From a virus, in IMG/VR virus record IMGVR_UViG_3300036766_001627, positions 1-61,509 of that record: DNA of 61,509 nucleotides. One strand, given 5' to 3'. Each line of letters starts with the position of its first letter. Position 1 is the stretch's first letter. Positions 1-61,509 of the stretch are shown here, one piece after another. The position numbers were made by a program, and so were the translations under genes. The notes under the pieces are model-generated. The model was not told the DNA's origin. It saw only the letters and a program-made list of their open reading frames with translations, and searched no databases.

Positions 1-79
1 GAGGCCGGTTTGTAAGGCTTGTGAAAAGGAAAGGGATAAGAAAAGAAGAGCCAACGAATCCAGCGAGACTGCCAGTAAG
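1..79 (+). repeat. Terminal direct repeat, copy at left end
   Basis: Identical to 61431-61509. It lies inside the 156-bp coding repeat of the endonuclease gene, so the identity could reflect true circular closure or an assembly that stopped inside tandem repeats. Confidence 0.9.
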
Positions 80-502
80 AGTAAGATTTGCAAGGACTGT
101 GGGATAGAGAAGGACGTGGAGGAATTTAATAAGAACCTCTCCTGCGTGGGCGGAAGGAAGCCGGTTTGTAGGGCTTGTGAAAAGGAAAAGAGAAAAACTC
201 CAAGATCACAAATATCGCGTCTTTTAAGTAAGTACAACTGTTCCAAAGAAGAAGCTGAGAATTTTCATTCCAAAACCCATTGTGCAATATGTGGGTGTTT
301 GTTCGGACGGAAGGACAGAGAAAAACATTTTGACCACGACCACATAACCCAAAAATATCGGGACGCGCTTTGTAAAGGGTGTAACCTGGCGTTAGGAAAT
401 ATTAGAGATTCTCCCGAGACCGCAGAAGCCGTGAAACAATACCTCCGCCGACACTCCCCCGCCCCGCTTGATATTTCCGGCTCCGCTGCCTATAATTGCT
501 GA
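2..502 (+). CDS. Endonuclease VII-family HNH nuclease, C-terminal part (gene continues from 61195)
   Basis: The frame is open from base 2, so the 5' end is missing here. It joins in frame to 61195-61509 if the ends are merged (61509 to base 80), giving about 245 aa. Visible order: a Cys-rich ribbon (CKDCG...CRACE), a basic linker, then the nuclease core with THCAICG, HFDHDH, LCKGCN and LGNIRDSPE, the usual pattern of phage recombination endonuclease VII-type HNH enzymes: two CxxC zinc pairs around the catalytic His-Asp-His. Such enzymes cut branched or packaging-intermediate DNA. The position between large terminase and portal suits a packaging or resolving role, though a free-standing homing enzyme is possible. 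Confidence 0.8.
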   Translation, partial: RPVCKACEKERDKKRRANESSETASKSKICKDCGIEKDVEEFNKNLSCVGGRKPVCRACEKEKRKTPRSQISRLLSKYNCSKEEAENFHSKTHCAICGCLFGRKDREKHFDHDHITQKYRDALCKGCNLALGNIRDSPETAEAVKQYLRRHSPAPLDISGSAAYNC

Positions 503-517
503 GGAGAGCAATCCGTA

Positions 518-1981
518 ATGCCAGACATTGATCCCAACGATCCCAGCACTACCTCCAGCGCCTACGATCTCATGTCGCCACTCTGGGACAAGATAAATAC
601 CCTGCTTGGCGGCACGGAGGCCATGAGGGCCGCGGGAACAAAATTTACCAGCCAACACGATAAAGAAGGGGATGAAAGTTACAATGAGCGCCTCCACGCC
701 TCTGTTCTCCTGAACATGCTGGAGTTCACCCTAGACGGCTGGGTAAGCAAGCCCTTCGACCTACCTCTGCGGCTCGGCGACGATGTACCTGACGAGATCA
801 GGCAGCTCGCCGACGACATCGACCTCCAGGGCAACTCTCTGGATGTCTTCGCGCGAAACTGGTTCCGCGATGGGATGGCGAAGGGATTCAGCCACGTCCT
901 CGTGGAGTTCCCACGTCCCGATCCCCTACCTGACGGCCAGCCCCGCACTCTCGCCAACGACCGCGCTGACAACCTACGGCCCTACCTCGTCCACATCAAG
1001 CCGGAGAACCTGATCTTCGCCTACGCGGAGATAGTGAATGGTGTAGAACGTCTCACCCACGTCCGTATCCGCGAGGAGATAAAGCAGATGGTGGGCTTCG
1101 CGGAGCAGACGGTGTGTCGCATCAGAGTTATCGAGCCTGGCTTCGTGACGATCTACGAGGAGCAGGTAGACAAGCGGAACAACGATGCCCCGATCTGGGT
1201 GCCGGTGGATCAGTACGAATACAACCTGCCGTTCATCCCTCTCGTCACCTTCTACGCGAAGCGTGAGGGACTCATGCTGGGTAAGCCACCACTGGCCGAC
1301 CTCGCCGACCTTAATATCCGCCACTTCAACAGCACGGCGGACCAGATCAGTGTCCTCACGGTCGCTCGTTTCCCGATCATCTGCGCCAGCGGTGCGCAGC
1401 CCGAAGACACCAGCATGATTATTGGGCCAAAACGTTTCCTGCACAACCCCGATCCCAACGGCCACTTCTACTATCTCGAACACACGGGTGCTGCCATCGG
1501 CGCCGGCCGCCAGGAGCTTATAGACCTGGAGGAGACGATGGCGCAGTTCGGCGCCACGTTCCTCCGCCGCCGGGCCGGAGGAGCTTCGGCCACCGCGCGC
1601 GCCCTAGATAGCGCAGAGACCTCCAGCCCGCTTAGTGATATGGCGATCCGCTTCAGGGACGCACTGGAGCAGGCGATGTTTCTCTTCGCCCAGTGGCTGG
1701 GTCTCGACGACGGTGGCACATACACCATCACTACGGACTTTGGCCTCAGCGACGAGGGCGGCATAAGGCTACAGGCGATACTGGCAGCGAGGGCTGCCCG
1801 CGAGCTGAGTCACCAGTCTTACATCGCCGAGCTGCTCCGATACAACGTCCTGGGCGTAGAGTTTGATGTGGTTCAGAACGACGCGGAGATACAGGCGGAG
1901 CCGGCGCCTGTGGGTCCGCCAGCCCAGCCTCCGACGATCCGGCCTCAGAATCCGCAGGCTACAAGTGTACCTGCGATGTAG
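518..1981 (+). CDS. Portal protein
   Basis: 487 aa. Forms the dodecameric DNA channel at the capsid vertex and docks the terminase. Support comes from size, position (large terminase and HNH before it, scaffold and capsid after it) and sequence features typical of the DUF4055-like portal group: an N-terminal YNERLHASVLLNMLEFTLDGW segment, a central VKPENL-like region (HIKPENLIFAY), and a Pro-rich C-terminal tail. SD GAGGAG lies about 8 nt before the ATG. Family assignment is from memory of the group, so the fold subtype is less sure than the role. Confidence 0.75.
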   Translation: MPDIDPNDPSTTSSAYDLMSPLWDKINTLLGGTEAMRAAGTKFTSQHDKEGDESYNERLHASVLLNMLEFTLDGWVSKPFDLPLRLGDDVPDEIRQLADDIDLQGNSLDVFARNWFRDGMAKGFSHVLVEFPRPDPLPDGQPRTLANDRADNLRPYLVHIKPENLIFAYAEIVNGVERLTHVRIREEIKQMVGFAEQTVCRIRVIEPGFVTIYEEQVDKRNNDAPIWVPVDQYEYNLPFIPLVTFYAKREGLMLGKPPLADLADLNIRHFNSTADQISVLTVARFPIICASGAQPEDTSMIIGPKRFLHNPDPNGHFYYLEHTGAAIGAGRQELIDLEETMAQFGATFLRRRAGGASATARALDSAETSSPLSDMAIRFRDALEQAMFLFAQWLGLDDGGTYTITTDFGLSDEGGIRLQAILAARAARELSHQSYIAELLRYNVLGVEFDVVQNDAEIQAEPAPVGPPAQPPTIRPQNPQATSVPAM

Positions 1982-2014
1982 TCAAATTTTCTAGCACTTT
2001 TACTGGAGAGATTT

Positions 2015-2785
2015 ATGGAACTATACGACCCCACAGCGAACATAAAAGTCGCGGACATAAACACCGTGCCGGCGGACTTCCGCCCCATGTACAAGCAGGA
2101 AGCCGACGGCTTCGTCTTCGACGCGGAGAACCCCGTCGTGAAGTCGGCTATGTCTGTCATCGGGACGCTCAAGAAGACCAACGGAGTCATCCGCTCTGAG
2201 CGCGATGCGGCCACTAAGAACAAGATCGACTTCAGCCCGCTCGCCGACTATGGGCAGACGCCGACGGAGGTCGTGGCGGCCTTCCTAGCGCAGAAAGCGG
2301 AACTGGAGGCGCAGATCAAGAACGTCAACATCGACGACATCAAGAAGGGCGTGGGCAAGGAGTTTGAGAAGAAGCTGGTGCTGCGCGAGAAGCGAGAGGC
2401 GCAGCTCCAGAAACAGCTTCAGAAGACGCTCGTGAAGAACGGGTGCGCCGCGGCCCTCGCGGCCCAGAAGGGAAATATCAAGCTCCTCCTTCCCTACATG
2501 GAAGGCCAGGTGCAGCTTGTGGAGGAGAACGAGGAGTTCCACGCCCGTGTCGTCGATGATGCAGGCAAGGTCCGGTTCGGCGCCAACGGCCATATGACTC
2601 TTGACGAGCTTGCGGCCGAGTTCAAGGCCAACGCCGAGTTCGGTGCCTGCTTCGCGTCCGAGGCGCCCGCCGGCGGCGGCACGAAGCCAGGCACGACAAA
2701 CCAGGTGCCGGCGCCCCGTAACACTGCGGCTGCGACGATGACGGCAGAAGAAAAAATAAGAATGGGCCTGCTGAAAAAAGGCTGA
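2015..2785 (+). CDS. Putative capsid scaffolding protein
   Basis: 256 aa, highly charged and predicted helical. A coiled-coil stretch covers about residues 85-145 (many E/K/Q, KEFEKKLVLREKREAQL), followed by a Gly/Pro-rich linker and a basic C-terminus ending LLKKG. Scaffolds normally sit between portal and capsid genes, have this composition and bind the capsid through a basic C-terminal helix. No protease gene is visible nearby, so removal without proteolysis or by an unrecognised enzyme is possible. SD GGAG precedes the ATG. Confidence 0.6.
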   Translation: MELYDPTANIKVADINTVPADFRPMYKQEADGFVFDAENPVVKSAMSVIGTLKKTNGVIRSERDAATKNKIDFSPLADYGQTPTEVVAAFLAQKAELEAQIKNVNIDDIKKGVGKEFEKKLVLREKREAQLQKQLQKTLVKNGCAAALAAQKGNIKLLLPYMEGQVQLVEENEEFHARVVDDAGKVRFGANGHMTLDELAAEFKANAEFGACFASEAPAGGGTKPGTTNQVPAPRNTAAATMTAEEKIRMGLLKKG

Positions 2786-2867
2786 CGCCGAGTTGTTTTC
2801 ACCGGCCTAGTCAGTCCAGGCTGCGCAGATTGAACATCTGCGCAGCTTCTTTTTTCTGGAGCGAGCG

Positions 2868-3347
2868 ATGACGACGGAAGAAAAGAAGGAGAAACACAGA
2901 GAGTCCAGCAAGAGATGGAGAGAGCAAAACAGGGAAAGAATGAAAGAATGTCAAAGGCGGTGGAGAAAGAAAAACAAGAAAAGACTGAAAGAGGATAAAA
3001 AAACATGGTTGGAGAAGAACAGGGAAAGAGTAAAAAAGACAGACAGACTTTGTAAGATGAAACGAATCTATGGTTTGACTGAAGAAGGGTTCAACAGTTT
3101 GTTAGAAGTTCAACAAGGATGTTGTGCAATCTGTGGATGTGCGGAACCAAAAGGTAAAGGAAACTGGCATGTGGATCATAACCACGAGACAGGAGAAGTT
3201 CGTGGCCTGCTGTGTTCTCAGTGCAATCCCGGACTTGGAAAGTTCAAAGACAGTCCTTCCATTCTTCGGGCCGGCGCCGACTACATTGAAAACCCAACCA
3301 CAAAGAAGTTTCCTGGGATACTTGACATTATAGGACCTTCTGTCTAA
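2868..3347 (+). CDS. Endonuclease VII-family HNH nuclease, free-standing
   Basis: 159 aa. The N-terminal half is an extremely basic, Trp-containing helix (repeats such as WREQNRER, WRKKNKKR, WLEKNRER). The C-terminal half carries CCAICGC, WHVDHNHETG, LLCSQCNPGLG and FKDSPS, the same zinc and His-Asp-His framework as the gene crossing the window ends. It interrupts the scaffold-capsid pair and is richer in A than its neighbours, which suggests insertion as a homing-type element. The upstream spacer (2786-2867) contains the repeated words CTGCGCAGATTGAA and CATCTGCGCAG, a small hairpin. Confidence 0.78.
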   Translation: MTTEEKKEKHRESSKRWREQNRERMKECQRRWRKKNKKRLKEDKKTWLEKNRERVKKTDRLCKMKRIYGLTEEGFNSLLEVQQGCCAICGCAEPKGKGNWHVDHNHETGEVRGLLCSQCNPGLGKFKDSPSILRAGADYIENPTTKKFPGILDIIGPSV

Positions 3348-3348
3348 G

Positions 3349-3522
3349 ATGATTATGAAAGCCCGTTTTTTACGGGGTCTCCTGCTCTGCGAGGGAATCG
3401 TAGAACGAGAGATGTTGACCCGCCGAGGGATTCTGCGAGTTGCCGATGTGCTCCGCAAGGAGTGTGTTCCGGTACTCTTACAGGATTTCTCAGATGGCTT
3501 CCATAACTTTGGCAAATGCTGA
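3349..3522 (+). CDS. Possible 57-aa ORF overlapping the capsid start
   Basis: ATG at 3349, stop TGA 3520-3522, overlapping the capsid gene start in another frame. Codon third positions look coding in the middle (RGILRVADVLRKECVPVLLQ). It has only a weak SD (AGGA 13 nt upstream) and no recognised family. It may be a genuine small gene or an upstream ORF coupled to capsid translation. Confidence 0.25.
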   Translation: MIMKARFLRGLLLCEGIVEREMLTRRGILRVADVLRKECVPVLLQDFSDGFHNFGKC

Positions 3523-4414
3523 CAAACTTTCTCTACCCATGTTAATTCAGGGGGTTATTGAAAGCATAATTACCGTAAACCAGATGTTTGCGGTCCTGCC
3601 CTTCGAGGGCGTCGATGGCACCGCAATCTCCTACAACCGCGAGAAGGTCCTCGGCGACGCCCAGGCACTCGAAGTTGGTGGCACGATCACTGCGAACGCT
3701 CCCGCCGAATACGATAACGTGGCGAACGGTCTCACAACCCTCATCGCCGATGCTGATGTGAACGGTCTAGTCGAAGCGACCCTGTCGGCTGAGAACGATC
3801 AGCGTTCCGCGGCTATCGCCAGCAAGGCGAAGACAATCGGCCGCCTCTACCAAGGTATGCTCATCAACGGCGACGGCACCGGCAACAGCTTCGCTGGTCT
3901 GACCGAGCTGTGTGCGGACTCGCAGAAGGTTGATACTACGGCGAACGGCGCAGCCCTGTCGTTCCCTATCCTCGACAGCCTGATCTCTCTGGTCGTGGAC
4001 AAGGATGGCGTCGTTGACTACTTCGCTATGAACACGCGGACTATCAACCAATATTTCTCTTTGCTCCGCGGCCTGAACGGTGCCTCGATCAATGAGACTG
4101 TCGAGCTGCCTGATGGCAAAACCCGCGTTCCTCACTACCGGAATGTGCCGATCCTTAGGAACGACTACATCTCGACGAACGTGACGAAAGGTACAAGCAC
4201 CCTGACCAGTTCGGTCTTCGCCGGCACGCTGTCCGACGGCACCCGCAAGACGGGTCTGTCGGGTCTGACGGCCCGCAAGGCCGCGGGTATCCAGGTCATT
4301 GACGTTGGTGAGAAAGAGACGACCGACGACCACCGCTGGCGCATCAAGTGGTACTGCGGCCTGGCGCTCTTCTCTGAGAAGGGTCTCTCACTCGCCGACG
4401 GCATCACTGCCTAA
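3494..4414 (+). CDS. Major capsid protein (HK97-like fold expected)
   Basis: 306 aa from ATG 3494. A longer in-frame start at 3440 would add 18 residues unlike capsid sequence, and AGGA lies about 8 nt before 3494. Builds the icosahedral head. The N-terminus MASITLANADKLSLP followed by ITVNQMFAVLPFEGVDGTAI, the central GMLINGDGTGNSFAGL loop and the C-terminal KWYCGLALFSEKGLSLADGI match the group of small HK97-fold capsid proteins in which a G(D/N)GxxNxFxGL loop is conserved. It follows the scaffold and precedes two paralogous head proteins. Confidence 0.75.
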   Translation: MASITLANADKLSLPMLIQGVIESIITVNQMFAVLPFEGVDGTAISYNREKVLGDAQALEVGGTITANAPAEYDNVANGLTTLIADADVNGLVEATLSAENDQRSAAIASKAKTIGRLYQGMLINGDGTGNSFAGLTELCADSQKVDTTANGAALSFPILDSLISLVVDKDGVVDYFAMNTRTINQYFSLLRGLNGASINETVELPDGKTRVPHYRNVPILRNDYISTNVTKGTSTLTSSVFAGTLSDGTRKTGLSGLTARKAAGIQVIDVGEKETTDDHRWRIKWYCGLALFSEKGLSLADGITA

Positions 4415-4498
4415 GAGGCTTTTGATCTTGTGAATCCGCGGGCGGTGGCTGTGCCGCCGCCCGCTCTTTAGAATTTCTAGTGAAGTAAGGACATAAAC

Positions 4499-5077
4499 AT
4501 GGCCGCTACCCCCTATCTCGTGACTATCGACCGCAACAGTCAGTCCCCTCGTAAGAATGGAGTGGATGCGGCTGTTGTGGTCGCGGAAAACTCTACCGAG
4601 GCCAAGCAGATGGCAGCCTCTGTTCTGGACGGCGAAGGAAACGCACCCTGGACCGCCGCCACCGCGACGGCGCTCGCCGCGGCCGCCAACCTGGACGGCT
4701 TCGTGATGAATGTCCAAATCTTTCACCCCACAACTAATGCCCGCGTTGCTAACGCGAGCTTCACGGGTGTCAGCGGCGCCACCATCGACACCATCGGTAC
4801 CGGGATCGCCGCAGCGCTCAACGCTCTCAGTAACATAGCCGGCGCGGCCTACAACACTGGCACGAATGTTCTGACGGTGGCGGAGACTACCGATGCTCTG
4901 GGCGACCACACCTTCGTTATCTCCCTGCGGCCACCCACGGCGACGCACGCTGATCCGCAGAACCTGACGAGCTGGTTCACCAGCCACGTCGATGGCGGCG
5001 TCGGCTCGGCCGCCCTGGCTGTGACGCTGGCCGCCCTGTCCTTCCCGAAGGTCTTCGGGATGCTGAAGCAGGTTTAA
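4499..5077 (+). CDS. Putative head-associated protein, paralogue 1
   Basis: 192 aa, Ala/Thr-rich, probably beta-rich. Not recognised by family. Clear paralogue of the next gene: both have V..R....P..NGV.A.VV.A.S..EA, an APW/PVWAAAT segment, a V.VSG..G....T...T.IAAAL-like middle and a DALGD.....I...PPT motif. Position immediately after the capsid gene and high likely expression (strong SD AAGGA) fit a decoration or head-stabilising protein; this is inference from gene order. Confidence 0.5.
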   Translation: MAATPYLVTIDRNSQSPRKNGVDAAVVVAENSTEAKQMAASVLDGEGNAPWTAATATALAAAANLDGFVMNVQIFHPTTNARVANASFTGVSGATIDTIGTGIAAALNALSNIAGAAYNTGTNVLTVAETTDALGDHTFVISLRPPTATHADPQNLTSWFTSHVDGGVGSAALAVTLAALSFPKVFGMLKQV

Positions 5078-5122
5078 GCTGAGGTTTTGTCTTAGTTCTG
5101 AACGAAACAATCAAGGAGTAAT

Positions 5123-5692
5123 ATGAGTGTTGGAATTCACAGAGTTGCGGCCGATCCGAACAGCGCGGTCCCGTTCTTCAACGGAGTCAACGCGCAGGTG
5201 GTTCAGGCCAACTCTTCTGCTGAGGCCGTGGCTCTGGCGCAGGCATCCCAGGACGGCGACATCGACCCCGTGTGGGCCGCAGCCACCGTGGACAACCTTC
5301 CCGATGTTCCCGATCTGACCAACTGGGTTGTTCGGGTTCAGGTCAACACAAGCACTGCGACTGATGTGAGCGTGTCGGGTGTTGCCGGGGATTCGCTGAC
5401 TGATCTTCTGACGAATGTGGCCTCGGCCCTCGTGGCCGCGAACCACGGCACAGACCACGCGGCCTTTGCCACAGACACACTGACTGTCGCATCGGCTGGT
5501 GATGCACTGGGCGATAAGATCGTGACAATTACCGTGACGCCTCCGACCGGCCTATTTCTGACCTCATACACTTGGGTTCAGACAGATGTTGTCGGGACCA
5601 TCACGGACGGCGGCTCTAGCGGTTCTGCTCTTACGGTTGCGTTTGATATGACGTGGGTTTATCCCGCGCGTATTCTTGGATACAAGCAGTAA
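5123..5692 (+). CDS. Putative head-associated protein, paralogue 2
   Basis: 189 aa, tandem duplicate of the preceding gene with strong divergence but the same order of motifs (FFNGVNAQVVQANSSAEAV, DALGDKIVTITVTPPTG). SD AAGGAG is 5 nt before the ATG. Its stop overlaps the next start (TAATG at 5690-5694). The pair may form mixed decoration complexes or one may have moved to a different virion site. Confidence 0.5.
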   Translation: MSVGIHRVAADPNSAVPFFNGVNAQVVQANSSAEAVALAQASQDGDIDPVWAAATVDNLPDVPDLTNWVVRVQVNTSTATDVSVSGVAGDSLTDLLTNVASALVAANHGTDHAAFATDTLTVASAGDALGDKIVTITVTPPTGLFLTSYTWVQTDVVGTITDGGSSGSALTVAFDMTWVYPARILGYKQ

Positions 5693-5904
5693 TGGCATCC
5701 GTTCGGTTCAAGAGACTCAGCAGCAGCACGGACAACACCCGGTACAGTGCGGAGTTTCTGAGATCGAACAAGGGACTACCTGTCTTCGAGAAGCAGAGAA
5801 CTGCGCGTGAGATGACAACCCCTACCAAGGGCAGGCCGAACAACTATCCTCGCGGGACGGATCGACGGGGCGATGAGTCGGCGAACAATCAAGATAGAGG
5901 ATAA
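5692..5904 (+). CDS. Small hypothetical protein in head-tail operon
   Basis: 70 aa from ATG 5692, which overlaps the preceding stop (TAATG). Charged, with a disordered, Arg/Asn-rich C-terminus (RGTDRRGDESANNQDRG). No family recognised. Translational coupling to the preceding head gene suggests a virion-assembly role. Confidence 0.5.
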   Translation: MASVRFKRLSSSTDNTRYSAEFLRSNKGLPVFEKQRTAREMTTPTKGRPNNYPRGTDRRGDESANNQDRG

Positions 5905-5905
5905 C

Positions 5906-6121
5906 ATGGCACGAAAAGCAAAACTCGGATCAGGGAAACGCTTCGCGGCCGTCGAGGCCGCGGCTGCTCGCAGTGGTGCTAAAAATCCCGCCGCTGTCGC
6001 GGCGGCGGCCGGTCGTGCGAAGTTTGGAAACAAACGCTTCGCAGCTTTGTTTGCGATGGGCCGACACCGCGCCGCGTTGGCACGCCACCACGGCAATGCG
6101 GGCAACCCGCGGAGTTTCTGA
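5906..6121 (+). CDS. Small basic Ala-rich protein
   Basis: 71 aa from ATG 5906 (GAGG 5 nt upstream); an upstream ATG at 5873 would overlap the previous gene. Very Ala/Arg/Lys-rich (RSGAKNPAAVAAAAGRAKFG), resembling small basic proteins that many phages carry near the connector genes. May bind DNA or act in packaging; function unknown. Confidence 0.55.
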   Translation: MARKAKLGSGKRFAAVEAAAARSGAKNPAAVAAAAGRAKFGNKRFAALFAMGRHRAALARHHGNAGNPRSF

Positions 6122-6249
6122 TGGGTGCGAAGATGAAGTCCAAGAAGCAGGTTGCATACCTGCTTAGTAGTGCCAGTCCCCTCACGGTCGTGCAGAAGAG
6201 CAAGCTCATCCACGAACTGCACAGGGGAAAAGTAAAGATCAAGAGGTAA
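6121..6249 (+). CDS. Small basic hypothetical protein (42 aa)
   Basis: ATG at 6121 overlaps the preceding stop (TGATG), with stop TAA 6247-6249. Sequence begins MGAKMKSKKQVAYLLSS and ends HRGKVKIKR: a strongly basic helix. Four-nt overlap and 4-nt spacing to the next gene place it firmly in the operon. Function unknown. Confidence 0.55.
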   Translation: MGAKMKSKKQVAYLLSSASPLTVVQKSKLIHELHRGKVKIKR

Positions 6250-6253
6250 AGTC

Positions 6254-6880
6254 ATGGCCTTCATCGCAGAAGACGGATCGGGCCTGACGAACGCGAACAG
6301 CTATATCGACCTGGTCTTCGCCACCGCCTACCACACCGACCTGAACCATGTCTCGTGGAACAACCTGAGTTCCGCGGACCAGGAGTTCTCATGCACAGCG
6401 GCCTCCTTCTACATTGATAAGAGATTCGGGCGCCGATTCCGTGGGACCAGGGTGAGGAAGACCCAGGCTCTCCAGTGGCCTCGTATCTCCGCCTACGACA
6501 ACGACGGATTTGTGCTGAGTCAGATTCCTCTCGATCTACGGCGAGCAACTGCTGAATATGCTCTCAGGGTTGCCCTTTACAAAGAGCTGGCGCCGGACCC
6601 AGTGCTCTCAGTGCCCCAGCAGGACTTCTCTGGTTCTGATCTGCCAACCGTAGCAACGGAGCAATCCGAGGGTCTTATCTCCAGCAAGACAGATGTCGTG
6701 TTCGGCGCCGTGGAGGAGTCTGTCTCTTACCGTAGCCCCGGTAGTCAGTCGGGCCTCGACACGGGCAAGAACTCGCAGAGTTCACTCGTCACCACCAGCA
6801 ACATCCCCGAGTATCCCGCCGCGGACCTCTGGATCGAGAACCTGCTGCGTACTCGCAGCCACATCATCAATCGAGGATAG
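6254..6880 (+). CDS. Head-tail connector/adaptor protein (DnaT-like annotated family)
   Basis: 208 aa. The N-terminal pattern GLTNANSYIDL..A.AYH..LNHVSW, SFYIDKRF, RKTQALQWPR and QIPLDLRRATAEYALR is the hallmark of phage proteins often labelled putative DnaT-like ssDNA-binding proteins that occupy the head-tail connector position. It likely forms the ring beneath the portal; a DNA-binding role is doubtful in this context. Confidence 0.65.
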   Translation: MAFIAEDGSGLTNANSYIDLVFATAYHTDLNHVSWNNLSSADQEFSCTAASFYIDKRFGRRFRGTRVRKTQALQWPRISAYDNDGFVLSQIPLDLRRATAEYALRVALYKELAPDPVLSVPQQDFSGSDLPTVATEQSEGLISSKTDVVFGAVEESVSYRSPGSQSGLDTGKNSQSSLVTTSNIPEYPAADLWIENLLRTRSHIINRG

Positions 6881-6881
6881 A

Positions 6882-7781
6882 GTGCCCAACTATCCGAAAC
6901 TTGCAGAGGTGGCGAAGAAGCTCATAGAGAAGTCTGGACGTACAGTCACACTCCGTAGACTGTCGGAGACACCCGCTGATCCAACGAAGCCCTGGCGGAA
7001 TACGAACAGCACAGTCGTTGAGATGAGCATGATCGCAGTCATGTTGGATGGCCAGTATGTTGATGGCGCCGACGACCTTGTTCGTCGCGGGATGCGGGAG
7101 GCCGTGGTCGCGGCGAAGTCCGCCCGATCCGCCCGCAGCAAGCTACTCCATGCAGAAGTAGGTGTGGGGGGCGCCGGCTACAGTGTCGCGGACATCGTAA
7201 CACTTGCGGGCGGCACAAGTACCACTTCGGCCACGATCACTGTGCAGACAGTGGATGGGCTGGGCGCGGTCCTCACGTTCTCCGTGACTGATCCGGGTGT
7301 CTTCGTCACGTTGTCTTCCGCCTTGACTGCGGCTAGTGTTGCGCCGCCCGGAGGAACAGGCCTCGTGCTGAAGAACGCCGTCTTCGCCGCCACGGACCTG
7401 ACGCAGTTCGAGCTTCGTTCCCTCGTCCTCGACGCCGCCGGCGCCAGCTATAGCGTCGATGATATCATCACGCTCGCCGGAGGCGCTGCGATCACGCCCG
7501 CGACAGTGAAGGTACTCTCCGTGGGTGGAGGCGGCTCTATCGGAATATTCAGCATCCTCGATCCGGGCCTCTACCTGACGACGGCCCCCAATCTGACTCA
7601 GGCGGGTGTCGCACCACCCGGTGGAAGTGGGGCCACGTTCAAGTCCGCCACCTTCAGTGTGCTCGATCTGACGCAGTTCGACGAACTCGTGGATGGGACG
7701 GAGACATGGAAGATAGACCAGATCATCCGTGTGGCGCCCGGTTCTGAAGACTTGGTCTGGAGATTCAGGCTAAGGAAGTAA
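6882..7781 (+). CDS. Head closure / tail attachment-like protein with two inserted Gly-rich modules
   Basis: 299 aa from GTG 6882 (GAGG about 7 nt upstream, TAG of previous gene adjacent). About residues 1-85 plus the last 30 (WKIDQIIRVAPGSEDLVW) look like a small head-completion protein. Between them sit two tandem copies (about residues 89-165 and 172-250) of a module with GxGYSxxDIxTLAGG, (A/S)xIxVxxVxG, a DPGxF/Y turn, LTxAxVAPPGGxG and DLTQF. The same module occurs in the tail tube and tip genes. Modules of this kind usually decorate virion surfaces. Confidence 0.55.
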   Translation: MPNYPKLAEVAKKLIEKSGRTVTLRRLSETPADPTKPWRNTNSTVVEMSMIAVMLDGQYVDGADDLVRRGMREAVVAAKSARSARSKLLHAEVGVGGAGYSVADIVTLAGGTSTTSATITVQTVDGLGAVLTFSVTDPGVFVTLSSALTAASVAPPGGTGLVLKNAVFAATDLTQFELRSLVLDAAGASYSVDDIITLAGGAAITPATVKVLSVGGGGSIGIFSILDPGLYLTTAPNLTQAGVAPPGGSGATFKSATFSVLDLTQFDELVDGTETWKIDQIIRVAPGSEDLVWRFRLRK

Positions 7782-7782
7782 C

Positions 7783-8217
7783 ATGCCGCTTACGATAACC
7801 CAAGCCCGAGACGAAATCCTCGGTGTCCTCAAGTCCGCCATCGACGGGAGCAATTCGTACAAAAATACCCCCATCGTCTACGACGATGCCGAGGAGAGCA
7901 TCCCCACGGACGTGCGGACCTCCTGGATCAGAGCCACGATGAGGCACGCTACGGGCGTTCAGGCTACACTGGGAGCTGCTTCGGGCAAGGCCCGCTACAA
8001 CAGGACAGGCACACTGGCTGTCCAGGTATTTACGCCCCTGTCCGGTGGGAACGTGACTTCAGATGCTTTGGCCACTATAATCTTGCAGGCATACCAGAAC
8101 GCCCCTTCTGTGGGCGGTGCCTGGTACAGTCGGTTCGACTTCAAGGAGCTGGGACGAGATCGAGGATGGAATCTGACTCTCGTGCTGATTAGTTTCGACT
8201 ACGACGAGTTGGTTTGA
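7783..8217 (+). CDS. Tail terminator / tail completion protein
   Basis: 144 aa. The N-terminal ITQARDEILGVLKSAID helix, the central RYNRTGTLAVQVFTPL strand and the C-terminal RDRGWNLTLVLISFDYDE strand fit the small tail-terminator class (lambda gpU-like and DUF4128-like) that caps the tail tube. Position directly before the tail tube gene supports this. Confidence 0.55.
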   Translation: MPLTITQARDEILGVLKSAIDGSNSYKNTPIVYDDAEESIPTDVRTSWIRATMRHATGVQATLGAASGKARYNRTGTLAVQVFTPLSGGNVTSDALATIILQAYQNAPSVGGAWYSRFDFKELGRDRGWNLTLVLISFDYDELV

Positions 8218-8230
8218 CGAGGACACGAAG

Positions 8231-10084
8231 ATGGCTAAGCTGGTAAAGATCGACAGTAATACTTCAGGCCTCAGATATGCGAAGAACACCTCCATTGGTG
8301 TTCTGCCTACGGCGGCTCTGCAGATTTGGAAGCCCCTCGAACCCAATACATATAGTTCCTTCGGCGGCCAGCTTACTACGGTTGCGCGCCGGCCGATCAA
8401 CCCCTCTCGCCAGCAGAAGAAGGGCGTCGTTACCGACGTGAGTGCCGATTTGGGTTTCTCGACCGATCTTACTCAGACGAACATGCAAGAGCTTCTGGAG
8501 GGATACTTCTACGCTCAGTTCCGTCGGAAGGATGAGCTTGTCGCCAACGGCATCAGCATCGCTTCCGTCACGTCCAGCGGCGACGACTGGCTCATCAATA
8601 ACGCCGAGCTGGACACCCTTGCGCTGAACGCGGCTGGAACCGGCTACAGCGTCAACGACATCATCACCCTCGCCGGCGGAACCTTCAAGACGGCCGCGAC
8701 CATCAGAGTTCTCACCGTCAGCGTAGGCGCCATAGTCACCTTCGCTATCGAGACCCGCGGCGCCTACAGCGTTGCCACAACCTCCTTCACGCAGGGAGCA
8801 GTATCCCCCGCGGGTGGTAGTGGAGCCACCTTCAATACAGGCGTGTTCCGAAAGATATTTAACTTCGATCAGCTCCTCACAGGCGCCCTCGTCTTCGTAA
8901 CTGGTCTCACCGACCCGGCCAACAACGGCATCCATGTTCTCAACGCGGACCTTGCGACACTCACCACGGTCTCCACGAGCGACTCGCTCGTAGACGACAC
9001 GCTGAACGGTAATGCGGCCGCCGACATGGTCGTGGTTGGTTTCGAGTTCACGGCCGGCGACGCCGAGATTGATGCCTCTGGAACACTTCCTTTCTTGAAG
9101 ACAACCACGAAGGACCTACGTGATCTCGGTCTCGTCGAGGGTGAGTGGATATTCATCGGCGGCGATGCCACATTGGAAGCATTCACGACGACCACGAACA
9201 ACGGATTTGCCCGTATCATCAGCATCGCTCAGAATGCCCTTACGTTCGACAAGACCTCCGCCGACATGGTTACAGACAGCGGGGGCAGCCAGACGATCCG
9301 TATCTTCTTCGGGCGTCATCTGCGAAATGAGCAGGGTACAAGCATCGTCCGCAGCACATTCGACTTCGAGCGCAACCTCGGCGCCAACGATGATAGCGAT
9401 CTCACTAAGCAGCAGGCCGAGTACGTCGTCGGTGGCGTGCCGAACGAGTTCGTCTTAAATGTGGCCTCGGTAAGTAAGATCACGGCGGACCTCACCTTCG
9501 CGGGCCTCCACACCGACCATATCGACGAGAACGTGAGTGGCGCTAACACACTTCTCTCGCACGCCGCCGTGACCGCGGGCAGCGCGTTGAACGCCCCGGC
9601 TGTCGTAGAGGCTGATGCTTTCAATACCAGCACGAATATCCCGCGTATCAAGCTGAGTGTCATCACTGCCGGCGTCGAGAATCCGACACCGCTGTTCGCT
9701 TTCGTGACCGACCTGAAGTTCACGATCAAGAACAACCTGGACCCGAACAAGGCGGTCGGGGTCCTCGGCTCCTTCGAGGTGACGGCCGGCCTGTTCGAGG
9801 TTGGTGGATCGCTCACGGCCTACTTCAGCGACGTGGCCGCGGTCCAGGCGGCCCAGGATAACGCCGATGTGACTATCGACTGCCACATTGTTAAGGCGAA
9901 CGCCGGCATCACCCTGGATATCCCGCTGATGAGCCTGGGTAACGCGAAGCCGACAGTTGATATAGATAAGCCGATCACGCTGCCTATCGACATCATCGCG
10001 GCCAGCGGTGCCAAGGTGGATGCGAAACTAGATTATACGGCGAGCTTGACATTTTATGATTATTTGCCAGTCCTTGCTGAGTGA
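8231..10084 (+). CDS. Major tail tube protein with inserted domain(s)
   Basis: 617 aa. N-terminus (LRYAKNTSIGVLPTA...TTVARRPINPSRQQKKGVVTDVSADLGFSTDL) matches phage tail tube proteins of the type with an internal Ig-like or extra insert. Residues about 118-206 are a Gly-rich module (GTGYSVNDIITLAGG ... PAGGSGATF) shared with the gene at 6882 and the tip gene. The protein is much longer than a minimal tube subunit (about 200-300 aa), so several surface domains are likely. It lies between terminator and chaperone genes, as expected. Confidence 0.65.
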   Translation: MAKLVKIDSNTSGLRYAKNTSIGVLPTAALQIWKPLEPNTYSSFGGQLTTVARRPINPSRQQKKGVVTDVSADLGFSTDLTQTNMQELLEGYFYAQFRRKDELVANGISIASVTSSGDDWLINNAELDTLALNAAGTGYSVNDIITLAGGTFKTAATIRVLTVSVGAIVTFAIETRGAYSVATTSFTQGAVSPAGGSGATFNTGVFRKIFNFDQLLTGALVFVTGLTDPANNGIHVLNADLATLTTVSTSDSLVDDTLNGNAAADMVVVGFEFTAGDAEIDASGTLPFLKTTTKDLRDLGLVEGEWIFIGGDATLEAFTTTTNNGFARIISIAQNALTFDKTSADMVTDSGGSQTIRIFFGRHLRNEQGTSIVRSTFDFERNLGANDDSDLTKQQAEYVVGGVPNEFVLNVASVSKITADLTFAGLHTDHIDENVSGANTLLSHAAVTAGSALNAPAVVEADAFNTSTNIPRIKLSVITAGVENPTPLFAFVTDLKFTIKNNLDPNKAVGVLGSFEVTAGLFEVGGSLTAYFSDVAAVQAAQDNADVTIDCHIVKANAGITLDIPLMSLGNAKPTVDIDKPITLPIDIIAASGAKVDAKLDYTASLTFYDYLPVLAE

Positions 10085-10135
10085 TCTGGCACAGTTGAAA
10101 GAAGAATTACGTAGTATTTATTACGGAGAGAGCAT

Positions 10136-10540
10136 ATGGGTACATATCGGAACTTCAGGACGGATGCAACTATCGAACGCGAGGGTCTTATCTTGGACCT
10201 GGGTGACTCGGGCAAGTTCAAGATCGCCAGAGCCGGCGGCGCCAACGACAAGTACCAGCAGAAGCTGTTCCAGCTCCTTCGGCCACACCGCCGCGCTATG
10301 CAGCTCGGAACTCTCGATCCGAAGGTGGATCGGGCTATCGCCGTTGAGGCCTTCGTGGACGCAATCCTGCTCGGCTGGGAAGGCGTCACGGACGAGAACG
10401 GCGAGGCGCTCGCTTACAGCAGGGCTGCGGCGATGAAGTTGTTCACCGATCTGCCCGATCTCCTCAGTCAGCTTCAGCAGAGCGCCGGTGATGCCTCGCT
10501 GTTCCGTGAAGAGTACACGGAGTCCGACGCAAAAAACTGA
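10136..10540 (+). CDS. Tail assembly chaperone, gpG-like
   Basis: 134 aa product of zero-frame translation, with stop TGA at 10538-10540 directly after a slippery heptamer. It precedes the tape measure region, acidic/helical, with the gpG-style middle (DPKVDRAIAVEAFVDAILLGWEGV). Chaperones of this class coat the tape measure before tube polymerisation. The longer form is made by frameshifting into the next reading frame. Confidence 0.7.
   Translation: MGTYRNFRTDATIEREGLILDLGDSGKFKIARAGGANDKYQQKLFQLLRPHRRAMQLGTLDPKVDRAIAVEAFVDAILLGWEGVTDENGEALAYSRAAAMKLFTDLPDLLSQLQQSAGDASLFREEYTESDAKN
10531..10537 (+). promoter_or_regulatory. Programmed -1 frameshift slippery site A AAA AAC
   Basis: Zero-frame codons are GCA AAA AAC TGA, giving the canonical X XXY YYZ heptamer A-AAA-AAC followed at once by a stop. 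Slipping back one base opens a frame that runs to 10875. This is the classic gpG-gpT arrangement. Confidence 0.8.
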
Positions 10541-10875
10541 TCGAGGTCCTGCTGTTCGAGCTACAACACGGGACCCTGGAGAGAACACTTCTCGCTCAGA
10601 CAGGCCGTCAGAAGCAGCGGCTGCCTAAAGTCCTGGAGAACCCCCCGGAGTTGCAGATGGGCCTGGAGTTCGTCTATCGGGCATTTTGGGACCTATCCTC
10701 CAGCCGAGCAACAGGTATGTCTATGGGCGCCATCCCCTGGGCGGTCGTGGACGCCTACGCTGATGCCCACAACCTGAATGAAGATGACAGTCAGGACCTT
10801 CTTTCTCTAATTCGTCGCATGGATAGTGCCTTCCTTGGGCACTATAATGATGAGTCGAAGAAGGGAAAGAAGTAG
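10537..10875 (+). CDS. Frameshift extension of tail chaperone, gpT-like part
   Basis: Read from CTG at 10537 after -1 slippage (base 10537 is read twice): starts LIEVLLFELQHGTLERTLLAQ and ends HYNDESKKGKK, adding 112 aa to give about 246 aa in total. No independent SD is obvious for the internal ATG at 10651, while coding character extends upstream to the slip site. Its stop touches the next GTG start. Tail chaperone T domain expected to contact the tube subunits. Confidence 0.75.
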   Translation: MIEVLLFELQHGTLERTLLAQTGRQKQRLPKVLENPPELQMGLEFVYRAFWDLSSSRATGMSMGAIPWAVVDAYADAHNLNEDDSQDLLSLIRRMDSAFLGHYNDESKKGKK

Positions 10876-11343
10876 GTGGCGAACCAGACTATAAATCTCG
10901 GCGAGGCGAAGTCCGCATTTGATGTGATAGCGGCGGCGATTCCGAAGGCGATTGGGCTTCTGACCAAAGATGTGGCCACCACTGCTCTCAAGACTGTCAT
11001 TTCTGGAACTCCCGTGGATACGGGCCTGGCCAGATCAAACTGGCACGTCTCGCTGAATAATCCATCCATTGATGTGCTTGATGCCTGGAGTCCGTATCCG
11101 AAATACAGCGGCCCCAAGCTGTCAGAGACGGCCAATGAGACCGCGGCGGTGGATGCTGGTCTTTTGGTGCTCTCCAGCTTCAAGGATGGCGATGTGGTCT
11201 TCATCCAGAACAACATACCGTACATCGGCAGCCTGAACGACGGTACATCCAAGCAGGCAAATAGGGGATTTGTAGAAGACGCTGTGAAGGCATCTTCTGT
11301 GGTTGCGGCCCTTAAGTTTGCGAGGTATCTGGCAAGTGTCTGA
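10876..11343 (+). CDS. HK97 gp10-like neck/minor tail protein
   Basis: 155 aa from GTG 10876, immediately after the preceding stop. The signature TPVDTGLARSNW...SLN and IPYIGSLNDGTSKQANRGFVEDAV is typical of HK97 gp10/tail-completion family proteins (PVDTG.LR.SW followed by Y...LE.GTS.QAP.GF...A). Being located between chaperone and tape measure is slightly unusual since this family often precedes the tube gene. Confidence 0.6.
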   Translation: MANQTINLGEAKSAFDVIAAAIPKAIGLLTKDVATTALKTVISGTPVDTGLARSNWHVSLNNPSIDVLDAWSPYPKYSGPKLSETANETAAVDAGLLVLSSFKDGDVVFIQNNIPYIGSLNDGTSKQANRGFVEDAVKASSVVAALKFARYLASV

Positions 11344-13750
11344 TACAACGATCAGGATCATCATCGTCACGCAGGGAGCAAAGGCAGGGGCTGATGCTTT
11401 CAAGAATATCGGTACATCTGCCGCTAGTGCATCGGCCAGTATCAATTCCTTTAATGTTGGTCAGGGGGCCGCTTTCGGAAGCGCAGCAGCGGCGGCTATA
11501 AAAAGAGTTGCTTCCATCATCCTTGAAGTCGCTGACGACTATATCCTTTTCTCCAACCGGATTCGTCTGGCAACAGAAAACCAGGGTCAAGCAAATTATG
11601 TGATGCAAAAACTCTTCGAGATAGGAAATCAGACAAGAACTTCTTTCGAGTCCCTTGGTGAGACCTATGACAAGTTGGCGCAAAGTTCAACAGAGCTGGG
11701 CCTAACCACATCCGATCTACTTGATCTTACGTTGACGCTGTCTGAGGCGTTTACGGCTGAAGGAGCTAGTTCTAGCGCAATAGCTGCAACGATCAATCAG
11801 ATTAGTGTTGCGTTTGCCCAGGGAAGTCTCACAGGGCGCCAGTTCAGGACCATTATTGGAAACCAACCGTTTCTTGTGGACCAACTCAGCAAGGCCTTGG
11901 GAGTTTCCACGGAGAAATTACGACAACTTGGGGCACAAGGGAAACTGTCTTCGGAACAGTTGATTGCAGGGTTTACAATTGCAGCTCCAGAGATTGAGAA
12001 ACAATTTCAAATCATACAAGCAACCCTGTCAGGACGGTTGACTGTTCTTAAAAACCAGGTTGTTGAGGGAGGCGCAAAAATAGTGAATTCTTCCGTAGTT
12101 TCTGGTTTCTTGGCCTCTGCTGTGGGGGTTGTAACTGCCAGAATTGACGATGTGGCTGAGTTAGTGGCTGTTTTTACAGACAAGGGACGTGCTACTGACG
12201 AACTTCTGGAGCAGACTAGACAGGAAGCGATTCGAGCCACCAAGGCAAAAGCAGAACTTGCCAAATATATAAGAGAAACCAGTATTCCTTCAAGAGCAAC
12301 AGCCACCCAGAGCGAGTTTCAGGAAAATCAGTCTTATACTTTGAAGAAGTCTCTTGATCTGCAGGTACTTCTAAATAAGGAGGGTTCAGTTGCGGCGTCG
12401 GTTCAGATTTCTGTAAATGAGAGAATGGCCAAGGGACTTATAACCGAATCGGAACAGAACCGGCTTCTTAAGGAAAAAAGAAACCTAACTGATATCTACA
12501 ACGAGGCCCTAAGTAAGGGATTAGTTACTCAGGCGGAACAAAATGATCTGGCTAGTGGAAAGTTGACAATAGATGAACTTTCAAAAACCGTGCTTGAGAG
12601 ACAGGGCTTTTCTGAAGAGGCCATAAACAAGTTGTTGAAAGAACGAGTAACTTTTTTGGATTTGAACAACAGGGGATATACGAAGATTTCAGACAGCAAG
12701 GCCTCAGAATTAAGTTCAGCGGCTAGAAGTCTAGCCCTGGAGAAGGTAAAAAGTTCAATTATAGCAGAGACGGGAGGAAACCAGGAAGATTTTAACACCA
12801 AACTTCGTGTAGCAGAGGGCCTTCTGGGGGAAGCCAATAAGGGCACAGAAGGGTGGAAAGATAAAGTGGGTGTATTGATCGAGTATATCGAAAAGTTGAA
12901 AGTTAAAAATGCTGATCTGTTTCCAGATGCGGCCCATGCTCTTATCAGTGGTCAAGAGCAAGTAAAATCCCTTACTAAAGATAATCGAGGCATCGCTGCT
13001 GCTTATGTAAATGCCTGGAAGGAAGCCAACGGTCCCGCTAAAGCATATCAGGAAACAGTTCTTGGTATAACGGCTGCTCTTAAGGATAACCAGATAAACC
13101 AGGAACAGGCGAACCGGCAGCTCCTGGAGGCGCGTGTCAACTTTCTCGAAACCCAGACGACGCTGGAAGCGGGATTCGAGCGGGGTTTCGACAAGATCAC
13201 TTTGGAGGTTACGAACTTCAGCACCCTCGCCGAGCAGTCCGTGACGGATGCCTTTCATGGGATGGAGGACGCGCTTGTCAACTTCGTGAAGACCGGCAAG
13301 CTGGACTTCAGCAGCCTCGTCGATTCCATCCTCACGGACATGATAAAGATTCTGCTGAGGGCGACGATAGAGGCCCCGATCCTGGCGGTCCTGAATGCTC
13401 TCACAGGCGGGCTTCTAGGAGGGGCCGCGGGTGCCGGTACGGGCGGATATGCGGCGTTCCTAGGCGGCAGTGCTTCCATCGGCGCCATCACGCCGGCGAG
13501 GGCTGCGGGCGGGCCTGTCAGTGGCGGAAGTCCCTACATGGTTGGCGAGCGTGGTCCCGAGCTGTTTGTCCCCGGAAATTCTGGGCATATTATCCCCAAT
13601 GGTGGTTCATCTGGAACAACAATAAACGTCCATAATATTGTTGATCGGGATTCGATAATCGGAGTGTTGAATGATCCAAAAGCCCACGATACTATCGTGA
13701 ATGTGATAGCAGTAAATCGTAAAAGCATAAAGTCTATTCTTGCTTCTTAG
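11336..13750 (+). CDS. Tail tape measure protein
   Basis: 804 aa from GTG 11336 (overlaps previous gene; GAGG 10 nt upstream). N-terminal about residues 55-240 carry the tape-measure domain (LATENQGQANYVMQKLFEI, TRTSFESLGETYDKLAQSS, INQISVAFAQGSLTGRQFR). A long helical middle follows, then a lambda-type C-terminal domain (DAFHGMEDALVNFVKTGKLDF) with a hydrophobic Gly-rich segment and VGERGPELFVPGNSG. It sets tail length. From about 11340 to 13080 the codons are distinctly more A/T-ending than the 3' part, suggesting a recombination seam. Confidence 0.85.
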   Translation: MSDTTIRIIIVTQGAKAGADAFKNIGTSAASASASINSFNVGQGAAFGSAAAAAIKRVASIILEVADDYILFSNRIRLATENQGQANYVMQKLFEIGNQTRTSFESLGETYDKLAQSSTELGLTTSDLLDLTLTLSEAFTAEGASSSAIAATINQISVAFAQGSLTGRQFRTIIGNQPFLVDQLSKALGVSTEKLRQLGAQGKLSSEQLIAGFTIAAPEIEKQFQIIQATLSGRLTVLKNQVVEGGAKIVNSSVVSGFLASAVGVVTARIDDVAELVAVFTDKGRATDELLEQTRQEAIRATKAKAELAKYIRETSIPSRATATQSEFQENQSYTLKKSLDLQVLLNKEGSVAASVQISVNERMAKGLITESEQNRLLKEKRNLTDIYNEALSKGLVTQAEQNDLASGKLTIDELSKTVLERQGFSEEAINKLLKERVTFLDLNNRGYTKISDSKASELSSAARSLALEKVKSSIIAETGGNQEDFNTKLRVAEGLLGEANKGTEGWKDKVGVLIEYIEKLKVKNADLFPDAAHALISGQEQVKSLTKDNRGIAAAYVNAWKEANGPAKAYQETVLGITAALKDNQINQEQANRQLLEARVNFLETQTTLEAGFERGFDKITLEVTNFSTLAEQSVTDAFHGMEDALVNFVKTGKLDFSSLVDSILTDMIKILLRATIEAPILAVLNALTGGLLGGAAGAGTGGYAAFLGGSASIGAITPARAAGGPVSGGSPYMVGERGPELFVPGNSGHIIPNGGSSGTTINVHNIVDRDSIIGVLNDPKAHDTIVNVIAVNRKSIKSILAS

Positions 13751-13756
13751 GTTTAT

Positions 13757-13888
13757 ATGTTTGATGTAAAAAGTTACAGAAAACAGTGGTATGAAGCAAA
13801 CAAAGAAAAGGTTGCTTTGCAGCAACGTGAGTATTATTTGGCCCACAAAAAGGAGGCGGCTGCATACCTGAAGAGGAGCCAGCAATGA
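13757..13888 (+). CDS. 43-aa protein resembling an HNH N-terminal helix
   Basis: ATG 13757, stop TGA 13886-13888, overlapping the next start (ATGA). Sequence pattern YRKQWYEANKEKV and YYLAHKKEAAAYLKR resembles the basic Trp-containing leader of endonuclease VII-type HNH proteins (compare the gene at 2868), but no nuclease core follows. Either a degraded homing gene or a small independent protein. A-rich compared with flanks. Confidence 0.45.
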   Translation: MFDVKSYRKQWYEANKEKVALQQREYYLAHKKEAAAYLKRSQQ

Positions 13889-15090
13889 GTCTCTTCCCTT
13901 TCCAACCCGAAACCCCCCTCTCTGAGACCCTGAGGTTCCTCACGGACATCATCGACCACATTGATGCGAGTGAGCAGCGCATAAATCTCCGCCTGGCTCC
14001 TCGCCAGGAGTTCAACCTGCAGTTCAGTGTGGAAGACACGGATCGTCAGCGTATCGAGAATCTCTTGTTCGGGTCCGCGGCCGCGAACTTCGATCTTCCT
14101 CTCTGGCACCAGCCGCTGATCCTCACAGCGGATGCGGCCGCGACAGACGTTTCCGTTACTGTCTACGATCCGGCCAACCTTCCGGCTGATCTCGGCTACA
14201 CGACCGCCTACAACGACTTCCGCAGCGGCGGCAAGGCGATGGTATGGGAAGATGAGACGAACTACGAACTGGTGGATACCCTAGACCTCTCGACGCCCGG
14301 CACCATCGCCTTCTCCGCGGGCTTGACGAACAGCTATCCTTCCGGCTCCAAGATATACCCGGTTCTTCCCTCGGTGATTTTGGGCCAGCCCAGAGTCGTG
14401 CGTCATGCGATCCACCTGACCGAATACACGATCAACTTCGCCATCACGGACCAGAACGTGTCCTTCGCCGACGACAGCGCATTCAGCTCCCTGAGCGGTC
14501 TTCCGCTGCTCGACGACCCCAACGTCATCAGCGGGACGATGAACGAGACCTGGGATACCCGCATCACCATCCTCGACGGCCGCACGGGTGTCTTCAGTAC
14601 GGCGACGCGGCAGGACCGCGCCAGGCGGGGTACAGCGAAGTCCTGGGTAAGCCACACCCGCCAGCGCATCTGGGAGATTCGGCAGATGCTGCACTTCCTG
14701 CGTGGTCGGCAGAAACCATTCTACCTGCCCACGTTCGCACAAGACCTGACGGCGTCCCAGAATCTCGGCTCTGGCTCGACGCATCTGGTGGTTGTGAATA
14801 CGGCCTATACGGCGCAGACGGTGTCGAGGAACCCAAGAAATCTGATAAGGGTTGGACTTGTGGACGGAACGATTTTTTATCGCACTATCGTCTCCAGCAG
14901 CGTGCTGTCGGCGACAGAGGAGCAGCTCGTGCTCGATACGACCTGGCCCTCCCTCATCCTTCTGGAGGATGTCGAGCGCATAGACTTCCTGGAGAAGGTT
15001 CGCATAGACAGCGACGATATCACGCTCAGGCACAACGACGCTATCGGGTATTCGGAGGTTGGTTTTGCGGTAAGGACGGTGATCGAGTGA
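13885..15090 (+). CDS. Distal tail protein
   Basis: 401 aa. Begins FPFQPETPLSETLRFLTDI and has RINLRLAPRQEFNLQF near the N-terminus, then SKIYPVLPSVILGQPR, IWEIRQMLHFLRGRQKPFYLPTF and an ending GYSEVGFAVRTVIE. This pattern is common in phage proteins that directly precede the DUF2163/BR0599 hub gene, and likely forms the ring between tube and hub. GTGA overlap couples it to the next gene. Confidence 0.6.
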   Translation: MSLFPFQPETPLSETLRFLTDIIDHIDASEQRINLRLAPRQEFNLQFSVEDTDRQRIENLLFGSAAANFDLPLWHQPLILTADAAATDVSVTVYDPANLPADLGYTTAYNDFRSGGKAMVWEDETNYELVDTLDLSTPGTIAFSAGLTNSYPSGSKIYPVLPSVILGQPRVVRHAIHLTEYTINFAITDQNVSFADDSAFSSLSGLPLLDDPNVISGTMNETWDTRITILDGRTGVFSTATRQDRARRGTAKSWVSHTRQRIWEIRQMLHFLRGRQKPFYLPTFAQDLTASQNLGSGSTHLVVVNTAYTAQTVSRNPRNLIRVGLVDGTIFYRTIVSSSVLSATEEQLVLDTTWPSLILLEDVERIDFLEKVRIDSDDITLRHNDAIGYSEVGFAVRTVIE

Positions 15091-15935
15091 GCTACTCAGC
15101 GCAGGAGATATCCAGGGCTTCCGGCAGTCCCGTCGAACTCTACAACATCACGATGGGCGTGGATGCGTGGTACTTCACGACCGCGGACGAGCCTATTTCA
15201 GACAGTGGCCACGACTACGTTCCGTTTCCGCTCAGCAGAGACGCGATCCCCATATCCAAAGAGGACCGCACAACGCAGGCACAGGTCCTGCTGCCTGCGT
15301 CGCACGAGTTCCCGCAGCGGTACATCAACCTAACCCCCACAGATAGGGCCTTCGTGACTATCCGCCGCTACCACAGATATGACAGTGGTCCCGAAGTCGT
15401 CAGTCTCTTCCGTGGTGTTGTCTCCTCTGTGAAGTTCTCGGAGAATGGACTTCTGGCGACAGTGGGTGTAGCACCCTTCACAGACAACCTGGGTCTCATC
15501 GTTCCTCGGTTCATCTATAGCAGTCTCTGCAACCACGTACTCGGCGACCGAACTTGCCGCGTCGATCTGGCGAACGGCGTGGACGCGACAACGGCGAAGC
15601 CGTTCACATTCGTCGGCAATGTGTCTGCTGTAAGCGGGTTGACCCTAACGGTTGATGGGATCGCGGCGGCCGGCTACCCCGACCACTTCTTCGACAGCGG
15701 TATGGTCACGACGGCGGCCGGAGACAAGCGGTGCATCAAGCGGCAGCTCGGTGACGCAGTGAAGGTACTTGTGCCCCTGTTCGTAGGTGCAGCGATCATC
15801 GGGCAGAACGTCACATTGACGGCGGGATGTGACCACAAGATCGCAACATGTCAGGCTAAGTTCGCCGCGGTGAAGAACTTCGGCGGCTTTGCCACGGTAC
15901 CGGCCAAGAATCCCTTCACACAAAACATATTCTAG
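15087..15935 (+). CDS. Tail hub protein, BR0599/gpL-like with four-cysteine cluster
   Basis: 282 aa from GTG 15087 (GTGA overlap with preceding stop). N-terminal DUF2163-like part (SGSPVELYNITMGVDAWYFTTADEP); C-terminal BR0599-like part with IYSSLCNHVLGDRTCRVD and later AGCDHKIATCQAKFAAVKNFGGF...NPF. The four cysteines match the positions that ligate an iron-sulfur cluster in lambda gpL-type hub proteins; metal binding here is inferred. Confidence 0.7.
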   Translation: MSYSAQEISRASGSPVELYNITMGVDAWYFTTADEPISDSGHDYVPFPLSRDAIPISKEDRTTQAQVLLPASHEFPQRYINLTPTDRAFVTIRRYHRYDSGPEVVSLFRGVVSSVKFSENGLLATVGVAPFTDNLGLIVPRFIYSSLCNHVLGDRTCRVDLANGVDATTAKPFTFVGNVSAVSGLTLTVDGIAAAGYPDHFFDSGMVTTAAGDKRCIKRQLGDAVKVLVPLFVGAAIIGQNVTLTAGCDHKIATCQAKFAAVKNFGGFATVPAKNPFTQNIF

Positions 15936-15953
15936 GCTACAGAAAGAACCATA

Positions 15954-18900
15954 ATGGACCCGATCACGTTCCTCATTGAAATAGCCATCATCGTCGTGCT
16001 GACCGTGGCACTGGCCATGCTCGCGCCTAAGCCGAAGATCACGGACCAACGCCCAGCATCTCTGGGCGAGTTTCAGTTTCCCACGGCGACAGAGGGTCGG
16101 AGTCTCCCGCTGGTGTGGGGGACGGTGAAAGTTCCAGGAAGTAATGTATGCTGGTATGGAGACCTGAAAGCCGTCCCCATAACGAAGAAGATCAAGACAG
16201 GCCTGTTCTCCAGTAAGGAGCAGGTGCTCGGCTACGAATACTTCCTCGGCATCCAGTTCGCAATCTGCCGCGGGACTGTTGATCTTCTCACGAAGGTCTG
16301 GGTAGACGACAAGCTCGTCTTCAGCGGCAGTGTCGCACACCGGGACTTCGCCCTCATAAACAAGCCATTCCTCTACGGCGGCCCGGATCAGCAGGGTGGT
16401 GTCAAGGGACACCTGAGACTTCTCGCCGGCGACCGGAACCAGGGCATCGACGGATATCTCGACAGTGCCCTCGACCACAGCACCATCCTCACAACGCCCG
16501 CGTACAGGGGCACCTCCTACATCATGTGGTCTAACAACGTATCTAGCGGCACGGGGCATGAGCTGAAGACCGTCACGCTGAACGCGGCAGGGTCCGGCTA
16601 CAGCCCCGGCGACGTTGTCACGCTCGCCGGCGGAACCTCCTCGCCGGCGCCGAAGGTGACGGTACTTACGGTGGGCGCGGGAGGTAGTGTTCTGACGGTC
16701 CTCCTTGGCCCCAACGGACAGGGGATATTTTCCTCCATCACTGGCGCATCAAACCTGACCCAGGCCTCTGTGTCGCCGGCCGGCGGCACCGGCGTCACGT
16801 TCCAGAACTGTACCTACGAAATCCTCGACACCACGGCCAACCGCGGACCCGGCTACCTCGGAAACTCCACGCAGATCAAGGCATTCGCGTTCGAGGTCGT
16901 CCGCATCCCCAACGGTCTCGCCTTGGGTAGTGGCCACGAGACGATCCAGTCGGCTGATGCGAATCCGATGAATGTTATCTACGAGATTCTCACAGACCCC
17001 GACTGGGGCCTGGGCTTCGCCGCCGCCGACATAGATACAACCGTCTTCAGTGCCGCTGCGGACGTGCTGTTCACAGAGGACAACGGGTTCTCGATGATCC
17101 TGGATAGCCCCAGCACGGCCGGCGACCTCATCAAGGAGATCGAGCGTCAGATCGAGGGGATTGTCTTCGTTGACCGCACATCCGGCAAGTGGACGATCAA
17201 GCTAGTCCGGGCTGATTACACGCTCGGTTCCATGCCGGCGATAGATGAGACGAACATCAAGGAGGTGAGGGACTTCGCCCGCTCCTCCTGGCAGAACACC
17301 AAGAACAACATCCAGATTCCCTTCGTGGACCGCGCCAAGAGCTACAAGCAGACCTACGCCATAGCGCAGGATGTGGCAAACATGTCGCTGCAGGGCGGCC
17401 TCATAGCCACCGTCTCCGAGAAGTATCCGGGCGTCATGTCACGCACCAACGCGACCCGTCTTGCCTGGCGTGGCCTTAAGAACTCCGCATACCCATTGGC
17501 AAAAGCCACGTTTGTCCTCGACCGAACCCTCCATTTCCTCAACCCCGGCGACGTGGTTCGGTGGTCAGACACGGCCCTATCCATCACAGATATGGCCATG
17601 CGGATCACCCGCGTCGATCTGGGCCGGCTGGATGACGGCGTCATCACAGTTGATGCGATCCAGGACGTGTTCGCCTTCGAGGAAGCGAGCATGGGAGAGC
17701 CGACAGACACTACCTGGGTCGATCCAGCAACGCAAGTCCCCGTTGATATACCCAGCAACAACCGGGCGATCTTCGAGGCTCCGAAGGCATTCGTAGACCG
17801 TGCCGGAGGCCTGCCTGACCGCATATGGGCAGGCGCCCGCAACCAGGGTGATGGAACGACGGCTTTCGACATCTGGATGAACCCCAACACAACCGCCTAC
17901 AGCCAGGACAGCGAGGTCCAGACTTTCTTCCTCATCGGGAAGCTGACCTCGGCGATCACGCCCGATAACACGCCTGGTGTCTCCGATGTCACAGTCACAC
18001 CTGATCCAGATGTGGAAGGGGATATCCTCGATCAGATCATCTCGCGGACAACCACGGAGATCGGCGTCGGTCTCCTGAACCTCTGCCTTGTGGACAACGA
18101 GTTCATCGGCTTCACGACAGCGGTTGATAGTGGTGGAAACATCGTGCTGACGGACTGCTATCGCGGGCTGATGGACACAGTACCTGCGTCCCACGCGATC
18201 AACGCGAAAGTCTACTTCATCAGCATGGGGGGCAACATCTCCGCCGGCAATTTCGTGTCTGGCGACTCGGTGGACGTGAAGCTCTTGACGCGAGGCCCCT
18301 ACGGGACGCTCGATATAGGTGATGCTACGGCCACGACTATCGTTATGGCTGATAGGTATCGGAAGCCATATCCCCCGAACACCATCTACGACAGCAACTT
18401 CGATCCTGAAGCCACACCCACGGCGAACTGGGAGAGTCCGTGGCCGGTGGATGTGAACTTCGTGTTTGGATCAACCACGCACAAAGGAATCGCTGTTGGA
18501 GTCATCACAAAGTTTTTTGGAACAACAAACGAGGTGAACTCGTCTCTTCGTTCTTTCAACTTTGTTCCCGTCATGTTAATATCAGATGATGAGATCAGCT
18601 ACGGCACACAGGAGCAGCTATACCAGCTCTATGACACAACCGGAACAGCATTCCTAATAAATTTCAACTTCAGCAATAGCTGGACCAGCGGCCAGGTCCT
18701 TAACATAGAGAGAACGAGGATTCTGAGAAATGTTCTCGGCACCGACGCCGGTGAGGAGGGTAGCGCAGCCCTCCCTACCAGTATGAGGATGTTGGTCTCA
18801 ACTCGTCATACTCGCACCCAGGATGGGGCTTCATATCAGGCAGATCAGGACATCCAGTGGGACTTCCCGGTCACATTCACAGAGCTGTCGGGGCTGTTCA

Positions 18901-19187
18901 TCTTCCTAGTGACGGCCATCAATGTGATCTCCGCGACCTACACGGCAACAAATACGGGAACCCACACTGTAACCCGGAGCTGGGATTCTCTGTCGGGCAC
19001 AAACACGCTCCAGGTGAGCGTCAATGGGGCTGCTTTCGCCACCGTTATCACCGGCACGGCAACCAGTGGTACCTTCTCGGCGACATCGGGCCAGACGATC
19101 CGCTTCAAGTCCACGGCTGGAACCAGCATCTACCTCTACAAGCTCAGCTTCAGCGGAACAGACCTGGCCTTCGGAATTATAGACTAA
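15954..19187 (+). CDS. Tail tip / central fibre protein (J-like, GTA TIM-barrel type)
   Basis: 1077 aa. Starts with a hydrophobic helix (FLIEIAIIVVLTVALAML), then SLGEFQFPTATEGRSLPLVWGTV, a feature of the baseplate/tip protein group related to gene transfer agent host-specificity and lambda J proteins. A Gly-rich module (about residues 200-292) is inserted early. The middle (DETNIKEVRDFARSSWQNTKNNIQIPF, later PGDVVRWSD) resembles the Phage-tail_3 region. The C-terminal 350 residues are beta-rich (TATNTGTHTVTRSWDS). Bases 16877-17282 were copied into the gene at 21342. Confidence 0.75.
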   Translation: MDPITFLIEIAIIVVLTVALAMLAPKPKITDQRPASLGEFQFPTATEGRSLPLVWGTVKVPGSNVCWYGDLKAVPITKKIKTGLFSSKEQVLGYEYFLGIQFAICRGTVDLLTKVWVDDKLVFSGSVAHRDFALINKPFLYGGPDQQGGVKGHLRLLAGDRNQGIDGYLDSALDHSTILTTPAYRGTSYIMWSNNVSSGTGHELKTVTLNAAGSGYSPGDVVTLAGGTSSPAPKVTVLTVGAGGSVLTVLLGPNGQGIFSSITGASNLTQASVSPAGGTGVTFQNCTYEILDTTANRGPGYLGNSTQIKAFAFEVVRIPNGLALGSGHETIQSADANPMNVIYEILTDPDWGLGFAAADIDTTVFSAAADVLFTEDNGFSMILDSPSTAGDLIKEIERQIEGIVFVDRTSGKWTIKLVRADYTLGSMPAIDETNIKEVRDFARSSWQNTKNNIQIPFVDRAKSYKQTYAIAQDVANMSLQGGLIATVSEKYPGVMSRTNATRLAWRGLKNSAYPLAKATFVLDRTLHFLNPGDVVRWSDTALSITDMAMRITRVDLGRLDDGVITVDAIQDVFAFEEASMGEPTDTTWVDPATQVPVDIPSNNRAIFEAPKAFVDRAGGLPDRIWAGARNQGDGTTAFDIWMNPNTTAYSQDSEVQTFFLIGKLTSAITPDNTPGVSDVTVTPDPDVEGDILDQIISRTTTEIGVGLLNLCLVDNEFIGFTTAVDSGGNIVLTDCYRGLMDTVPASHAINAKVYFISMGGNISAGNFVSGDSVDVKLLTRGPYGTLDIGDATATTIVMADRYRKPYPPNTIYDSNFDPEATPTANWESPWPVDVNFVFGSTTHKGIAVGVITKFFGTTNEVNSSLRSFNFVPVMLISDDEISYGTQEQLYQLYDTTGTAFLINFNFSNSWTSGQVLNIERTRILRNVLGTDAGEEGSAALPTSMRMLVSTRHTRTQDGASYQADQDIQWDFPVTFTELSGLFIFLVTAINVISATYTATNTGTHTVTRSWDSLSGTNTLQVSVNGAAFATVITGTATSGTFSATSGQTIRFKSTAGTSIYLYKLSFSGTDLAFGIID
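16554..16833 (+). repeat. Gly-rich module copy inside tip gene
   Basis: Encodes GSGYSPGDVVTLAGGT ... LTQASVSPAGGTGVTF. Homologous protein modules lie at about 7146-7380, 7395-7635 and 8580-8850. Four copies in three virion genes. Confidence 0.7.
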
Positions 19188-19209
19188 AATTTGCAAAGAT
19201 GCCTATAAT
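19180..19209 (+). promoter_or_regulatory. Candidate sigma70-type promoter
   Basis: TAGACT, 18-nt spacer, TATAAT (19204-19209). The -35 is weak. The ATG of the next gene follows 8 nt after the -10, so the transcript would be almost leaderless. Confidence 0.45.
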
Positions 19210-19217
19210 GGTGTATC

Positions 19218-19493
19218 ATGGAAAAGTCTGAGGAAAAACCGGAGCGTCTGAGTCACGACGACATCGAAGAGATCGCCACCAGGGTCGTTCGGCGGGTGTT
19301 TCTGGAAATGGGCATCGACGCGAGCACGCCGCTGGCAGCTCAGCAGGACTTCGCCTTCATGCGGAATCTAAGACGTGGTTTCGAGAGCACGAAGCGAACA
19401 GCCCGGACCACGGCTGTGGGAATCTTCGTTACGACGATCCTGACGTTGCTTCTATGGGCGATAAAACAGGCCATCAAGGGAGAGATGAAGTGA
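19218..19493 (+). CDS. Small membrane protein, possible holin/lysis accessory
   Basis: 91 aa. Acidic N-terminus with HDDIEEIATRVVRRVFLEMGID, a basic middle, and one C-terminal transmembrane helix (AVGIFVTTILTLLLWAI) followed by K/E. Resembles the phage proteins grouped as DUF6127-like that have a DDIEEIA..V.....LGID start and one TM helix. Sits right after the tail tip gene. A holin role is possible but unproven. Stop overlaps the next GTG start. Confidence 0.5.
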   Translation: MEKSEEKPERLSHDDIEEIATRVVRRVFLEMGIDASTPLAAQQDFAFMRNLRRGFESTKRTARTTAVGIFVTTILTLLLWAIKQAIKGEMK

Positions 19494-21097
19494 AGACATC
19501 AGAGAAATTCGCCACGGATGCTGTTGATGTACAGATCATGGAAGCCATAGATGTAGTCGGCACGGGACTCACTGACCTGTCCAGAGAGACAGGACTGAGT
19601 CGTTCTACGATCTACTACCGCCTCAAGAAGATGGGCGCCGATAAGCCGATCAGCGCAGGCTCTATCCGCGGCACGGCGGAGAAGTCCGCAGAGCTACCGA
19701 AGCCAGGCAGAATCAAGCGGTACATCCTCACCTCCGCCCAGAACAACACGAAGATACACGAGGCGGTCTGGGAGAGCCTCCTCACGCTGGCGAAATACTA
19801 CGACGCCGCGATCCTGATCGGCACCTTCAGCTACAACCAGAACGCCTTCGGGTCTATGGCTACGAAGCGGGGCACGGAGAAGCACGATAAAGACCTGTGG
19901 TACGACGAGCGGCTCAAACCGTACTTCGCGGATGAGCGGATAAGGCTAGCCGAGGGCCTCGTATGGTGTGGCGAGATGAATATCATGCCCACGGCCGAGA
20001 ACCCGCTGAGTGGTCTGGAAACCTACAGCGGCCGTAAGAGTGCCATCGTGCCGCACGCGAAGATCGCCATGCAGTCCGTCGCCGCCATGAAGGGCGAGGG
20101 AGTGAAGTTCAACTACACGACAGGCACTGTCACGCAGATGAACTACATCCAGAAGAAGGCCGGTCAGAAGGGCGAGCACCACCACACTTACGGTGGACTG
20201 CTTGTCGAGGTGAATGCGGACGGAGCCTGGTTCGTGCGGCAGATCGAGGCGACGAAGGAGGGGGTTATATGCGACTTGGACATCCGCGTCGAGGGCACCA
20301 AGCTCACACGGAAGAACAGGGTTGAAGCGATAACCTGGGGTGACATCCACGCAGCCTGCGTGGATGAGAACGTCACGACCTCGGCTCTCGGAGCCGATGG
20401 CATGATGGACACTCTCAAACCTCGCTACTCGTTCATCCACGATATCTTCGAGGGTGTGTCTTTCAGCCACCACACGGCTGACAACTGCCACGCGAAATTC
20501 TCAGCTCACCTGCGTGGTTACGACTCGGTACAGTGTGAAGTTAATACGACCGCTCATGTTCTCAGTTCTTATCTACGGAAGCTCACTCAAACTGTAGTCG
20601 TAGACAGCAACCACGACAGCGCCTGGCTTGCTCGCTGGTTGCGTGAGCACGACTACCGACGTGATCCGGTGAATGCGGTGTTCTTCCTGCAGATGCAACT
20701 CGCCTTCTACGAAGCGATGGAGAGGAAAGAGAAGCTGAACCTGACGAGGTGGGCACTCCAGATTTTTCCTCGACAGCTCGGAGAGGTGAAGTTCCTCGGG
20801 CCAGACGAGTCCTTCCGCACCTGTGGCGGCCTTATCGAGAACGGACAACACGGGCACCTCGGGCCGAACGGCGCCCGCGGTACGGCCCAGAACCTCAACA
20901 GGGTTGGCCGCAGGGCGAATACGGCCCACAGTCACAGCGCGGCCATCGTGAACGGCCTATATGTCGCCGGCACGAGCAGCGATCTGGATATGGGCTACAA
21001 TGTCGGCCCCTCGTCTTGGTCCCACAGCCACATCATCACATACCCTACTGGCAAGAGAACCATCATTACTGTCTGGGATGGGCGGTGGAGAGCATGA
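19490..21097 (+). CDS. T5 A1-like protein (HTH plus possible metallophosphoesterase-like domain)
   Basis: 535 aa from GTG 19490 (GTGA overlap). Residues about 27-55 form a helix-turn-helix (GLTDLSRETGLSRSTIYYRL). The body contains candidate metal-binding motifs: KGEHHHTYGGLL, VVVDSNHDSAWLARWL (NHD like the calcineurin family) and, near the end, TAHSHSAAI and SSWSHSHI. The C-terminus resembles what I recall of the T5 pre-early A1 protein family linked to host DNA degradation. Family recall is uncertain. Its location after the tail genes, not in an early region, is unusual for such a role. Confidence 0.45.
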   Translation: MKTSEKFATDAVDVQIMEAIDVVGTGLTDLSRETGLSRSTIYYRLKKMGADKPISAGSIRGTAEKSAELPKPGRIKRYILTSAQNNTKIHEAVWESLLTLAKYYDAAILIGTFSYNQNAFGSMATKRGTEKHDKDLWYDERLKPYFADERIRLAEGLVWCGEMNIMPTAENPLSGLETYSGRKSAIVPHAKIAMQSVAAMKGEGVKFNYTTGTVTQMNYIQKKAGQKGEHHHTYGGLLVEVNADGAWFVRQIEATKEGVICDLDIRVEGTKLTRKNRVEAITWGDIHAACVDENVTTSALGADGMMDTLKPRYSFIHDIFEGVSFSHHTADNCHAKFSAHLRGYDSVQCEVNTTAHVLSSYLRKLTQTVVVDSNHDSAWLARWLREHDYRRDPVNAVFFLQMQLAFYEAMERKEKLNLTRWALQIFPRQLGEVKFLGPDESFRTCGGLIENGQHGHLGPNGARGTAQNLNRVGRRANTAHSHSAAIVNGLYVAGTSSDLDMGYNVGPSSWSHSHIITYPTGKRTIITVWDGRWRA

Positions 21098-21288
21098 AGA
21101 TAGAGAAGCCACAGAACCCAGATAGAGAAGCGGGGATCATCTCCCTTCTGACGGCACGAGAGCAAAAACCGGCTGATCCCAGTTGGAACAGTTGGGTTGA
21201 AGCCTGGACGAAGTGTGTTTTTGAAAATCATCGAAAGATGAGAATTTTAACTCCAGATGGTTGCCCAGAACCAGTTTATGGGTTATAA
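21094..21288 (+). CDS. Hypothetical protein (64 aa)
   Basis: ATG 21094 overlaps the preceding stop (ATGA). Sequence begins MKIEKPQNPDREAGIISLL and has a Trp-rich centre (WNSWVEAWTKCVFENHRKM). A promoter (21261-21289) overlaps its 3' end. No family recognised. Confidence 0.55.
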   Translation: MKIEKPQNPDREAGIISLLTAREQKPADPSWNSWVEAWTKCVFENHRKMRILTPDGCPEPVYGL

Positions 21289-21289
21289 T
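21261..21289 (+). promoter_or_regulatory. Sigma70-type promoter before chimeric gene
   Basis: TTGCCC, 17-nt spacer, TATAAT. An ATG 5 nt after the -10 (21295) opens a 22-codon reading frame that ends at 21363, inside the start of the gene at 21342, so a leader peptide with translational coupling is possible. Confidence 0.65.
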
Positions 21290-21341
21290 GTAATATGAGC
21301 TTCAGTGAAGTGGTCTTTTTATCTTCCATGAAAGGAAATCT

Positions 21342-21917
21342 ATGTTCTGGATCATCGTTCTAGTCGCGGTCGTGTTTGTCGTCGGAGTTCTGTTCGCCCG
21401 CAAGAACAAGGCATTCGCGTTCGAGGTCGTCCGCATCCCCAACGGTCTCGCCTTGGGTAGTGGCCACGAGACGATCCAGTCGGCTGATGCGAATCCGATG
21501 AATGTCCTCTACGAGATTCTCACAGACCCCGACAGGGGACTCGGTTTCGCCGCCGCTGATATCGACACGACCGCCTTCGCGGCCGCTGCGGATGTGCTCT
21601 GGTCGGAAGACAACGGGTTCTCGATGATCCTGGATAGCCACAGCACGGCCGGCGACCTCATCAAAGAGATCGAGCGCCAGATCGAGGGAATTGTCTTCGT
21701 TGACCGCACAACTGGCAAGTGGACGATCAAGCTAGTCCGGGCGGATTATACACTCGGTTCCATGCCGGCGATAGATGAGACGAACATCAAGGAGGTGAGG
21801 GACTTCGCCCGCAAGAACAAGGCGAAGGCCAACGCTATCGCCGGCGCCGCCGATTCTGCGAAGGCCGCGGTGTCGAATGAGTACAATAAGTTGACAACGA
21901 AGCCCCCGGTCAAGTAA
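21342..21917 (+). CDS. Chimeric small membrane protein carrying a copied tail-tip segment
   Basis: 191 aa, SD AAAGGA. Residues 1-17 are a TM helix (FWIIVLVAVVFVVGVLF) followed by ARKNKA. Residues about 24-157 match the tip protein (gene at 15954) without gaps (406 bp, about 30 base differences by eye, no indels). The C-terminus KANAIAGAADSAKAAVSNEYNKL resumes after a second ARKNKA. Removing the insert leaves a plausible 54-aa membrane protein. The insertion is a multiple of three (411 bp) and is bordered by a 20-bp direct repeat. The function of either form is unknown; the host gene could be a lysis or superinfection-exclusion factor. Confidence 0.75.
   Translation: MFWIIVLVAVVFVVGVLFARKNKAFAFEVVRIPNGLALGSGHETIQSADANPMNVLYEILTDPDRGLGFAAADIDTTAFAAAADVLWSEDNGFSMILDSHSTAGDLIKEIERQIEGIVFVDRTTGKWTIKLVRADYTLGSMPAIDETNIKEVRDFARKNKAKANAIAGAADSAKAAVSNEYNKLTTKPPVK
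21393..21823 (+). repeat. 20-bp direct repeats bordering the captured tip-gene fragment
   Basis: TTCGCCCGCAAGAACAAGGC occurs at 21393-21412 and 21804-21823. The donor segment 16877-17282 carries CAAGGC at its left end and TTCGCCCGC at its right end, so microhomology of 6 and 9 bases with the recipient explains both joints. Confidence 0.85.
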
Positions 21918-21920
21918 ACT
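21891..21920 (+). promoter_or_regulatory. Sigma70-type promoter before 32-aa gene
   Basis: TTGACA, 18-nt spacer, TAAACT, overlapping the 3' end of the chimeric gene. Followed by a strong SD (AAAGGAGG) for the GTG at 21949, so this transcript has a normal leader. Confidence 0.6.
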
Positions 21921-21948
21921 GGCTCATGCTCCTAGAAAGGAGGACACA

Positions 21949-22047
21949 GTGGCAAGCAAGAAACAACTGGCCGCCCGCGCAAAGTTCATTGCGATGGTCA
22001 AGGCCAAGAACCACGGCAAGAGTGGTAAGATGAAGAAGGGCAAGTAG
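21949..22047 (+). CDS. Small Lys-rich protein (32 aa)
   Basis: GTG start with AAAGGAGG 6 nt upstream, stop TAG 22045-22047. Reads MASKKQLAARAKFIAMVKAK then NHGKSGKMKKGK. Tiny basic proteins with this ASKKQLAARAKFxxMVKAK pattern recur in environmental phages; function unknown. Flanked by its own promoter and a terminator, i.e. a monocistronic unit. Confidence 0.65.
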   Translation: MASKKQLAARAKFIAMVKAKNHGKSGKMKKGK

Positions 22048-22088
22048 GTGGGGTCTTTGTTCGATCTAGGGAACAGGCCCCACTTTTT
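22048..22088 (+). terminator. Rho-independent terminator
   Basis: GTGGGG(T)C...TGTTC pairs with GAACAGGCCCCAC, followed by TTTTT. Starts on the base after the preceding stop. Confidence 0.75.
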
Positions 22089-22115
22089 CTTGGAGAGAGC
22101 TTGTGGTCTATAAAT

Positions 22116-22188
22116 GCGCTGATAGTGTAGAGGCTGCACGTCCCCCTATCCAGGTGGAAGGAGAAGGTTCGATCCCTATCTCAGCGCT
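22116..22188 (+). tRNA. Degenerate tRNA-like element
   Basis: 73 nt, the same length as the intact tRNA at 25042. A perfect 7-bp acceptor stem (GCGCTGA/TCAGCGC), a D stem GTGT/GCAC, and GGTTCGA in the T-loop position. The anticodon stem (TCCCC/GGTGG) has a mismatch, the loop CTATCCA gives an odd ATC anticodon with C at 37, and the T stem is mismatched with one extra base. Probably a decayed tRNA or tRNA mimic. Confidence 0.4.
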
Positions 22189-22213
22189 TGATCTTAGGTT
22201 TGTAGAGATCAAC

Positions 22214-22762
22214 ATGCGAGAAGCAAAGGTTCTGAACGAGACCTGGCACAGCATGTTGCCGAGAACCGATCTTGGTAATCTTCTCTGTGGGAGCATCTCT
22301 GTCGCATACGCTGCGGAGTACGGGGGCAAATTTCTTGGTGTCGCCATCTTTAGTCAGCCCATCGTCAGGAGCTTATGTGATGGGCGAACAATTGAGTTGA
22401 GAAGACTGGCTTTGGGGCCGGATGCCCCCAAAAATTCTGCCTCCAGGATGATGGCAGTTACGGCCAGACTTGTGAAGCGGAAGTATAGGTGGATCAACAA
22501 GATCGTCAGCTACCAAGCCGTAGACGTTCATGCGGGAACCATCTACAGAGCGGCGGGATGGACTCCCGTGGGAAAAGTTGTTCCTGCTCGTCCCCAGAGG
22601 ATGAAAGGCAGCAAGCAGAGAGCCACAGGACCTCTCCAGACACACAGCCGAAAACTACGGTGGGAGAAGATCATAGGAACGGATGCCTATGTTCCTGAAG
22701 AGGGAGAGACAACAGAGAGAATCAGAAATCTTCTTCTGACTTCAAACGGAAAGAACGCATGA
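22214..22762 (+). CDS. Mom-like DNA modification protein (GNAT-related)
   Basis: 182 aa from ATG 22214; the frame is open upstream through the tRNA-like element but that part is not protein-like. Core motifs ELRRLALGPDAPKNSASRM, INKIVSYQAVDVHAGTIYRAAGW and a FLGVAIFSQPI strand match the phage Mu Mom family, which hypermodifies adenines and protects DNA from restriction. The C-terminal 50 residues are basic and may contact DNA. Precedes a helicase gene. Weak SD. Confidence 0.75.
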   Translation: MREAKVLNETWHSMLPRTDLGNLLCGSISVAYAAEYGGKFLGVAIFSQPIVRSLCDGRTIELRRLALGPDAPKNSASRMMAVTARLVKRKYRWINKIVSYQAVDVHAGTIYRAAGWTPVGKVVPARPQRMKGSKQRATGPLQTHSRKLRWEKIIGTDAYVPEEGETTERIRNLLLTSNGKNA

Positions 22763-22947
22763 AGAAGCTGAACACAAACCTCGTCTTCCACGGCCTCCCT
22801 GTCTTCCTGGAGGTGCCGGACGACTTCGTCTCAGAGCAGGCGATCCTCCGTGCTTTCCACGCGCACCTCGACCGGGTAGAGAATGTATTTCTGAAGAAAG
22901 AGATTGTGTCTGGTACTTTCCCTCGCCTGGCCGAGGACAGTAGATGA
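22759..22947 (+). CDS. Hypothetical protein (62 aa)
   Basis: ATG 22759 overlaps the Mom-like stop (ATGA), and its end overlaps the helicase start (ATGA at 22944). Contains FHGLPVFLEVPDDFVSEQAIL and a charged helix. No family recognised; tight coupling suggests a helper of one of its neighbours. Confidence 0.6.
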   Translation: MKKLNTNLVFHGLPVFLEVPDDFVSEQAILRAFHAHLDRVENVFLKKEIVSGTFPRLAEDSR

Positions 22948-24413
22948 GCATCACATTCAAGACGAAGCCTTTTCCACACCAACTCGCCGAGTTCGAGCTG
23001 AGCCGAAACCTGCCTGCTCGTGCCCTCTTCTTCGAGATGGGTCTCGGGAAATCATTCTGCGCAATTGTAAACGCCGCACACCTCTACGCGGAGGGTAAGA
23101 TCACAGGGATGCTCGTCGTCGCACCCAGCGGTGTCCACCGGAACTGGGTAGACGCGGAGATACCGGCGCACATGCCCGATGATACGATGGCAGATACCAT
23201 CGCTCTCGCCTACAATACGAACAAGGCGGATACGCGGGCACATCAGGCGGCTGTCCACAACCTGACCACGAGAGCGGGTTTCTCTGTCCTCTCCATGAGC
23301 TACGACGGCCTCCTCACCGCCCGCGGCAAGCAGACAGTCTGGGACTTCCTCCGGCGCCGGCCCTCCATGTACGTTGTCGATGAGGGCCGGCGGATCAAGA
23401 ACCCGAAGGCGAAACGGACGAAAGCCGTCATCGGGTCAGGCAAATTTGCCCCATACCGGCGGCTTCTTAATGGGACCCCGATCAGCAACGGGCCTTTTGA
23501 TCTCTACAGCCAGATGCTGTTCCTGGATGCCGATTTCTGGAAACCCCTAGGCGTCAGCAGCGAGTGGGGATTCCGCAACTACTTCGGTTCTTTCAAGACG
23601 AGCTATGTCAGGGTGGCTGGAGGCGCCATGAGGGAGTTCAAGGAACTCATAGAGTACCGGAACCTCGATATCCTCAAGACGTATCTAGACAAGGCGGGGA
23701 AGCGGCTGACGAAGGAGGAGGTACTTGATCTCCCGCCCAAGTTGTACTCAACAATCAAGTTCACCCTCGCGCCGGCGCAGCAGGCAGCATACGATCAGAT
23801 GGTAGAAGAATACAGAACGGTCCTCGCCTCCGGCGAGGAGGTTGATGCCGAACTGGCCATCGTGCGGATGCTACGTCTGCAACAGATCACGTCCGGCTAC
23901 CTGCCCACGCCGGACGGCCGGGAACCCTACGAGGACATCGGTGCCACAAACCCCCGCATCACAACCATACTCGACCTGTGCGAAGATGTCCCGCACAGCG
24001 CGATCATCTGGTGCCGGTTTAGACGGACGATAGATAAGCTGTGCGCAGCCCTCGGCACAGATGCTGTGCGGTACGACGGGCTTATCACTGACGAAGATGA
24101 GGCGGCGGAGGCTGTGCGGGCCTTCCAGGCAGGCGAGAAGAAGTTCTTCGTATCAAATCCGGCCAAAGGAGGCGAAGGACTCACGCTCCACCGGGCGAGA
24201 ACAGTGATCCGGGCCGAGAACAGCTACAACCTGGCCGAACGCCTCCAATCCGATGACCGGGCGCACCGGATCGGGCAGAAGTTCAGCGTCCAGTACATAG
24301 ATGTGTGCGGTGCCGACACAGTCGATGAGCGGGTTGCCGAGTGTCTCCGTAAGAAGCAGGATGTGGCCAACATCATCACGGGAGACCGGAAGTTGACAAG
24401 CTGGCTTCTGTGA
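22944..24413 (+). CDS. SNF2-type (SF2) DNA helicase
   Basis: 489 aa. Motif Q-like FPHQLAEFEL, Walker A EMGLGKS, motif Ia VVAPSGVHRNW, motif II VVDEGRRIKNPKAKRTKA (DEGR in place of DEGH/DEAH), motif III LLNGTPISNGPFDLYSQMLFLD, motif V GGEGLTLHRA and motif VI QSDDRAHRIGQ. This is a complete compact SNF2 helicase, common in phage replication blocks, probably remodelling or unwinding forks. A promoter for the next gene lies in its last codons. Confidence 0.88.
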   Translation: MSITFKTKPFPHQLAEFELSRNLPARALFFEMGLGKSFCAIVNAAHLYAEGKITGMLVVAPSGVHRNWVDAEIPAHMPDDTMADTIALAYNTNKADTRAHQAAVHNLTTRAGFSVLSMSYDGLLTARGKQTVWDFLRRRPSMYVVDEGRRIKNPKAKRTKAVIGSGKFAPYRRLLNGTPISNGPFDLYSQMLFLDADFWKPLGVSSEWGFRNYFGSFKTSYVRVAGGAMREFKELIEYRNLDILKTYLDKAGKRLTKEEVLDLPPKLYSTIKFTLAPAQQAAYDQMVEEYRTVLASGEEVDAELAIVRMLRLQQITSGYLPTPDGREPYEDIGATNPRITTILDLCEDVPHSAIIWCRFRRTIDKLCAALGTDAVRYDGLITDEDEAAEAVRAFQAGEKKFFVSNPAKGGEGLTLHRARTVIRAENSYNLAERLQSDDRAHRIGQKFSVQYIDVCGADTVDERVAECLRKKQDVANIITGDRKLTSWLL

Positions 24414-24421
24414 GGTAGGAT
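24393..24421 (+). promoter_or_regulatory. Promoter fused to ATG (leaderless type)
   Basis: TTGACA, 17-nt spacer, TAGGAT, then 6 nt to ATG 24428. Overlaps the helicase 3' end. Confidence 0.65.
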
Positions 24422-24427
24422 TCATCA

Positions 24428-25024
24428 ATGGCTAAGCCACACACAGAGGACAACCAGGAACCAAACCCAGCCTTCAAGGTCCTCACCGATCTCGTCGAGC
24501 GGGCGAAGAACCACTCCGAGAACGTCGAGCGTCTGGAGGAGGAGCTGAGGCTGGAGGAGCAGCGGCTTCTCCTCATCGTCGGCGGATTCAACGAGGTGGG
24601 CGCGCTGCCCGCGAAGATGCGGGAGCTTGGCCTGTCCTCCTTCACGACGAAAGACGGTCTCTGTATCGAGCTGGAGCGGAAGCTGAAGGCGAGTATCAGC
24701 GAAGCGAGGAAGCCCGAAGCCTTCGCCTGGCTGGAGGAGAACGGACACGCAGCCCTAATAAAGCGCGAGGTAAGTGTCTCGTTCAACCGGGAGCAGGCAG
24801 AGGAGGCCGTGCTGCTCCTGGATCAACTCCGCGGCAAGTTCCCCGGCGTCAACATGAAACAATCCGTCCATGCGAGTACCCTGGAAGCGTGGGTCCGTCA
24901 GATGCGGAAGGACGGAGAAGACATACCTTGCGAAACCTTCGGCATCAGGGAGTTCGAGGTCGCCAAGAGCGACGGGATAGGAAGGAAGAGATCGAAGAAG
25001 AATTTGACAGAACACCCGTTCTGA
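24428..25024 (+). CDS. Conserved phage protein, unknown function (possible recombination/nuclease-inhibitor role)
   Basis: 198 aa, no SD but a promoter ending 6 nt upstream (leaderless). N-terminal coiled coil (about residues 20-50, ERLEEELRLEEQRLLL), then a domain with LSSFTTKDGLCIELERKLKA, AFAWLEENGHAALIKREVSV and VHASTLEAWVRQM, a pattern that recurs in many phages beside SSB-like genes. Ends in LTEHPF, a short hydrophobic tip like SSB tails. Role not known. Confidence 0.6.
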   Translation: MAKPHTEDNQEPNPAFKVLTDLVERAKNHSENVERLEEELRLEEQRLLLIVGGFNEVGALPAKMRELGLSSFTTKDGLCIELERKLKASISEARKPEAFAWLEENGHAALIKREVSVSFNREQAEEAVLLLDQLRGKFPGVNMKQSVHASTLEAWVRQMRKDGEDIPCETFGIREFEVAKSDGIGRKRSKKNLTEHPF

Positions 25025-25032
25025 TGTATACT
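25004..25032 (+). promoter_or_regulatory. Consensus sigma70 promoter for tRNA-Met
   Basis: Perfect TTGACA, 17-nt spacer, TATACT. The -10 ends 9 nt before the tRNA 5' end. Confidence 0.85.
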
Positions 25033-25041
25033 AGGAAAACC

Positions 25042-25114
25042 TGCGGGGTAGATCAGTTGGTAGATCGCAAGGCTCATAACCTTGAAGTCGCTGGTTCGAG
25101 TCCAGCCCCCGCAT
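25042..25114 (+). tRNA. tRNA-Met (CAT anticodon)
   Basis: Full cloverleaf: acceptor TGCGGGG/CCCCGCA, D stem GATC/GATC with AGTTGGTA loop, anticodon stem CAAGG/CCTTG with loop CTCATAA, T stem GCTGG/CCAGC with TTCGAGT. CCA is not encoded. The paired 1-72 position argues against an initiator tRNA; it may be elongator Met or lysidine-modified Ile2. Confidence 0.95.
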
Positions 25115-25277
25115 CTAGGCCGGTAGCCTCATGCGAAGAGGCACTATCCCGCTTCAAAAAAGAAGCGTGTTAGTTAAGAAGGACTCGCAACCTCCCGGTC
25201 TTCTTATGCCCCACCGACATTCTCGGTGGCATCCGGGCACACCGGCGGATGTAAATGGTCCGGCACAAGGAATACTT

Positions 25278-26165
25278 ATGAGTGACAACAAGTCTCAGAT
25301 CGTCAAGGCGTCCGACTACGGCAGCTTCTCCGGCGTAGGCCTGGAGAACTTCACGGCATCTGATGTGACGACCCCGTTCCTCTACCTGCTCGGCGCCAAG
25401 AGTCCGCAGTGTGAGGTGGGCAACCCGAAGTACGTAGAGGGTGCTACGGCGGGAATGCTAATGAACGGCGCGAGCCAGGAACTCTATCCCGCCTTCGTCC
25501 GCGCCGGAGCACCGCTTCCGCAGGGCCTAATCTTCCAGCCCGTGGTGATGAAACACGAGTACGAGGAGAGGACTCCCAAGATCGGCGACCAACAAGGAAA
25601 CCACCTTGGTAATCACGACGCGGCCGACGCCCTCGTACTCGACGCCATCGCCGACTTCCGGCAGCGAACAGGCAAGAAGTTCAGCCCGCGGTACCCCCTC
25701 GGCAACGGAAACGAGATCAACGAGACCTACCTTCTTATCGGCTTCATCCACAGCACCGAGGATATCGCGGCCCAGACAGCATTGGGTGTCGGCACGCCCA
25801 TCGCTATCACATTCTCCAGCACCCGGATCAAGCCGCTGAAGGACTACATATACCAGGTCTTCAGCATCGGCACCGACCCGACGAAGGCACCACCGCTATT
25901 CGCCCACCGGCTCCGGCTCCGCACGGTCCTTGAATCCAGGACTTTGAACGGCAAACCGATAACGAGCCACAACTACGTTATCAAGCCGCTCATCGAAGGC
26001 AATGTGCTGAAGAGCCTCATCCCGCTGAACGACGAATCTGGCAACACGCACCCGCTCATCGCGGCCGGCCGGGACTTGAACGCGGCCTTCTCCGCGGGTT
26101 CTGTGAAGGTGGGTGTCGCGGACACCAAGCACGACGACGAAGTCAGTACGAAACCTCCGTTCTAG
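25278..26165 (+). CDS. Putative ssDNA-binding protein-like replication factor
   Basis: 295 aa from ATG 25278 (AAGGA 6 nt upstream; upstream in-frame ATG at 25131 is not protein-like and abuts the tRNA). Contains FTASDVTTPFLYLLGAKSPQC, LYPAFVRAGAPLPQGLIFQPV, GTPIAITFSSTRIKPL and an acidic then hydrophobic tail KHDDEVSTKPPF, reminiscent of SSB C-terminal tips. Proteins of this pattern are common in phage replication modules; SSB function is inferred. Confidence 0.45.
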   Translation: MSDNKSQIVKASDYGSFSGVGLENFTASDVTTPFLYLLGAKSPQCEVGNPKYVEGATAGMLMNGASQELYPAFVRAGAPLPQGLIFQPVVMKHEYEERTPKIGDQQGNHLGNHDAADALVLDAIADFRQRTGKKFSPRYPLGNGNEINETYLLIGFIHSTEDIAAQTALGVGTPIAITFSSTRIKPLKDYIYQVFSIGTDPTKAPPLFAHRLRLRTVLESRTLNGKPITSHNYVIKPLIEGNVLKSLIPLNDESGNTHPLIAAGRDLNAAFSAGSVKVGVADTKHDDEVSTKPPF

Positions 26166-26177
26166 GTCCTAGCCGAG

Positions 26178-26220
26178 GCGGCCGGGTTTTGACAGACTTG
26201 AGACCTGGCCGCTTTTTATT
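26178..26220 (+). terminator. Rho-independent terminator
   Basis: GCGGCCGGGT pairs with ACCTGGCCGC (one G-U), followed by TTTTTATTTT. Ends the SSB-like unit. Confidence 0.8.
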
Positions 26221-26249
26221 TTGTTGGGCTTTTTTTCTTAGGGATACTT

Positions 26250-26546
26250 ATGATTTTGATTATTTTGATTCTTTTGGTTCTTGTCCTTGTTACTGTTCTG
26301 TGGAACTTGCGGACATCTGTGGCGCTGAAGAGGTCCGTGGAGGCCCTGGCGGAGAAGTTCACATCTCTGGATGACACCATCAACAGGATAAAACCAGGAC
26401 CGAAAGTTGAGAAACTTTCCACGATACAGAAGATAACAGAAGGTATGAGCAACCTCAAACAACCTCCCTCCAATGGTCATGTTGGTTGTGTTATTGAGGA
26501 AATTTCCGGCAAGATAGTTGATCTAAACGGCGCCTACACTAGCTGA
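26250..26546 (+). CDS. Membrane-anchored small protein
   Basis: 98 aa. N-terminal TM helix (ILIILILLVLVLVTVLW) then a helical segment (RSVEALAEKFTSLDDTINRI) and a less ordered tail. A-rich codons. No family recognised; could be an envelope-located accessory such as exclusion or a host takeover factor. Confidence 0.55.
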   Translation: MILIILILLVLVLVTVLWNLRTSVALKRSVEALAEKFTSLDDTINRIKPGPKVEKLSTIQKITEGMSNLKQPPSNGHVGCVIEEISGKIVDLNGAYTS

Positions 26547-26624
26547 TCTTGCAGCCTTCGGAGGCCTAACACCAACGACCAGGATAACCTGAGCGCAGGC
26601 CCCTTGTCGGTCCTTTATGCCCAG

Positions 26625-27155
26625 ATGAACCGAAAACAGCGATCTGTAACCCGATACGGCATCACAACGCCGGCCTCTTGTCCGCAGCCCGCGGGTCTAG
26701 GCCCGAACGGCCGCCGGTTCTGCCGCTGGTGCCACGGAGAACTTGAGAAGGGTCGGCGGACCCAGCACGCGGCCTGCCACCACGACCTATGGATGGTTCT
26801 GAGTGGTACCTATCTGAAGCACTGTGTCTGGAAGCGTGACAAAGGTGTGTGCGCGGGCTGCGGTGTGGACTGCGACCGCATAAAGCGAGCCATACACTAC
26901 GCCAACTATAGGTGGCAGGAGAAGCATGATATACTCAAACAGCTCGGTTTCACAGGATGGTCGCTTCACCTCTGGGAGGCCCACCACATTGTTCCCGTCA
27001 TCAGAGGTGGCGCCGACCACCTAGACAACCTTCTTACCCTCTGCGTAAACTGCCACAAGATAGAGACCGCGAAGCTGGCCGCGGAGCGAGCACTTGAAAG
27101 GAAGCAGTGCAGGAAGTTGACTAAACCAAAGCAGCAAGGTATAGTTGAACCATGA
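26625..27155 (+). CDS. HNH endonuclease (McrA-like)
   Basis: 176 aa from ATG 26625 (TTG 26604 is an alternative). N-terminal FCRWCHGEL zinc knuckle, then CAGCGVDC and the HNH core LWEAHHIVPVIRGGADHLDNLLTLC..CHK. This is a canonical CxxC/HH/N/CxxCH HNH fold, different from the endonuclease VII type seen elsewhere here. Overlaps the start of the helicase gene, whose promoter lies in its 3' end. Restriction-like, homing or recombination role undetermined. Confidence 0.75.
   Translation: MNRKQRSVTRYGITTPASCPQPAGLGPNGRRFCRWCHGELEKGRRTQHAACHHDLWMVLSGTYLKHCVWKRDKGVCAGCGVDCDRIKRAIHYANYRWQEKHDILKQLGFTGWSLHLWEAHHIVPVIRGGADHLDNLLTLCVNCHKIETAKLAAERALERKQCRKLTKPKQQGIVEP
27117..27145 (+). promoter_or_regulatory. 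Promoter fused to ATG (leaderless type)
   Basis: TTGACT, 17-nt spacer, TATAGT, 6 nt, then ATG 27152. Lies inside the HNH gene. Confidence 0.7.
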
Positions 27156-28390
27156 ACTGGTCTGCCCAACAAGAGAAGGCCCTCACGGATGTATCTGCCT
27201 GGCTCGCGCGAGGCCGGCAGTCCTTCTTCAGACTCTTCGGGTATGCCGGCTCGGGGAAGACCTCTTTAGCCAAATATTTCGCCGAAGGCGCAAGCCAGGT
27301 ACTGTATGCTGCCTACACAGGTAAGGCGGCCAGTGTAATGCGATCTAAGGGTTGTACGGGGGCAACAACGCTCCACAAGCTGTTGTATAGGCCGAACCCG
27401 AAGAGTAAGAAGGTCGTTGAGGAACTCATCGCCGCCCGAAGAAAAATGCTGGATGATCTCACAACGACTGAAGACGGGCGGCAGAAGCTGACGCTGGAGG
27501 CCGCTGTCCTGCTGCCTCAGATCAGGAAACTAGATGAGGCCATCCGCATCGAGACGGACGGCCACCGTAGGCCTTCGTGGGTTCTCAACGAGGAGAGTGC
27601 GGTCAAAGGCGCCGACCTCATCATCGTAGACGAGGTGAGTATGGTAGACCGGAAGATAGGCGAGGACCTACTCTCGTTCGGGACACCGATCCTCGTGCTC
27701 GGCGATCCGGCACAGTTGCCCCCGGTGATGGGCACTGGCTTCTTCATGGCCGGCACTCCCGACACACTGCTCACTGAGATACACCGTCAGGACGCCGATA
27801 ACCCCATCCTACACCTCGCCCACACTGTCCGCTCTGGTGGTACACTGAAAGTGGGGAAGTACGGACGAAGTGAGGTAATAAGCAAGTCCGATCTCAAGCA
27901 TCGACGTGAAGATATCATGGGCGCCGACCAGGCGCTCTGCGGCCGGAATGTTACCCGGCACTCGTACAACGCCCGAATGCGGGAGCTTCGCGGATACGCA
28001 GCAGCCCTGCCAGTTGTCGGTGACAAACTCGTATGTACCCGCAACGACCACGAGCGGGGCATCCTGAACGGCGAGATATGGGTGGTCAAAGATTGTGCCG
28101 ATGTAGACGAGGAGACAATCGAGTTACAGCTCGCCTCGGAGGACGGGGACCGTGGTGTTGATACAATCGCGCACAAGAACCTTCTTCTGAACAGACAAGT
28201 GAGTCCCTGGCTCATGCGAGAGAAGGCCTGCTTCGAGTACGGTCAGACCCTCACTGTGCATAAGAGTCAAGGTTCACAGTGGGACAAAGTCTTCATCGTC
28301 GATGAGAGTGCCTGCTTCCGGCAAGACAGATCGCGGCACCTCTATACCGCTATAACCAGGGCCGCAAGACAAGTGGTTGTTGCAATTTGA
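27152..28390 (+). CDS. SF1B DNA helicase, Dda/RecD2-like
   Basis: 412 aa. Walker A GYAGSGKTSLAKYFAE, motif Ia AAYTGKAASVM, Walker B IIVDEVSMVD, motif III GDPAQLPPV, motif V TVHKSQGSQWDKVFIVDE and motif VI RHLYTAITRA. An extra charged insert (about residues 80-140) separates motifs Ia and II. 5'-3' helicase of the T4 Dda type, acting in replication start or recombination. Predicted leaderless mRNA. Confidence 0.85.
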   Translation: MNWSAQQEKALTDVSAWLARGRQSFFRLFGYAGSGKTSLAKYFAEGASQVLYAAYTGKAASVMRSKGCTGATTLHKLLYRPNPKSKKVVEELIAARRKMLDDLTTTEDGRQKLTLEAAVLLPQIRKLDEAIRIETDGHRRPSWVLNEESAVKGADLIIVDEVSMVDRKIGEDLLSFGTPILVLGDPAQLPPVMGTGFFMAGTPDTLLTEIHRQDADNPILHLAHTVRSGGTLKVGKYGRSEVISKSDLKHRREDIMGADQALCGRNVTRHSYNARMRELRGYAAALPVVGDKLVCTRNDHERGILNGEIWVVKDCADVDEETIELQLASEDGDRGVDTIAHKNLLLNRQVSPWLMREKACFEYGQTLTVHKSQGSQWDKVFIVDESACFRQDRSRHLYTAITRAARQVVVAI

Positions 28391-28415
28391 CAAAAACCTC
28401 AGAATAGGGTATGAT
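28387..28415 (+). promoter_or_regulatory. Promoter fused to ATG (leaderless type)
   Basis: TTGACA, 17-nt spacer, TATGAT, 6 nt, ATG 28422. The -35 overlaps the helicase stop. Confidence 0.75.
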
Positions 28416-28421
28416 CGCTGT

Positions 28422-28979
28422 ATGAACAAACCCACCATCAACCCGATGACTGTCCTACGACAAGCTGTGTCGCAGATTGACGCGATGCGACGCAGGGCTG
28501 AAAATTTTCCTGTTTTTCCTGACAGAGCCAGACTTTATTGGTCTGATAAATCACAGGAAGAGCTGGATTTTTGCGGCCGTCTTCTCTGCTTCGATCTGAA
28601 CATCTCCAGGGTAGAATATTTCAAGATCGACTCCTTCGAGGAATGGGCTAACGATGCGCCGATGTTCCTATCGGCGCAGACCAGGATGAGCATGGGCTAC
28701 AAAGGTGCCTTCTTCCGCCGCATCGCCCTGCCCGCTTATGCTGCGATGGACTACCTGGAGGCAAAACAGTACACGGCTGCTGCGAAGACCGCCTCTGTTA
28801 TCACGCCAAGTTTCTGGCGTGAAGCCTTCGTGGCCTGGGTCGCGGCGAGCACTCCGAAACTATCTGAGACGACGGAGCAACCGAGCGAAGAGACCTACTA
28901 TCCTTCTGCCACAGCCATCGACAGCATAGGTGGCTTCGGAGGCAACATCACCATCGTCAACCCAAAGGAAATATTATGA
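28422..28979 (+). CDS. Hypothetical protein, leaderless
   Basis: 185 aa from ATG 28422. Mostly helical with aromatic residues (RARLYWSDKSQEELDFCGRL, GAFFRRIALPAYAAMDYLEA). Disordered Thr/Ser-rich C-terminus. No family recognised. Stop overlaps the next ATG. Confidence 0.55.
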   Translation: MNKPTINPMTVLRQAVSQIDAMRRRAENFPVFPDRARLYWSDKSQEELDFCGRLLCFDLNISRVEYFKIDSFEEWANDAPMFLSAQTRMSMGYKGAFFRRIALPAYAAMDYLEAKQYTAAAKTASVITPSFWREAFVAWVAASTPKLSETTEQPSEETYYPSATAIDSIGGFGGNITIVNPKEIL

Positions 28980-29308
28980 GTACAGGATCGTTTGAGGCAA
29001 CAGAACCATACCTGGATGCAAACAATGTGGTCCATGATATGCGCGTTGGTCCCTGCTCGTGTGGGGCCTGGCATAGTCCCAAGATGATCCCCGCGGACCT
29101 GGATGCCAATGTCGCCGCGGTCGTGGATCAGCTCATCACTCGCGCCGAGCACGGGAAGCGCAAGTACGGCGTGACGACAGAGCGGCGGGATATTGATCTT
29201 CTAGGATGGCTCCAGCATCTCCAGGAGGAACTTTTCGACGCGGCCATCTATATCGAGCGCCTGAAAAGTGAACTCCGATACGACGCAGACCAAAATGGCA
29301 AAGCCTAA
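28976..29308 (+). CDS. MazG-like / phage-conserved small protein
   Basis: 110 aa. C-terminal RAEHGKRKYGVTTERRDIDL and LGWLQHLQEELFDAAIYIER resemble phage nucleotide pyrophosphohydrolase-like (MazG-related) all-alpha proteins in which E/D residues coordinate metal; the exact EExxE-ExxD signature is only partly present. N-terminal CSCGAWHS is an extra. ATGA overlap with preceding stop, and its 3' end overlaps the polymerase start. Confidence 0.5.
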   Translation: MSTGSFEATEPYLDANNVVHDMRVGPCSCGAWHSPKMIPADLDANVAAVVDQLITRAEHGKRKYGVTTERRDIDLLGWLQHLQEELFDAAIYIERLKSELRYDADQNGKA

Positions 29309-31406
29309 GAAGCGAACATATCCGCGGGGACGGAAGATCGCCGACTGCCCCGGCCAGACGAGCATCAGCCTCGTCGATACAGCGTCGCACCCTAGTCTCC
29401 TCGTTAGGCAGACACCCTTGTACGCGTTAGAGTCCAACTGGCTCCCGACGCCGGTAGCTTCCCTGCCTTCCTGGGCCGGAGCCAAACGGATCGCCATTGA
29501 TATCGAGACCGATGATCCCGAGCTGAAGACGCTGGGCATTGGGGTCCGCAGAACTGGCCGCATCATCGGCATCTCCTTCGCTATCGAGGACGGGCCTTCC
29601 CACTACATGCCCTTCTGGCACGTCGCCGACAACCTCGATCCACACCATGTTCTCGACTACCTACGTCTGCAGAGCGAAACTTTCACCGGCGATCTCGTTG
29701 GTGCCAACCTCAGCTATGACCTCGACTACCTATGGGAGCAGAAGATCATGTTCCCAAGGGTCCGCCGACATCTGGATGTGCAGGTCGCTGAGCCGCTCAT
29801 AGACGACCTGCAGGATTCCTACTCTCTTGACAACATCGCCCGCCGGCACGGGATTCCGGGCAAAGATGAGCACCTGCTGCGGTCTGCGGCAGCGTCCTAC
29901 CATGTCGATGCGAAATCTGAGATGAAGATGATACCCGCCCGGTTCGTAGGCGTCTACGCGGAGCAGGATGTCAGACTCCCCCTGATCCTAATGCGGCGCC
30001 AGGAGCGGATGATCGAGGAGCAGGAAGTAGGAAAGGTATTTGATCTTGAGACTCGGCTGCTGCCGGCGCTCCTTCGTATGCGTCGCAGAGGTGTCCGGGT
30101 GGATGAACGACGGCTGGAGGAGGTCAGTGAATGGGCGCAGAAGAACCGCCGAGAGGCAGTCGCCGCGGTCAACAGCCAGAGCAAGGTGAAGCTCGCAGTG
30201 ACAGACATGTCCAAGAGTGCCGCACTCGCCGAAATCCTCGCCGATGTGGGGATCAAGACACCGCTGACAGACGCCGGAAATCCCAGTGTCGATGCTGAGT
30301 TTCTCGCATCACTAGATCATCCCCTCGGCAGGATGCTCACCGTGGCCAAGCGATACCACAAACTCCTGGACTTCGTGGGAACTGTCCGCAAGCACCTCGT
30401 CCGCGGTCGTATCCACGCCACATTCAACCAGCTCCGCCGCAGCGTGGACGGCGACACGGGCGAAGACGACCAGGGAGCAAGGTACGGCCGCATCAGTTGT
30501 ACCGATCCCAACCTCCAGAACCAGCCGAGTAGGGATTCGGCTTATGAGAAGAAGGAGGAGGCCGGAACCCTCCTACCAGACGACAAGCACCTCGGCTACT
30601 ACTGGCGGTCCATCTACATCCCGGAAGACGGGGAGTTGTGGGCGTCGTGTGACTACTCTAGCCAGGAACCCCGGTTAGCGGCCCACTTCGCCGAGTCGGC
30701 CGGATGCGCCGGAGGCGCCGAGATCGCTCAGGCATACCGTGATGATCCTGATCTGGACCTTCATGCCAAGACCGCGGAACTCGCCGGCATCCCCCGCAAG
30801 AAAGCCAAGATACTGTTCCTGGCAAAACTATACAGCATGGGGGATGTGAAGACCGCGAACGATCTGAAGCTGCCCACGATCTGGGTAGGACCGGACGACT
30901 ACCTTGAGAACCAGACCGACCTCCTCCGGTGGAAACGCAAGCTCGCGGCGAGGCAGGGCTGCAAGCAGGAGTGCGCGGGCGAGGCAGCCCAGGAAACCAT
31001 TAACAAATTCAATGAACTTGTTCCATTCGCCCGAGAACTGGCCAAGCTCTGCTCGACGTGGGCGGAGCGGCGGGGATGGGTAAGTACGATCCTGGGACGA
31101 AAGTGTAGGTTCCCACGGTACGAAGGTGGCCAGGGACAGTTTCCAAGGAAGTTCGATAACATCCGAAAGGCACTAAACCGTGTCATCCAGGGAAGTGCGG
31201 GCGACCAGACCAAGATGAGTTTGGTTCTAGCGGATGAGGCTGGTATCCCGCTGCTTCTGCAGGTCCATGACGAGCTGGACCTGAGTATTCCTAACAAGCA
31301 TGGCGCCGATGGTCTCGCGGAGATCATGCGGAACGCCGTAAAACTTAATGTTCCCACAAAGGTCGATGTCGAGATAGGCGCGTCATGGGGAGAAAGTATG
31401 AAGTAG
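29295..31406 (+). CDS. DNA polymerase I (family A) with 3'-5' exonuclease domain
   Basis: 703 aa from ATG 29295. Exonuclease motifs IAIDIETDDPE, GANLSYDLDYL and YAEQDVRLPL; polymerase motif A CDYSSQEPRLAAHF, motif B RKKAKILFLAKLYSMG, motif C QVHDELDLSI. At the position of E. coli Phe762 there is Leu, the viral variant linked in ecological studies with temperate or slow-replicating phages. An insert around DYLENQTDLLRWKRKLAARQ lies between motifs B and C. Replicates the phage genome. Confidence 0.92.
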   Translation: MAKPKKRTYPRGRKIADCPGQTSISLVDTASHPSLLVRQTPLYALESNWLPTPVASLPSWAGAKRIAIDIETDDPELKTLGIGVRRTGRIIGISFAIEDGPSHYMPFWHVADNLDPHHVLDYLRLQSETFTGDLVGANLSYDLDYLWEQKIMFPRVRRHLDVQVAEPLIDDLQDSYSLDNIARRHGIPGKDEHLLRSAAASYHVDAKSEMKMIPARFVGVYAEQDVRLPLILMRRQERMIEEQEVGKVFDLETRLLPALLRMRRRGVRVDERRLEEVSEWAQKNRREAVAAVNSQSKVKLAVTDMSKSAALAEILADVGIKTPLTDAGNPSVDAEFLASLDHPLGRMLTVAKRYHKLLDFVGTVRKHLVRGRIHATFNQLRRSVDGDTGEDDQGARYGRISCTDPNLQNQPSRDSAYEKKEEAGTLLPDDKHLGYYWRSIYIPEDGELWASCDYSSQEPRLAAHFAESAGCAGGAEIAQAYRDDPDLDLHAKTAELAGIPRKKAKILFLAKLYSMGDVKTANDLKLPTIWVGPDDYLENQTDLLRWKRKLAARQGCKQECAGEAAQETINKFNELVPFARELAKLCSTWAERRGWVSTILGRKCRFPRYEGGQGQFPRKFDNIRKALNRVIQGSAGDQTKMSLVLADEAGIPLLLQVHDELDLSIPNKHGADGLAEIMRNAVKLNVPTKVDVEIGASWGESMK

Positions 31407-31409
31407 TTT

Positions 31410-31438
31410 TTGACAGGAACGGTTTTGTGAGGTAGTGT
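31410..31438 (+). promoter_or_regulatory. Sigma70-type promoter
   Basis: TTGACA, 17-nt spacer, TAGTGT, right after the polymerase stop. The next gene has an SD, so this one gives a leader of about 35 nt. Confidence 0.6.
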
Positions 31439-31479
31439 ATTCTCAGACGAGCACTGATGGAACAATAGTGAAGGAAAAG

Positions 31480-31836
31480 ATGTTTGACGAATTTGAGAAG
31501 TTAAACAGTTCTGTCATGGCATATGAAGATGCCCGTGCGGTTGCACTACGTCGAGATTTTTACCGATGTTGTGCGTGTTTCAGCAACGGCTCTGATTTTC
31601 GTCTGGAAACGCACCACCGTAATAAAGAGGCCTACGGACCCTTATGGTCACAAAAATACAACCCTTGTCGTCCTCTTGATTTAGCAACATTTTGCGAACG
31701 CTGCCACGATACTTGGACTGATAGGGACCGAAAAATGCGGTTTAGCTTACGTGATTATTCCAGTGTTGGAAAAGAAATCTACGAGATGCCAAAACCGCAA
31801 AAACAGCAAAATCGAAAGGCGAGCGATCTGCTGTAA
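31480..31836 (+). CDS. HNH-like zinc protein
   Basis: 118 aa from ATG 31480 (AAGGA 5 nt upstream). Motifs RCCACFSNGSDFRLETHHRN and FCERCHDTWTDRD give the CxxC / HH / CxxCH framework of an HNH nuclease, though the catalytic Asn region (YNPCRPLDLATFC) is divergent. A-rich; may be another mobile nuclease placed behind the polymerase gene. Confidence 0.6.
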   Translation: MFDEFEKLNSSVMAYEDARAVALRRDFYRCCACFSNGSDFRLETHHRNKEAYGPLWSQKYNPCRPLDLATFCERCHDTWTDRDRKMRFSLRDYSSVGKEIYEMPKPQKQQNRKASDLL

Positions 31837-31859
31837 AAATTTCGCCAAAAGAGGTTTTT

Positions 31860-32429
31860 ATGAAAGTTCGTTTAGACAGTATTGCACCGTTGATTCTCCA
31901 CAATGGAGACCTGGCCGATCCACAGTATCCCTTCTCTATTGCGAAGAAGAAGCTGACATCCAGCCGAAAGAAGACAGATTCCGACGTTGAAGAGATTTCA
32001 AAGCTGGAGTTTCTTGGCTCCTTCTACGGTCCTGCTCCTAGGACAGATGTTCTCATTCCCGCAAACATGTTGTTAGGAATGATTATCAAGGGAGCAAAGC
32101 AACTGAAGATGGGTAACGAAGCAAAGGCAGGCATATTCATCAACAAGAGCTTTGTCCCCCTTGAATACAAGGGACCTCGAACACCACAGGAACTTTATGA
32201 AGACAAGAAGTTTGTGCTGCGGAAAGTGATAAAGCAGGGCACTTCTTCAATTGTTCGAGTACGCCCTATCTTCGATAAATGGGCAATCGAATTTGAGGTA
32301 TCTTTCATCGAAGAGGTCATCTCAGAGAAAAGCATCAAACTACTGCTTGAAAAAGCTGGTTTGGTGTGTGGACTTGGAGACTGGAGACCCCAACACGGAA
32401 GATTTGTTGTATCACGTTTTGAAGTTTAG
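31860..32429 (+). CDS. Conserved phage protein of unknown function
   Basis: 189 aa. Pattern PLILHNGDLADPQYPFS, KKLTSSRKKTDSDVEEI, GAKQLKMGNEAKAGI, RVRPIFDKWAIEFEV and the ending GLVCGLGDWRPQHGRFVV. I recall homologous unannotated proteins in diverse phages. Alternating beta/alpha character with a C-terminal Gly-rich GLGDWRP loop loosely recalls RAMP/ferredoxin-like folds. It lies just before the hairpin array. No SD except AGAGG. Confidence 0.6.
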   Translation: MKVRLDSIAPLILHNGDLADPQYPFSIAKKKLTSSRKKTDSDVEEISKLEFLGSFYGPAPRTDVLIPANMLLGMIIKGAKQLKMGNEAKAGIFINKSFVPLEYKGPRTPQELYEDKKFVLRKVIKQGTSSIVRVRPIFDKWAIEFEVSFIEEVISEKSIKLLLEKAGLVCGLGDWRPQHGRFVVSRFEV

Positions 32430-32815
32430 GGTTTGGTTCGGTTCGGTATGGTAGGGCCGGTTCGGGTGTGATAAGGTGGGGTTAGTCTTTTTTTATACAT
32501 CTCTCTGCAATCGAAAGGTTGCAGAGAGGTTTTCAGTCTATGGTGTGGTTCGGTGAGGTGTGGTGAGGTGCGGTGCGGTTTGGTGAGGTGTGGTTATCCA
32601 TCTCTCTGCAATCGAAAGGTTGCAGAGAGGTTTTCAGTCTATGGTGTGGTTCGGTGAGGTGCGGTGCGGTTCGGTTTGGTCTGGTTATTCATCTCTCTGC
32701 AATCGAAAGGTTGCAGAGAGGTTTTCAGTCTATGGTGTGGTTCGGTGTGGTTTGGTGTGGTTCGGTGTGGTTATTCATCTCTCTGCAATCGAAAGGTTGC
32801 AGAGAGATTTTCAAA
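32430..32815 (+). repeat. Four-hairpin GT-rich repeat array (candidate origin or RNA element)
   Basis: No credible gene in this stretch. A 28-nt perfect hairpin (CTCTCTGCAA / TTGCAGAGAG, 8-nt loop TCGAAAGG) recurs at 32501-32528, 32602-32629, 32693-32720 and 32779-32806, spaced 101, 91 and 86 nt. Each copy is followed by TTTTC and, in copies 1-3, by AGTCTATGGTGTGGTTCGGTG, then a variable run of GGT/GCGGT/GGTTCGGT words almost free of cytosine pairs (potential two-tier G-quadruplex). A similar GT-rich run precedes copy 1. Frames that read through it are artefacts. Confidence 0.9.
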
Positions 32816-32859
32816 CAAAAGAAGAAAACATAAATTACCACTCTTCGCAACTTGTCACG

Positions 32860-33036
32860 ATGATCGTCGCTATGCTGTTCATGTGGCGCATCAACTTGAA
32901 GAGCGAGACAGCGGCCTTCCTGGCCGTCTGCCTGCTCTGGGCATCGGCGGCCTACAATCTGATCCAGGACTTCAGGGGCAAACCAAGAAGCAGGGGCCGG
33001 ACGATCATCGACCAGAATATCGCAGTCTTTGACTAA
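32860..33036 (+). CDS. Small membrane protein (58 aa)
   Basis: ATG 32860, hydrophobic segments MIVAMLFMW and AAFLAVCLLWASAAYNLI, then a basic tail with RGKPRSRGR. Located just after the repeat array. No clear SD. Modest support from codon pattern and the TM-like stretch. Confidence 0.45.
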   Translation: MIVAMLFMWRINLKSETAAFLAVCLLWASAAYNLIQDFRGKPRSRGRTIIDQNIAVFD

Positions 33037-33057
33037 GACGGCTTTGTGGGTTAGAAT
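33029..33057 (+). promoter_or_regulatory. Sigma70-type promoter
   Basis: TTGACT, 17-nt spacer, TAGAAT; the ATG of the nuclease gene is 15 nt after the -10, with GGAG between. Confidence 0.6.
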
Positions 33058-33072
33058 GAAACCGGAGCAGAC

Positions 33073-33477
33073 ATGGGCAGAGAGACGAACCTCAACAACC
33101 TCATAATGAAGGCCCTGCGGTCGCTGGACCCGCACCGCGTCGAGAACGTCATCTCATCCGGCACGCCAGATATCGAGTTCATAGGCGGCTGGATCGAGTG
33201 CAAGGTTCTGCCGGCGTGGCCAAGGCTGCCCCACACACCAGTCCGGGTGCCCCTCTTCACGCCGCAGCAGCGCCTCTGGCTCCGCCGACGCCGGAACGCC
33301 GGCGGCAGGGCCTGGGTGGTGCTGCAGGTAGGCCGCGACTACCTGCTCATAGATGGCCGGCTGGCCGCTGATAATCTTGGGAAATTTTACCGCAAGACAC
33401 TAATCCTCATGGCCAAGGCCATGTGGACAGGTTCGATCAACGGGGCCGAACTTCTCTCCATCGTCCGACAAAAGTAG
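33073..33477 (+). CDS. VRR-NUC-like PD-(D/E)xK nuclease
   Basis: 134 aa. Nuclease core VENVISSGTPDIEFIGGWIECKVL gives D...ExK with the preceding SGTPD, typical of VRR-NUC/Holliday-junction-resolvase-like phage nucleases. TPQQRLWLRRRRNAGGRAWVVL is the following basic helix-strand. Probably trims branched DNA in replication or recombination; located between polymerase and primase genes. Confidence 0.75.
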   Translation: MGRETNLNNLIMKALRSLDPHRVENVISSGTPDIEFIGGWIECKVLPAWPRLPHTPVRVPLFTPQQRLWLRRRRNAGGRAWVVLQVGRDYLLIDGRLAADNLGKFYRKTLILMAKAMWTGSINGAELLSIVRQK

Positions 33478-33484
33478 GAGTATC

Positions 33485-33892
33485 ATGCGCGAGACCCGCT
33501 CTACAGAACGCCTCATCGGCACCTATGTCCTCGGCACTAGAACTGTCCGGCTCCTCTACGATCCAGGCCTGATCGGCGCCACGTTCGAGCCGGTGCCTGA
33601 CACGAACGGAATCCCGGAGCTGGTTGTGGGCTTCCAGACCGAGGACTGGGATGAGGTGATCGACAACCTGCTACACGAGGCCTTTGAGTTCTCGATGATG
33701 GACCTGTGCTGCACAAGCATACCTCATCCCCAGGCGAGCATGGACAGCGGCAGCTACATATTCCACATGAACCATTCGCAGTTCGCCGAGGTCACTGCCA
33801 GGGTAAGTAAGTTCCTGGCGAAGACATTACCGGACCTGAAGATGACATTTCGGAAACACTTGGTCATCAATAGGAAAATGAAGTCCCGATGA
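33485..33892 (+). CDS. Hypothetical protein with HEAFE motif
   Basis: 135 aa. Contains WDEVIDNLLHEAFEFSMMDL, an HExxE-type helix that looks like minimal metalloprotease or metal-binding motifs seen in short phage proteins, plus IFHMNHSQFAEV. No second ligand set is obvious, so enzymatic function is speculative. Overlaps the next gene (ATGA). Confidence 0.5.
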   Translation: MRETRSTERLIGTYVLGTRTVRLLYDPGLIGATFEPVPDTNGIPELVVGFQTEDWDEVIDNLLHEAFEFSMMDLCCTSIPHPQASMDSGSYIFHMNHSQFAEVTARVSKFLAKTLPDLKMTFRKHLVINRKMKSR

Positions 33893-36279
33893 GTCCTAAG
33901 TATAAAGACACCATCGAGTTCCTCATCCGCGTCCACCACGACCGCCGCTGGGTTCTGACCGCACTTCATCCCGATAACCCAAAGTCCGTCCACAGCGCCA
34001 CATTCAGCAGAGAGGGTGCTGTTCCCTGCACTCCCTGGCTTGAGAAGTGGGGCAAAGACCACAACCTCTACTACGGACTTGGCGAGGTGCTTTCTGACCT
34101 CACAAGTAAGGCGAAACGTCAAGATATCCACGCCGTCCACTACCTGCACGCAGATTTGGACCCGCGGGTCGGGGAAGAGTTACTCGCAGAGCAGGAGCGA
34201 ATAAAGAAACTCCTAACCGGCGAGGGTCGGCCCGATGTGCTACCCTCCGTGATTCCAATGCCTACCGCGATCATATGCAGCGGCAGCGGCTTCCAAGCCC
34301 TGTGGTTGCTGGACAAGCCCTTAGAAGTTGTCGGCTCAAGCGACGCGGAGCGGATCGCCAGTGCCGACGATATCGGCGGCTACAACCGGACACTGGAGCT
34401 TGCACTCGGTGGAGACCACTGCTTCGATGTTAGCCGCATCCTGAGACTCCCCGGCACCATAAACTACCCTTCTGCGAAGAAGAAGGAGCGTGGCCGCGTC
34501 GAAGCGCTTGCGGAACTTATCGAGTTCGACCCAAGCCGCGTCTACAAGATCGAGCAGTTCACGAAGACAGACGTAGAGAAGAAGAAACCCACCGATACAT
34601 CTGTTGTGATAGATGCGCGAAGAGTAGCGGACCTCGACACACTCGGTCCCAAACTGTCGGTCTCGACCAAGTGTATCATCGTGAACGGCTACGATGTCAT
34701 GGACAAGGAACTACACGGCTGGCCGCCGGATCGGTCTAAGTGGCTGTTTCGGGCCGTGTGCCAACTCCTGAGGGCAGGCGTAGAGGAGGCCGTCATCCTA
34801 GGCATCATCACCGATCCCGCCTACAAGATCAGCCAGTCCATCCTTGAGCTGCGATCCGCGGGAGCCATCCAACGGTATGCTCAGAGGCAGATAGAGCGGG
34901 CAGCGGCTGTGATGGCCGATCCGAAGTTGGACGACCTGAACAACCGATTCGCAGTCGTGGAGAGCGTGAACGGCAAGTGCAGGATCATAGAGGAGCAGTG
35001 GGACGAGTCGCTGAATCGAAGCCGCCTCGTTATGCAGACATTCGAGGACTTCCGAAATAGGTACTGCAACATCAAGATAGGTGCTGGCACCAACAGCCGG
35101 GGAGAAGAGGTTGAGATACCGATAGGACACTGGTGGTGCAGTCATCCGCAGCGTCGTCAGTACGACCGGATCATATTCTTGCCTGGTTCCCAGACGGAGA
35201 AGAGCTACAACATGTGGCGTGGCTTCGGATGCGAACCCGCGGCGGGCAACTGTGATCTCTTCCTCAGCCATATCCGTGAGAACATCTGCTGCGGCGAAGA
35301 CGCGAAATACAACTACCTCATTAGCTGGATGGCCAACGCGGTACAGAATCCCGCCAGTCCCGGCCAGGTGGCTGTCTGTATGAAGGGCGACCAGGGGACG
35401 GGCAAGGGCTTCTTCGCCCAGACGTTCGGCGGACTCTTCGGCCGTCACTTTCTGCAGGTCGTCAACGCGAAGCACCTCACCGGCAACTTCAACTCCCACC
35501 TCCGCGATGTCTGCGTCCTGTTCGCAGACGAGGCGGTCTTTGCGCCCGACCGTAGCCATGCGAGCGTGCTGAAGACACTCGTGACCGAGGAGCGGATCGT
35601 TATCGAACTGAAGGGCATCGACGCCGAGTCCTTCCCCAACTACATCCACCTCATCATGGCCAGCAACGACCACTTCGTAGTGCCCGCGGGTATAGGCGAG
35701 CGCCGATTCTTCGTCGTCGAGGTATCGAACGCCCACAAGGATGACCACACATACTTCGAGGCGATCTCTGCCCAGCTCGACAGTGGGGGCCGTGAGGCAC
35801 TTCTCCACATGCTTCAAAACATGAACCTAGAGGAATTTAACGTCCGCGACTTCCCGAAGACAAAGGAGCTACAGGGTCAGAAGAACTTCGGGATGGGCAC
35901 GGAAGATAGCTGGTTCAGTGAGAAGCTGAGAGATGGGCGACTACTTCCTGAGCACGACGAGTGGCGGACGGAGATCACGGAGGCTGAGTTCTACCACGAC
36001 TACATCCTGTTCTGCCAGTCAAGTAGTTCGTTCCGCAAGATGACGCGAGAGAATCTCCTCAATATCCTACGCAAGTACATAAGTATCGACGTATTCCGTA
36101 CCCACATGAGCATAGAGATACCTATGGCCAATGGTGAGCTGAAGATGGTACCGAGGCCTAGGATGCTACGCTTGCCCCCGCTCGCCGAGTGCAGGCGTCT
36201 CTGGACTACACGGTTCGGAGGAACCGTGGAGTGGGAACTAAGTGACAACGAGACTCTATTCGGAGAAACGCATGTCTAA
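33889..36279 (+). CDS. Primase-helicase (AEP-like primase plus SF3 helicase)
   Basis: 796 aa. N-terminal primase-like half: VHYLHADLDP (DxD metal pair), CSGSGFQALWLLDKP, FDVSRILRLPGTINYP. C-terminal SF3 helicase: Walker A GDQGTGKGFFAQTF, Walker B VCVLFADEAVF, motif C IHLIMASNDHFVVPAG and arginine finger region GERRFFVVEV. Such proteins unwind DNA and prime synthesis for a PolA-type phage polymerase. Stop overlaps the RecJ start. Confidence 0.85.
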   Translation: MSPKYKDTIEFLIRVHHDRRWVLTALHPDNPKSVHSATFSREGAVPCTPWLEKWGKDHNLYYGLGEVLSDLTSKAKRQDIHAVHYLHADLDPRVGEELLAEQERIKKLLTGEGRPDVLPSVIPMPTAIICSGSGFQALWLLDKPLEVVGSSDAERIASADDIGGYNRTLELALGGDHCFDVSRILRLPGTINYPSAKKKERGRVEALAELIEFDPSRVYKIEQFTKTDVEKKKPTDTSVVIDARRVADLDTLGPKLSVSTKCIIVNGYDVMDKELHGWPPDRSKWLFRAVCQLLRAGVEEAVILGIITDPAYKISQSILELRSAGAIQRYAQRQIERAAAVMADPKLDDLNNRFAVVESVNGKCRIIEEQWDESLNRSRLVMQTFEDFRNRYCNIKIGAGTNSRGEEVEIPIGHWWCSHPQRRQYDRIIFLPGSQTEKSYNMWRGFGCEPAAGNCDLFLSHIRENICCGEDAKYNYLISWMANAVQNPASPGQVAVCMKGDQGTGKGFFAQTFGGLFGRHFLQVVNAKHLTGNFNSHLRDVCVLFADEAVFAPDRSHASVLKTLVTEERIVIELKGIDAESFPNYIHLIMASNDHFVVPAGIGERRFFVVEVSNAHKDDHTYFEAISAQLDSGGREALLHMLQNMNLEEFNVRDFPKTKELQGQKNFGMGTEDSWFSEKLRDGRLLPEHDEWRTEITEAEFYHDYILFCQSSSSFRKMTRENLLNILRKYISIDVFRTHMSIEIPMANGELKMVPRPRMLRLPPLAECRRLWTTRFGGTVEWELSDNETLFGETHV

Positions 36280-38014
36280 GAAGTGGAAAATTCAGCCCCG
36301 CACGGAAACCGATCTGCTCAACCAGCTCCTGGTTAATCGGAGCATATCGTCAGAAGCAGCAGAGGGATTCCTCAGACCCATGTTGGCCAATCTCCTGCAT
36401 CCGCACGGCATCAGCAACATGGCCAAGGCCGCCAATCGCATCTACGCCTCTGTGAGAGCAGGCCAGAAGATCGTCCTGTACGGCGACTACGACGTGGATG
36501 GGATCACCGGCACAGCCACGCTCCTCCGCGTGATCCGGTATCTGGGCGGCAACGTAGATTTCTACATCCCAAACCGGGTAGATGAGGGCTACGGCCTCCA
36601 CGATGAATCCATCAACGCGATCATCGACGCCGGAGCCTGGCTGATCGTGAGCATAGACTGCGGCATCACAGCCGTCAGTCCCGCGATGATCGCCGCGGCC
36701 CGTGGCATCGACCTCATCATCACCGACCACCACCAGTGGAAGGACGAGCTTCCAGAGTGCTTCTGCATCGTCCACCCAAGTCTGTGCGAAGGAACATCGC
36801 GGTATGAGAATCCACATCTCTGCGGCGCGGGGGTCGCGTTTAAGCTCGCGTGGGCTTTGGGTCTCGCGGCGAGCAAAGGACCTCTCGTAAGTCACGGCTA
36901 CTCTAAACTTCTCCGCGACCTTCTGGCCCTCACTGCCCTCGGCACGATTGCTGATGTTGTTCCGCTCATCGGCGAGAACAGAGTGATTGTCAAGCACGGG
37001 CTGCATATGCTGCCGAGCACGCCCATCAGGGGCCTCAGCGCCCTTATGGAATCCGCGAAGCTCGATCCGCAGAAGGTGGATAGCGGCAACGTCGGCTTCC
37101 AACTATCACCACGATTAAATGCCGCGGGCCGCTTAGGTCACGCCGGCCTCGCTGTGAACCTCTTCATGGAAACAGAGCCGGCGAAGGCCCTCGTCTTGGC
37201 CCAGACCCTAACGGAGATGAACGAACGGAGGAAGGTGGAGGAGAAGCGGGTTGTGGGTGAGGCGGAGGAGATCGTCCTGACTTTAGGAGGAGCAGAGAAC
37301 CCAACAGATATCCTCGTCGTCGTCGGACCAAAAACTTGGCATCCCGGCGTGGTTGGTATCGTGGCCGCACGGCTGGCCGAGACGCACGAGCGGCCGGCCA
37401 TCGTGCTCGTCGAGGGCACTGAGTCCGCCGGCGGCTCCGGCCGGACCTTCGGTGGCTTCGATCTCACCGCGGCCATCGGAACATGCGCCGAACTCGTCAC
37501 CAGCTATGGCGGTCACGCAGCAGCCTGCGGCCTGAAGCTGCCCGTGGACAATGTGGGCGCGTTCCGACGTGCGATGTGTGGAGAATATCAGCGCCACCTG
37601 AAAACCTCAGTAGGGATTGCCGCGGAACTCGTCATAGATGCCGAACTGGTGCCGGACGATCTGACCGTCTCCACTGTCCTAGACCTGGAAGCTCTTGGTC
37701 CCCACGGCGCCGGCAACGCCCGGCCACTGTTCTGCCTCCGCGGCATCACCGTTGATGGTAAGAGGTCCATCGGGAAGAAAGGTGAGTACATCGTCTTCAA
37801 CGGCATCGCGGGCACGAAGACAGAACGGATCATCAAGTGCCTGTGCTTCAGGAGCGCCTGCCAGATGGCCTCGATCCCCGACGGGACTGTCATTGACGCC
37901 GTCGGCGAGTTGTCTCTGGACAAGTACGGCGGCAGCGAGAGCGTGTCGTTCTTCGTGAGGGAAGTGAGGGTCCGAGAACAAGATTCTATGTTCCAAAATC
38001 CAAAGATTTCTTGA
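36272..38014 (+). CDS. RecJ-like single-strand exonuclease (DHH family)
   Basis: 580 aa from ATG 36272 (earlier in-frame start at 36242 lies deep in the primase gene). DHH motifs: LYGDYDVDGITGTATLL, VSIDCGITAV, IITDHHQWKDELPE, VALxTIADV-like LTALGTIADVVPL, and DHHA1 part SGGSGRTFGGFDLT with YGGHAAACGLKL. C-terminal OB-like domain. 5'-3' ssDNA exonuclease for recombination or removal of primers/host DNA. Confidence 0.9.
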   Translation: MSKKWKIQPRTETDLLNQLLVNRSISSEAAEGFLRPMLANLLHPHGISNMAKAANRIYASVRAGQKIVLYGDYDVDGITGTATLLRVIRYLGGNVDFYIPNRVDEGYGLHDESINAIIDAGAWLIVSIDCGITAVSPAMIAAARGIDLIITDHHQWKDELPECFCIVHPSLCEGTSRYENPHLCGAGVAFKLAWALGLAASKGPLVSHGYSKLLRDLLALTALGTIADVVPLIGENRVIVKHGLHMLPSTPIRGLSALMESAKLDPQKVDSGNVGFQLSPRLNAAGRLGHAGLAVNLFMETEPAKALVLAQTLTEMNERRKVEEKRVVGEAEEIVLTLGGAENPTDILVVVGPKTWHPGVVGIVAARLAETHERPAIVLVEGTESAGGSGRTFGGFDLTAAIGTCAELVTSYGGHAAACGLKLPVDNVGAFRRAMCGEYQRHLKTSVGIAAELVIDAELVPDDLTVSTVLDLEALGPHGAGNARPLFCLRGITVDGKRSIGKKGEYIVFNGIAGTKTERIIKCLCFRSACQMASIPDGTVIDAVGELSLDKYGGSESVSFFVREVRVREQDSMFQNPKIS

Positions 38015-38039
38015 CAAGTCAAAGGAAGTGTGTTATATT
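38011..38039 (+). promoter_or_regulatory. Promoter fused to ATG (leaderless type)
   Basis: TTGACA, 17-nt spacer, TATATT, 6 nt, ATG 38046; begins inside the RecJ stop. Confidence 0.8.
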
Positions 38040-38045
38040 TTCTCC

Positions 38046-38579
38046 ATGAACCAAAACAAACTTTTCCCTGGAAGACCCAACTACACAGGACCAACAAGCG
38101 GGTGGTTTGGTCTTCTTCATCACGACCTTCTGTATGAAGAATCTCACGATGTGCATGAGCGTGTAGAGTACGTGAAGAAGAACAAACCAGAGCAAGAAGT
38201 TGAGACCAGACTTCACAACATGATCTTCATTGATCCTGTTCTGTGTCCTTCTGTATTGACTAACAAGGCCAAACGTGAACCGCTGTACGCCGACTACGAG
38301 GCAAAACGTAAACCGCTGTACGCCGACTACAAGGCAAAATGTGCCCTGCTGTATGCCGACTACGAGGCAAAACGTAAACCGCTGTATGCCGACTACGAGG
38401 CAAAACGTAAACCGCTAGAGGCCGACTACAAGGCAAAACGTAAACCGCTAGAGGCCGACTACAAGGCAAAATGTGCCCCGCTTGATGTCAAGATCGAACA
38501 GTATATAAGAAGTCAGATACCGGATTGTGCCTGGAACGGGACAAATTTGGTATTTGACAAACCCTTAGAAGTAAGGTAG
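38046..38579 (+). CDS. 11-residue-repeat protein, leaderless
   Basis: 177 aa from ATG 38046. Residues about 75-150 are seven tandem 11-aa repeats of the type AKRKPLYADYE, encoded by a 33-nt tandem repeat (38266-38480). Likely a charged, amphipathic helix or coiled coil. Pre-repeat part has GWFGLLHHDLLYEESHDVHER, post-repeat part CAWNGTNLVFDKPLEV. Related 11-aa repeat proteins occur in phages, function unknown. Repeat number may vary between relatives. Confidence 0.65.
   Translation: MNQNKLFPGRPNYTGPTSGWFGLLHHDLLYEESHDVHERVEYVKKNKPEQEVETRLHNMIFIDPVLCPSVLTNKAKREPLYADYEAKRKPLYADYKAKCALLYADYEAKRKPLYADYEAKRKPLEADYKAKRKPLEADYKAKCAPLDVKIEQYIRSQIPDCAWNGTNLVFDKPLEVR
38266..38480 (+). repeat. 33-bp tandem repeat array in coding sequence
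   Basis: Unit begins GCAAAACGTAAACCGCTGTA and continues to CGCCGACTACGAG; about 6.5 copies with TA/GA and TGT/CGT variation at fixed places. Confidence 0.85.
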
Positions 38580-38582
38580 AGT
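38554..38582 (+). promoter_or_regulatory. Promoter fused to ATG (leaderless type)
   Basis: TTGACA, 17-nt spacer, TAGAGT, 5 nt, ATG 38588; overlaps the 3' end of the repeat-protein gene. Confidence 0.7.
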
Positions 38583-38587
38583 ACAAC

Positions 38588-38848
38588 ATGGCACTACAGA
38601 TTGCTCCCAGAAACAAGATAGGTGTAGAGAAGCGAGGGGAGAGTGCATACTGGCCCGTCTATCGTACTGCATCTACCTCCTTCCAGAAAGGCGCTGAGAG
38701 GCCACTGGAGATCAAGCTCCTCCCCAAGCATATCGAGATCAGGGTCGTGGGCTTGAAAGAGCAAGCATATACGATGCCCTATGAAGCGATCTTGAACCAG
38801 GCAGTGGAGGCGGAAGTAAAGCACCGCATCCGAAGGAGTTCACTATGA
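38588..38848 (+). CDS. Hypothetical protein (86 aa), leaderless
   Basis: Compact beta-type protein: ESAYWPVYRTASTSF, LEIKLLPKHIEIRVVG. No family recognised. Stop overlaps the next ATG, so it leads a chain of coupled genes to 40230. Confidence 0.6.
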   Translation: MALQIAPRNKIGVEKRGESAYWPVYRTASTSFQKGAERPLEIKLLPKHIEIRVVGLKEQAYTMPYEAILNQAVEAEVKHRIRRSSL

Positions 38849-39090
38849 ACAGTTGCCGGAATGCCTTCAATCACTACGCTTTCCAGGAAGATATGTCGTC
38901 CCTGAGAGCGGGAGATGTTGTTATCTTCAACGGAGAGTTCTTCATCCGACTGAACACGGTGGACTTCCATGACCCAGTGTTTGTCCACGTCCGTACAGGA
39001 GACCTGTGCGGGGTTAATCGTGTCAGGGATGAACAGAACAACAGGTGGTTCGCTCGGGCGTGGGGAGAACTCAGCTTTAAATTCACATGA
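38845..39090 (+). CDS. Hypothetical protein (81 aa)
   Basis: ATGA overlap with both neighbours. Contains LRAGDVVIFNGEFFIRLNTVDF, an SH3-like beta pattern. No family recognised. Confidence 0.6.
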   Translation: MNSCRNAFNHYAFQEDMSSLRAGDVVIFNGEFFIRLNTVDFHDPVFVHVRTGDLCGVNRVRDEQNNRWFARAWGELSFKFT

Positions 39091-39374
39091 TAGGTTTTAA
39101 CATGGACACCCTATATGCCCGCCTCAGCGATGCCCGTATCTTCACCTGCACATCAGGCTGCTACTTCGTCGGCGCCTTCCTGCTGGAAGAAGATGTCTAC
39201 GTGGTCTACAGAGGAACAAACAGAGTGGATTGCCTGACGACAATCCTCAGTTTCGTCGGAACACCGGCGCCGCGAGAGCTGCGTAGAGACATGATGGCCG
39301 GCAGCTACGACCCCAAACCCGAAGACTGGGAATCCGAGCACCTGCTCGGGTCTCCGAAGAAAGAGAAGATATGA
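39087..39374 (+). CDS. Hypothetical protein (95 aa)
   Basis: ATG 39087 in an ATGA overlap (ATG 39102 is an alternative). Contains IFTCTSGCYFVGAFLLEEDVY and a charged tail with KPEDWESEHLLG. No family recognised; overlaps the lipoprotein gene by ATGA. Confidence 0.55.
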   Translation: MIGFNMDTLYARLSDARIFTCTSGCYFVGAFLLEEDVYVVYRGTNRVDCLTTILSFVGTPAPRELRRDMMAGSYDPKPEDWESEHLLGSPKKEKI

Positions 39375-39970
39375 AATTGGAGAAGATCATCGCTACGATC
39401 TGGATCACCGCGACTATCTTGGCAATTCTGCTAGCCACTGTCGTCTTGGGTGGATGCGCCGCCGGCCCCGGTACGGGTGTACCGGACAGCATCCCGCTCA
39501 TCGGCGGGACCGTCTATAAGGCGCAAGCCCATGTCGATAGCGCGGAACGGCTCGTGAAGGCGGCTGAGCCGGAGAGCAATATTACTGGAAAGAAACTTCT
39601 GGAAGCGGCCTCTGCCGAGCACGGGGCCGCGGGGGTCGAGCTGAAGATCGCGGAGACGCAGCTTGCGACCGCGGAGGCCGAGAGAACCAGAGTTGAGAAG
39701 AAGTACGGGATCGTAGCGGATGAGTTGACAAAGGTTAAGGCTGGCTGGGGGTACAGGCTGCAGGTCCTCGTCGCCCGCCTGTTCTGGATCATCGTGATCC
39801 TCGTCGGCCTCCACTACATAGGCGGCGCGGCGGCCCTGTTCATCCCAGGACCCTTCGGTGCCGGCCTCTCAGTCATCTCCCGCCTCGTGAATCCTGGGGC
39901 CTGGGCCTCAACTATCTTCGACAACTTGCACTTCCGCGGCAAGACACCTAGTGCGACGCCTATACAATGA
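39371..39970 (+). CDS. Lipoprotein with C-terminal TM segment; candidate unimolecular spanin
   Basis: 199 aa. N-terminal signal (IWITATILAILLATVV) ends in a lipobox LGGC, so Cys28 would be lipidated. A periplasmic helical region follows (about residues 45-125, Ala/Glu-rich coiled coil), then a TM helix (LFWIIVILVGLHYIGGAAALF) and a short tail. Lipobox plus C-terminal TM is the architecture of T1-type u-spanins that fuse inner and outer membranes at lysis. The extra 35-residue tail after the TM is atypical. Confidence 0.5.
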   Translation: MKLEKIIATIWITATILAILLATVVLGGCAAGPGTGVPDSIPLIGGTVYKAQAHVDSAERLVKAAEPESNITGKKLLEAASAEHGAAGVELKIAETQLATAEAERTRVEKKYGIVADELTKVKAGWGYRLQVLVARLFWIIVILVGLHYIGGAAALFIPGPFGAGLSVISRLVNPGAWASTIFDNLHFRGKTPSATPIQ

Positions 39971-40230
39971 GCTGGATCGGATCAAAACTTCACTGGTTCG
40001 CCGGATGCCGTTTCGACTATCGTCGCATCCCGCCCAATCCCGCGTCCGGCCGGATCGGCGACTGCATCCGCCGATGCCGAATCTGTGGAAGAACCCAGAT
40101 CGGCTTCAGATCGCACAACACGCCGGCCTCTCAAGGCCAGACATTCTGGCCCCGTATCACCCTGCACGGTGACATATCGGCTGATATCTGGGCCGAGTTG
40201 ACTCAGCCGCAAGCCGGACCTAAGATATGA
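39967..40230 (+). CDS. Small zinc-knuckle-like protein
   Basis: 87 aa, ATGA overlap with preceding gene. Trp/Arg-rich; CIRRCRICGRTQIG gives a CxxxC/CxxC pattern that might bind zinc. No family recognised. Its 3' end carries the promoter of the next gene. Confidence 0.5.
   Translation: MSWIGSKLHWFAGCRFDYRRIPPNPASGRIGDCIRRCRICGRTQIGFRSHNTPASQGQTFWPRITLHGDISADIWAELTQPQAGPKI
40198..40226 (+). promoter_or_regulatory. Promoter fused to start codon (leaderless type)
   Basis: TTGACT, 17-nt spacer, TAAGAT. Six nt later is GTG 40233, in frame with ATG 40227, suggesting that a leaderless product starts two codons downstream. Confidence 0.55.
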
Positions 40231-40514
40231 ATGTGGACGAAAACTTTTTTCTCTTAGGCCTAACCATAGGAGCACTCATCATGGGACTCGGACTCACGCC
40301 ACTTGTTACCAGGTTCCGAAACATCGTCGTCGGCTTCCAGAACACGATCTCCACGCAGGCAATGGAAGTTCAGACCTTGAATACCAAAGTCGATGACCTC
40401 ACAGCACAGCTCGCGGCCGCAGTGGCTGCTGCCGCGGACCCGGCCGATGTCCAGGCCGCCGCGGACCTTACGGCCTTAGCCGATGCGGTCGAGACCGGAA
40501 ATCCTATACCGTAA
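40227..40514 (+). CDS. Small membrane protein with helical tail, paralogue 1
   Basis: 95 aa (ATG 40227 by overlap, or GTG 40233 if leaderless). TM helix FFLLGLTIGALIMGLGLTPLV, then a coiled coil (VQTLNTKVDDLTAQLAAAVA) and an acidic Ala-rich end with ALADAVETGNPIP. The next gene has the same layout: TM with G..MGLGL.P(L/V)V, helical middle, ending (E)(T/N)(G/A)(N)(P/L)(I/P)P. One of the two could be a holin or a membrane anchor. Confidence 0.6.
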   Translation: MNVDENFFLLGLTIGALIMGLGLTPLVTRFRNIVVGFQNTISTQAMEVQTLNTKVDDLTAQLAAAVAAAADPADVQAAADLTALADAVETGNPIP

Positions 40515-40523
40515 GGAGGCAAA

Positions 40524-40820
40524 TTGCCACTCGGCGACACGATCTTCGACAATGTTATCTCGTTCCTGGATGATCCGAGTGCCGACAAGGACTCGTTCAT
40601 CCGCGGTTTCATACTAGGAGGCGCTGTTATGGCCCTTGGACTCAAACCAGTAGTGGATCAGGTGAAAACGATATTCGCTAACAAGGACGCGACGATCCAG
40701 CAGCTCAGCGACCGTCTGGCGACAGCCAACGCGAACGCGATCCTGCCCGTGGATCAAGCAGCGTTTGACGAACTCGTCACGGCGGTTGCTGTCGAGAACG
40801 CCCTGCCGCCGGTACCATGA
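40524..40820 (+). CDS. Small membrane protein with helical tail, paralogue 2
   Basis: 98 aa from TTG 40524 (AAGGAGG 6 nt upstream decides this rare start). TM-like FIRGFILGGAVMALGLKPVV, then a helix (IQQLSDRLATANANA). Tandem divergent duplicate of the preceding gene. Confidence 0.6.
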   Translation: MPLGDTIFDNVISFLDDPSADKDSFIRGFILGGAVMALGLKPVVDQVKTIFANKDATIQQLSDRLATANANAILPVDQAAFDELVTAVAVENALPPVP

Positions 40821-41001
40821 ACGGCAAAGGATCATCCCGGCGCCCGATGCAGATCAGCCGAGAGGAGTTCGACCGGCGTTGGTCGAAGATTTTTCTGACA
40901 ACGCAGAAAAGCATAGAACGGAAGCACCGGACCTCATCTTCTGCATCACGGCCGCGATCATCGTAGCGGCCATGATCCTGCTCGTTCTGTCTACGGGTTG
41001 A
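40817..41001 (+). pseudogene. Frameshifted small membrane protein gene (or programmed slip)
   Basis: From ATG 40817 the frame encodes MNGKGSSRRPMQISREEFD then RRWSKIF, a pattern typical of small phage proteins, but then loses coding character. The -1 frame after a run of five T (ATTTTTC at about 40890) reads SDNAEKHRTEAPDLIFCITA and continues to the TM helix IIVAAMILLVLSTG, with stop at 41001. Six T would make one continuous protein of about 61 aa. Explanations: sequencing/assembly error in a homopolymer, a true frameshift, or ribosomal slippage. Confidence 0.5.
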
Positions 41002-41026
41002 TTGGAGAGCAATCCTGCTCTATAAT
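40998..41026 (+). promoter_or_regulatory. Sigma70-type promoter for the fibre operon
   Basis: TTGATT, 17-nt spacer, TATAAT, directly after the preceding stop. Gives a leader of about 64 nt before the fibre gene. Confidence 0.65.
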
Positions 41027-41090
41027 GAGCACGTAACGGTGCTCTCTCCCCGGCCGGCCCGCAGCATTCTGCGCGGGCCGGTTCTATAGG
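41027..41090 (+). promoter_or_regulatory. Structured leader with two hairpins
   Basis: GAGCAC/GTGCTC (41027-41044) and CCGGCCCGC/GCGGGCCGG (41054-41081). The second is followed by TTCTAT, too poor in T for a strong terminator; may be an attenuator or mRNA stabiliser ahead of the fibre gene. Confidence 0.5.
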
Positions 41091-41096
41091 TGCTAT

Positions 41097-43166
41097 ATGG
41101 CCATACCTTCAGTCTCTCTCCTGCCCAGAACCATCACCGGACCTCCAGGGCTTCCCGGCCGGCCCGGTAGAGATGGAGCAGCCGGAGAACCCGGCACGGC
41201 TGGAGCACCGGGTCTCAACGGTTTGCCCGGCGCCAAGGGGGAATCGGGTGCCGACGGCCTCACATGGCGCGGCGAATACAGCGGTCGAGTTCCCTACACC
41301 CCCGGCGATGTCGTGTTCTTCCACGGATCGAGTTTCGTCTGCACGCATGACGTATTGGGCGCAATTCCCACGACGGCGAACTACTGGCAGGTGCTCGCCC
41401 GCGAGGGCGCTGCCGGAGCTGCCGGAGCTGCCGGAGCTGCCGGAGCTGCCGGAGCTGCCGGAGCTGCCGGAGCTGCCGGAGCTGCCGGAGCTGCCGGAGC
41501 TGCCGGAGCTGCCGGAGCTGCCGGAGCTGCCGGAGCTGCCGGTTTTGAGTTCATCTACAGCAACGATATCACGGGTGCCGATCCTGGCAGCGGCAAGCTC
41601 GCCTTCGACAGCCTGACACCCGCGGCGATCACGTTCTCAAGCATCTCAGGAACCGACAACCTCGCGCAGGTCATCTACAGTGAACTCATCACCTGGGACG
41701 ATTCTACCTCTTCGATAAAGGGAACGCTCATCATCTCTGCGAAGAGCGATCCCACGAAGTTCCTGATCTTCCAGGTTATTGGGCTGGTCGAGAACACAAC
41801 ATATGCACAGATTTACTTCAGCCTGCTCGCCGCATCTGGCACAATGTTCGTCGATGGAGATGAGGTGTTCGCACAGTTTGCGCGAGCCGGCGATGCCGGT
41901 ATCGGATTCCGTGAGTTGCTAAACTGGGATGCAGGCAGTAACTTTCTAATCAACGACGTTGTGAGCTATCTCGGAAGTAGCTGGGTGGCCATCGCGGACA
42001 ACCTGAATGCGATTCCCGATCAAGACCCCCTGTCTTGGCAGCCTTTTGCTTTGGGAAATGGTCCGGGATTCCCGTTCTTCTCCACCTTTTCAAACACCTC
42101 CGCCACCGATCCTGGCTCTGGTTTCTACAAGTTCAACAGTAATACGGCAAACACAGCGGTCACGAAGCTCTTCATCTCGAAGACTGCTGCCAACACCCAG
42201 TCAATCGGCACGCAGATTCTCACATGGGACGACTCGACAAGCACAGTCCGCGGATACCTGAAGTTTGAGATGATTGGAACGCAAAACATCTGGGCCATCT
42301 ATAGCGTCTCAGGTGCATCCACGGACCACGGAACATGGGTAGAAATCCCGCTCACCTATATTACGAGTTTTATCGGCAGCGGGATGATTACAGGAGATGG
42401 AGCATCCTTCGACATCAACTTCAGCCGAACGGGAGATAAAGGAACAACGGGCGCAACGGGTGCAACGGGCACGAATGGCACGAATGGCACGAATGGGACC
42501 AACGGAACCGATGGCACTAGCTTCGTCTGGAGAGGCCTCTACAGTGCCGGAACCACATATGCTGTTGATGATGTTGTTGAGTTCAGCGGTTCGAGTTTTA
42601 TAAGTTTGCAGGCAGCAAACATAGGCAACCAACCAGATATATCCCCGACTTTCTGGGACCTTCTGGCTCAGAAGGGCACGAATGGCACGAATGGCACGAA
42701 TGGCACGAATGGCACGAATGGCACGAATGGCACGAATGGCATCAGCGCCGGTCTCACTTATACCTACAGCACAACCACCACGGCCAGTGACCCCGGAAGT
42801 GGTGTCTTCCGCTTCGACTCCGCGACCCTCGCGTCAGTTACGAAGCTCTACATCTCAGAGACAGACGGGGACACGAACGCCGTCGCGGCCGTGCTCGCAA
42901 CCTTCGACGACGGCACCAGCACTATCCGCGGCCGCATCCGGGTGGTGAAGAAGAGCGATCCCACGAAGTTCTTCATCGCGGACATCACCGGCACTCTCAC
43001 GGACAACGGCACTTGGGACACATTCGATCTCACGTTCGTCGGCGCGAGCACGCTGGCCGACACGGATATCGTGACCATGATCTTCATCCCAAAGGGTGAT
43101 AGCGGTGACGCGAGCACACAATTGACCCATCCGCAGGTGATGAGCAGGATCAGTATAGGAATTTAA
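41097..43166 (+). CDS. Collagen-like tail fibre
   Basis: 689 aa. N-terminal Gly-X-Y collagen stretch (GPPGLPGRPGRDGAAGEPG), a pure GAA repeat (about residues 104-149) and later GTN repeats (GTNGTNGTNG, two blocks), which form triple helices. Between them are three copies of a small domain of the form Y..(G/N/D)DVV...GSS(F/W)....N..P.....W..LA, common in phage fibres and carbohydrate-binding proteins, and three beta domains with TATSDPGSG-like openings (ASDPGSGVFRFDSATLASVT). Likely the receptor-contact fibre; the repeats allow length change by slippage. Confidence 0.8.
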   Translation: MAIPSVSLLPRTITGPPGLPGRPGRDGAAGEPGTAGAPGLNGLPGAKGESGADGLTWRGEYSGRVPYTPGDVVFFHGSSFVCTHDVLGAIPTTANYWQVLAREGAAGAAGAAGAAGAAGAAGAAGAAGAAGAAGAAGAAGAAGAAGAAGFEFIYSNDITGADPGSGKLAFDSLTPAAITFSSISGTDNLAQVIYSELITWDDSTSSIKGTLIISAKSDPTKFLIFQVIGLVENTTYAQIYFSLLAASGTMFVDGDEVFAQFARAGDAGIGFRELLNWDAGSNFLINDVVSYLGSSWVAIADNLNAIPDQDPLSWQPFALGNGPGFPFFSTFSNTSATDPGSGFYKFNSNTANTAVTKLFISKTAANTQSIGTQILTWDDSTSTVRGYLKFEMIGTQNIWAIYSVSGASTDHGTWVEIPLTYITSFIGSGMITGDGASFDINFSRTGDKGTTGATGATGTNGTNGTNGTNGTDGTSFVWRGLYSAGTTYAVDDVVEFSGSSFISLQAANIGNQPDISPTFWDLLAQKGTNGTNGTNGTNGTNGTNGTNGISAGLTYTYSTTTTASDPGSGVFRFDSATLASVTKLYISETDGDTNAVAAVLATFDDGTSTIRGRIRVVKKSDPTKFFIADITGTLTDNGTWDTFDLTFVGASTLADTDIVTMIFIPKGDSGDASTQLTHPQVMSRISIGI
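41408..41542 (+). repeat. 9-bp tandem repeat, GAA codons
   Basis: About fifteen exact copies of GCTGCCGGA encoding Gly-Ala-Ala. Exactness predicts recent expansion and possible assembly collapse. Confidence 0.95.
42675..42738 (+). repeat. 9-bp tandem repeat, GTN codons
   Basis: Seven copies of GGCACGAAT encoding Gly-Thr-Asn; a shorter related block lies at 42472-42512. Confidence 0.95.
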
Positions 43167-43525
43167 TGCTCACGCTCGATACCATCACCCGCAGCCTGAT
43201 GGTGAGCCTGAAAGTGGCAGTCACTACCAACCAGCTCCACGTAACTGTCTCATACGCTGACCACACGAACACTACTTTTGTGCCCAAAACTACACTAATT
43301 CTGACCAACAACACTGCCGACGTTGTCGTCATGCCCGCTCCGCCGGCTAGTACGCAGCGTCAGATGAAGTACATCAGTGTCTTCAACGCGGACACGAAAT
43401 CCGCCACTGTGACGATCAAGATCGACGACAGTGGTGTCAAGAAGACGCAGGTTATTGCTACTCTTGCCGTTGGCCATTCTCTGGTGTATAATGACCATGT
43501 GGGGTGGACCGTGCTGGCACTATGA
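43166..43525 (+). CDS. Fibre-associated paralogue A (N-domain only)
   Basis: 119 aa, TAATG overlap with the fibre stop. Shares with the three following genes the N-domain LDT.TRSL.V.L....TT.L.V...YAD.T.T.F.P......N......AP..STQRQ.KYI.VFN.DT..ATV.I....G. It lacks their C-terminal domain. Its 3' end contains TTGCCG-N17-TATAAT (43464-43492), a possible internal promoter. Likely a fibre-tip or adaptor subunit. Confidence 0.65.
   Translation: MLTLDTITRSLMVSLKVAVTTNQLHVTVSYADHTNTTFVPKTTLILTNNTADVVVMPAPPASTQRQMKYISVFNADTKSATVTIKIDDSGVKKTQVIATLAVGHSLVYNDHVGWTVLAL
43464..43492 (+). promoter_or_regulatory. Possible internal promoter in fibre cluster
   Basis: TTGCCG, 17-nt spacer, TATAAT. A GTG 6 nt after the -10 would give only a 7-codon leader ending at the next start. 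May be fortuitous. Confidence 0.35.
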
Positions 43526-44424
43526 TTATACTCGATACCGCTACTCGATCCCTGGAGATACTGCTCGCCGCGGTGCCGACGACGCAGTTGCCCGTCGTTG
43601 CCTGCTATGCGGACAACACGAGTACCGCGTTCACGCCAGCCACAACCACCGCCACTACGAACAGCTCGACGGCTGTAACGATTGTAGGATCGCCGTCAGG
43701 CAGCCCTCTGCCGCAGCGGGTGGTGAAGTTCATCAACGTATTTAACGCCGACACCGCCGCGGCCACCATCACAATCCAGTACAACGACAACGGAACTCTT
43801 CAGAAGCTCGTCGTCTTCACCCTGGCCGCCGGCGAGAGCCTGGAGTATTCTGAGAAGGGCGACTGGTATGTCGTCGGCACCTGCGGGCAGACCCGGACGA
43901 TGAACATCGCGGAGTCCAACGAATCCTTCTTCCCCTATCTATCAACACCCATTGCACCGGGAGCGGGAGGTCTTGCCCTGACTTCGGCAACAAGTTATGC
44001 TACTTATCTTGCCACCGCCGAGAGAGCTTATGCTAATGCCTCCGTGAATGTGAAGGTGACGCAGAGTCCAAGCGGTTCTGTTGTCTCGGAGATCGCAATC
44101 CTCAAAGGCAGTGTTGTTGTCGCGGGAAATCCCTCACTTACGCTTGTGAACTATCTGGATGTCTCCAGCATCATCATAAGCAATGCGATGCAGACCCTCT
44201 CCATCTCGCTGAGCGGGATCGTTGCGGGGGATCAACTCTGGGTGTGTATCTACGCAAGCTGGGTCTCGCTTGCGTTGGGAATGATGAACCTAAACTATAC
44301 GGGCGATGTTGTGACGGGATTCTTCGCTAGTGCCGCGAGCACTCGGCCTTCCACGATGGCAGCACCTACTACTTTCACGGCGATCAATACCTGTCCAATC
44401 TGGGCGGCGGTGAAATTTCAATGA
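43522..44424 (+). CDS. Fibre-associated paralogue B
   Basis: 300 aa from ATG 43522 (ATGA overlap). N-domain as in paralogue A (MIILDTATRSLEILLAAVPT), then a C-domain of about 170 aa with Y..Y.ATAER.Y....V, SEIAILKG....GNPSLT, TLSISLSGI..GD.LW and LNYTGDV. Position and repetition suggest receptor-binding or side-fibre proteins. Confidence 0.65.
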   Translation: MIILDTATRSLEILLAAVPTTQLPVVACYADNTSTAFTPATTTATTNSSTAVTIVGSPSGSPLPQRVVKFINVFNADTAAATITIQYNDNGTLQKLVVFTLAAGESLEYSEKGDWYVVGTCGQTRTMNIAESNESFFPYLSTPIAPGAGGLALTSATSYATYLATAERAYANASVNVKVTQSPSGSVVSEIAILKGSVVVAGNPSLTLVNYLDVSSIIISNAMQTLSISLSGIVAGDQLWVCIYASWVSLALGMMNLNYTGDVVTGFFASAASTRPSTMAAPTTFTAINTCPIWAAVKFQ

Positions 44425-45317
44425 TCCTAGACACAGCAAATCGCTCCCTGATGGTGACTCTGCTAGCTAACGTCATTACGACGCAGCTACCTGTTGTTGT
44501 CGCATATGCTGACCACACCACAACCACCCTCACGCCGGGCGCGAACCAGACGAACACCAACAACACAACAGACACAGAGATTCTCGCGGCGCCTGCCGGC
44601 TCAACACAGCGTCAGCTCAAGTACCTCAATGTCTTCAACGTGGACACGGCCGCGGCCACCGTCACTATCAAGTACAACGACAACACCACGAAACGCATTC
44701 TGCTGAAGGTGACACTGGCCGTCGGCGAGAGCCTAGTCTTCAGCGACGAGGACGGATGGTCTATCAGCGGCACATCTGGTCAGACGAAGACCGTGTTCTT
44801 CGCTGCGCCCGGATCACTCGATGCAAAGTGGCTACTGTTTCCGTCTCCGCCCAACGCCGGGACACTCACGCTCATCGACCAGACCATATATGCGCACTAC
44901 ATCGCCACGGCTCGGAAGCCCTGGACGAGCTGCGTCCTCATGTTCCGCCCCACAACGGCGGCCACGAGTATAACATGGGCAGAAGCGGCTGTGCTGAAGG
45001 GAACTCCGACGCTGAATGGAAATCCTTCGTTGACATCCGTAGGCACGGCCGACATAAGTGCCGTCATAAACGGCACGGGCATCAAGTCAGTAACTATCAC
45101 GCTCAGCGGCATCGCGGTCGGAGACAACCTATGGCTCGCCATCGCCAGCAACAGCACCGGCACTGATGCCGTCCTGAGAACTTTGAACTACACGGGCGAC
45201 GTAGCGAGCGGGCTGTGGGTGACTAAAACGAGCAGCCGGCCCAGCACCCTCGCGGCCGGCACGACGTTCACTGCCCAGAGCACAGTACCACTATGGATGG
45301 CGGCGATCTTCAGCTAG
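44421..45317 (+). CDS. Fibre-associated paralogue C
   Basis: 298 aa, ATGA overlap. Same two-domain layout as B; e.g. STQRQLKYLNVFNVDTAAAT, AEAAVLKGTPTLNGNPSLTS, SVTITLSGIAVGDNLWLA and LNYTGDVASGLW. Closest to B within the array. Confidence 0.65.
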   Translation: MILDTANRSLMVTLLANVITTQLPVVVAYADHTTTTLTPGANQTNTNNTTDTEILAAPAGSTQRQLKYLNVFNVDTAAATVTIKYNDNTTKRILLKVTLAVGESLVFSDEDGWSISGTSGQTKTVFFAAPGSLDAKWLLFPSPPNAGTLTLIDQTIYAHYIATARKPWTSCVLMFRPTTAATSITWAEAAVLKGTPTLNGNPSLTSVGTADISAVINGTGIKSVTITLSGIAVGDNLWLAIASNSTGTDAVLRTLNYTGDVASGLWVTKTSSRPSTLAAGTTFTAQSTVPLWMAAIFS

Positions 45318-45323
45318 GAGAAT

Positions 45324-46262
45324 ATGCTCTTCCTCGACAACGTAAATAGAAGTTTGGAGATCAGCCTGGGCATGGCGGCCGTAACGACGGAGCTACCTTG
45401 GGTGGCCTGCTACGCCGACAACACAAGCACAACCTTCACACCCATATCCACAAACGGGGTGACGACCGGCGCAAGCATAGTTACGGTCGTCGCGGCACCC
45501 GCGGCCTCGACGCATAGGCAACTCCGATACTTCTCCATCTACAACGCCGACACAGAACCGGCCATCGTCCTCGTGCGCCTCAACGACAACGGGACGCGGT
45601 ATACGCTGGTCCAGGTAAGTCTGCTGCCCGCGGAGACCCTGTGCTTCTCCAAGAAGATCGGCTGGCACACCCTCACAACCATCGGGGAGCGGAAGCTCCG
45701 GTCGTACCAGCCACACGGCATGAACGATGTGTGTATCCCAGAGCAATCTAATCCAAGTACAGCGGCCACTTACGCTCACTCCAGCAACAATTCCTCTCTT
45801 ATAACCCTGTATCTGGGCGTCGCGGCGAGAGAATACCGAAGCTGTGTTGTCGCATTCAGAACTACTGTAGCGGCCGTCACAGTCTCTTACGCCGAGATGG
45901 GGATAGTACGCGGTGAGCCGCCTGTGCCTCTTGCTACGAACAGCGGTATGGTAATGACTCCACAACTCCTGGGATTCGCCGATGTAACTACTCCTATCAC
46001 GGCCGTTGCGGGCATCCAAACTGCGGCCATAAATCTATCAGGTGTGAAGGTGGGCGACCACCTGTGGATTGGATGGATCGTCAAGGCATCTACGGGTCCG
46101 ACGTTCCGCGCGATGCTCAACACAACCCAGACCTTTAGCCCATTCACCGGAGCCTCTTTACAACCGACAGGGGGCCAGACATTCCGTCTAAGTCTCATGC
46201 CGAGTGGGCTGATTGTTGGTGCCGGCGCTACACTGCCCTGGTTTGTTGCGCAGTTCACATAA
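45324..46262 (+). CDS. Fibre-associated paralogue D
   Basis: 312 aa, SD AGGAG. Same N-domain (LDNVNRSLEISLGMAAVTTE, STHRQLRYFSIYNADTEPA) and a more divergent C-domain (EMGIVRGEPPVPLATNSGM, AINLSGVKVGDHLWIGWI). Ends the fibre cluster. Confidence 0.65.
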   Translation: MLFLDNVNRSLEISLGMAAVTTELPWVACYADNTSTTFTPISTNGVTTGASIVTVVAAPAASTHRQLRYFSIYNADTEPAIVLVRLNDNGTRYTLVQVSLLPAETLCFSKKIGWHTLTTIGERKLRSYQPHGMNDVCIPEQSNPSTAATYAHSSNNSSLITLYLGVAAREYRSCVVAFRTTVAAVTVSYAEMGIVRGEPPVPLATNSGMVMTPQLLGFADVTTPITAVAGIQTAAINLSGVKVGDHLWIGWIVKASTGPTFRAMLNTTQTFSPFTGASLQPTGGQTFRLSLMPSGLIVGAGATLPWFVAQFT

Positions 46263-46265
46263 AAA

Positions 46266-46331
46266 TGCAGGAAAGCGGATGTCGCGTAGACCCCATTCCT
46301 GGAACCACGTAGTTACGTCCGCCCTCCTGCA
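46266..46331 (+). ncRNA. Long imperfect hairpin after the fibre cluster
   Basis: TGCAGGAAAGCGGATGT (46266-46282) pairs with ACGTCCGCCCTCCTGCA (46315-46331), with A-C/G-U type mismatches only. No T run. Possibly a terminator-like or processing structure; 46332-46373 holds nothing else except TATAGGACC (a GGTCCTATA element on the other strand). Confidence 0.4.
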
Positions 46332-46373
46332 AGCCGGTACTTCATTATAGGACCACGGTCTTCTCTGTCAAGT

Positions 46374-46402
46374 TTGACAAGAAGCACTCTGTGGGTGATA
46401 CT
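46374..46402 (+). promoter_or_regulatory. Promoter fused to ATG (leaderless type)
   Basis: TTGACA, 17-nt spacer, GATACT, 5 nt, ATG 46408. Confidence 0.6.
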
Positions 46403-46407
46403 AGAGA

Positions 46408-46536
46408 ATGACTATCTGCCGACTAATACTCCGTCTCATAGGACTAGGAAGCAGTCCTGCGCCGATGTCTCTACGTCCGCGCACGTACCTGCCCAGAGGG
46501 CCGCAGCCCTGGATCAGGACCCACTGCCAAGGGTAG
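46408..46536 (+). CDS. Possible 42-aa leaderless ORF
   Basis: MTICRLILRLIGLGSSPAPM then Arg/Pro-rich sequence to TAG 46534-46536, which overlaps the next -35. Only the promoter geometry supports translation; it may be a short leader or non-coding RNA. Confidence 0.3.
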   Translation: MTICRLILRLIGLGSSPAPMSLRPRTYLPRGPQPWIRTHCQG

Positions 46537-46565
46537 TTGACAAGGCTCTTGTTTTATTGTATACT
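46537..46565 (+). promoter_or_regulatory. Promoter fused to ATG of recombinase
   Basis: TTGACA, 17-nt spacer, TATACT, 6 nt, ATG 46572. One of the best matches in the window. Confidence 0.8.
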
Positions 46566-46571
46566 CCACCT

Positions 46572-47381
46572 ATGAGCATCAACCCCTTTATCAGCTACCT
46601 CCGCTGCGAGCGAGGATTCAGCGAGAACACCATCAGCGCCTACTCTGCGGATGTTGAGTCCTTTCTTGGTTTCGCCGGAGGTCATTTGACCAATGATCTG
46701 GTCCGATCTCATGTACAGCAGCAGAGCCGTCGGGGCATGGACTCCTCTACTATAAAACGCCGGCTGGCCAGCCTGAAGACCTACCTGCGGTGGACCGGAA
46801 CGGAAGACAACATACGTCTCGCCAACTGCATCGAGGCACCCCGCTTACGGCGAACTCTACCGCGGGATATCTCTCAGGTGAAGATGGAAAGGCTTCTCTG
46901 TCAAGACCTGTGTATCCGCGACAGGGCCATGCTCGAACTCATGTACGCCACCGGCGCGAGGGTTAGCGAGGTCGTCGGCATCCGGCTCAGTGATCTGAAT
47001 CTTGAAGACGAACATGTTATCCTCCACGGCAAGGGTGGCAAGGATCGTATTGTTCCCATCCATACCAGGGCCGTCAACTGCCTCCGCCGATACCTCGCCG
47101 GTCGGGCCGCTGGGGGATTCCTGTTTCCCTCCGCGGCGGGAACCCCTCTCAGCCGCGTCCGCATCTTCCAGATAGTGCAGGCCGCGGGCACCAGCGTCGG
47201 CCTGGATATAAGCCCGCACACGCTGCGTCACTCCTTCGCCACCCATATGCTGGGTGGCGGGGCTGATCTCCGAGTGCTCCAGGAGCTTATGGGACACGCC
47301 GATGTCTGTACGACCCAGCGGTACCTGGGCGCCGATGTTGCCCGGTTGAAACGGGTTGCGGCGTTGCATCCGCGGGCTTGA
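46572..47381 (+). CDS. Tyrosine recombinase, XerC/D-like
   Basis: 269 aa from ATG 46572, leaderless. N-terminal SAM-like domain FISYLRCERGFSENTISAYS; catalytic residues visible: Arg in ATGARVSEVVGIRLSDL, Lys in LHGKGGKDRIVPI, HxxR in SPHTLRHSFATHML, His in LMGHADVCTTQRYL and the Tyr in the same segment. The length and motif spacing match chromosomal XerC/XerD rather than larger phage integrases, so integration at dif-like sites or dimer resolution is possible. No attachment site was identified. Confidence 0.9.
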   Translation: MSINPFISYLRCERGFSENTISAYSADVESFLGFAGGHLTNDLVRSHVQQQSRRGMDSSTIKRRLASLKTYLRWTGTEDNIRLANCIEAPRLRRTLPRDISQVKMERLLCQDLCIRDRAMLELMYATGARVSEVVGIRLSDLNLEDEHVILHGKGGKDRIVPIHTRAVNCLRRYLAGRAAGGFLFPSAAGTPLSRVRIFQIVQAAGTSVGLDISPHTLRHSFATHMLGGGADLRVLQELMGHADVCTTQRYLGADVARLKRVAALHPRA

Positions 47382-47405
47382 CTTCCACAAACGATGAGGT
47401 AAACT
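47378..47405 (+). promoter_or_regulatory. Promoter fused to ATG (leaderless type)
   Basis: TTGACT, 16-nt spacer, TAAACT, 6 nt, ATG 47412; overlaps the recombinase stop. Confidence 0.6.
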
Positions 47406-47411
47406 GCTTCT

Positions 47412-47618
47412 ATGAGTCAGCAGAACAAACACGCATCAAAGGCCTACCGTCGCAGCACCCGCACAGCCCAGAAAGCGCGGGCACGGGCCATCCCGTTCTC
47501 TGGTGTACAGATAGGTGCCAACGTCGTGCGGCAGCACCAGTACAGAGCCGTCCGTGGACTTCCGCACTCCCCCACCACCGCGGTAAAGATTCAGCGCCCG
47601 GCCCCACGGCCCCTATAA
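47412..47618 (+). CDS. Small basic protein (68 aa), leaderless
   Basis: MSQQNKHASKAYRRSTRTAQ then Lys/Arg-rich sequence, ending in Pro/Arg. Highly basic, possibly nucleic-acid binding. The next gene's -10 (47614-47619) overlaps its stop. Confidence 0.5.
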   Translation: MSQQNKHASKAYRRSTRTAQKARARAIPFSGVQIGANVVRQHQYRAVRGLPHSPTTAVKIQRPAPRPL

Positions 47619-47619
47619 T
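47614..47619 (+). promoter_or_regulatory. -10 element 6 nt before ATG
   Basis: TATAAT, then 6 nt and ATG 47626, the same spacing as the other leaderless units. No good -35 at 17 nt. Confidence 0.5.
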
Positions 47620-47625
47620 GGACAT

Positions 47626-47931
47626 ATGAACCTCTCCAGCACCATCTTCTCATCCGGCGAGACACCCTTGACCGTAAGCAGCATCGGCGCTGACTGGCGT
47701 AACATCCTGGAGGTGCCGGGCACAGCGCTTGTGAACAGCATCACCATCGTCAACGAAGGCGATGCGGCGGGCTTCTGGCGCCTGTGGTCGAGTGATGCAG
47801 ATGTTTCCCCCTCTATCCGCCTACCCGCCCATTCCTCCACAACAGTCCCTGCGCCCGGCTTCTCCGGGGCTGTGCAGGTGAAGGCCGAGGCCCGCCTGCT
47901 CACTGGTCTGTTCGCTTTCGGTATCGCGTAG
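47626..47931 (+). CDS. Small beta-rich protein (101 aa), leaderless
   Basis: Alternating hydrophobic strands (LVNSITIVNEGDAAGFWRLW, STTVPAPGFSGAVQV). Resembles small virion accessory or fibre-tip proteins; no family recognised. Confidence 0.55.
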   Translation: MNLSSTIFSSGETPLTVSSIGADWRNILEVPGTALVNSITIVNEGDAAGFWRLWSSDADVSPSIRLPAHSSTTVPAPGFSGAVQVKAEARLLTGLFAFGIA

Positions 47932-47954
47932 GTTCGCTTTCTCGATCACGTAGG

Positions 47955-47984
47955 TTGATCTCCTTCAAGGACCCCCCCTATAAT
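47955..47984 (+). promoter_or_regulatory. Promoter fused to ATG (leaderless type)
   Basis: TTGATC, 18-nt spacer, TATAAT, 6 nt, ATG 47991. Confidence 0.7.
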
Positions 47985-47990
47985 GTAGGC

Positions 47991-48572
47991 ATGAAGCGCA
48001 CAATCTCCCGCATATCTCTCGTTCTTATCATCCTCTGTAGTCTCACGGGGATCGCGGGCCTCACAACCATCCTATATCCTGAGACTAGCCCCTCCACCCG
48101 CGTGCAGCCGCCCGTGATCGTCGAGTGCCTTGACCGCTCTATCGAACCATACGCCGAGATGTGGCGGGTTGAGACGGCACGCCGCTTCGACAACGCCGTC
48201 GTTATTATTTGTCACGGCGGAGACTTCGAGGCAGGGCGATTTATCGTCGGCGCCGGGCTACAGCCTTGGAAACACGTAAGCACGGCCGCCGAGGTCGTCC
48301 GACACTTCCAAACCCTCTACCCGACCCGAACTCTGGTTCTCGTGGCCTGCAACCCAGGCCACTTGAAGCTGAGAATCCCCGGCGTATACTATGCACTCAA
48401 CAACGTGTGGGTCTACCCGGATAGAGACATACAGAGGGCCGAGGCGGCGGGAGAAGTATTAGCTACATGGACGAGTGACTGGAAGCATCTCCTGGAAGGT
48501 GACTCCACCCGATCCAGATCGGAAGTTTCGCCGGACTTCGTCGGCTCAATTTTTGAGTTCGTAAAGGAATAA
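47991..48572 (+). CDS. Membrane-anchored protein with clan CD (caspase-like) HG...AC signature
   Basis: 193 aa from ATG 47991, leaderless. N-terminal TM or signal-anchor (ISLVLIILCSLTGIAGL). Then a hydrophobic strand ending in His-Gly (NAVVIICHGG, His75) and, 45 residues on, a hydrophobic strand ending in Ala-Cys (TLVLVACNPG, Cys120). This strand-HG / strand-AC pair is the defining dyad of clan CD cysteine peptidases. IPGVYYALNNVWVYPDRD follows. Peptidase activity is inferred; alternative: a non-catalytic relative. Could serve lysis, exclusion or host signalling. Confidence 0.45.
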   Translation: MKRTISRISLVLIILCSLTGIAGLTTILYPETSPSTRVQPPVIVECLDRSIEPYAEMWRVETARRFDNAVVIICHGGDFEAGRFIVGAGLQPWKHVSTAAEVVRHFQTLYPTRTLVLVACNPGHLKLRIPGVYYALNNVWVYPDRDIQRAEAAGEVLATWTSDWKHLLEGDSTRSRSEVSPDFVGSIFEFVKE

Positions 48573-48658
48573 TGACACTTATCTTAGGCATCATCATCGG
48601 CCTCGTCGTCGGCGTCGCCTCGACTCTCGCGTACTTCGTCTGGGCGTTCAGGGAGTAG
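48572..48658 (+). CDS. 28-aa transmembrane peptide
   Basis: ATG overlaps the preceding stop (TAATG). MTLILGIIIGLVVGVASTLA then YFVWAFRE: a single TM helix with a charged end. Translational coupling to the HG...AC protein suggests joint membrane function. Its end overlaps the convergent gene at 48648. Confidence 0.5.
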   Translation: MTLILGIIIGLVVGVASTLAYFVWAFRE

Positions 48659-48938
48659 AGAGCTTCTTGAAGATAACGAGCTTACCACCAACCCGGCAGG
48701 TGTGCTCGATATACAGCTCTACCACCGCGGGGCTGCCATCGGGGAACAAGTCTCTCCGCCAACTATTTGTCCTGCCCTGAAGCATCTCCTCGGGACTTCG
48801 ATGGTAGATCGCCCAACTATTGGTTGGATGCCACACCTCCACAGTGTGGGCGTGGAGCACTACGTTGTTGGTTGCGGGTTCTTCTTCGTTCTGTCCCCGC
48901 GGGGCATAAACGTAGCAGGGAGAGTGGATATAGCACAC
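48648..48938 (-). CDS. Hypothetical protein (96 aa)
   Basis: GTG start at 48938. Contains NNVVLHAHTVEVWHPTNSW and AVVELYIEHTCRVGGKLVIF. Last gene of the leftward block, convergent with the TM peptide gene. No family recognised and no SD at a good distance, so the start is uncertain. Confidence 0.5.
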   Translation of the reverse strand: MCYIHSPCYVYAPRGQNEEEPATNNVVLHAHTVEVWHPTNSWAIYHRSPEEMLQGRTNSWRRDLFPDGSPAVVELYIEHTCRVGGKLVIFKKLSTP

Positions 48939-48947
48939 ATCCTGCGG

Positions 48948-49055
48948 CTAGCGGCTGCATAGACTGCCCATGTAGTGGCGCACCTGCGCCCACCAGCCCG
49001 GAAGTAGATCGGCCAGAAGATAGTCGTCCTCGAAGATAAAGAGCTGGGTTCTCAT
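48948..49055 (-). CDS. Small hypothetical protein (35 aa)
   Basis: ATG overlaps the Nudix gene stop (ATGA on the reverse strand). MRTQLFIFEDDYLLADLLPG then WWAQVRHYMG, acidic amphipathic. No family recognised. Confidence 0.45.
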   Translation of the reverse strand: MRTQLFIFEDDYLLADLLPGWWAQVRHYMGSLCSR

Positions 49056-49771
49056 ATGTGCTCCACGACGAGTGTTGTTTGGCCATCTCCACTCAGTACA
49101 GCACTCGCTAGAGGAATCAGCCACCACAGATTCGGGAGACAACCCTCTGAGGACCAGTTGTGCATCGTGTAGTTGTAGGGCACGGCAACTACCTGCTCCG
49201 CCGTGAGGCTGAAGGCATCCCTGTGGTCCAGTCGTGCGGCGAAGACAAGCACCTCCGCGGCCGCCACGCGGAACGTGGCGACGAACCGCCAGTCGTCGTT
49301 GGAGGTCTGTATGCCGCACTCCTCGCGGAACTCCCGAGTCATCGCCGAGAGAGGAGACTCGCCGGCCTCGACCTTGCCGCCGATACCGTTGAGGAAGCCA
49401 GCCTGCCAGTCCGGCTTCAGCTTGCGGATTAGGAGGACATCGTTGAGCTTATCGAACGCGAAGCCTAAACAATATTGTTGATTCATATGTTCCCCTGTTG
49501 ATCGCGGGTTCTTCTTCGTTTCCGCCTCTCTATTGTAAGTTCTCAACCAGGCGGTGATCTCCCAGCCCAGGAAATAATCGGTAGGTCCCATGGTGAGGTA
49601 GATGATGCGGGGGTCTGTTTCCTCAGATGTCACAGCCAGATCAGATACGAAGTACCCATTCACCCACCAGCCAATCGCCGACTCGTCCCGCTTCAGAATA
49701 AACCAACCAAATCTCTCCCGGAACAGCGACTCGTCAACACAGAAGTTCTCGCCGCGGCACTTGATCTTCAC
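49052..49771 (-). CDS. Nudix hydrolase with extra N-terminal domain
   Basis: 239 aa from GTG 49771 (GTGA overlap with the sigma gene stop; AGGAGA upstream). The C-terminal 144 aa hold a complete Nudix box (GKVEAGESPLSAMTREFREE then CGI), fitting nucleotide or RNA-cap-like substrate cleavage. The first 95 aa (FGWFILKRDESAIGWWVNGY, MGPTDYFLGWEITAWL) are not recognised. An internal ATG at 49486 with AGGGG upstream could yield the Nudix domain alone, so this may be a fusion of two former genes. Confidence 0.75.
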   Translation of the reverse strand: MKIKCRGENFCVDESLFRERFGWFILKRDESAIGWWVNGYFVSDLAVTSEETDPRIIYLTMGPTDYFLGWEITAWLRTYNREAETKKNPRSTGEHMNQQYCLGFAFDKLNDVLLIRKLKPDWQAGFLNGIGGKVEAGESPLSAMTREFREECGIQTSNDDWRFVATFRVAAAEVLVFAARLDHRDAFSLTAEQVVAVPYNYTMHNWSSEGCLPNLWWLIPLASAVLSGDGQTTLVVEHI

Positions 49772-50481
49772 AGGTTCTCCTTCGAGACTGCTCTCATCTT
49801 AGCGAGTGCCTTCTCTTGTATCTGGCGGATACGCTCTTTACTGACACCCTGTAAGATGCCCACAACTTCCAGAGTTAGCGGCGATCCCGCGTGCTCTCCC
49901 TGTTCGCCAACGCCGAACCGCAGGCAGATCACCCGTCTCTCTACCGGAGAGAGAGAGGCTGTGGCCATTAGTCTAGTGGTGGCCGCGGCGGCACTCTCAT
50001 CCGGCAGACTATCTGCGACCGCCTCGGCAATGGCACATCGCTGAGCCTCGTGGCTATCTCTAGTTCTGGAACGTCGCAGCGTGATAACGACTGCCCGCTG
50101 GATCACAGGGAAGGCGTAGGTACTAAGGCGACAACCCTTCCTGAGCTTAAACTTATCCACCGCCCGCAGAAGTGCCTCGGTGGCCGCGCTCTGCAGATCG
50201 TGCTCTGCGCGGCCACCGCGATCCTGATTGGCGAAACCCGCCGCGATCTTGCCCGCGAGTGCCATATTGGCCTCACAGAGAAAAGCACGGCAGACATCTC
50301 GCCTCGCTGCCCAGAGGGGCACGGCGGCGTTCCAGGCCTCCGCTCCACGGGATCGCGGCCGGCGCGGAGCCGACCTACGCCGGGCATACGAGAGACGGCG
50401 GAGCCAGAGACGTTCCTCGACGGCCGAGAGACCAGTGCTGGTAGGCGGATGGAGGGGAAGGAGATTGGGGAAGAGGGTCAT
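49768..50481 (-). CDS. Phage-encoded sigma-70 family factor
   Basis: 237 aa from ATG 50481. Region 2-like DLQSAATEALLRAVDKFKL and GCRLSTYAFPVIQRAVV (core binding and -10 recognition), region 4 with LSPVERRVICLRFGV and the HTH VSKERIRQIQEKALAKMR (-35 recognition). N-terminal 80 aa are basic and replace region 1. Promoter TGGACA-N17-TATAAT sits 6 nt before the ATG. Probably redirects host RNA polymerase to phage promoters. Co-transcribed with the Nudix gene. Confidence 0.85.
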   Translation of the reverse strand: MTLFPNLLPLHPPTSTGLSAVEERLWLRRLSYARRRSAPRRPRSRGAEAWNAAVPLWAARRDVCRAFLCEANMALAGKIAAGFANQDRGGRAEHDLQSAATEALLRAVDKFKLRKGCRLSTYAFPVIQRAVVITLRRSRTRDSHEAQRCAIAEAVADSLPDESAAAATTRLMATASLSPVERRVICLRFGVGEQGEHAGSPLTLEVVGILQGVSKERIRQIQEKALAKMRAVSKENL

Positions 50482-50487
50482 AGGCCG

Positions 50488-50516
50488 ATTATACACCCTC
50501 AACAGGGGGTTGTCCA
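50488..50516 (-). promoter_or_regulatory. Promoter fused to ATG of the sigma gene
   Basis: On the reverse strand TGGACA (50516-50511), 17-nt spacer, TATAAT (50493-50488), 6 nt, ATG 50481. Confidence 0.75.
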
Positions 50517-51196
50517 GAAGAATCCAGCCCTGGACGGCCCGAGGGCCATGTGAGACCTCTCACGGCAAAATACTCGCGGGCCATCTCTACGATCTTCTCT
50601 TTTGTCGCGGACTGCCGATGGTGCTCTATCCCGAAGTCGGACTGGGACGTTGCCCAGTAGGTTGCGGTGATCTCGGCGTCTTCCGCGAGCGTCGGCTCGA
50701 CCAAGTCCAGTTTCTTCTTCCATGCGGCCTCATCCGTGAGGGCGGGGATATCCGCTATGCTCCCCCCGAGCACAGTGAAGGCGTCCTGGAGAATGCGGAA
50801 CTTCACAAGATTTGTCTTGTTTCGGTTGAATAGGTACGAGTCCTTCAGCCGGGACGCTGCCAGCTCCTTCAGTGCCACATGGACCTCTTCCCGCACCCCC
50901 TCGTCGGTCTCCGAGCGGAAGTCGTACTTCCGCAGGAGGCGGCCACGCAGAGCGAGTCTTCTGGAGCGATCTGCCCACGCGGCGTGTCCATCGGTCTGCA
51001 CGATAAGTTCACGGCGGTCTGCCCAGAGAGCGAGATGGGTGGCCTGTAGAGCCGCTATCTCAGACCGTTGCATCTGGCGCAGGGCACGAGTTTCTGCAGA
51101 ATAACGGACTCGCAGTTCATCAGACTCTGCCTTTTGCTTATTCCGCATCTCAGCAAAGTCAGCGGAAATTTTGAGGTTGATCTCTATGTTGGTCAT
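50489..51196 (-). CDS. Coiled-coil hypothetical protein, leaderless
   Basis: 235 aa from ATG 51196. N-terminal half is a long charged helix (EMRNKQKAESDELRVRYSAE, LRQMQRSEIAALQATHLAL), C-terminal half has TVLGGSIADIPALTDEAAW and ATKEKIVEMAREYFAVRGL. No family recognised. First gene of the leftward block; the sigma promoter overlaps its 3' end. Confidence 0.6.
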   Translation of the reverse strand: MTNIEINLKISADFAEMRNKQKAESDELRVRYSAETRALRQMQRSEIAALQATHLALWADRRELIVQTDGHAAWADRSRRLALRGRLLRKYDFRSETDEGVREEVHVALKELAASRLKDSYLFNRNKTNLVKFRILQDAFTVLGGSIADIPALTDEAAWKKKLDLVEPTLAEDAEITATYWATSQSDFGIEHHRQSATKEKIVEMAREYFAVRGLTWPSGRPGLDSSGQPPVEGV

Positions 51197-51202
51197 ACCC
51201 CT

Positions 51203-51231
51203 ATCTTAACCCAAGGCCGAGGGGTTGTCAA
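51203..51231 (-). promoter_or_regulatory. Promoter fused to ATG, start of leftward block
   Basis: Reverse strand TTGACA (51231-51226), 17-nt spacer, TAAGAT (51208-51203), 6 nt, ATG 51196. Confidence 0.8.
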
Positions 51232-51247
51232 CGGGACTTGGAGAAAA

Positions 51248-51300
51248 TATAGTGCTGGTACCCGTACTGGCCCAAGGGGGGTAGGGGTACTAGCACTATA
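51248..51300. promoter_or_regulatory. 16-bp inverted repeat upstream of leftward promoter
   Basis: TATAGTGCTGGTACCC (51248-51263) and GGGTACTAGCACTATA (51285-51300), one mismatch, 21-bp spacer. Lies about 17 bp behind the leftward -35, so may be an operator, or a bidirectional terminator/origin structure. Confidence 0.65.
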
Positions 51301-52254
51301 GTTGTTTCAAATCCTGTTGACTTATATACTTTTCTTTACAATAACAACAAAAATTATGTAAGTCTTTTATAATACCAAGGTTGTAGTTTTTCAAATTCTG
51401 GCAAATCCTGGACTCAAACTTCTGTTAGGGTCCGAGTTCTTGTTTTTTGGACTAAAAATGAGGAAGTTACGTCCAAAACCTTGTACACATTGGTCTACAG
51501 CCATTGGACTCAAACTTCTGTTAGGGTCTGAGTCTTATTTTTTGTGCTAAAAATGAGGAAGTTATGAACAAACCTTGTACACATTAGTCTACAGCCACAG
51601 GACTCAAACGTATGTTAGGTCTGTGTAAGGTGGGTTTATTATGACAAAGGGGGTTCATTAAGTTTTAGGGAGCAAGAACTGAGAGTTTGGAGTGGAGAAC
51701 CAAGAAGAGAAAGTTTAGATTTGGCGTTTCTCAAAAGTATGAAAAGACCGGGGTTATTTTCACCTAAGGCCATATAATCCCTATAATCCCTATAATCCAA
51801 CTTTTGCCATAATAAACCCAACCAACACTGGACTCAAACTTCCGTTAGGGTCCAGAAATCCTGGACTCAAACAAAACCCTAACAGGCCTGCTAAGCGTCC
51901 CGGCTTTTTCTGGTACCCCGGCTAACCGTCCTGGCTTTTTCGGGCAGGCCGGCTAACCATCCTGGCTTTTTCGGGCAGGCCGGGACGATCAGCGTCCTAT
52001 AACCTCGCCGACCTATTATCGGACCCTCAGCCCGCAACCCGTCCGATAACTCGGAGGAGTCCTATAAGAGAAGGCCATTCCTGCCGACTCTCATATGGTC
52101 CTATAACCTGTCACCTCGATCAGAGCCTGCACCCATGACCGGATCAACTATACTTCAAAAATTCTGGAAAGCAAAAAAAATTCCGAGAAATAAATTTGCC
52201 TTGTGAGGGTTCGTATTGTACAGTTGAGTAGGTTTATTGTTAAGGAGAAGAATC
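51301..52254. repeat. Gene-free region with repeated 24-bp dyads and other direct repeats
   Basis: No convincing gene. GGACTCAAAC starts at 51410, 51506, 51600, 51830 and 51863; in full copies it is followed by TTCTG and TTAGGGTCC, forming an imperfect dyad GGACTCAAAC-TTCT-GTTAGGGTCC. Copies 1 and 2 belong to a roughly 96-bp direct repeat (51410-51505, 51506-51599). CTATAATCC is repeated three times near 51775-51800. At 51897-51990 the phrase TCC(C/T)GGCTTTTTC recurs three times. Several GGTCC/GTCC(T/G)ATAA words lie at 51994-52110. AT-rich first half. Candidate origin, partition or immunity region. Confidence 0.75.
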
Positions 52255-52458
52255 ATGCAAACAGTGAAACGATTTGACGAAGTGGGCTTCATTATGGCGT
52301 TTGAAGGCGGGGAGCTAGATACAGAAGCAATCATAGAGGGCTTTCAGGCCCTTGTTGATTCGGGAATAGTTTGGCAACTACAAGGTTGTTATGGGCGGGC
52401 AGCGGCGGCGTTGATTCGGTCGGGCGAGGTTTTGGATACACTCGGAGTATTAGCATGA
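52255..52458 (+). CDS. Small conserved phage protein (WQLQGCYGR family)
   Basis: 67 aa from ATG 52255 (AAGGAGAA upstream). Pattern F..LVDSG.VWQLQGCYGRAAAALI is widespread in small phage proteins (I recall it as the DUF7417-like group). Function unknown. First gene of the compositionally distinct islet; stop overlaps the next ATG. Confidence 0.65.
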   Translation: MQTVKRFDEVGFIMAFEGGELDTEAIIEGFQALVDSGIVWQLQGCYGRAAAALIRSGEVLDTLGVLA

Positions 52459-52967
52459 GAATCAAACACAACGGAACAAAGACAACAAAAGCAACAAAGT
52501 ATATGCTTTGGTTATCGGCGGCAGACGTACGTAGATGGGTATTCAAGAAATACAATCGCCGGCCATGTAGTACACTTGCAGGCCATAGAGTGCAAATTGA
52601 GGTTGATGAGGACGGCCTGTTGGATTTTTGGCTAGACGGCGGGGGCGCCGGGCGGGAAAAGGATAAAATAGACGTAAATGAGGTTGAAGCGATTGTCATC
52701 GACTATCTTCATCCTGCTCTACGGCACTTGTGGCCAGTTTGGCCAAACCACACACAGAGCGGATACACACGGAGTATTAGCATGAGAACCAAACATTACT
52801 TTGTAAGCGAGCACGATGACACCAAGGCCGTTGTCATTCGTGACAACGAGGGCAAGATTGTGATCTCGTTCGGTGATCCAGCAAGTGGCGAGTTCGGGGA
52901 CTACAACACTAACCTCAAACTGGCGGTGCGTATTGTAGACTTTTTGAAAGAGGAGGGCAAACGATGA
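52455..52967 (+). CDS. Hypothetical protein, paralogue 1 with fused second segment
   Basis: 170 aa. First about 105 aa (MRIKHNGTKTTKATKYMLWL ... LHPALRHLWPVW) are homologous to the whole of the next gene. The remaining 61 aa begin with an internal MRTKHYFVSEHDDTKAVVIR preceded by TACACACGGAGTATTAGC, a near-copy of the sequence before 52455 (TACACTCGGAGTATTAGC). So duplication of the gene start created an in-frame fusion or a nested start at 52782. Confidence 0.6.
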   Translation: MRIKHNGTKTTKATKYMLWLSAADVRRWVFKKYNRRPCSTLAGHRVQIEVDEDGLLDFWLDGGGAGREKDKIDVNEVEAIVIDYLHPALRHLWPVWPNHTQSGYTRSISMRTKHYFVSEHDDTKAVVIRDNEGKIVISFGDPASGEFGDYNTNLKLAVRIVDFLKEEGKR

Positions 52968-53287
52968 GAATCAAACACAACGGTTCACGGACGAATAAGG
53001 CGACAGAATACACAATGTGGCTGTCGGTGTCAGATGTTGAACAGTGGGTTTTTAATAAACAGGGTTGCTGGCCATGTAGTACGCTTGCAGGCCATAAGGT
53101 GCGGATTGATGTTGATGCAAACGGCCTATTGGATATCTTGCTGGACGGCAAAGGCGGAAAATGGCAAGACATAGATGAGGGAAATGGGCCGATAATTGAT
53201 GGTAACGAGGTAGAGGCGATCATTACCGACCACCTACTCCCCGCTCTGCGGCATCTATGGCCAGTCTGGGGGTGTCGGCCAAGGTAA
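52964..53287 (+). CDS. Hypothetical protein, paralogue 2
   Basis: 107 aa, ATGA overlap. Same pattern as paralogue 1: MRIKHNGSRTNKATEYTMWL, PCSTLAGHKVRIDVDANGLL, LPALRHLWPVW. No family recognised; acidic/beta mixture. Confidence 0.6.
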   Translation: MRIKHNGSRTNKATEYTMWLSVSDVEQWVFNKQGCWPCSTLAGHKVRIDVDANGLLDILLDGKGGKWQDIDEGNGPIIDGNEVEAIITDHLLPALRHLWPVWGCRPR

Positions 53288-53454
53288 GAGCGTTGCGTGG
53301 TAGGTGGCCTGCTTTCAAATCGCAAGTGGTAGCCGAAGTGTACGCCACCTCTTCTGGCAATGTGCCGGATCATCTGGACGCCTTTGAGTGTACTGAATGT
53401 GGTCAAGTGTATTATGGCAGAGACAGGGCGGAACGATGTTGTTCGGAGGACTAA
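53257..53454 (+). CDS. Small zinc-ribbon-like protein
   Basis: 65 aa from ATG 53257 (TTG 53294 with AAGG upstream is an alternative that avoids most of the overlap). The C-terminal FECTECGQVYYGRDRAERCC is a CxxC...CC ribbon. Function unknown. Confidence 0.45.
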   Translation: MASLGVSAKVRALRGRWPAFKSQVVAEVYATSSGNVPDHLDAFECTECGQVYYGRDRAERCCSED

Positions 53455-53531
53455 TAGGTTAGTTGCCAGAAAACGGGGAGCGGAGCGTTGCTTATACTTT
53501 ATGTCCCTACACCTACTTTGGAGGTTCTGTA

Positions 53532-53741
53532 ATGATAACGCAAAAAAATCATCAAAAGATTGCTATTGTGATTCGTGAGGAAGAATGGTATGGCCTGCAA
53601 CAATTGAATCCTGGCAACGGCCACTATGCCGCAGGCTACCAACGGGCTTGCCGTAACATGGCGGAAGCCCTAGCGAAGTATTTTGCTGCGGATAGTCCGG
53701 CCTTTAAGAGGGAGGACTTTCTCGCGGCGAGTGTTCCGTGA
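53532..53741 (+). CDS. Hypothetical protein (69 aa)
   Basis: ATG 53532 with GGAGG 8 nt upstream. Helical: YGLQQLNPGNGHYAAGYQRA and CRNMAEALAKYFA. No family recognised. Confidence 0.55.
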   Translation: MITQKNHQKIAIVIREEEWYGLQQLNPGNGHYAAGYQRACRNMAEALAKYFAADSPAFKREDFLAASVP

Positions 53742-53795
53742 TGTGGGGCAGGCGGAAGAAGCGTGCGAAGAGGTGCTTTAATATTAGGAGAGACA

Positions 53796-54029
53796 ATGCA
53801 GATAAAGGTAAAAACAGATAACGGCGGATCGGTCCTTTTTAACGAAGAGCATCATGTGTGGGCGTCATTCGGCGTCATGCCCTCTTGTGAACTGCTTTAC
53901 GCTTCGGCGACTTTGGACGATGGACGGCAAGTGGCGTTCTGTCTTAACCGAAAGACGGGACTGATCGAAGTCGATGTCATGGACGCCTATGGCGAGGGGG
54001 AAAAAGAGATTCTGCGGTGTACCGCGTAA
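53796..54029 (+). CDS. Hypothetical protein (77 aa)
   Basis: ATG 53796 (AGGAGAGACA upstream). Beta-type: VLFNEEHHVWASFGVM, LDDGRQVAFCLNRKTGLIEV. No family recognised. Followed by the sRNA unit. Confidence 0.55.
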   Translation: MQIKVKTDNGGSVLFNEEHHVWASFGVMPSCELLYASATLDDGRQVAFCLNRKTGLIEVDVMDAYGEGEKEILRCTA

Positions 54030-54042
54030 GATTGAAGAGGAC

Positions 54043-54071
54043 TTGACTGCATGGATTTTGTGTGGTATGAT
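54043..54071 (+). promoter_or_regulatory. Promoter of the short RNA unit
   Basis: TTGACT, 17-nt spacer, TATGAT, with only about 35 nt to the terminator stem. Confidence 0.7.
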
Positions 54072-54077
54072 AGTCTT

Positions 54078-54141
54078 GGTTTAGATGGTATTTTCCCATG
54101 ACCGGCCCGCGAAGATAACCATTATCTTCGCGGGCTTTTTT
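54078..54141 (+). ncRNA. Candidate small RNA (about 64 nt)
   Basis: Lies between a good promoter and a strong intrinsic terminator. The only ORF is a 6-codon ATG ACC GGC CCG CGA AGA TAA at 54098. The unpaired 5' part (AGTCTTGGTTTAGATGGTAT) could be a seed for base pairing. Could alternatively be the remains of a gene leader. Confidence 0.5.
54105..54141 (+). terminator. Strong rho-independent terminator
   Basis: GCCCGCGAAGATAA / TTATCTTCGCGGGC, 3-nt loop, then TTTTTT. Confidence 0.9.
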
Positions 54142-54143
54142 GC

Positions 54144-54335
54144 GGCCCCGACTCCCCGACTCCCCGGCGCCCCGGCCCCACGGCGCCCCGGCCCCACGGC
54201 GCCCCGGCCCCACGGCCTAGCCTAACCATCCCAGCCTAACCATCCCAGCCTAACCATCCCAGCTTTTTTGGTCCAATAAGAAGGTCCGATAAGAAGGTCC
54301 GATAAGAAGGTCCGATAAGAAGGTCCGATAATGTT
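54144..54335. repeat. C-rich tandem repeats, CCTAACCATCCCAG repeats and GGTCCGATAA array
   Basis: In order: CCCCGACTC units, three CGGCGCCCCGGCCCCA-type units, three AGCCTAACCATCCC units (14 bp), then five GGTCC(A/G)ATAA elements at 13-bp spacing (54270-54331). No gene up to 54455; 54336-54440 is AT-rich, with AAATTTGTT and CGTATTGTAGAG upstream of the next gene, resembling AAATTTGCC and CGTATTGTACAG upstream of 52255 (a possible second promoter type). Confidence 0.85.
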
Positions 54336-54455
54336 TGGTCCTTTTGGTGTTGATCCTTAAGTGATGAGTTATCAGCATACCCTTGAATTACAAAAAAAGC
54401 AAATTTGTTAGACACAACGTAAGGCGTATTGTAGAGTGTAGTAATAGGAGAAATC

Positions 54456-54794
54456 ATGGCAACACGTTATCAAATTATCGCGGGCATCGGGTATGATCGG
54501 GAAGGTAGACAACTTGCAAACCCTGCGGCTCTAGTTCGGTCGCTGGCGGATGTTGCTACCAAAACATTTGGCGGGGTTACAATACTGTCGGGACAGGGAC
54601 ACTGGCTGGACAAAGGGAAGGTTGTTAGCGAAGACAGTATCATTTTTCAAATAGATGTTGTTACTGGAGAGTGCTTGGATGATGATGTTATGATTCCGGC
54701 CTTTGCAAAAACAGTACGTAACGTACTTAGTCAATCATCGGTGATGATTGTGCGGCAGACGTTGGACGAATTGGTTTTCGTGAGCGCGGACTAA
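54456..54794 (+). CDS. Hypothetical protein (112 aa)
   Basis: ATG 54456 with AGGAGAAATC upstream. MATRYQIIAGIGYDREG, then LADVATKTFGGVTILSGQGH WL and late strands, an alpha/beta pattern seen in small phage proteins of DUF3574-like type. Function unknown. Confidence 0.55.
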   Translation: MATRYQIIAGIGYDREGRQLANPAALVRSLADVATKTFGGVTILSGQGHWLDKGKVVSEDSIIFQIDVVTGECLDDDVMIPAFAKTVRNVLSQSSVMIVRQTLDELVFVSAD

Positions 54795-54805
54795 GGGAGA
54801 ACAAA

Positions 54806-55030
54806 ATGGACACATTCTTCGCACGCGGTGGAGCGCCTAATGATTTCGTGAAAGGTTGGCGTGTTCTAGTTATAGGACGTAAGACATACACAGGCACATA
54901 TGTCGGTGTTGTGTCTAGTCTAGTTGACTGTTGTATAGTCCAATTGGATGATGACGTAGTAAGTAATGCCGTGAATTGTTTCTCGGCAAGAATGGTAGTA
55001 GTACATTTTGACAATCTTGAACGATTGTAG
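54806..55030 (+). CDS. Hypothetical protein (74 aa)
   Basis: ATG 54806 (GGGAGAACAAA upstream). Beta-barrel-like: GWRVLVIGRKTYTGTYVGVV and SSLVDCCIVQLDDDVV. No family recognised. Confidence 0.55.
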   Translation: MDTFFARGGAPNDFVKGWRVLVIGRKTYTGTYVGVVSSLVDCCIVQLDDDVVSNAVNCFSARMVVVHFDNLERL

Positions 55031-55041
55031 AAGAGGATACA

Positions 55042-55239
55042 ATGAACGGATACTGTGCTAATCGTGTACTGGAGTTGTTACATGCCGAGAACCAACGGCT
55101 TTGGAAAGAGCAAAAGGAAGCCGCTGAACGTGGTGCGGCGGAGATACCAGAATTGACAGCCGAACAGGCGGCCCTTATCAATCCCGATGGTTCGTTTAGA
55201 GGTGGTCCGATTACCGATAATGTGGGATCGGCAAGCTAA
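55042..55239 (+). CDS. Hypothetical protein (65 aa)
   Basis: ATG 55042. N-terminal helix (VLELLHAENQRLWKEQKEAA) and Pro/Gly tail. Weak SD (AGAGGA). No family recognised. Confidence 0.5.
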   Translation: MNGYCANRVLELLHAENQRLWKEQKEAAERGAAEIPELTAEQAALINPDGSFRGGPITDNVGSAS

Positions 55240-55251
55240 AAGGATTTTTCC

Positions 55252-55280
55252 TTGACACCGGGTAAAGGATATCCGATATC
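55252..55280 (+). promoter_or_regulatory. Sigma70-type promoter
   Basis: TTGACA, 17-nt spacer, GATATC, before the 31-aa membrane peptide. An ATG 4 nt after the -10 opens a 9-codon ORF ending at the next start. Confidence 0.55.
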
Positions 55281-55310
55281 AGTTATGGTCACAAACAACA
55301 GGAGAATGGT

Positions 55311-55406
55311 ATGAGAAACACACTGATACTTGCGGTTTTTGCGGTTGGGGCGTTTTCGGCTTTCCTGATTTCGTTAGGTTGGTACATCGTGGCGTCTGGT
55401 TTCTAA
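55311..55406 (+). CDS. 31-aa transmembrane peptide
   Basis: ATG 55311 with AGGAGA 6 nt upstream, stop TAA 55404-55406. TM helix LILAVFAVGAFSAFLISLGW. Own promoter and terminator make a monocistronic unit. Function unknown; small membrane toxins, holin-like or exclusion peptides look like this. Confidence 0.6.
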   Translation: MRNTLILAVFAVGAFSAFLISLGWYIVASGF

Positions 55407-55431
55407 ACGGCCTTTTCTCCACCCCCCTACG

Positions 55432-55470
55432 CAACGCACGGCCAATTGTTGGCCGTGCGTTGTCGTTTTT
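55432..55470 (+). terminator. Strong rho-independent terminator
   Basis: Perfect 14-bp stem CAACGCACGGCCAA / TTGGCCGTGCGTTG, 3-nt loop, then TCGTTTTT. Confidence 0.9.
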
Positions 55471-55479
55471 ATTTCGCTG

Positions 55480-55583
55480 CCCCGACTCCCCGACTCCCCG
55501 ACTCCCCGACTCCCCGACTCCCCGACTCCCCGACTCCCCGACTCCCCGACGCCCCGGCGCCCCGGCGCCCCGACGCCCCGACG
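55480..55583. repeat. 8-bp C-rich tandem repeat
   Basis: About eight copies of GACTCCCC followed by four GACG/GGCGCCCC variants. Same unit as at 54146. Followed by a small palindrome TATACCA-CTAA-TGGTATA (55585-55602). Confidence 0.9.
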
Positions 55584-55660
55584 TTATACCACTAATGGTA
55601 TAGATTCCCCTTAAAAAATACTAACCGCCTCTATTTTATTAGAATGCGGGTACGTGTGAG

Positions 55661-55717
55661 AAACCTGCCATTTTGGCAGAATGAGACAGAATGACACGCC
55701 ATAATGGCAGGTTTTTA
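55661..55717 (+). terminator. Long-loop terminator-like hairpin
   Basis: AAACCTGCCATT (55661-55672) pairs perfectly with AATGGCAGGTTT (55703-55714), followed by TT. Inner copies TTTTGGCAGAATGAGACAG form a second internal pairing option. From 55718 to 55994 there are no genes, only three GGTC(C/T)(T/G)ATAA elements (55750, 55774, 55821). Confidence 0.55.
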
Positions 55718-55994
55718 GTTATCAGACGTAACACCTAGTCCAGAAGTATGGTCCTATAATAAGAGTTATGTTAAGGTCTTATAATATAAGGGTTTGTATT
55801 CTGATTCTCGCCAACGTGTGGTCCGATAAAAAGTGAGTTTTGACTCAAATATAGGGGGTAGGGGTCTATCGCGTGTATCTAGTACGTCCTCGCCCGGCCG
55901 GCCAGAAAAAAAAAAAGAAAACATTAATGTACGGCGAGCTTTGAAAGGAAACGTCCAAAAATATAAAAGCCTCGCGTGGGGATACGACCAGTCC

Positions 55995-56023
55995 TTGACG
56001 ATAACGTCTAACGTTATTATAAT
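55995..56023 (+). promoter_or_regulatory. Promoter fused to ATG, start of packaging/late block
   Basis: TTGACG, 17-nt spacer, TATAAT, 6 nt, ATG 56030. The spacer contains the palindrome AACGTCTAACGTT. Confidence 0.8.
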
Positions 56024-56029
56024 GGGTTG

Positions 56030-56938
56030 ATGGCTGAAGAAGTGGTGCCCATTCCCGTCAATGACCGTAAAGCGGGGTTGGGCCATTACTTGCCTCTCCA
56101 AGAGGTTGTGGCCATTGAGAACTCTCCTACGGCTACCTCAGCCGTCAATCAGCACAAGCGAACCACCAGACCTGGAGCCATCCAGCGAAGATGCGTCGCT
56201 CGGTTCCCCATGAACGAGGATCGAAAGAACAGGTACATCGAGGGATTGCGTCTCACGGGCAGCCATAAAGCGGCTGCCCTGTACGCGACACCTATCGACC
56301 CCAACTTTCCCGCCAGTGATAAGATGATTCAGCAGGGCCACGGCTACAGCACTTTTCTCCAGCTCAGGCAGCGTGACCCCGAATTCGCGGCGAAGTGCCA
56401 GGATGCGTTAGATAACGCAATCGCCAGGCTTGAGAAAATCGCCTATCGGCGGGCCTTCGTACCCGACACGCGACCTGTGTGTGACAAGGATGGGAATGTG
56501 GTCGCCGTGGCGAAGGCATGGGGAGAGGCGAACAAGCAGATGCGGTATCTGCTCGCTCGCCACGATCCCGAGTGGATTGAGAAGCGGGGCGTCACAGTCT
56601 CGGGCACTATAAACCACGACCATGTCTCTGTTCCGGGCACGATGGGCGTGACTACGGCTGATCTTCGGCTCCTACCTCGGGATCGTCAGGAGTTGTTCTT
56701 CAAGCTGATGGACGAGATCGAGGAGGCGCGCGAGAATCGGGAGATGAACCTCTTGGAAGGAGACACCATTGAAGGCGAAGTTATCTCTGACGGAGGCGAT
56801 CAAGAAGGTATACGACAGGATGCAACGGCTCTTCCAGGGCCTAGCGTTATCGGAACTGCGGGAGAAGTCCTCGCAGAATCCGCCGGTGCAACCTCCGCCA
56901 CGGAAGATTCCTTGACAACACCAAATCCTGTGGTATAG
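56030..56938 (+). CDS. Terminase small subunit-like protein
   Basis: 302 aa from ATG 56030, leaderless. Central DNA-binding type region: RKNRYIEGLRLTGSHKAAAL, YSTFLQLRQRDPEFAAKCQD and IARLEKIAYRRAF, the pattern of small terminases with an N-terminal HTH followed by W/D-rich helices. About 80 disordered acidic residues at the C-terminus. Recognises the packaging site. Separated from the large subunit by seven small genes. Confidence 0.65.
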   Translation: MAEEVVPIPVNDRKAGLGHYLPLQEVVAIENSPTATSAVNQHKRTTRPGAIQRRCVARFPMNEDRKNRYIEGLRLTGSHKAAALYATPIDPNFPASDKMIQQGHGYSTFLQLRQRDPEFAAKCQDALDNAIARLEKIAYRRAFVPDTRPVCDKDGNVVAVAKAWGEANKQMRYLLARHDPEWIEKRGVTVSGTINHDHVSVPGTMGVTTADLRLLPRDRQELFFKLMDEIEEARENREMNLLEGDTIEGEVISDGGDQEGIRQDATALPGPSVIGTAGEVLAESAGATSATEDSLTTPNPVV

Positions 56939-56939
56939 T
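56912..56939 (+). promoter_or_regulatory. Promoter fused to ATG (leaderless type)
   Basis: TTGACA, 16-nt spacer, TATAGT, 6 nt, ATG 56946; overlaps the small terminase 3' end. Confidence 0.7.
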
Positions 56940-56945
56940 TGTGGC

Positions 56946-57224
56946 ATGAGTAGCCGTGCCATCGTCAACTACCTGCTTATCTCGTTGGCCCTGAGTATCG
57001 CTTCAGCGTTTTTGCAGGTCAGGACTGATCCGAGTCTGAGTAATTTTGTATACGGGGTTGTAGGCGGCCTGTTTTTTTTCATCGTAGGGATTCCGTTCCT
57101 GCTCTGCATGTTGTTTGGTTACTTCCTGCGGCCCAGGACTGTCTTCAGGGTAGGCACCTATAGTCGGAACGGCCGACCGCCGGTAACTTACGTCGGTCAC
57201 AGCATCTATTTTGGTCCCCGTTAG
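56946..57224 (+). CDS. Membrane protein with two TM helices, leaderless
   Basis: 92 aa. TM1 YLLISLALSIASAFL, TM2 FIVGIPFLLCMLFGYFL, basic C-terminal part (RTVFRVGTYSRNGRP). Size and two-helix layout would suit a holin, but location in the packaging block and a separate promoter leave this open. Confidence 0.55.
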   Translation: MSSRAIVNYLLISLALSIASAFLQVRTDPSLSNFVYGVVGGLFFFIVGIPFLLCMLFGYFLRPRTVFRVGTYSRNGRPPVTYVGHSIYFGPR

Positions 57225-57233
57225 GAGAACACC

Positions 57234-57803
57234 ATGTTTGTACTTTCAGAAGATCGTCTCAGTCGCCTCTTGGTATTAAGGACTAAGTCGTATTCCCAGG
57301 AGGAGTTCGTGGCAGATGCTGATGCTCTGTTCGCGGAGCAGCGGGCGGCCGATGAGGCAGAGCGGCCACCAGCCCGCTACTCGAAACCCCTGGGAGAGGG
57401 TGTAGACCAGTGGGAACAGGTTGAGGGAACCAGCATCCGCACGAGAGACGGGAAATTTGTAGACCATGATGGTGCTCCATGCGCTGATCCGTCTGGTCCT
57501 TACGCTGGTGCGTCTGTATGGACTGGCTTCGCTGCCCAGATCGTGGCGACGATGGCGGAACGGGGTTCAAACTACGACAGTCCGCGGAACAACTTCTCGA
57601 ATATAGCCTCACTCTGGTCCAACTGGTTGAGCAAGCGGCTCGGGCAGAGCGTTGTCTTCAGCGCCGAGGATGTGGCTATTTTCAACATCCTCCAGAAGCT
57701 CAGCAGATTGACCTACAAGACGCACAACGATAGCCTGCTCGATATCGCAGGCTATGTCGAGACTATCGCCACGCTTCCGGCGTCTATGCGGAACACGAAG
57801 TAA
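57234..57803 (+). CDS. DUF6378-like phage protein
   Basis: 189 aa, SD TTAGGAGAA. C-terminal RGSNYDSPRNNFSNIASLWS and FSAEDVAIFNILQKLSRLTY then HNDSLLDIAGY match the pattern of the small phage domain known as DUF6378 (all-alpha, MazG-like in style). Perhaps a nucleotide-metabolism regulator. Confidence 0.65.
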   Translation: MFVLSEDRLSRLLVLRTKSYSQEEFVADADALFAEQRAADEAERPPARYSKPLGEGVDQWEQVEGTSIRTRDGKFVDHDGAPCADPSGPYAGASVWTGFAAQIVATMAERGSNYDSPRNNFSNIASLWSNWLSKRLGQSVVFSAEDVAIFNILQKLSRLTYKTHNDSLLDIAGYVETIATLPASMRNTK

Positions 57804-57843
57804 CGAAGCAACGAACAGAATATTTTTTTTCCAAGGAGAGACA

Positions 57844-58161
57844 ATGAGCGAGATCAAAGACACAGACCTCAAGATTCAATCGACCGTCGTGGAGTCTTCA
57901 AAAGTCAGCCGGGTGAAGAAGCCTTGCCTGTTCGTGATCCAGGTCCGCTGCGGGGACGCCTGGTACGACTGTGTTGTAGAGGAGGTCCTCGACAGTACGG
58001 CCGCGGCGCTCGCGTATCTGCGTGGTGGTAAGAAGATCACCTATCCTGTTTTAGTGAAACCGAGTGGCATTAGTAAACTTAGCTACCGCATCGTCGCCGT
58101 GAAGGGCACTGTCGAGGTGGAGACGACGAGCGTTGTGCAGCGGAAGCTGAGTGTCGTCTGA
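57844..58161 (+). CDS. Hypothetical protein (105 aa)
   Basis: ATG 57844 with AAGGAGAGACA upstream; an earlier in-frame ATG at 57754 lies inside the previous gene. Beta-rich: PCLFVIQVRCGDAWYDCVVE, KKITYPVLVKPSGISKLSYR. No family recognised. Confidence 0.6.
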   Translation: MSEIKDTDLKIQSTVVESSKVSRVKKPCLFVIQVRCGDAWYDCVVEEVLDSTAAALAYLRGGKKITYPVLVKPSGISKLSYRIVAVKGTVEVETTSVVQRKLSVV

Positions 58162-58194
58162 TTGGGTTGGGCAGAAGATTCTTTGGGAGTCATC

Positions 58195-58599
58195 GTGAGC
58201 AAACCATTCATCTACATCGCCTCTCCCTACACGCGAGGTGACGCGGCGCTGAACACTCGATACCAGATGGAGCTGTGGGACCAGCTTGTGACAGACGGGA
58301 TCGTGCTTCCCTATGTCCCTCTCCTCACACACTTCCAGCACATCTTCTTCCCCCGACCATACAAGGACTGGATCGACTACGATCTGGAGCTGATCCGCCG
58401 CGGTACCTTCGACGCCTGCCTCCGCATGGATGCCGTGTACGAGGACAGGGGTGTCTCTTATAGGGAGAAATTTAGCAAGGGCGCCGATGGCGAGGTGGCT
58501 CTGTTCATGTCTCTGGACCTTCCTGTGTTTGTCAACGACCTGAAGACCATGTACGAGTGGGCGAAGCTGCCAGAAGGGCCGGTGCGACGATGTTCGTAG
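58195..58599 (+). CDS. Nucleoside 2-deoxyribosyltransferase-like protein (DUF4406-like)
   Basis: 134 aa from GTG 58195 (GGGAG 6 nt upstream; TTG 58162 is less likely). KPFIYIASPYTRGDAALNTR, VLPYVPLLTHFQHIFFPRPY and DWIDYDLELI give the Rossmann-like motif SPY...N and the YD pair of phage deoxyribosyltransferase-like proteins. Would alter nucleotide pools or bases. Confidence 0.7.
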   Translation: MSKPFIYIASPYTRGDAALNTRYQMELWDQLVTDGIVLPYVPLLTHFQHIFFPRPYKDWIDYDLELIRRGTFDACLRMDAVYEDRGVSYREKFSKGADGEVALFMSLDLPVFVNDLKTMYEWAKLPEGPVRRCS

Positions 58600-58760
58600 C
58601 TGAGTTACCGCTGGAGAGTGTCGAGGTGGCCAGATACATGGGCTGGACATGTAAATATATGGGCAGCGGGACCTGGCTCATCTACGTTCTTGATTATTCT
58701 GCTAGAAAGGCTGTAGAGCGTACTTTGGGATTCGAGCTGTCTTGGGTGGAGCAAAGATGA
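58590..58760 (+). CDS. Small hypothetical protein (56 aa)
   Basis: ATG 58590 overlaps the preceding gene by 10 nt. ELPLESVEVARYMGWTCKYM, GTWLIYVLDYSARKAVERTL: alpha-beta-alpha. No family recognised. Confidence 0.55.
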   Translation: MFVAELPLESVEVARYMGWTCKYMGSGTWLIYVLDYSARKAVERTLGFELSWVEQR

Positions 58761-59047
58761 ACGAGGCACGGGTGAAATTGGAGCTTCTGCAGGACGACCA
58801 GACCTTCGTTGTCTCGCTGAAGCTGTCGGTCAGAAGTACCACGGCGGTCCCACCCATCTGGGTAGACATCACGCTGAACCCCGATAGCACCTCGCTGCGG
58901 GAAGATGTGAAGGCCGCGGCGGAGGCACTCGCCAGACACCTCGGTCTTTATCATATGCAGAACATTGATCCCGCTGATACGGCGCGGGCAGCGTTGGACG
59001 CGCTTGAGGAGGTCTTCGCACGAGCCGCGGAAGCCAGGAGAACTTGA
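58757..59047 (+). CDS. Hypothetical protein (96 aa)
   Basis: ATG 58757 (GGAG 6 nt upstream), ATGA overlap. VKLELLQDDQTFVVSLKLSV then an Ala-rich helix ending. No family recognised. Confidence 0.55.
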   Translation: MNEARVKLELLQDDQTFVVSLKLSVRSTTAVPPIWVDITLNPDSTSLREDVKAAAEALARHLGLYHMQNIDPADTARAALDALEEVFARAAEARRT

Positions 59048-59049
59048 TT

Positions 59050-59511
59050 ATGGAAGACACAGAGCCTACGCCCGAGGAGCCTACACCCGAGGAGCAGGCA
59101 GAAAAACACACTTCTTTCTACAATTCCGTTATCTCCGCCGCTATCTGCAAAGGAGTAGCCACAGTGGAGGCATGGAAGTGTCCCTCCTGCGGTCTCATCC
59201 AGTACGTTCTGCACGACGGCGCTGAGGTGTTGCCCTGTCAGAAACCAGGTTGCTCTTACAGGTATCCATCCCGCGCTCCGCGGCGGCCGCAGCGAGGTGA
59301 GAAGACACTCGGCCATGTCGAGTTCGCCCTGGATATGATCGCGGAGACAAACGCGGAGGCCGCTGCGTCCCTGCCGCCTATCGCCGCGGGTGAGATGGCT
59401 GGTTACTCGGCCGATCTGCGTCTCCTCCTCGCCCGACATACGGCGCAGGTCACATTGGGAACGATCAAGCATGTCCGCCTGCTCGCCGAGGCGGCGGCGG
59501 GGGTTCTGTGA
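59050..59511 (+). CDS. Zinc-ribbon protein next to large terminase
   Basis: 153 aa from ATG 59050 (AGGAG 9 nt upstream). Acidic Pro/Glu start, ribbon WKCPSCGLIQYVLHDGAEVL then PCQKPGC, helical C-terminus (TLGHVEFALDMIAETNAEAA). Overlaps the terminase start (GTGATG). May be a packaging accessory; inference from position. Confidence 0.55.
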   Translation: MEDTEPTPEEPTPEEQAEKHTSFYNSVISAAICKGVATVEAWKCPSCGLIQYVLHDGAEVLPCQKPGCSYRYPSRAPRRPQRGEKTLGHVEFALDMIAETNAEAAASLPPIAAGEMAGYSADLRLLLARHTAQVTLGTIKHVRLLAEAAAGVL

Positions 59512-61193
59512 TGTCGTCGCTCCAGAGTCTAAACGCTCGCAGCGACAGGCTTCGCGCCAAGATCGAACTGGGTCTGGCCACCTCTGCGGACCAACATCTT
59601 TATAGACGTAGTGGCCGTCTCATCGGCACAGATTCGGAACATGCGATGTATGTACCGAATCCCCCAACGCTGGAGGAGTGGCTGCGGCAGCCGGCTGATG
59701 CTCTGAGCCAGCAGGACGTGCAGTGGCGCGAGGAGGGGGGAAACTGGCTGGCCTTCTACGGGACTAGCAGGCTCGTGAGGTGTCCGCAGGAGGGGAGCCA
59801 GAAGAAGTTTGTCACGTCGCCGATCTTCGAGACGCTCGCGGCCGGGAACAGAGGAGGCGGCAAGAGTGACGCCGCCATCATGCGGTACATACAGCACGTA
59901 GACAGGGGCTTCGGGGCCGACTGGGTTGGTCTGATTATCCGTAATACAAGTCCCGAACTGAAGGACATCATAAAGAAGTCAGAGGAGATAATCCCGGCGA
60001 TCTGGCCCGCGGCCGCCTACAACATGAACGAGAAGATGTGGACCTTTCCAGGCGGGGAGAAGCTATACTTCCGCCACCTGGACAGAGAAGAGCAGTTTCA
60101 GTCCTACAAGGGCTGGGAAGCCCCGTTCGTCCACTTCGAGGAACTCTCACACTGGCTCGACGACCGCTGCTACCGCAAGGCCATCTCTATCTGCCGCTGC
60201 AAGAATCCCGCAGCTCCGCTCATGTTCAGCGCGACTACGAATCCTGGAGGACCCGGCCACAACTGGATCAAGCGCAGATTCCGTCTTCCTCTTTCTCCAG
60301 GCACTATCGTGGGACCTGTGATCCAGGAGACAGACGAGGAGGGCAGAAATCTGAAGGCGAGAGTAGCCATATCTTGCAGCTTCGCCGATAACCAGGTTCT
60401 GGCCCGCGCCAATCCCGACTACCTGCAGGGGTTGAAGAGCGCCGCCACCTCGGAGCACGAGAAACAGGCATGGGTATTCGGCTCCTGGAACATCATCAGC
60501 GGCGGCATGTTCGACGACCTGTGGGACGCGAAGATTCACGTCCTACCCGACCTAGACCCAAGAAAGTTACCGGGGGGCTGGCGCATCCACCGGGCCTACG
60601 ACCACGGGCAGAGCAAGCCGTTCAGCGTCGGCTGGTGGGCGACTAGCAACGGCGAGGCCATAAAGATCGACGGCAGAACAATCGGGTCCGTGCCGGGCGA
60701 CGTTATCAGGGTTTTCGAGTGGTACGGCTGTGGCAAAAACGAGAACGAGGGCCTTCGTATGAATGCGGGAGACATCGCCCTTGGTATTATCGAGCGGGAG
60801 ATCGAGCGGGGCATCCGCGGCCGGGTCCGGCGTGGAGTGGCGGACACGAACATCTTCGACGACTACCAGCCGGGCAGAAGCGTCGCCGGCGATATGGCCC
60901 GCGCCGGCGTGTCGTGGTACCCTGCTGATAAGGGTCCGGGTTCGAGGGTGCAGGGCTGGCAGCAGATGCGGACATTCCTCACCGGCGCCTTCCCCGTCGT
61001 CGGCGGGACACGGGAGCAGCCTGGACTGTTCGTGTGCGAGCGGTGTGTGGACTTCATCAGGACAGTACCTTCGCTGCCGCGGGACAAGAACAAGGTAGAC
61101 GACGTACAAACGGATGCGGAAGACCATGTTGGGGATGAGACGCGCTACTTTTTGAGAATGAAACATATGCAGATTACGCAGAGGGAGTTCTAG
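59508..61193 (+). CDS. Terminase large subunit
   Basis: 561 aa (GTG 59508; ATG 59511 equally possible). N-terminal ATPase: Walker A-like LAAGNRGGGKSDAAI, IIRNTSPELKDIIKKSEEI, Walker B-like PFVHFEELSHW, motif III MFSATTNPGG. C-terminal RNase H-like nuclease: HRAYDHGQSKPFSVGWW (first Asp) and GVADTNIFDDY, DVQTDAEDHVGDETRYFL (further acidic residues). Motor that packages the genome; TerL of the Terminase_3/6 type. Confidence 0.9.
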   Translation: MMSSLQSLNARSDRLRAKIELGLATSADQHLYRRSGRLIGTDSEHAMYVPNPPTLEEWLRQPADALSQQDVQWREEGGNWLAFYGTSRLVRCPQEGSQKKFVTSPIFETLAAGNRGGGKSDAAIMRYIQHVDRGFGADWVGLIIRNTSPELKDIIKKSEEIIPAIWPAAAYNMNEKMWTFPGGEKLYFRHLDREEQFQSYKGWEAPFVHFEELSHWLDDRCYRKAISICRCKNPAAPLMFSATTNPGGPGHNWIKRRFRLPLSPGTIVGPVIQETDEEGRNLKARVAISCSFADNQVLARANPDYLQGLKSAATSEHEKQAWVFGSWNIISGGMFDDLWDAKIHVLPDLDPRKLPGGWRIHRAYDHGQSKPFSVGWWATSNGEAIKIDGRTIGSVPGDVIRVFEWYGCGKNENEGLRMNAGDIALGIIEREIERGIRGRVRRGVADTNIFDDYQPGRSVAGDMARAGVSWYPADKGPGSRVQGWQQMRTFLTGAFPVVGGTREQPGLFVCERCVDFIRTVPSLPRDKNKVDDVQTDAEDHVGDETRYFLRMKHMQITQREF

Positions 61194-61194
61194 T

Positions 61195-61509
61195 ATGAGT
61201 AAGATTTGCAAGGACTGTGGGATAGAGAAGGACGTGGAGGAATTTAATAAGGACCTCTCCTGCGTGGGCGGAAGGAGGCCGGTTTGTAGGGCTTGTGAAA
61301 CGGAAAGGAAAAAGAAAAGAAGAGCCAACGAATCCAGCGATACTGCCAGTAAGAGTAAGATTTGCAAGGACTGTGGGATAGAGAAGGACGTGGAGGAATT
61401 TAATAAGGACCTCTCCTGCGTGGGCGGAAGGAGGCCGGTTTGTAAGGCTTGTGAAAAGGAAAGGGATAAGAAAAGAAGAGCCAACGAATCCAGCGAGACT
61501 GCCAGTAAG
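61195..61509 (+). CDS. Endonuclease VII-family HNH nuclease, N-terminal zinc-ribbon repeats (runs off the end)
   Basis: 105 codons from ATG 61195 (GGGAG upstream, one base after the terminase stop). Two near-identical 52-residue units SKICKDCGIEKDVEEFNKDL...CVGGRRPVC(R/K)ACE..R...RRANESS(D/E)TASK. Continues in frame into base 80, where a third unit leads to the HNH core. Each unit has two CxxC pairs, expected to bind zinc and perhaps DNA. Confidence 0.8.
   Translation, partial: MSKICKDCGIEKDVEEFNKDLSCVGGRRPVCRACETERKKKRRANESSDTASKSKICKDCGIEKDVEEFNKDLSCVGGRRPVCKACEKERDKKRRANESSETASK
61198..61509 (+). repeat. 156-bp coding tandem repeat and right-hand terminal repeat
   Basis: Units 61198-61353 and 61354-61509 differ at about ten bases; a third partial unit is at 80-220. 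Bases 61431-61509 equal 1-79. Confidence 0.9.

Follow-up and report, generated by a model that had tools for sequence, protein, structure and literature searches.

A 406-base stretch of a central tail hub gene, either the phage's own or that of a close relative, is present twice in the viral genome studied here, the second time in frame inside the gene of a small transmembrane (TM) protein. The genome is an uncultivated virus contig from IMG/VR, and the window, by which we mean the whole stretch of DNA that was analysed, is 61,509 bases long. Judged from the sequence, origin of the second copy by microhomology-mediated duplication is well supported; the resulting fusion may act in exclusion or interfere with tail assembly, but such a role lacks support. 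We favour, with a probability of about 0.6, a recent duplication of the template-switch type into a dispensable, moron-like gene, tolerated since it fell in frame and with no selected role yet.

The hub segment, its copy and the joints

The window carries a siphophage-type gene set (portal, major head protein, tail terminator, tape measure, tail assembly proteins, central tail hub and terminase). The donor gene matched the phrog_1101 profile with an E value of 2e-188 and also matched PF13550; it is a central tail hub of the family of lambda gpJ, JBD30 gp53, chi and T5 pb3. The genes 3' of the hub are, in order, a 91-aa membrane protein, a phrog_1745 'DNA transfer protein', the fusion ORF, a Mom-like gene and a helicase. 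Coordinates of the features are given in Table 1.

Table 1. Positions of the donor, the copy, the joints and the fusion gene in the window
Feature	Position	Strand	Basis
Donor gene, central tail hub / tip protein, 1077 aa	15954..19187	+	phrog_1101, PF13550
Donor segment, hub residues 309-443	16877..17282	+	alignment with copy
Promoter-like site TTGCCC-17-TATAAT, 5' of fusion gene	21261..21289	+	consensus match only
Fusion gene, 191 aa: TM helix 2-18, RKNK, hub segment 23-157, C-terminal helix 160-185	21342..21917	+	
Recipient gene, 5' part (TM segment), through first 20-base repeat	21342..21412	+	
20-base direct repeat, left copy; ends in microhomology CAAGGC (21407-21412)	21393..21412	+	
Captured hub-segment copy, including 6- and 9-base microhomologies	21407..21812	+	alignment
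20-base direct repeat, right copy; begins with microhomology TTCGCCCGC (21804-21812)	21804..21823	+	
Recipient gene, 3' part, Ala/Lys-rich, predicted helix	21804..21917	+	

The copy aligned with the donor segment without gaps, 375 of the 406 bases being identical (92.4%). There is no difference in the first 99 or the last 60 bases; the 31 that exist all fall within 21506-21752, with 20 of them in one 75-base stretch. Divergence is 20% in the 103 bases from 21507 to 21609, 6% in the next 144 bases and 0-1% at the ends; among 20,000 random placements of the differences, none reached both clean ends together and none reached the cluster. The differences comprise 17 transitions and 14 transversions, mostly at third positions, and they change 26 codons, 18 synonymously and 8 non-synonymously. 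A DGR template/variable repeat was rejected as an explanation of the pair, as the differences were not confined to adenines.

At its two joints the copy shares CAAGGC (6 bases) and TTCGCCCGC (9 bases) with the recipient. The 20-base sequence TTCGCCCGCAAGAACAAGGC, which belongs to the recipient, occurs at 21393 and again at 21804, 411 bases apart; the donor segment begins with the last six bases of this repeat and ends with its first nine. The chance of such microhomology at a random joint is p = 0.0018 for at least 6 bases and p = 0.00006 for at least 9, so that both joints exceed chance, as expected of a microhomology-mediated duplicative insertion. As the insert measures 411 bases, the reading frame is kept on both sides, and the hub segment is translated in the frame that it has in the hub gene. 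When the 411 bases are removed, the gene reads MFWIIVLVAVVFVVGVLFARKNKAKANAIAGAADSAKAAVSNEYNKLTTKPPVK, a protein of 54 residues that has a single TM helix and a tail rich in Ala and Lys. The preliminary description had proposed that a fragment of the tip gene was captured in frame, with 6- and 9-base microhomologies and 20-base repeats at the joints, from an ungapped match of about 92%, identical ends of about 95 and 60 bases and clustered changes, many of them synonymous; our counts bear it out on all these points, the first clean end proving slightly longer.

Several further features of the genome were recorded. The N terminus of the hub (window 15954-16200) carries a fused TM segment matching phrog_1180, which forms a small gene of its own in PaMx25, S0112 and AXL_1 and lies directly before the hub in phages like PaMx25 and AXL_1. 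A domain of about 80 residues, 'GSGYS..D..TLAGG', occurs four times in three ORFs of the structural region (7170-7385, 7428-7661, 8624-8833 and 16578-16823), one of these copies lying within the tip gene just 5' of the captured segment; in relatives that have the domain, it is mostly found about 5 kb upstream of the hub segment and not within the hub. With this GSGY-type domain, the genome that carries the hub-segment copy shows the in-frame spread of a domain for a second time. The Mom-like DNA modification protein directly 3' of the fusion gene (22103-22762) matched PF25680 (E 1e-12) and phrog_1384 (E 3e-20). At 22121-22190, the stretch GCGCTGA...TCAGCGC with a GTTCGATCC motif looked tRNA-like by eye but drew no ARAGORN or Rfam call, and Rfam over 18500-25500 returned one tRNA and no other match. 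Positions 1-79 equal 61431-61509, with further diverged copies at a spacing of 156 bases (within 1-188 and 61119-61509), which makes a circular or terminally redundant record probable. Four near-identical hairpins CTCTCTGCAATCGAAAGGTTGCAGAGAG are spaced about 90-100 bases apart in TG-rich DNA (32488-32819), arrays of an 8-base unit of the CCCCGACT / CCCCGGCG type lie 1.3 kb apart at 54122-54230 and 55464-55604, and four tandem paralogous ORFs with a common N-terminal domain (43166-46262) stand behind collagen-like 9-base repeats (41.4-42.8 kb).

The predicted fusion protein and its divergence from the hub

Residues 23-159 of the fusion matched phrog_1101 with an E value of 8e-40, which places them in the hub family by sequence. 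Sequence profiles of the captured segment matched the PDB entries 8vjh (E 3e-25) and 8rk3 (E 3e-18), and Foldseek with the captured subdomain found 8vjh, 8rk3, 8iyk and 7zqp, placing it in the hubs of chi, JBD30, lambda and T5. AlphaFold2 modelled the fusion as a TM helix (residues 2-18), a compact alpha/beta core (residues 41-130, pLDDT 90-96) and a C-terminal helix. In the AlphaFold2 model of hub residues 1-819 (mean pLDDT 82), the captured segment opens with strand 311-317 and closes with strand 435-443. These edge strands are unformed in the fusion model, so the cut holds one whole small subdomain together with two orphan strands.

Most of the near-invariant hub residues are kept in the fusion (R31, N51, E58, E89, G92, L131, R133 and R157), but W65, a Trp in 71 of 72 homologues, has become Arg. 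The known central tail hubs (lambda gpJ, T5 pb3, JBD30 gp53 and the chi minor tail protein) are like the donor protein and the captured subdomain, whereas the fusion carries 135 of 1077 hub residues and lacks the remaining hub domains. It would be unable to serve as a hub because these domains and the conserved Trp are missing. The TM helix has no K or R before it and R20, K21 and K23 after it; by the positive-inside rule the N terminus is predicted to lie outside and the C terminus inside, with the hub piece on the cytoplasmic side. The ORF is preceded by a fair Shine-Dalgarno sequence, AAAGGA.

Between copy and donor, dN was 0.03 and dS 0.26-0.33, giving an omega of about 0.1. Eight residues are changed, against about 22 expected from 31 random substitutions, and none of 20,000 simulations gave 8 or fewer; most of the differences therefore accumulated under purifying selection, although the figure does not tell where they did so. 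The dN/dS between the copies, which the preliminary description had named as a check, is thus low, but it is no proof of selection on the fusion: the clustering, and the fact that the more usual residue stands at some sites in the fusion and at others in the tip, suggest that tip alleles exchanged a tract before or after the capture. At two sites the state of the fusion is commoner among homologues than that of the tip, Ala78 (4 v 0) and Thr124 (50 v 11), which indicates that the tip has also changed, as expected of allelic divergence. W65R and P100H look fusion-specific and point to relaxed constraint: the His at position 100 is rare (1 of 72 homologues), Pro being found in the tip and in 15 of the 72.

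The hub segment and the recipient gene in related phages

Homologues of the hub segment were found in 356 phage records, at one place in each. From IMG/VR, the best 80 of 395 stretches were taken, and bacterial genome contigs added another 18. Each of the 112 loci fetched has the segment once, within an ORF of hub length unless the end of the contig cuts the ORF. Neither the fusion nor a second copy was seen among the 356 phage records and the 112 hub-bearing loci, which speaks against a fused form that is ancestral and widespread, the outcome that would have overturned the preliminary description. On this comparison the duplication looks unique to the present virus.

The order hub, small membrane gene, phrog_1745 gene, helicase is common to several relatives. 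In those relatives with the same order that were found first, the slot 3' of the phrog_1745 gene is occupied by other small ORFs, none of them recognisable as the 54-aa gene, as expected for a dispensable accessory gene. No related locus of the 54-aa gene was found, the relatives available being distant: tblastn gave no match (its low-complexity filter may mask the query), unmasked phmmer against all ORFs of 117 loci gave nothing significant, and two degenerate DNA patterns also had no match. A phrog_3879 match (E 0.005) was rejected, since that family also matches 10 of 14 unrelated control genomes. The 54-residue TM precursor proposed earlier is therefore plausible when the 411 bases are removed, but the search for it in related phages came back empty and the unfused gene is inferred from the joint alone. 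A search of IMG/VR found no close relative of the full tip protein, and with the nearest hubs about 55% identical in the segment, the relatives can neither date the event nor show an empty site.

Other dispersed repeats of at least 100 bases were present in only 4 of the 117 loci. Those of locus L106 are paralogous methyltransferases, the pair of L064 lies outside recognisable conserved genes and recurs in L065, and that of L021 is a local repeat array. No similar capture was shown among the dispersed repeats of the 117 loci, where the pairs of L106 and L064 were inspected, and searches of an open-access library found no description of a membrane-tethered fragment of a tail hub.

Origin and possible roles of the fusion

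On the simplest path, a strand growing during phage DNA synthesis would have switched from the small gene to the hub gene at CAAGGC, continued there for 406 bases as far as TTCGCCCGC, and re-entered the small gene at its own upstream TTCGCCCGC, whereby 20 bases would have been copied again. By chance the insert had a length and frame that kept the small gene open. For the clustered differences an allelic origin is the best reading, the donor and the present tip gene presumably differing by a recombination tract. The product, if made, would be an inner-membrane protein with a folded hub subdomain on its cytoplasmic face. Known microhomology-mediated or template-switch duplications likewise have short homologies at both joints and a few duplicated bases of the recipient; here the event lies within one phage genome, in frame and between two coding sequences. 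The capture is a clean example of an already known type of event.

In favour of a recent, tolerated insertion are the exact joints, the 20-base repeat, the microhomology far above chance and the single copy of the hub segment elsewhere. Against it stand the deficit of residue changes and the low omega, the lack of any stop or frameshift, the retention of the promoter-like site and the Shine-Dalgarno sequence, and the fact that the unfused gene has never been seen. If the changes post-date the capture, strong purifying selection has acted on the fusion, which is then functional.

Such a function could be that of a selected inhibitor, in which the membrane-tethered subdomain binds hub partners (upper baseplate protein, tape measure) and, as decoy or dominant negative, hinders related co-infecting phages in assembling their tails or in DNA entry. 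What was captured is modelled with confidence as a compact subdomain, and the hub of JBD30 makes extensive contacts with the upper baseplate protein (PMC11445458). Blocking of tail assembly is an effective anti-phage strategy, used by the prophage-encoded Tab (PMC10884400) and by the prophage-encoded Tai, which acts through protein J and whose phage escape mutants map to protein J (PMC11364771). Interference with tail assembly would be the idea shared with the fusion, conceivable for a hub subdomain that faces the cytoplasm; however, PADLOC showed no sequence relation of the fusion to Tab or Tai, and these are not described in the two papers as copies of tail genes. The gene also has its own promoter-like site, adjoins helicase and DNA-modification genes and shows few non-synonymous changes. 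HK97 gp15 and P22 SieA are membrane superinfection-exclusion morons. The recipient resembles them as a small membrane protein in an accessory position with a possible promoter of its own, but homology of these proteins to the fusion was not detected: PADLOC found no homologue of the fusion, and the sole profile match, to the 'Sie-like' phrog_8545 (E 0.009 with the 54-aa form), was rejected as compositional, since a control with shuffled tail scored E 0.006 and control genomes behaved likewise. The predicted C-in topology faces away from incoming tips and argues against an outward-facing decoy, the phage's own tail assembly would also be endangered, the near-invariant Trp is lost, and the fusion was found in no other phage. 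The decoy or exclusion role put forward in the preliminary description thus found no positive evidence, and we consider a selected inhibitor unlikely. The bolder proposal, that a copied subdomain of the phage's own hub has turned into a membrane-tethered inhibitor of related phages' tails (or an exchangeable spare cassette), the first self-derived tail decoy, is quite doubtful.

The mosaic of identical ends and a 20% divergent middle, with mostly synonymous changes, would also suit a silent sequence archive, whose identical ends of 99 and 60 bases let the middle be swapped with the tip gene by gene conversion, and some states of the fusion are the commoner ones in the hub family. Transfer of the Trp to Arg change would, however, probably damage the hub, the hub core is not the receptor-binding part, and a simple crossover of the two copies, which are in direct orientation, would remove 4.5 kb; we regard an archive as very unlikely. 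Little probability likewise attaches to a chimera of assembly or amplification, even though the record is an uncultivated contig and chimeric amplification products also have joints with microhomology. The 20-base repeats at the joints are shorter than the usual assembly k-mers, and the copy differs from the tip on the same contig by 31 mostly synonymous changes and is in frame on both sides. An old functional fusion, the 191-aa protein being an established component of virion or membrane with copies partly homogenised by gene conversion, would explain the purifying-type divergence and the identical ends, but with no second copy in any relative and near-perfect joints still readable it is highly improbable.

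The tolerated duplication that we prefer offers a rare snapshot of a phage gene soon after its birth, with donor, recipient, both joints and the frame all readable. If the fusion proves active, it would show how a phage can make a tail inhibitor from its own tail gene. If it is inactive, it documents microhomology-mediated duplication as a process that feeds domain shuffling in the structural regions of phages, to be compared with the fourfold GSGY-type domain of the same genome.
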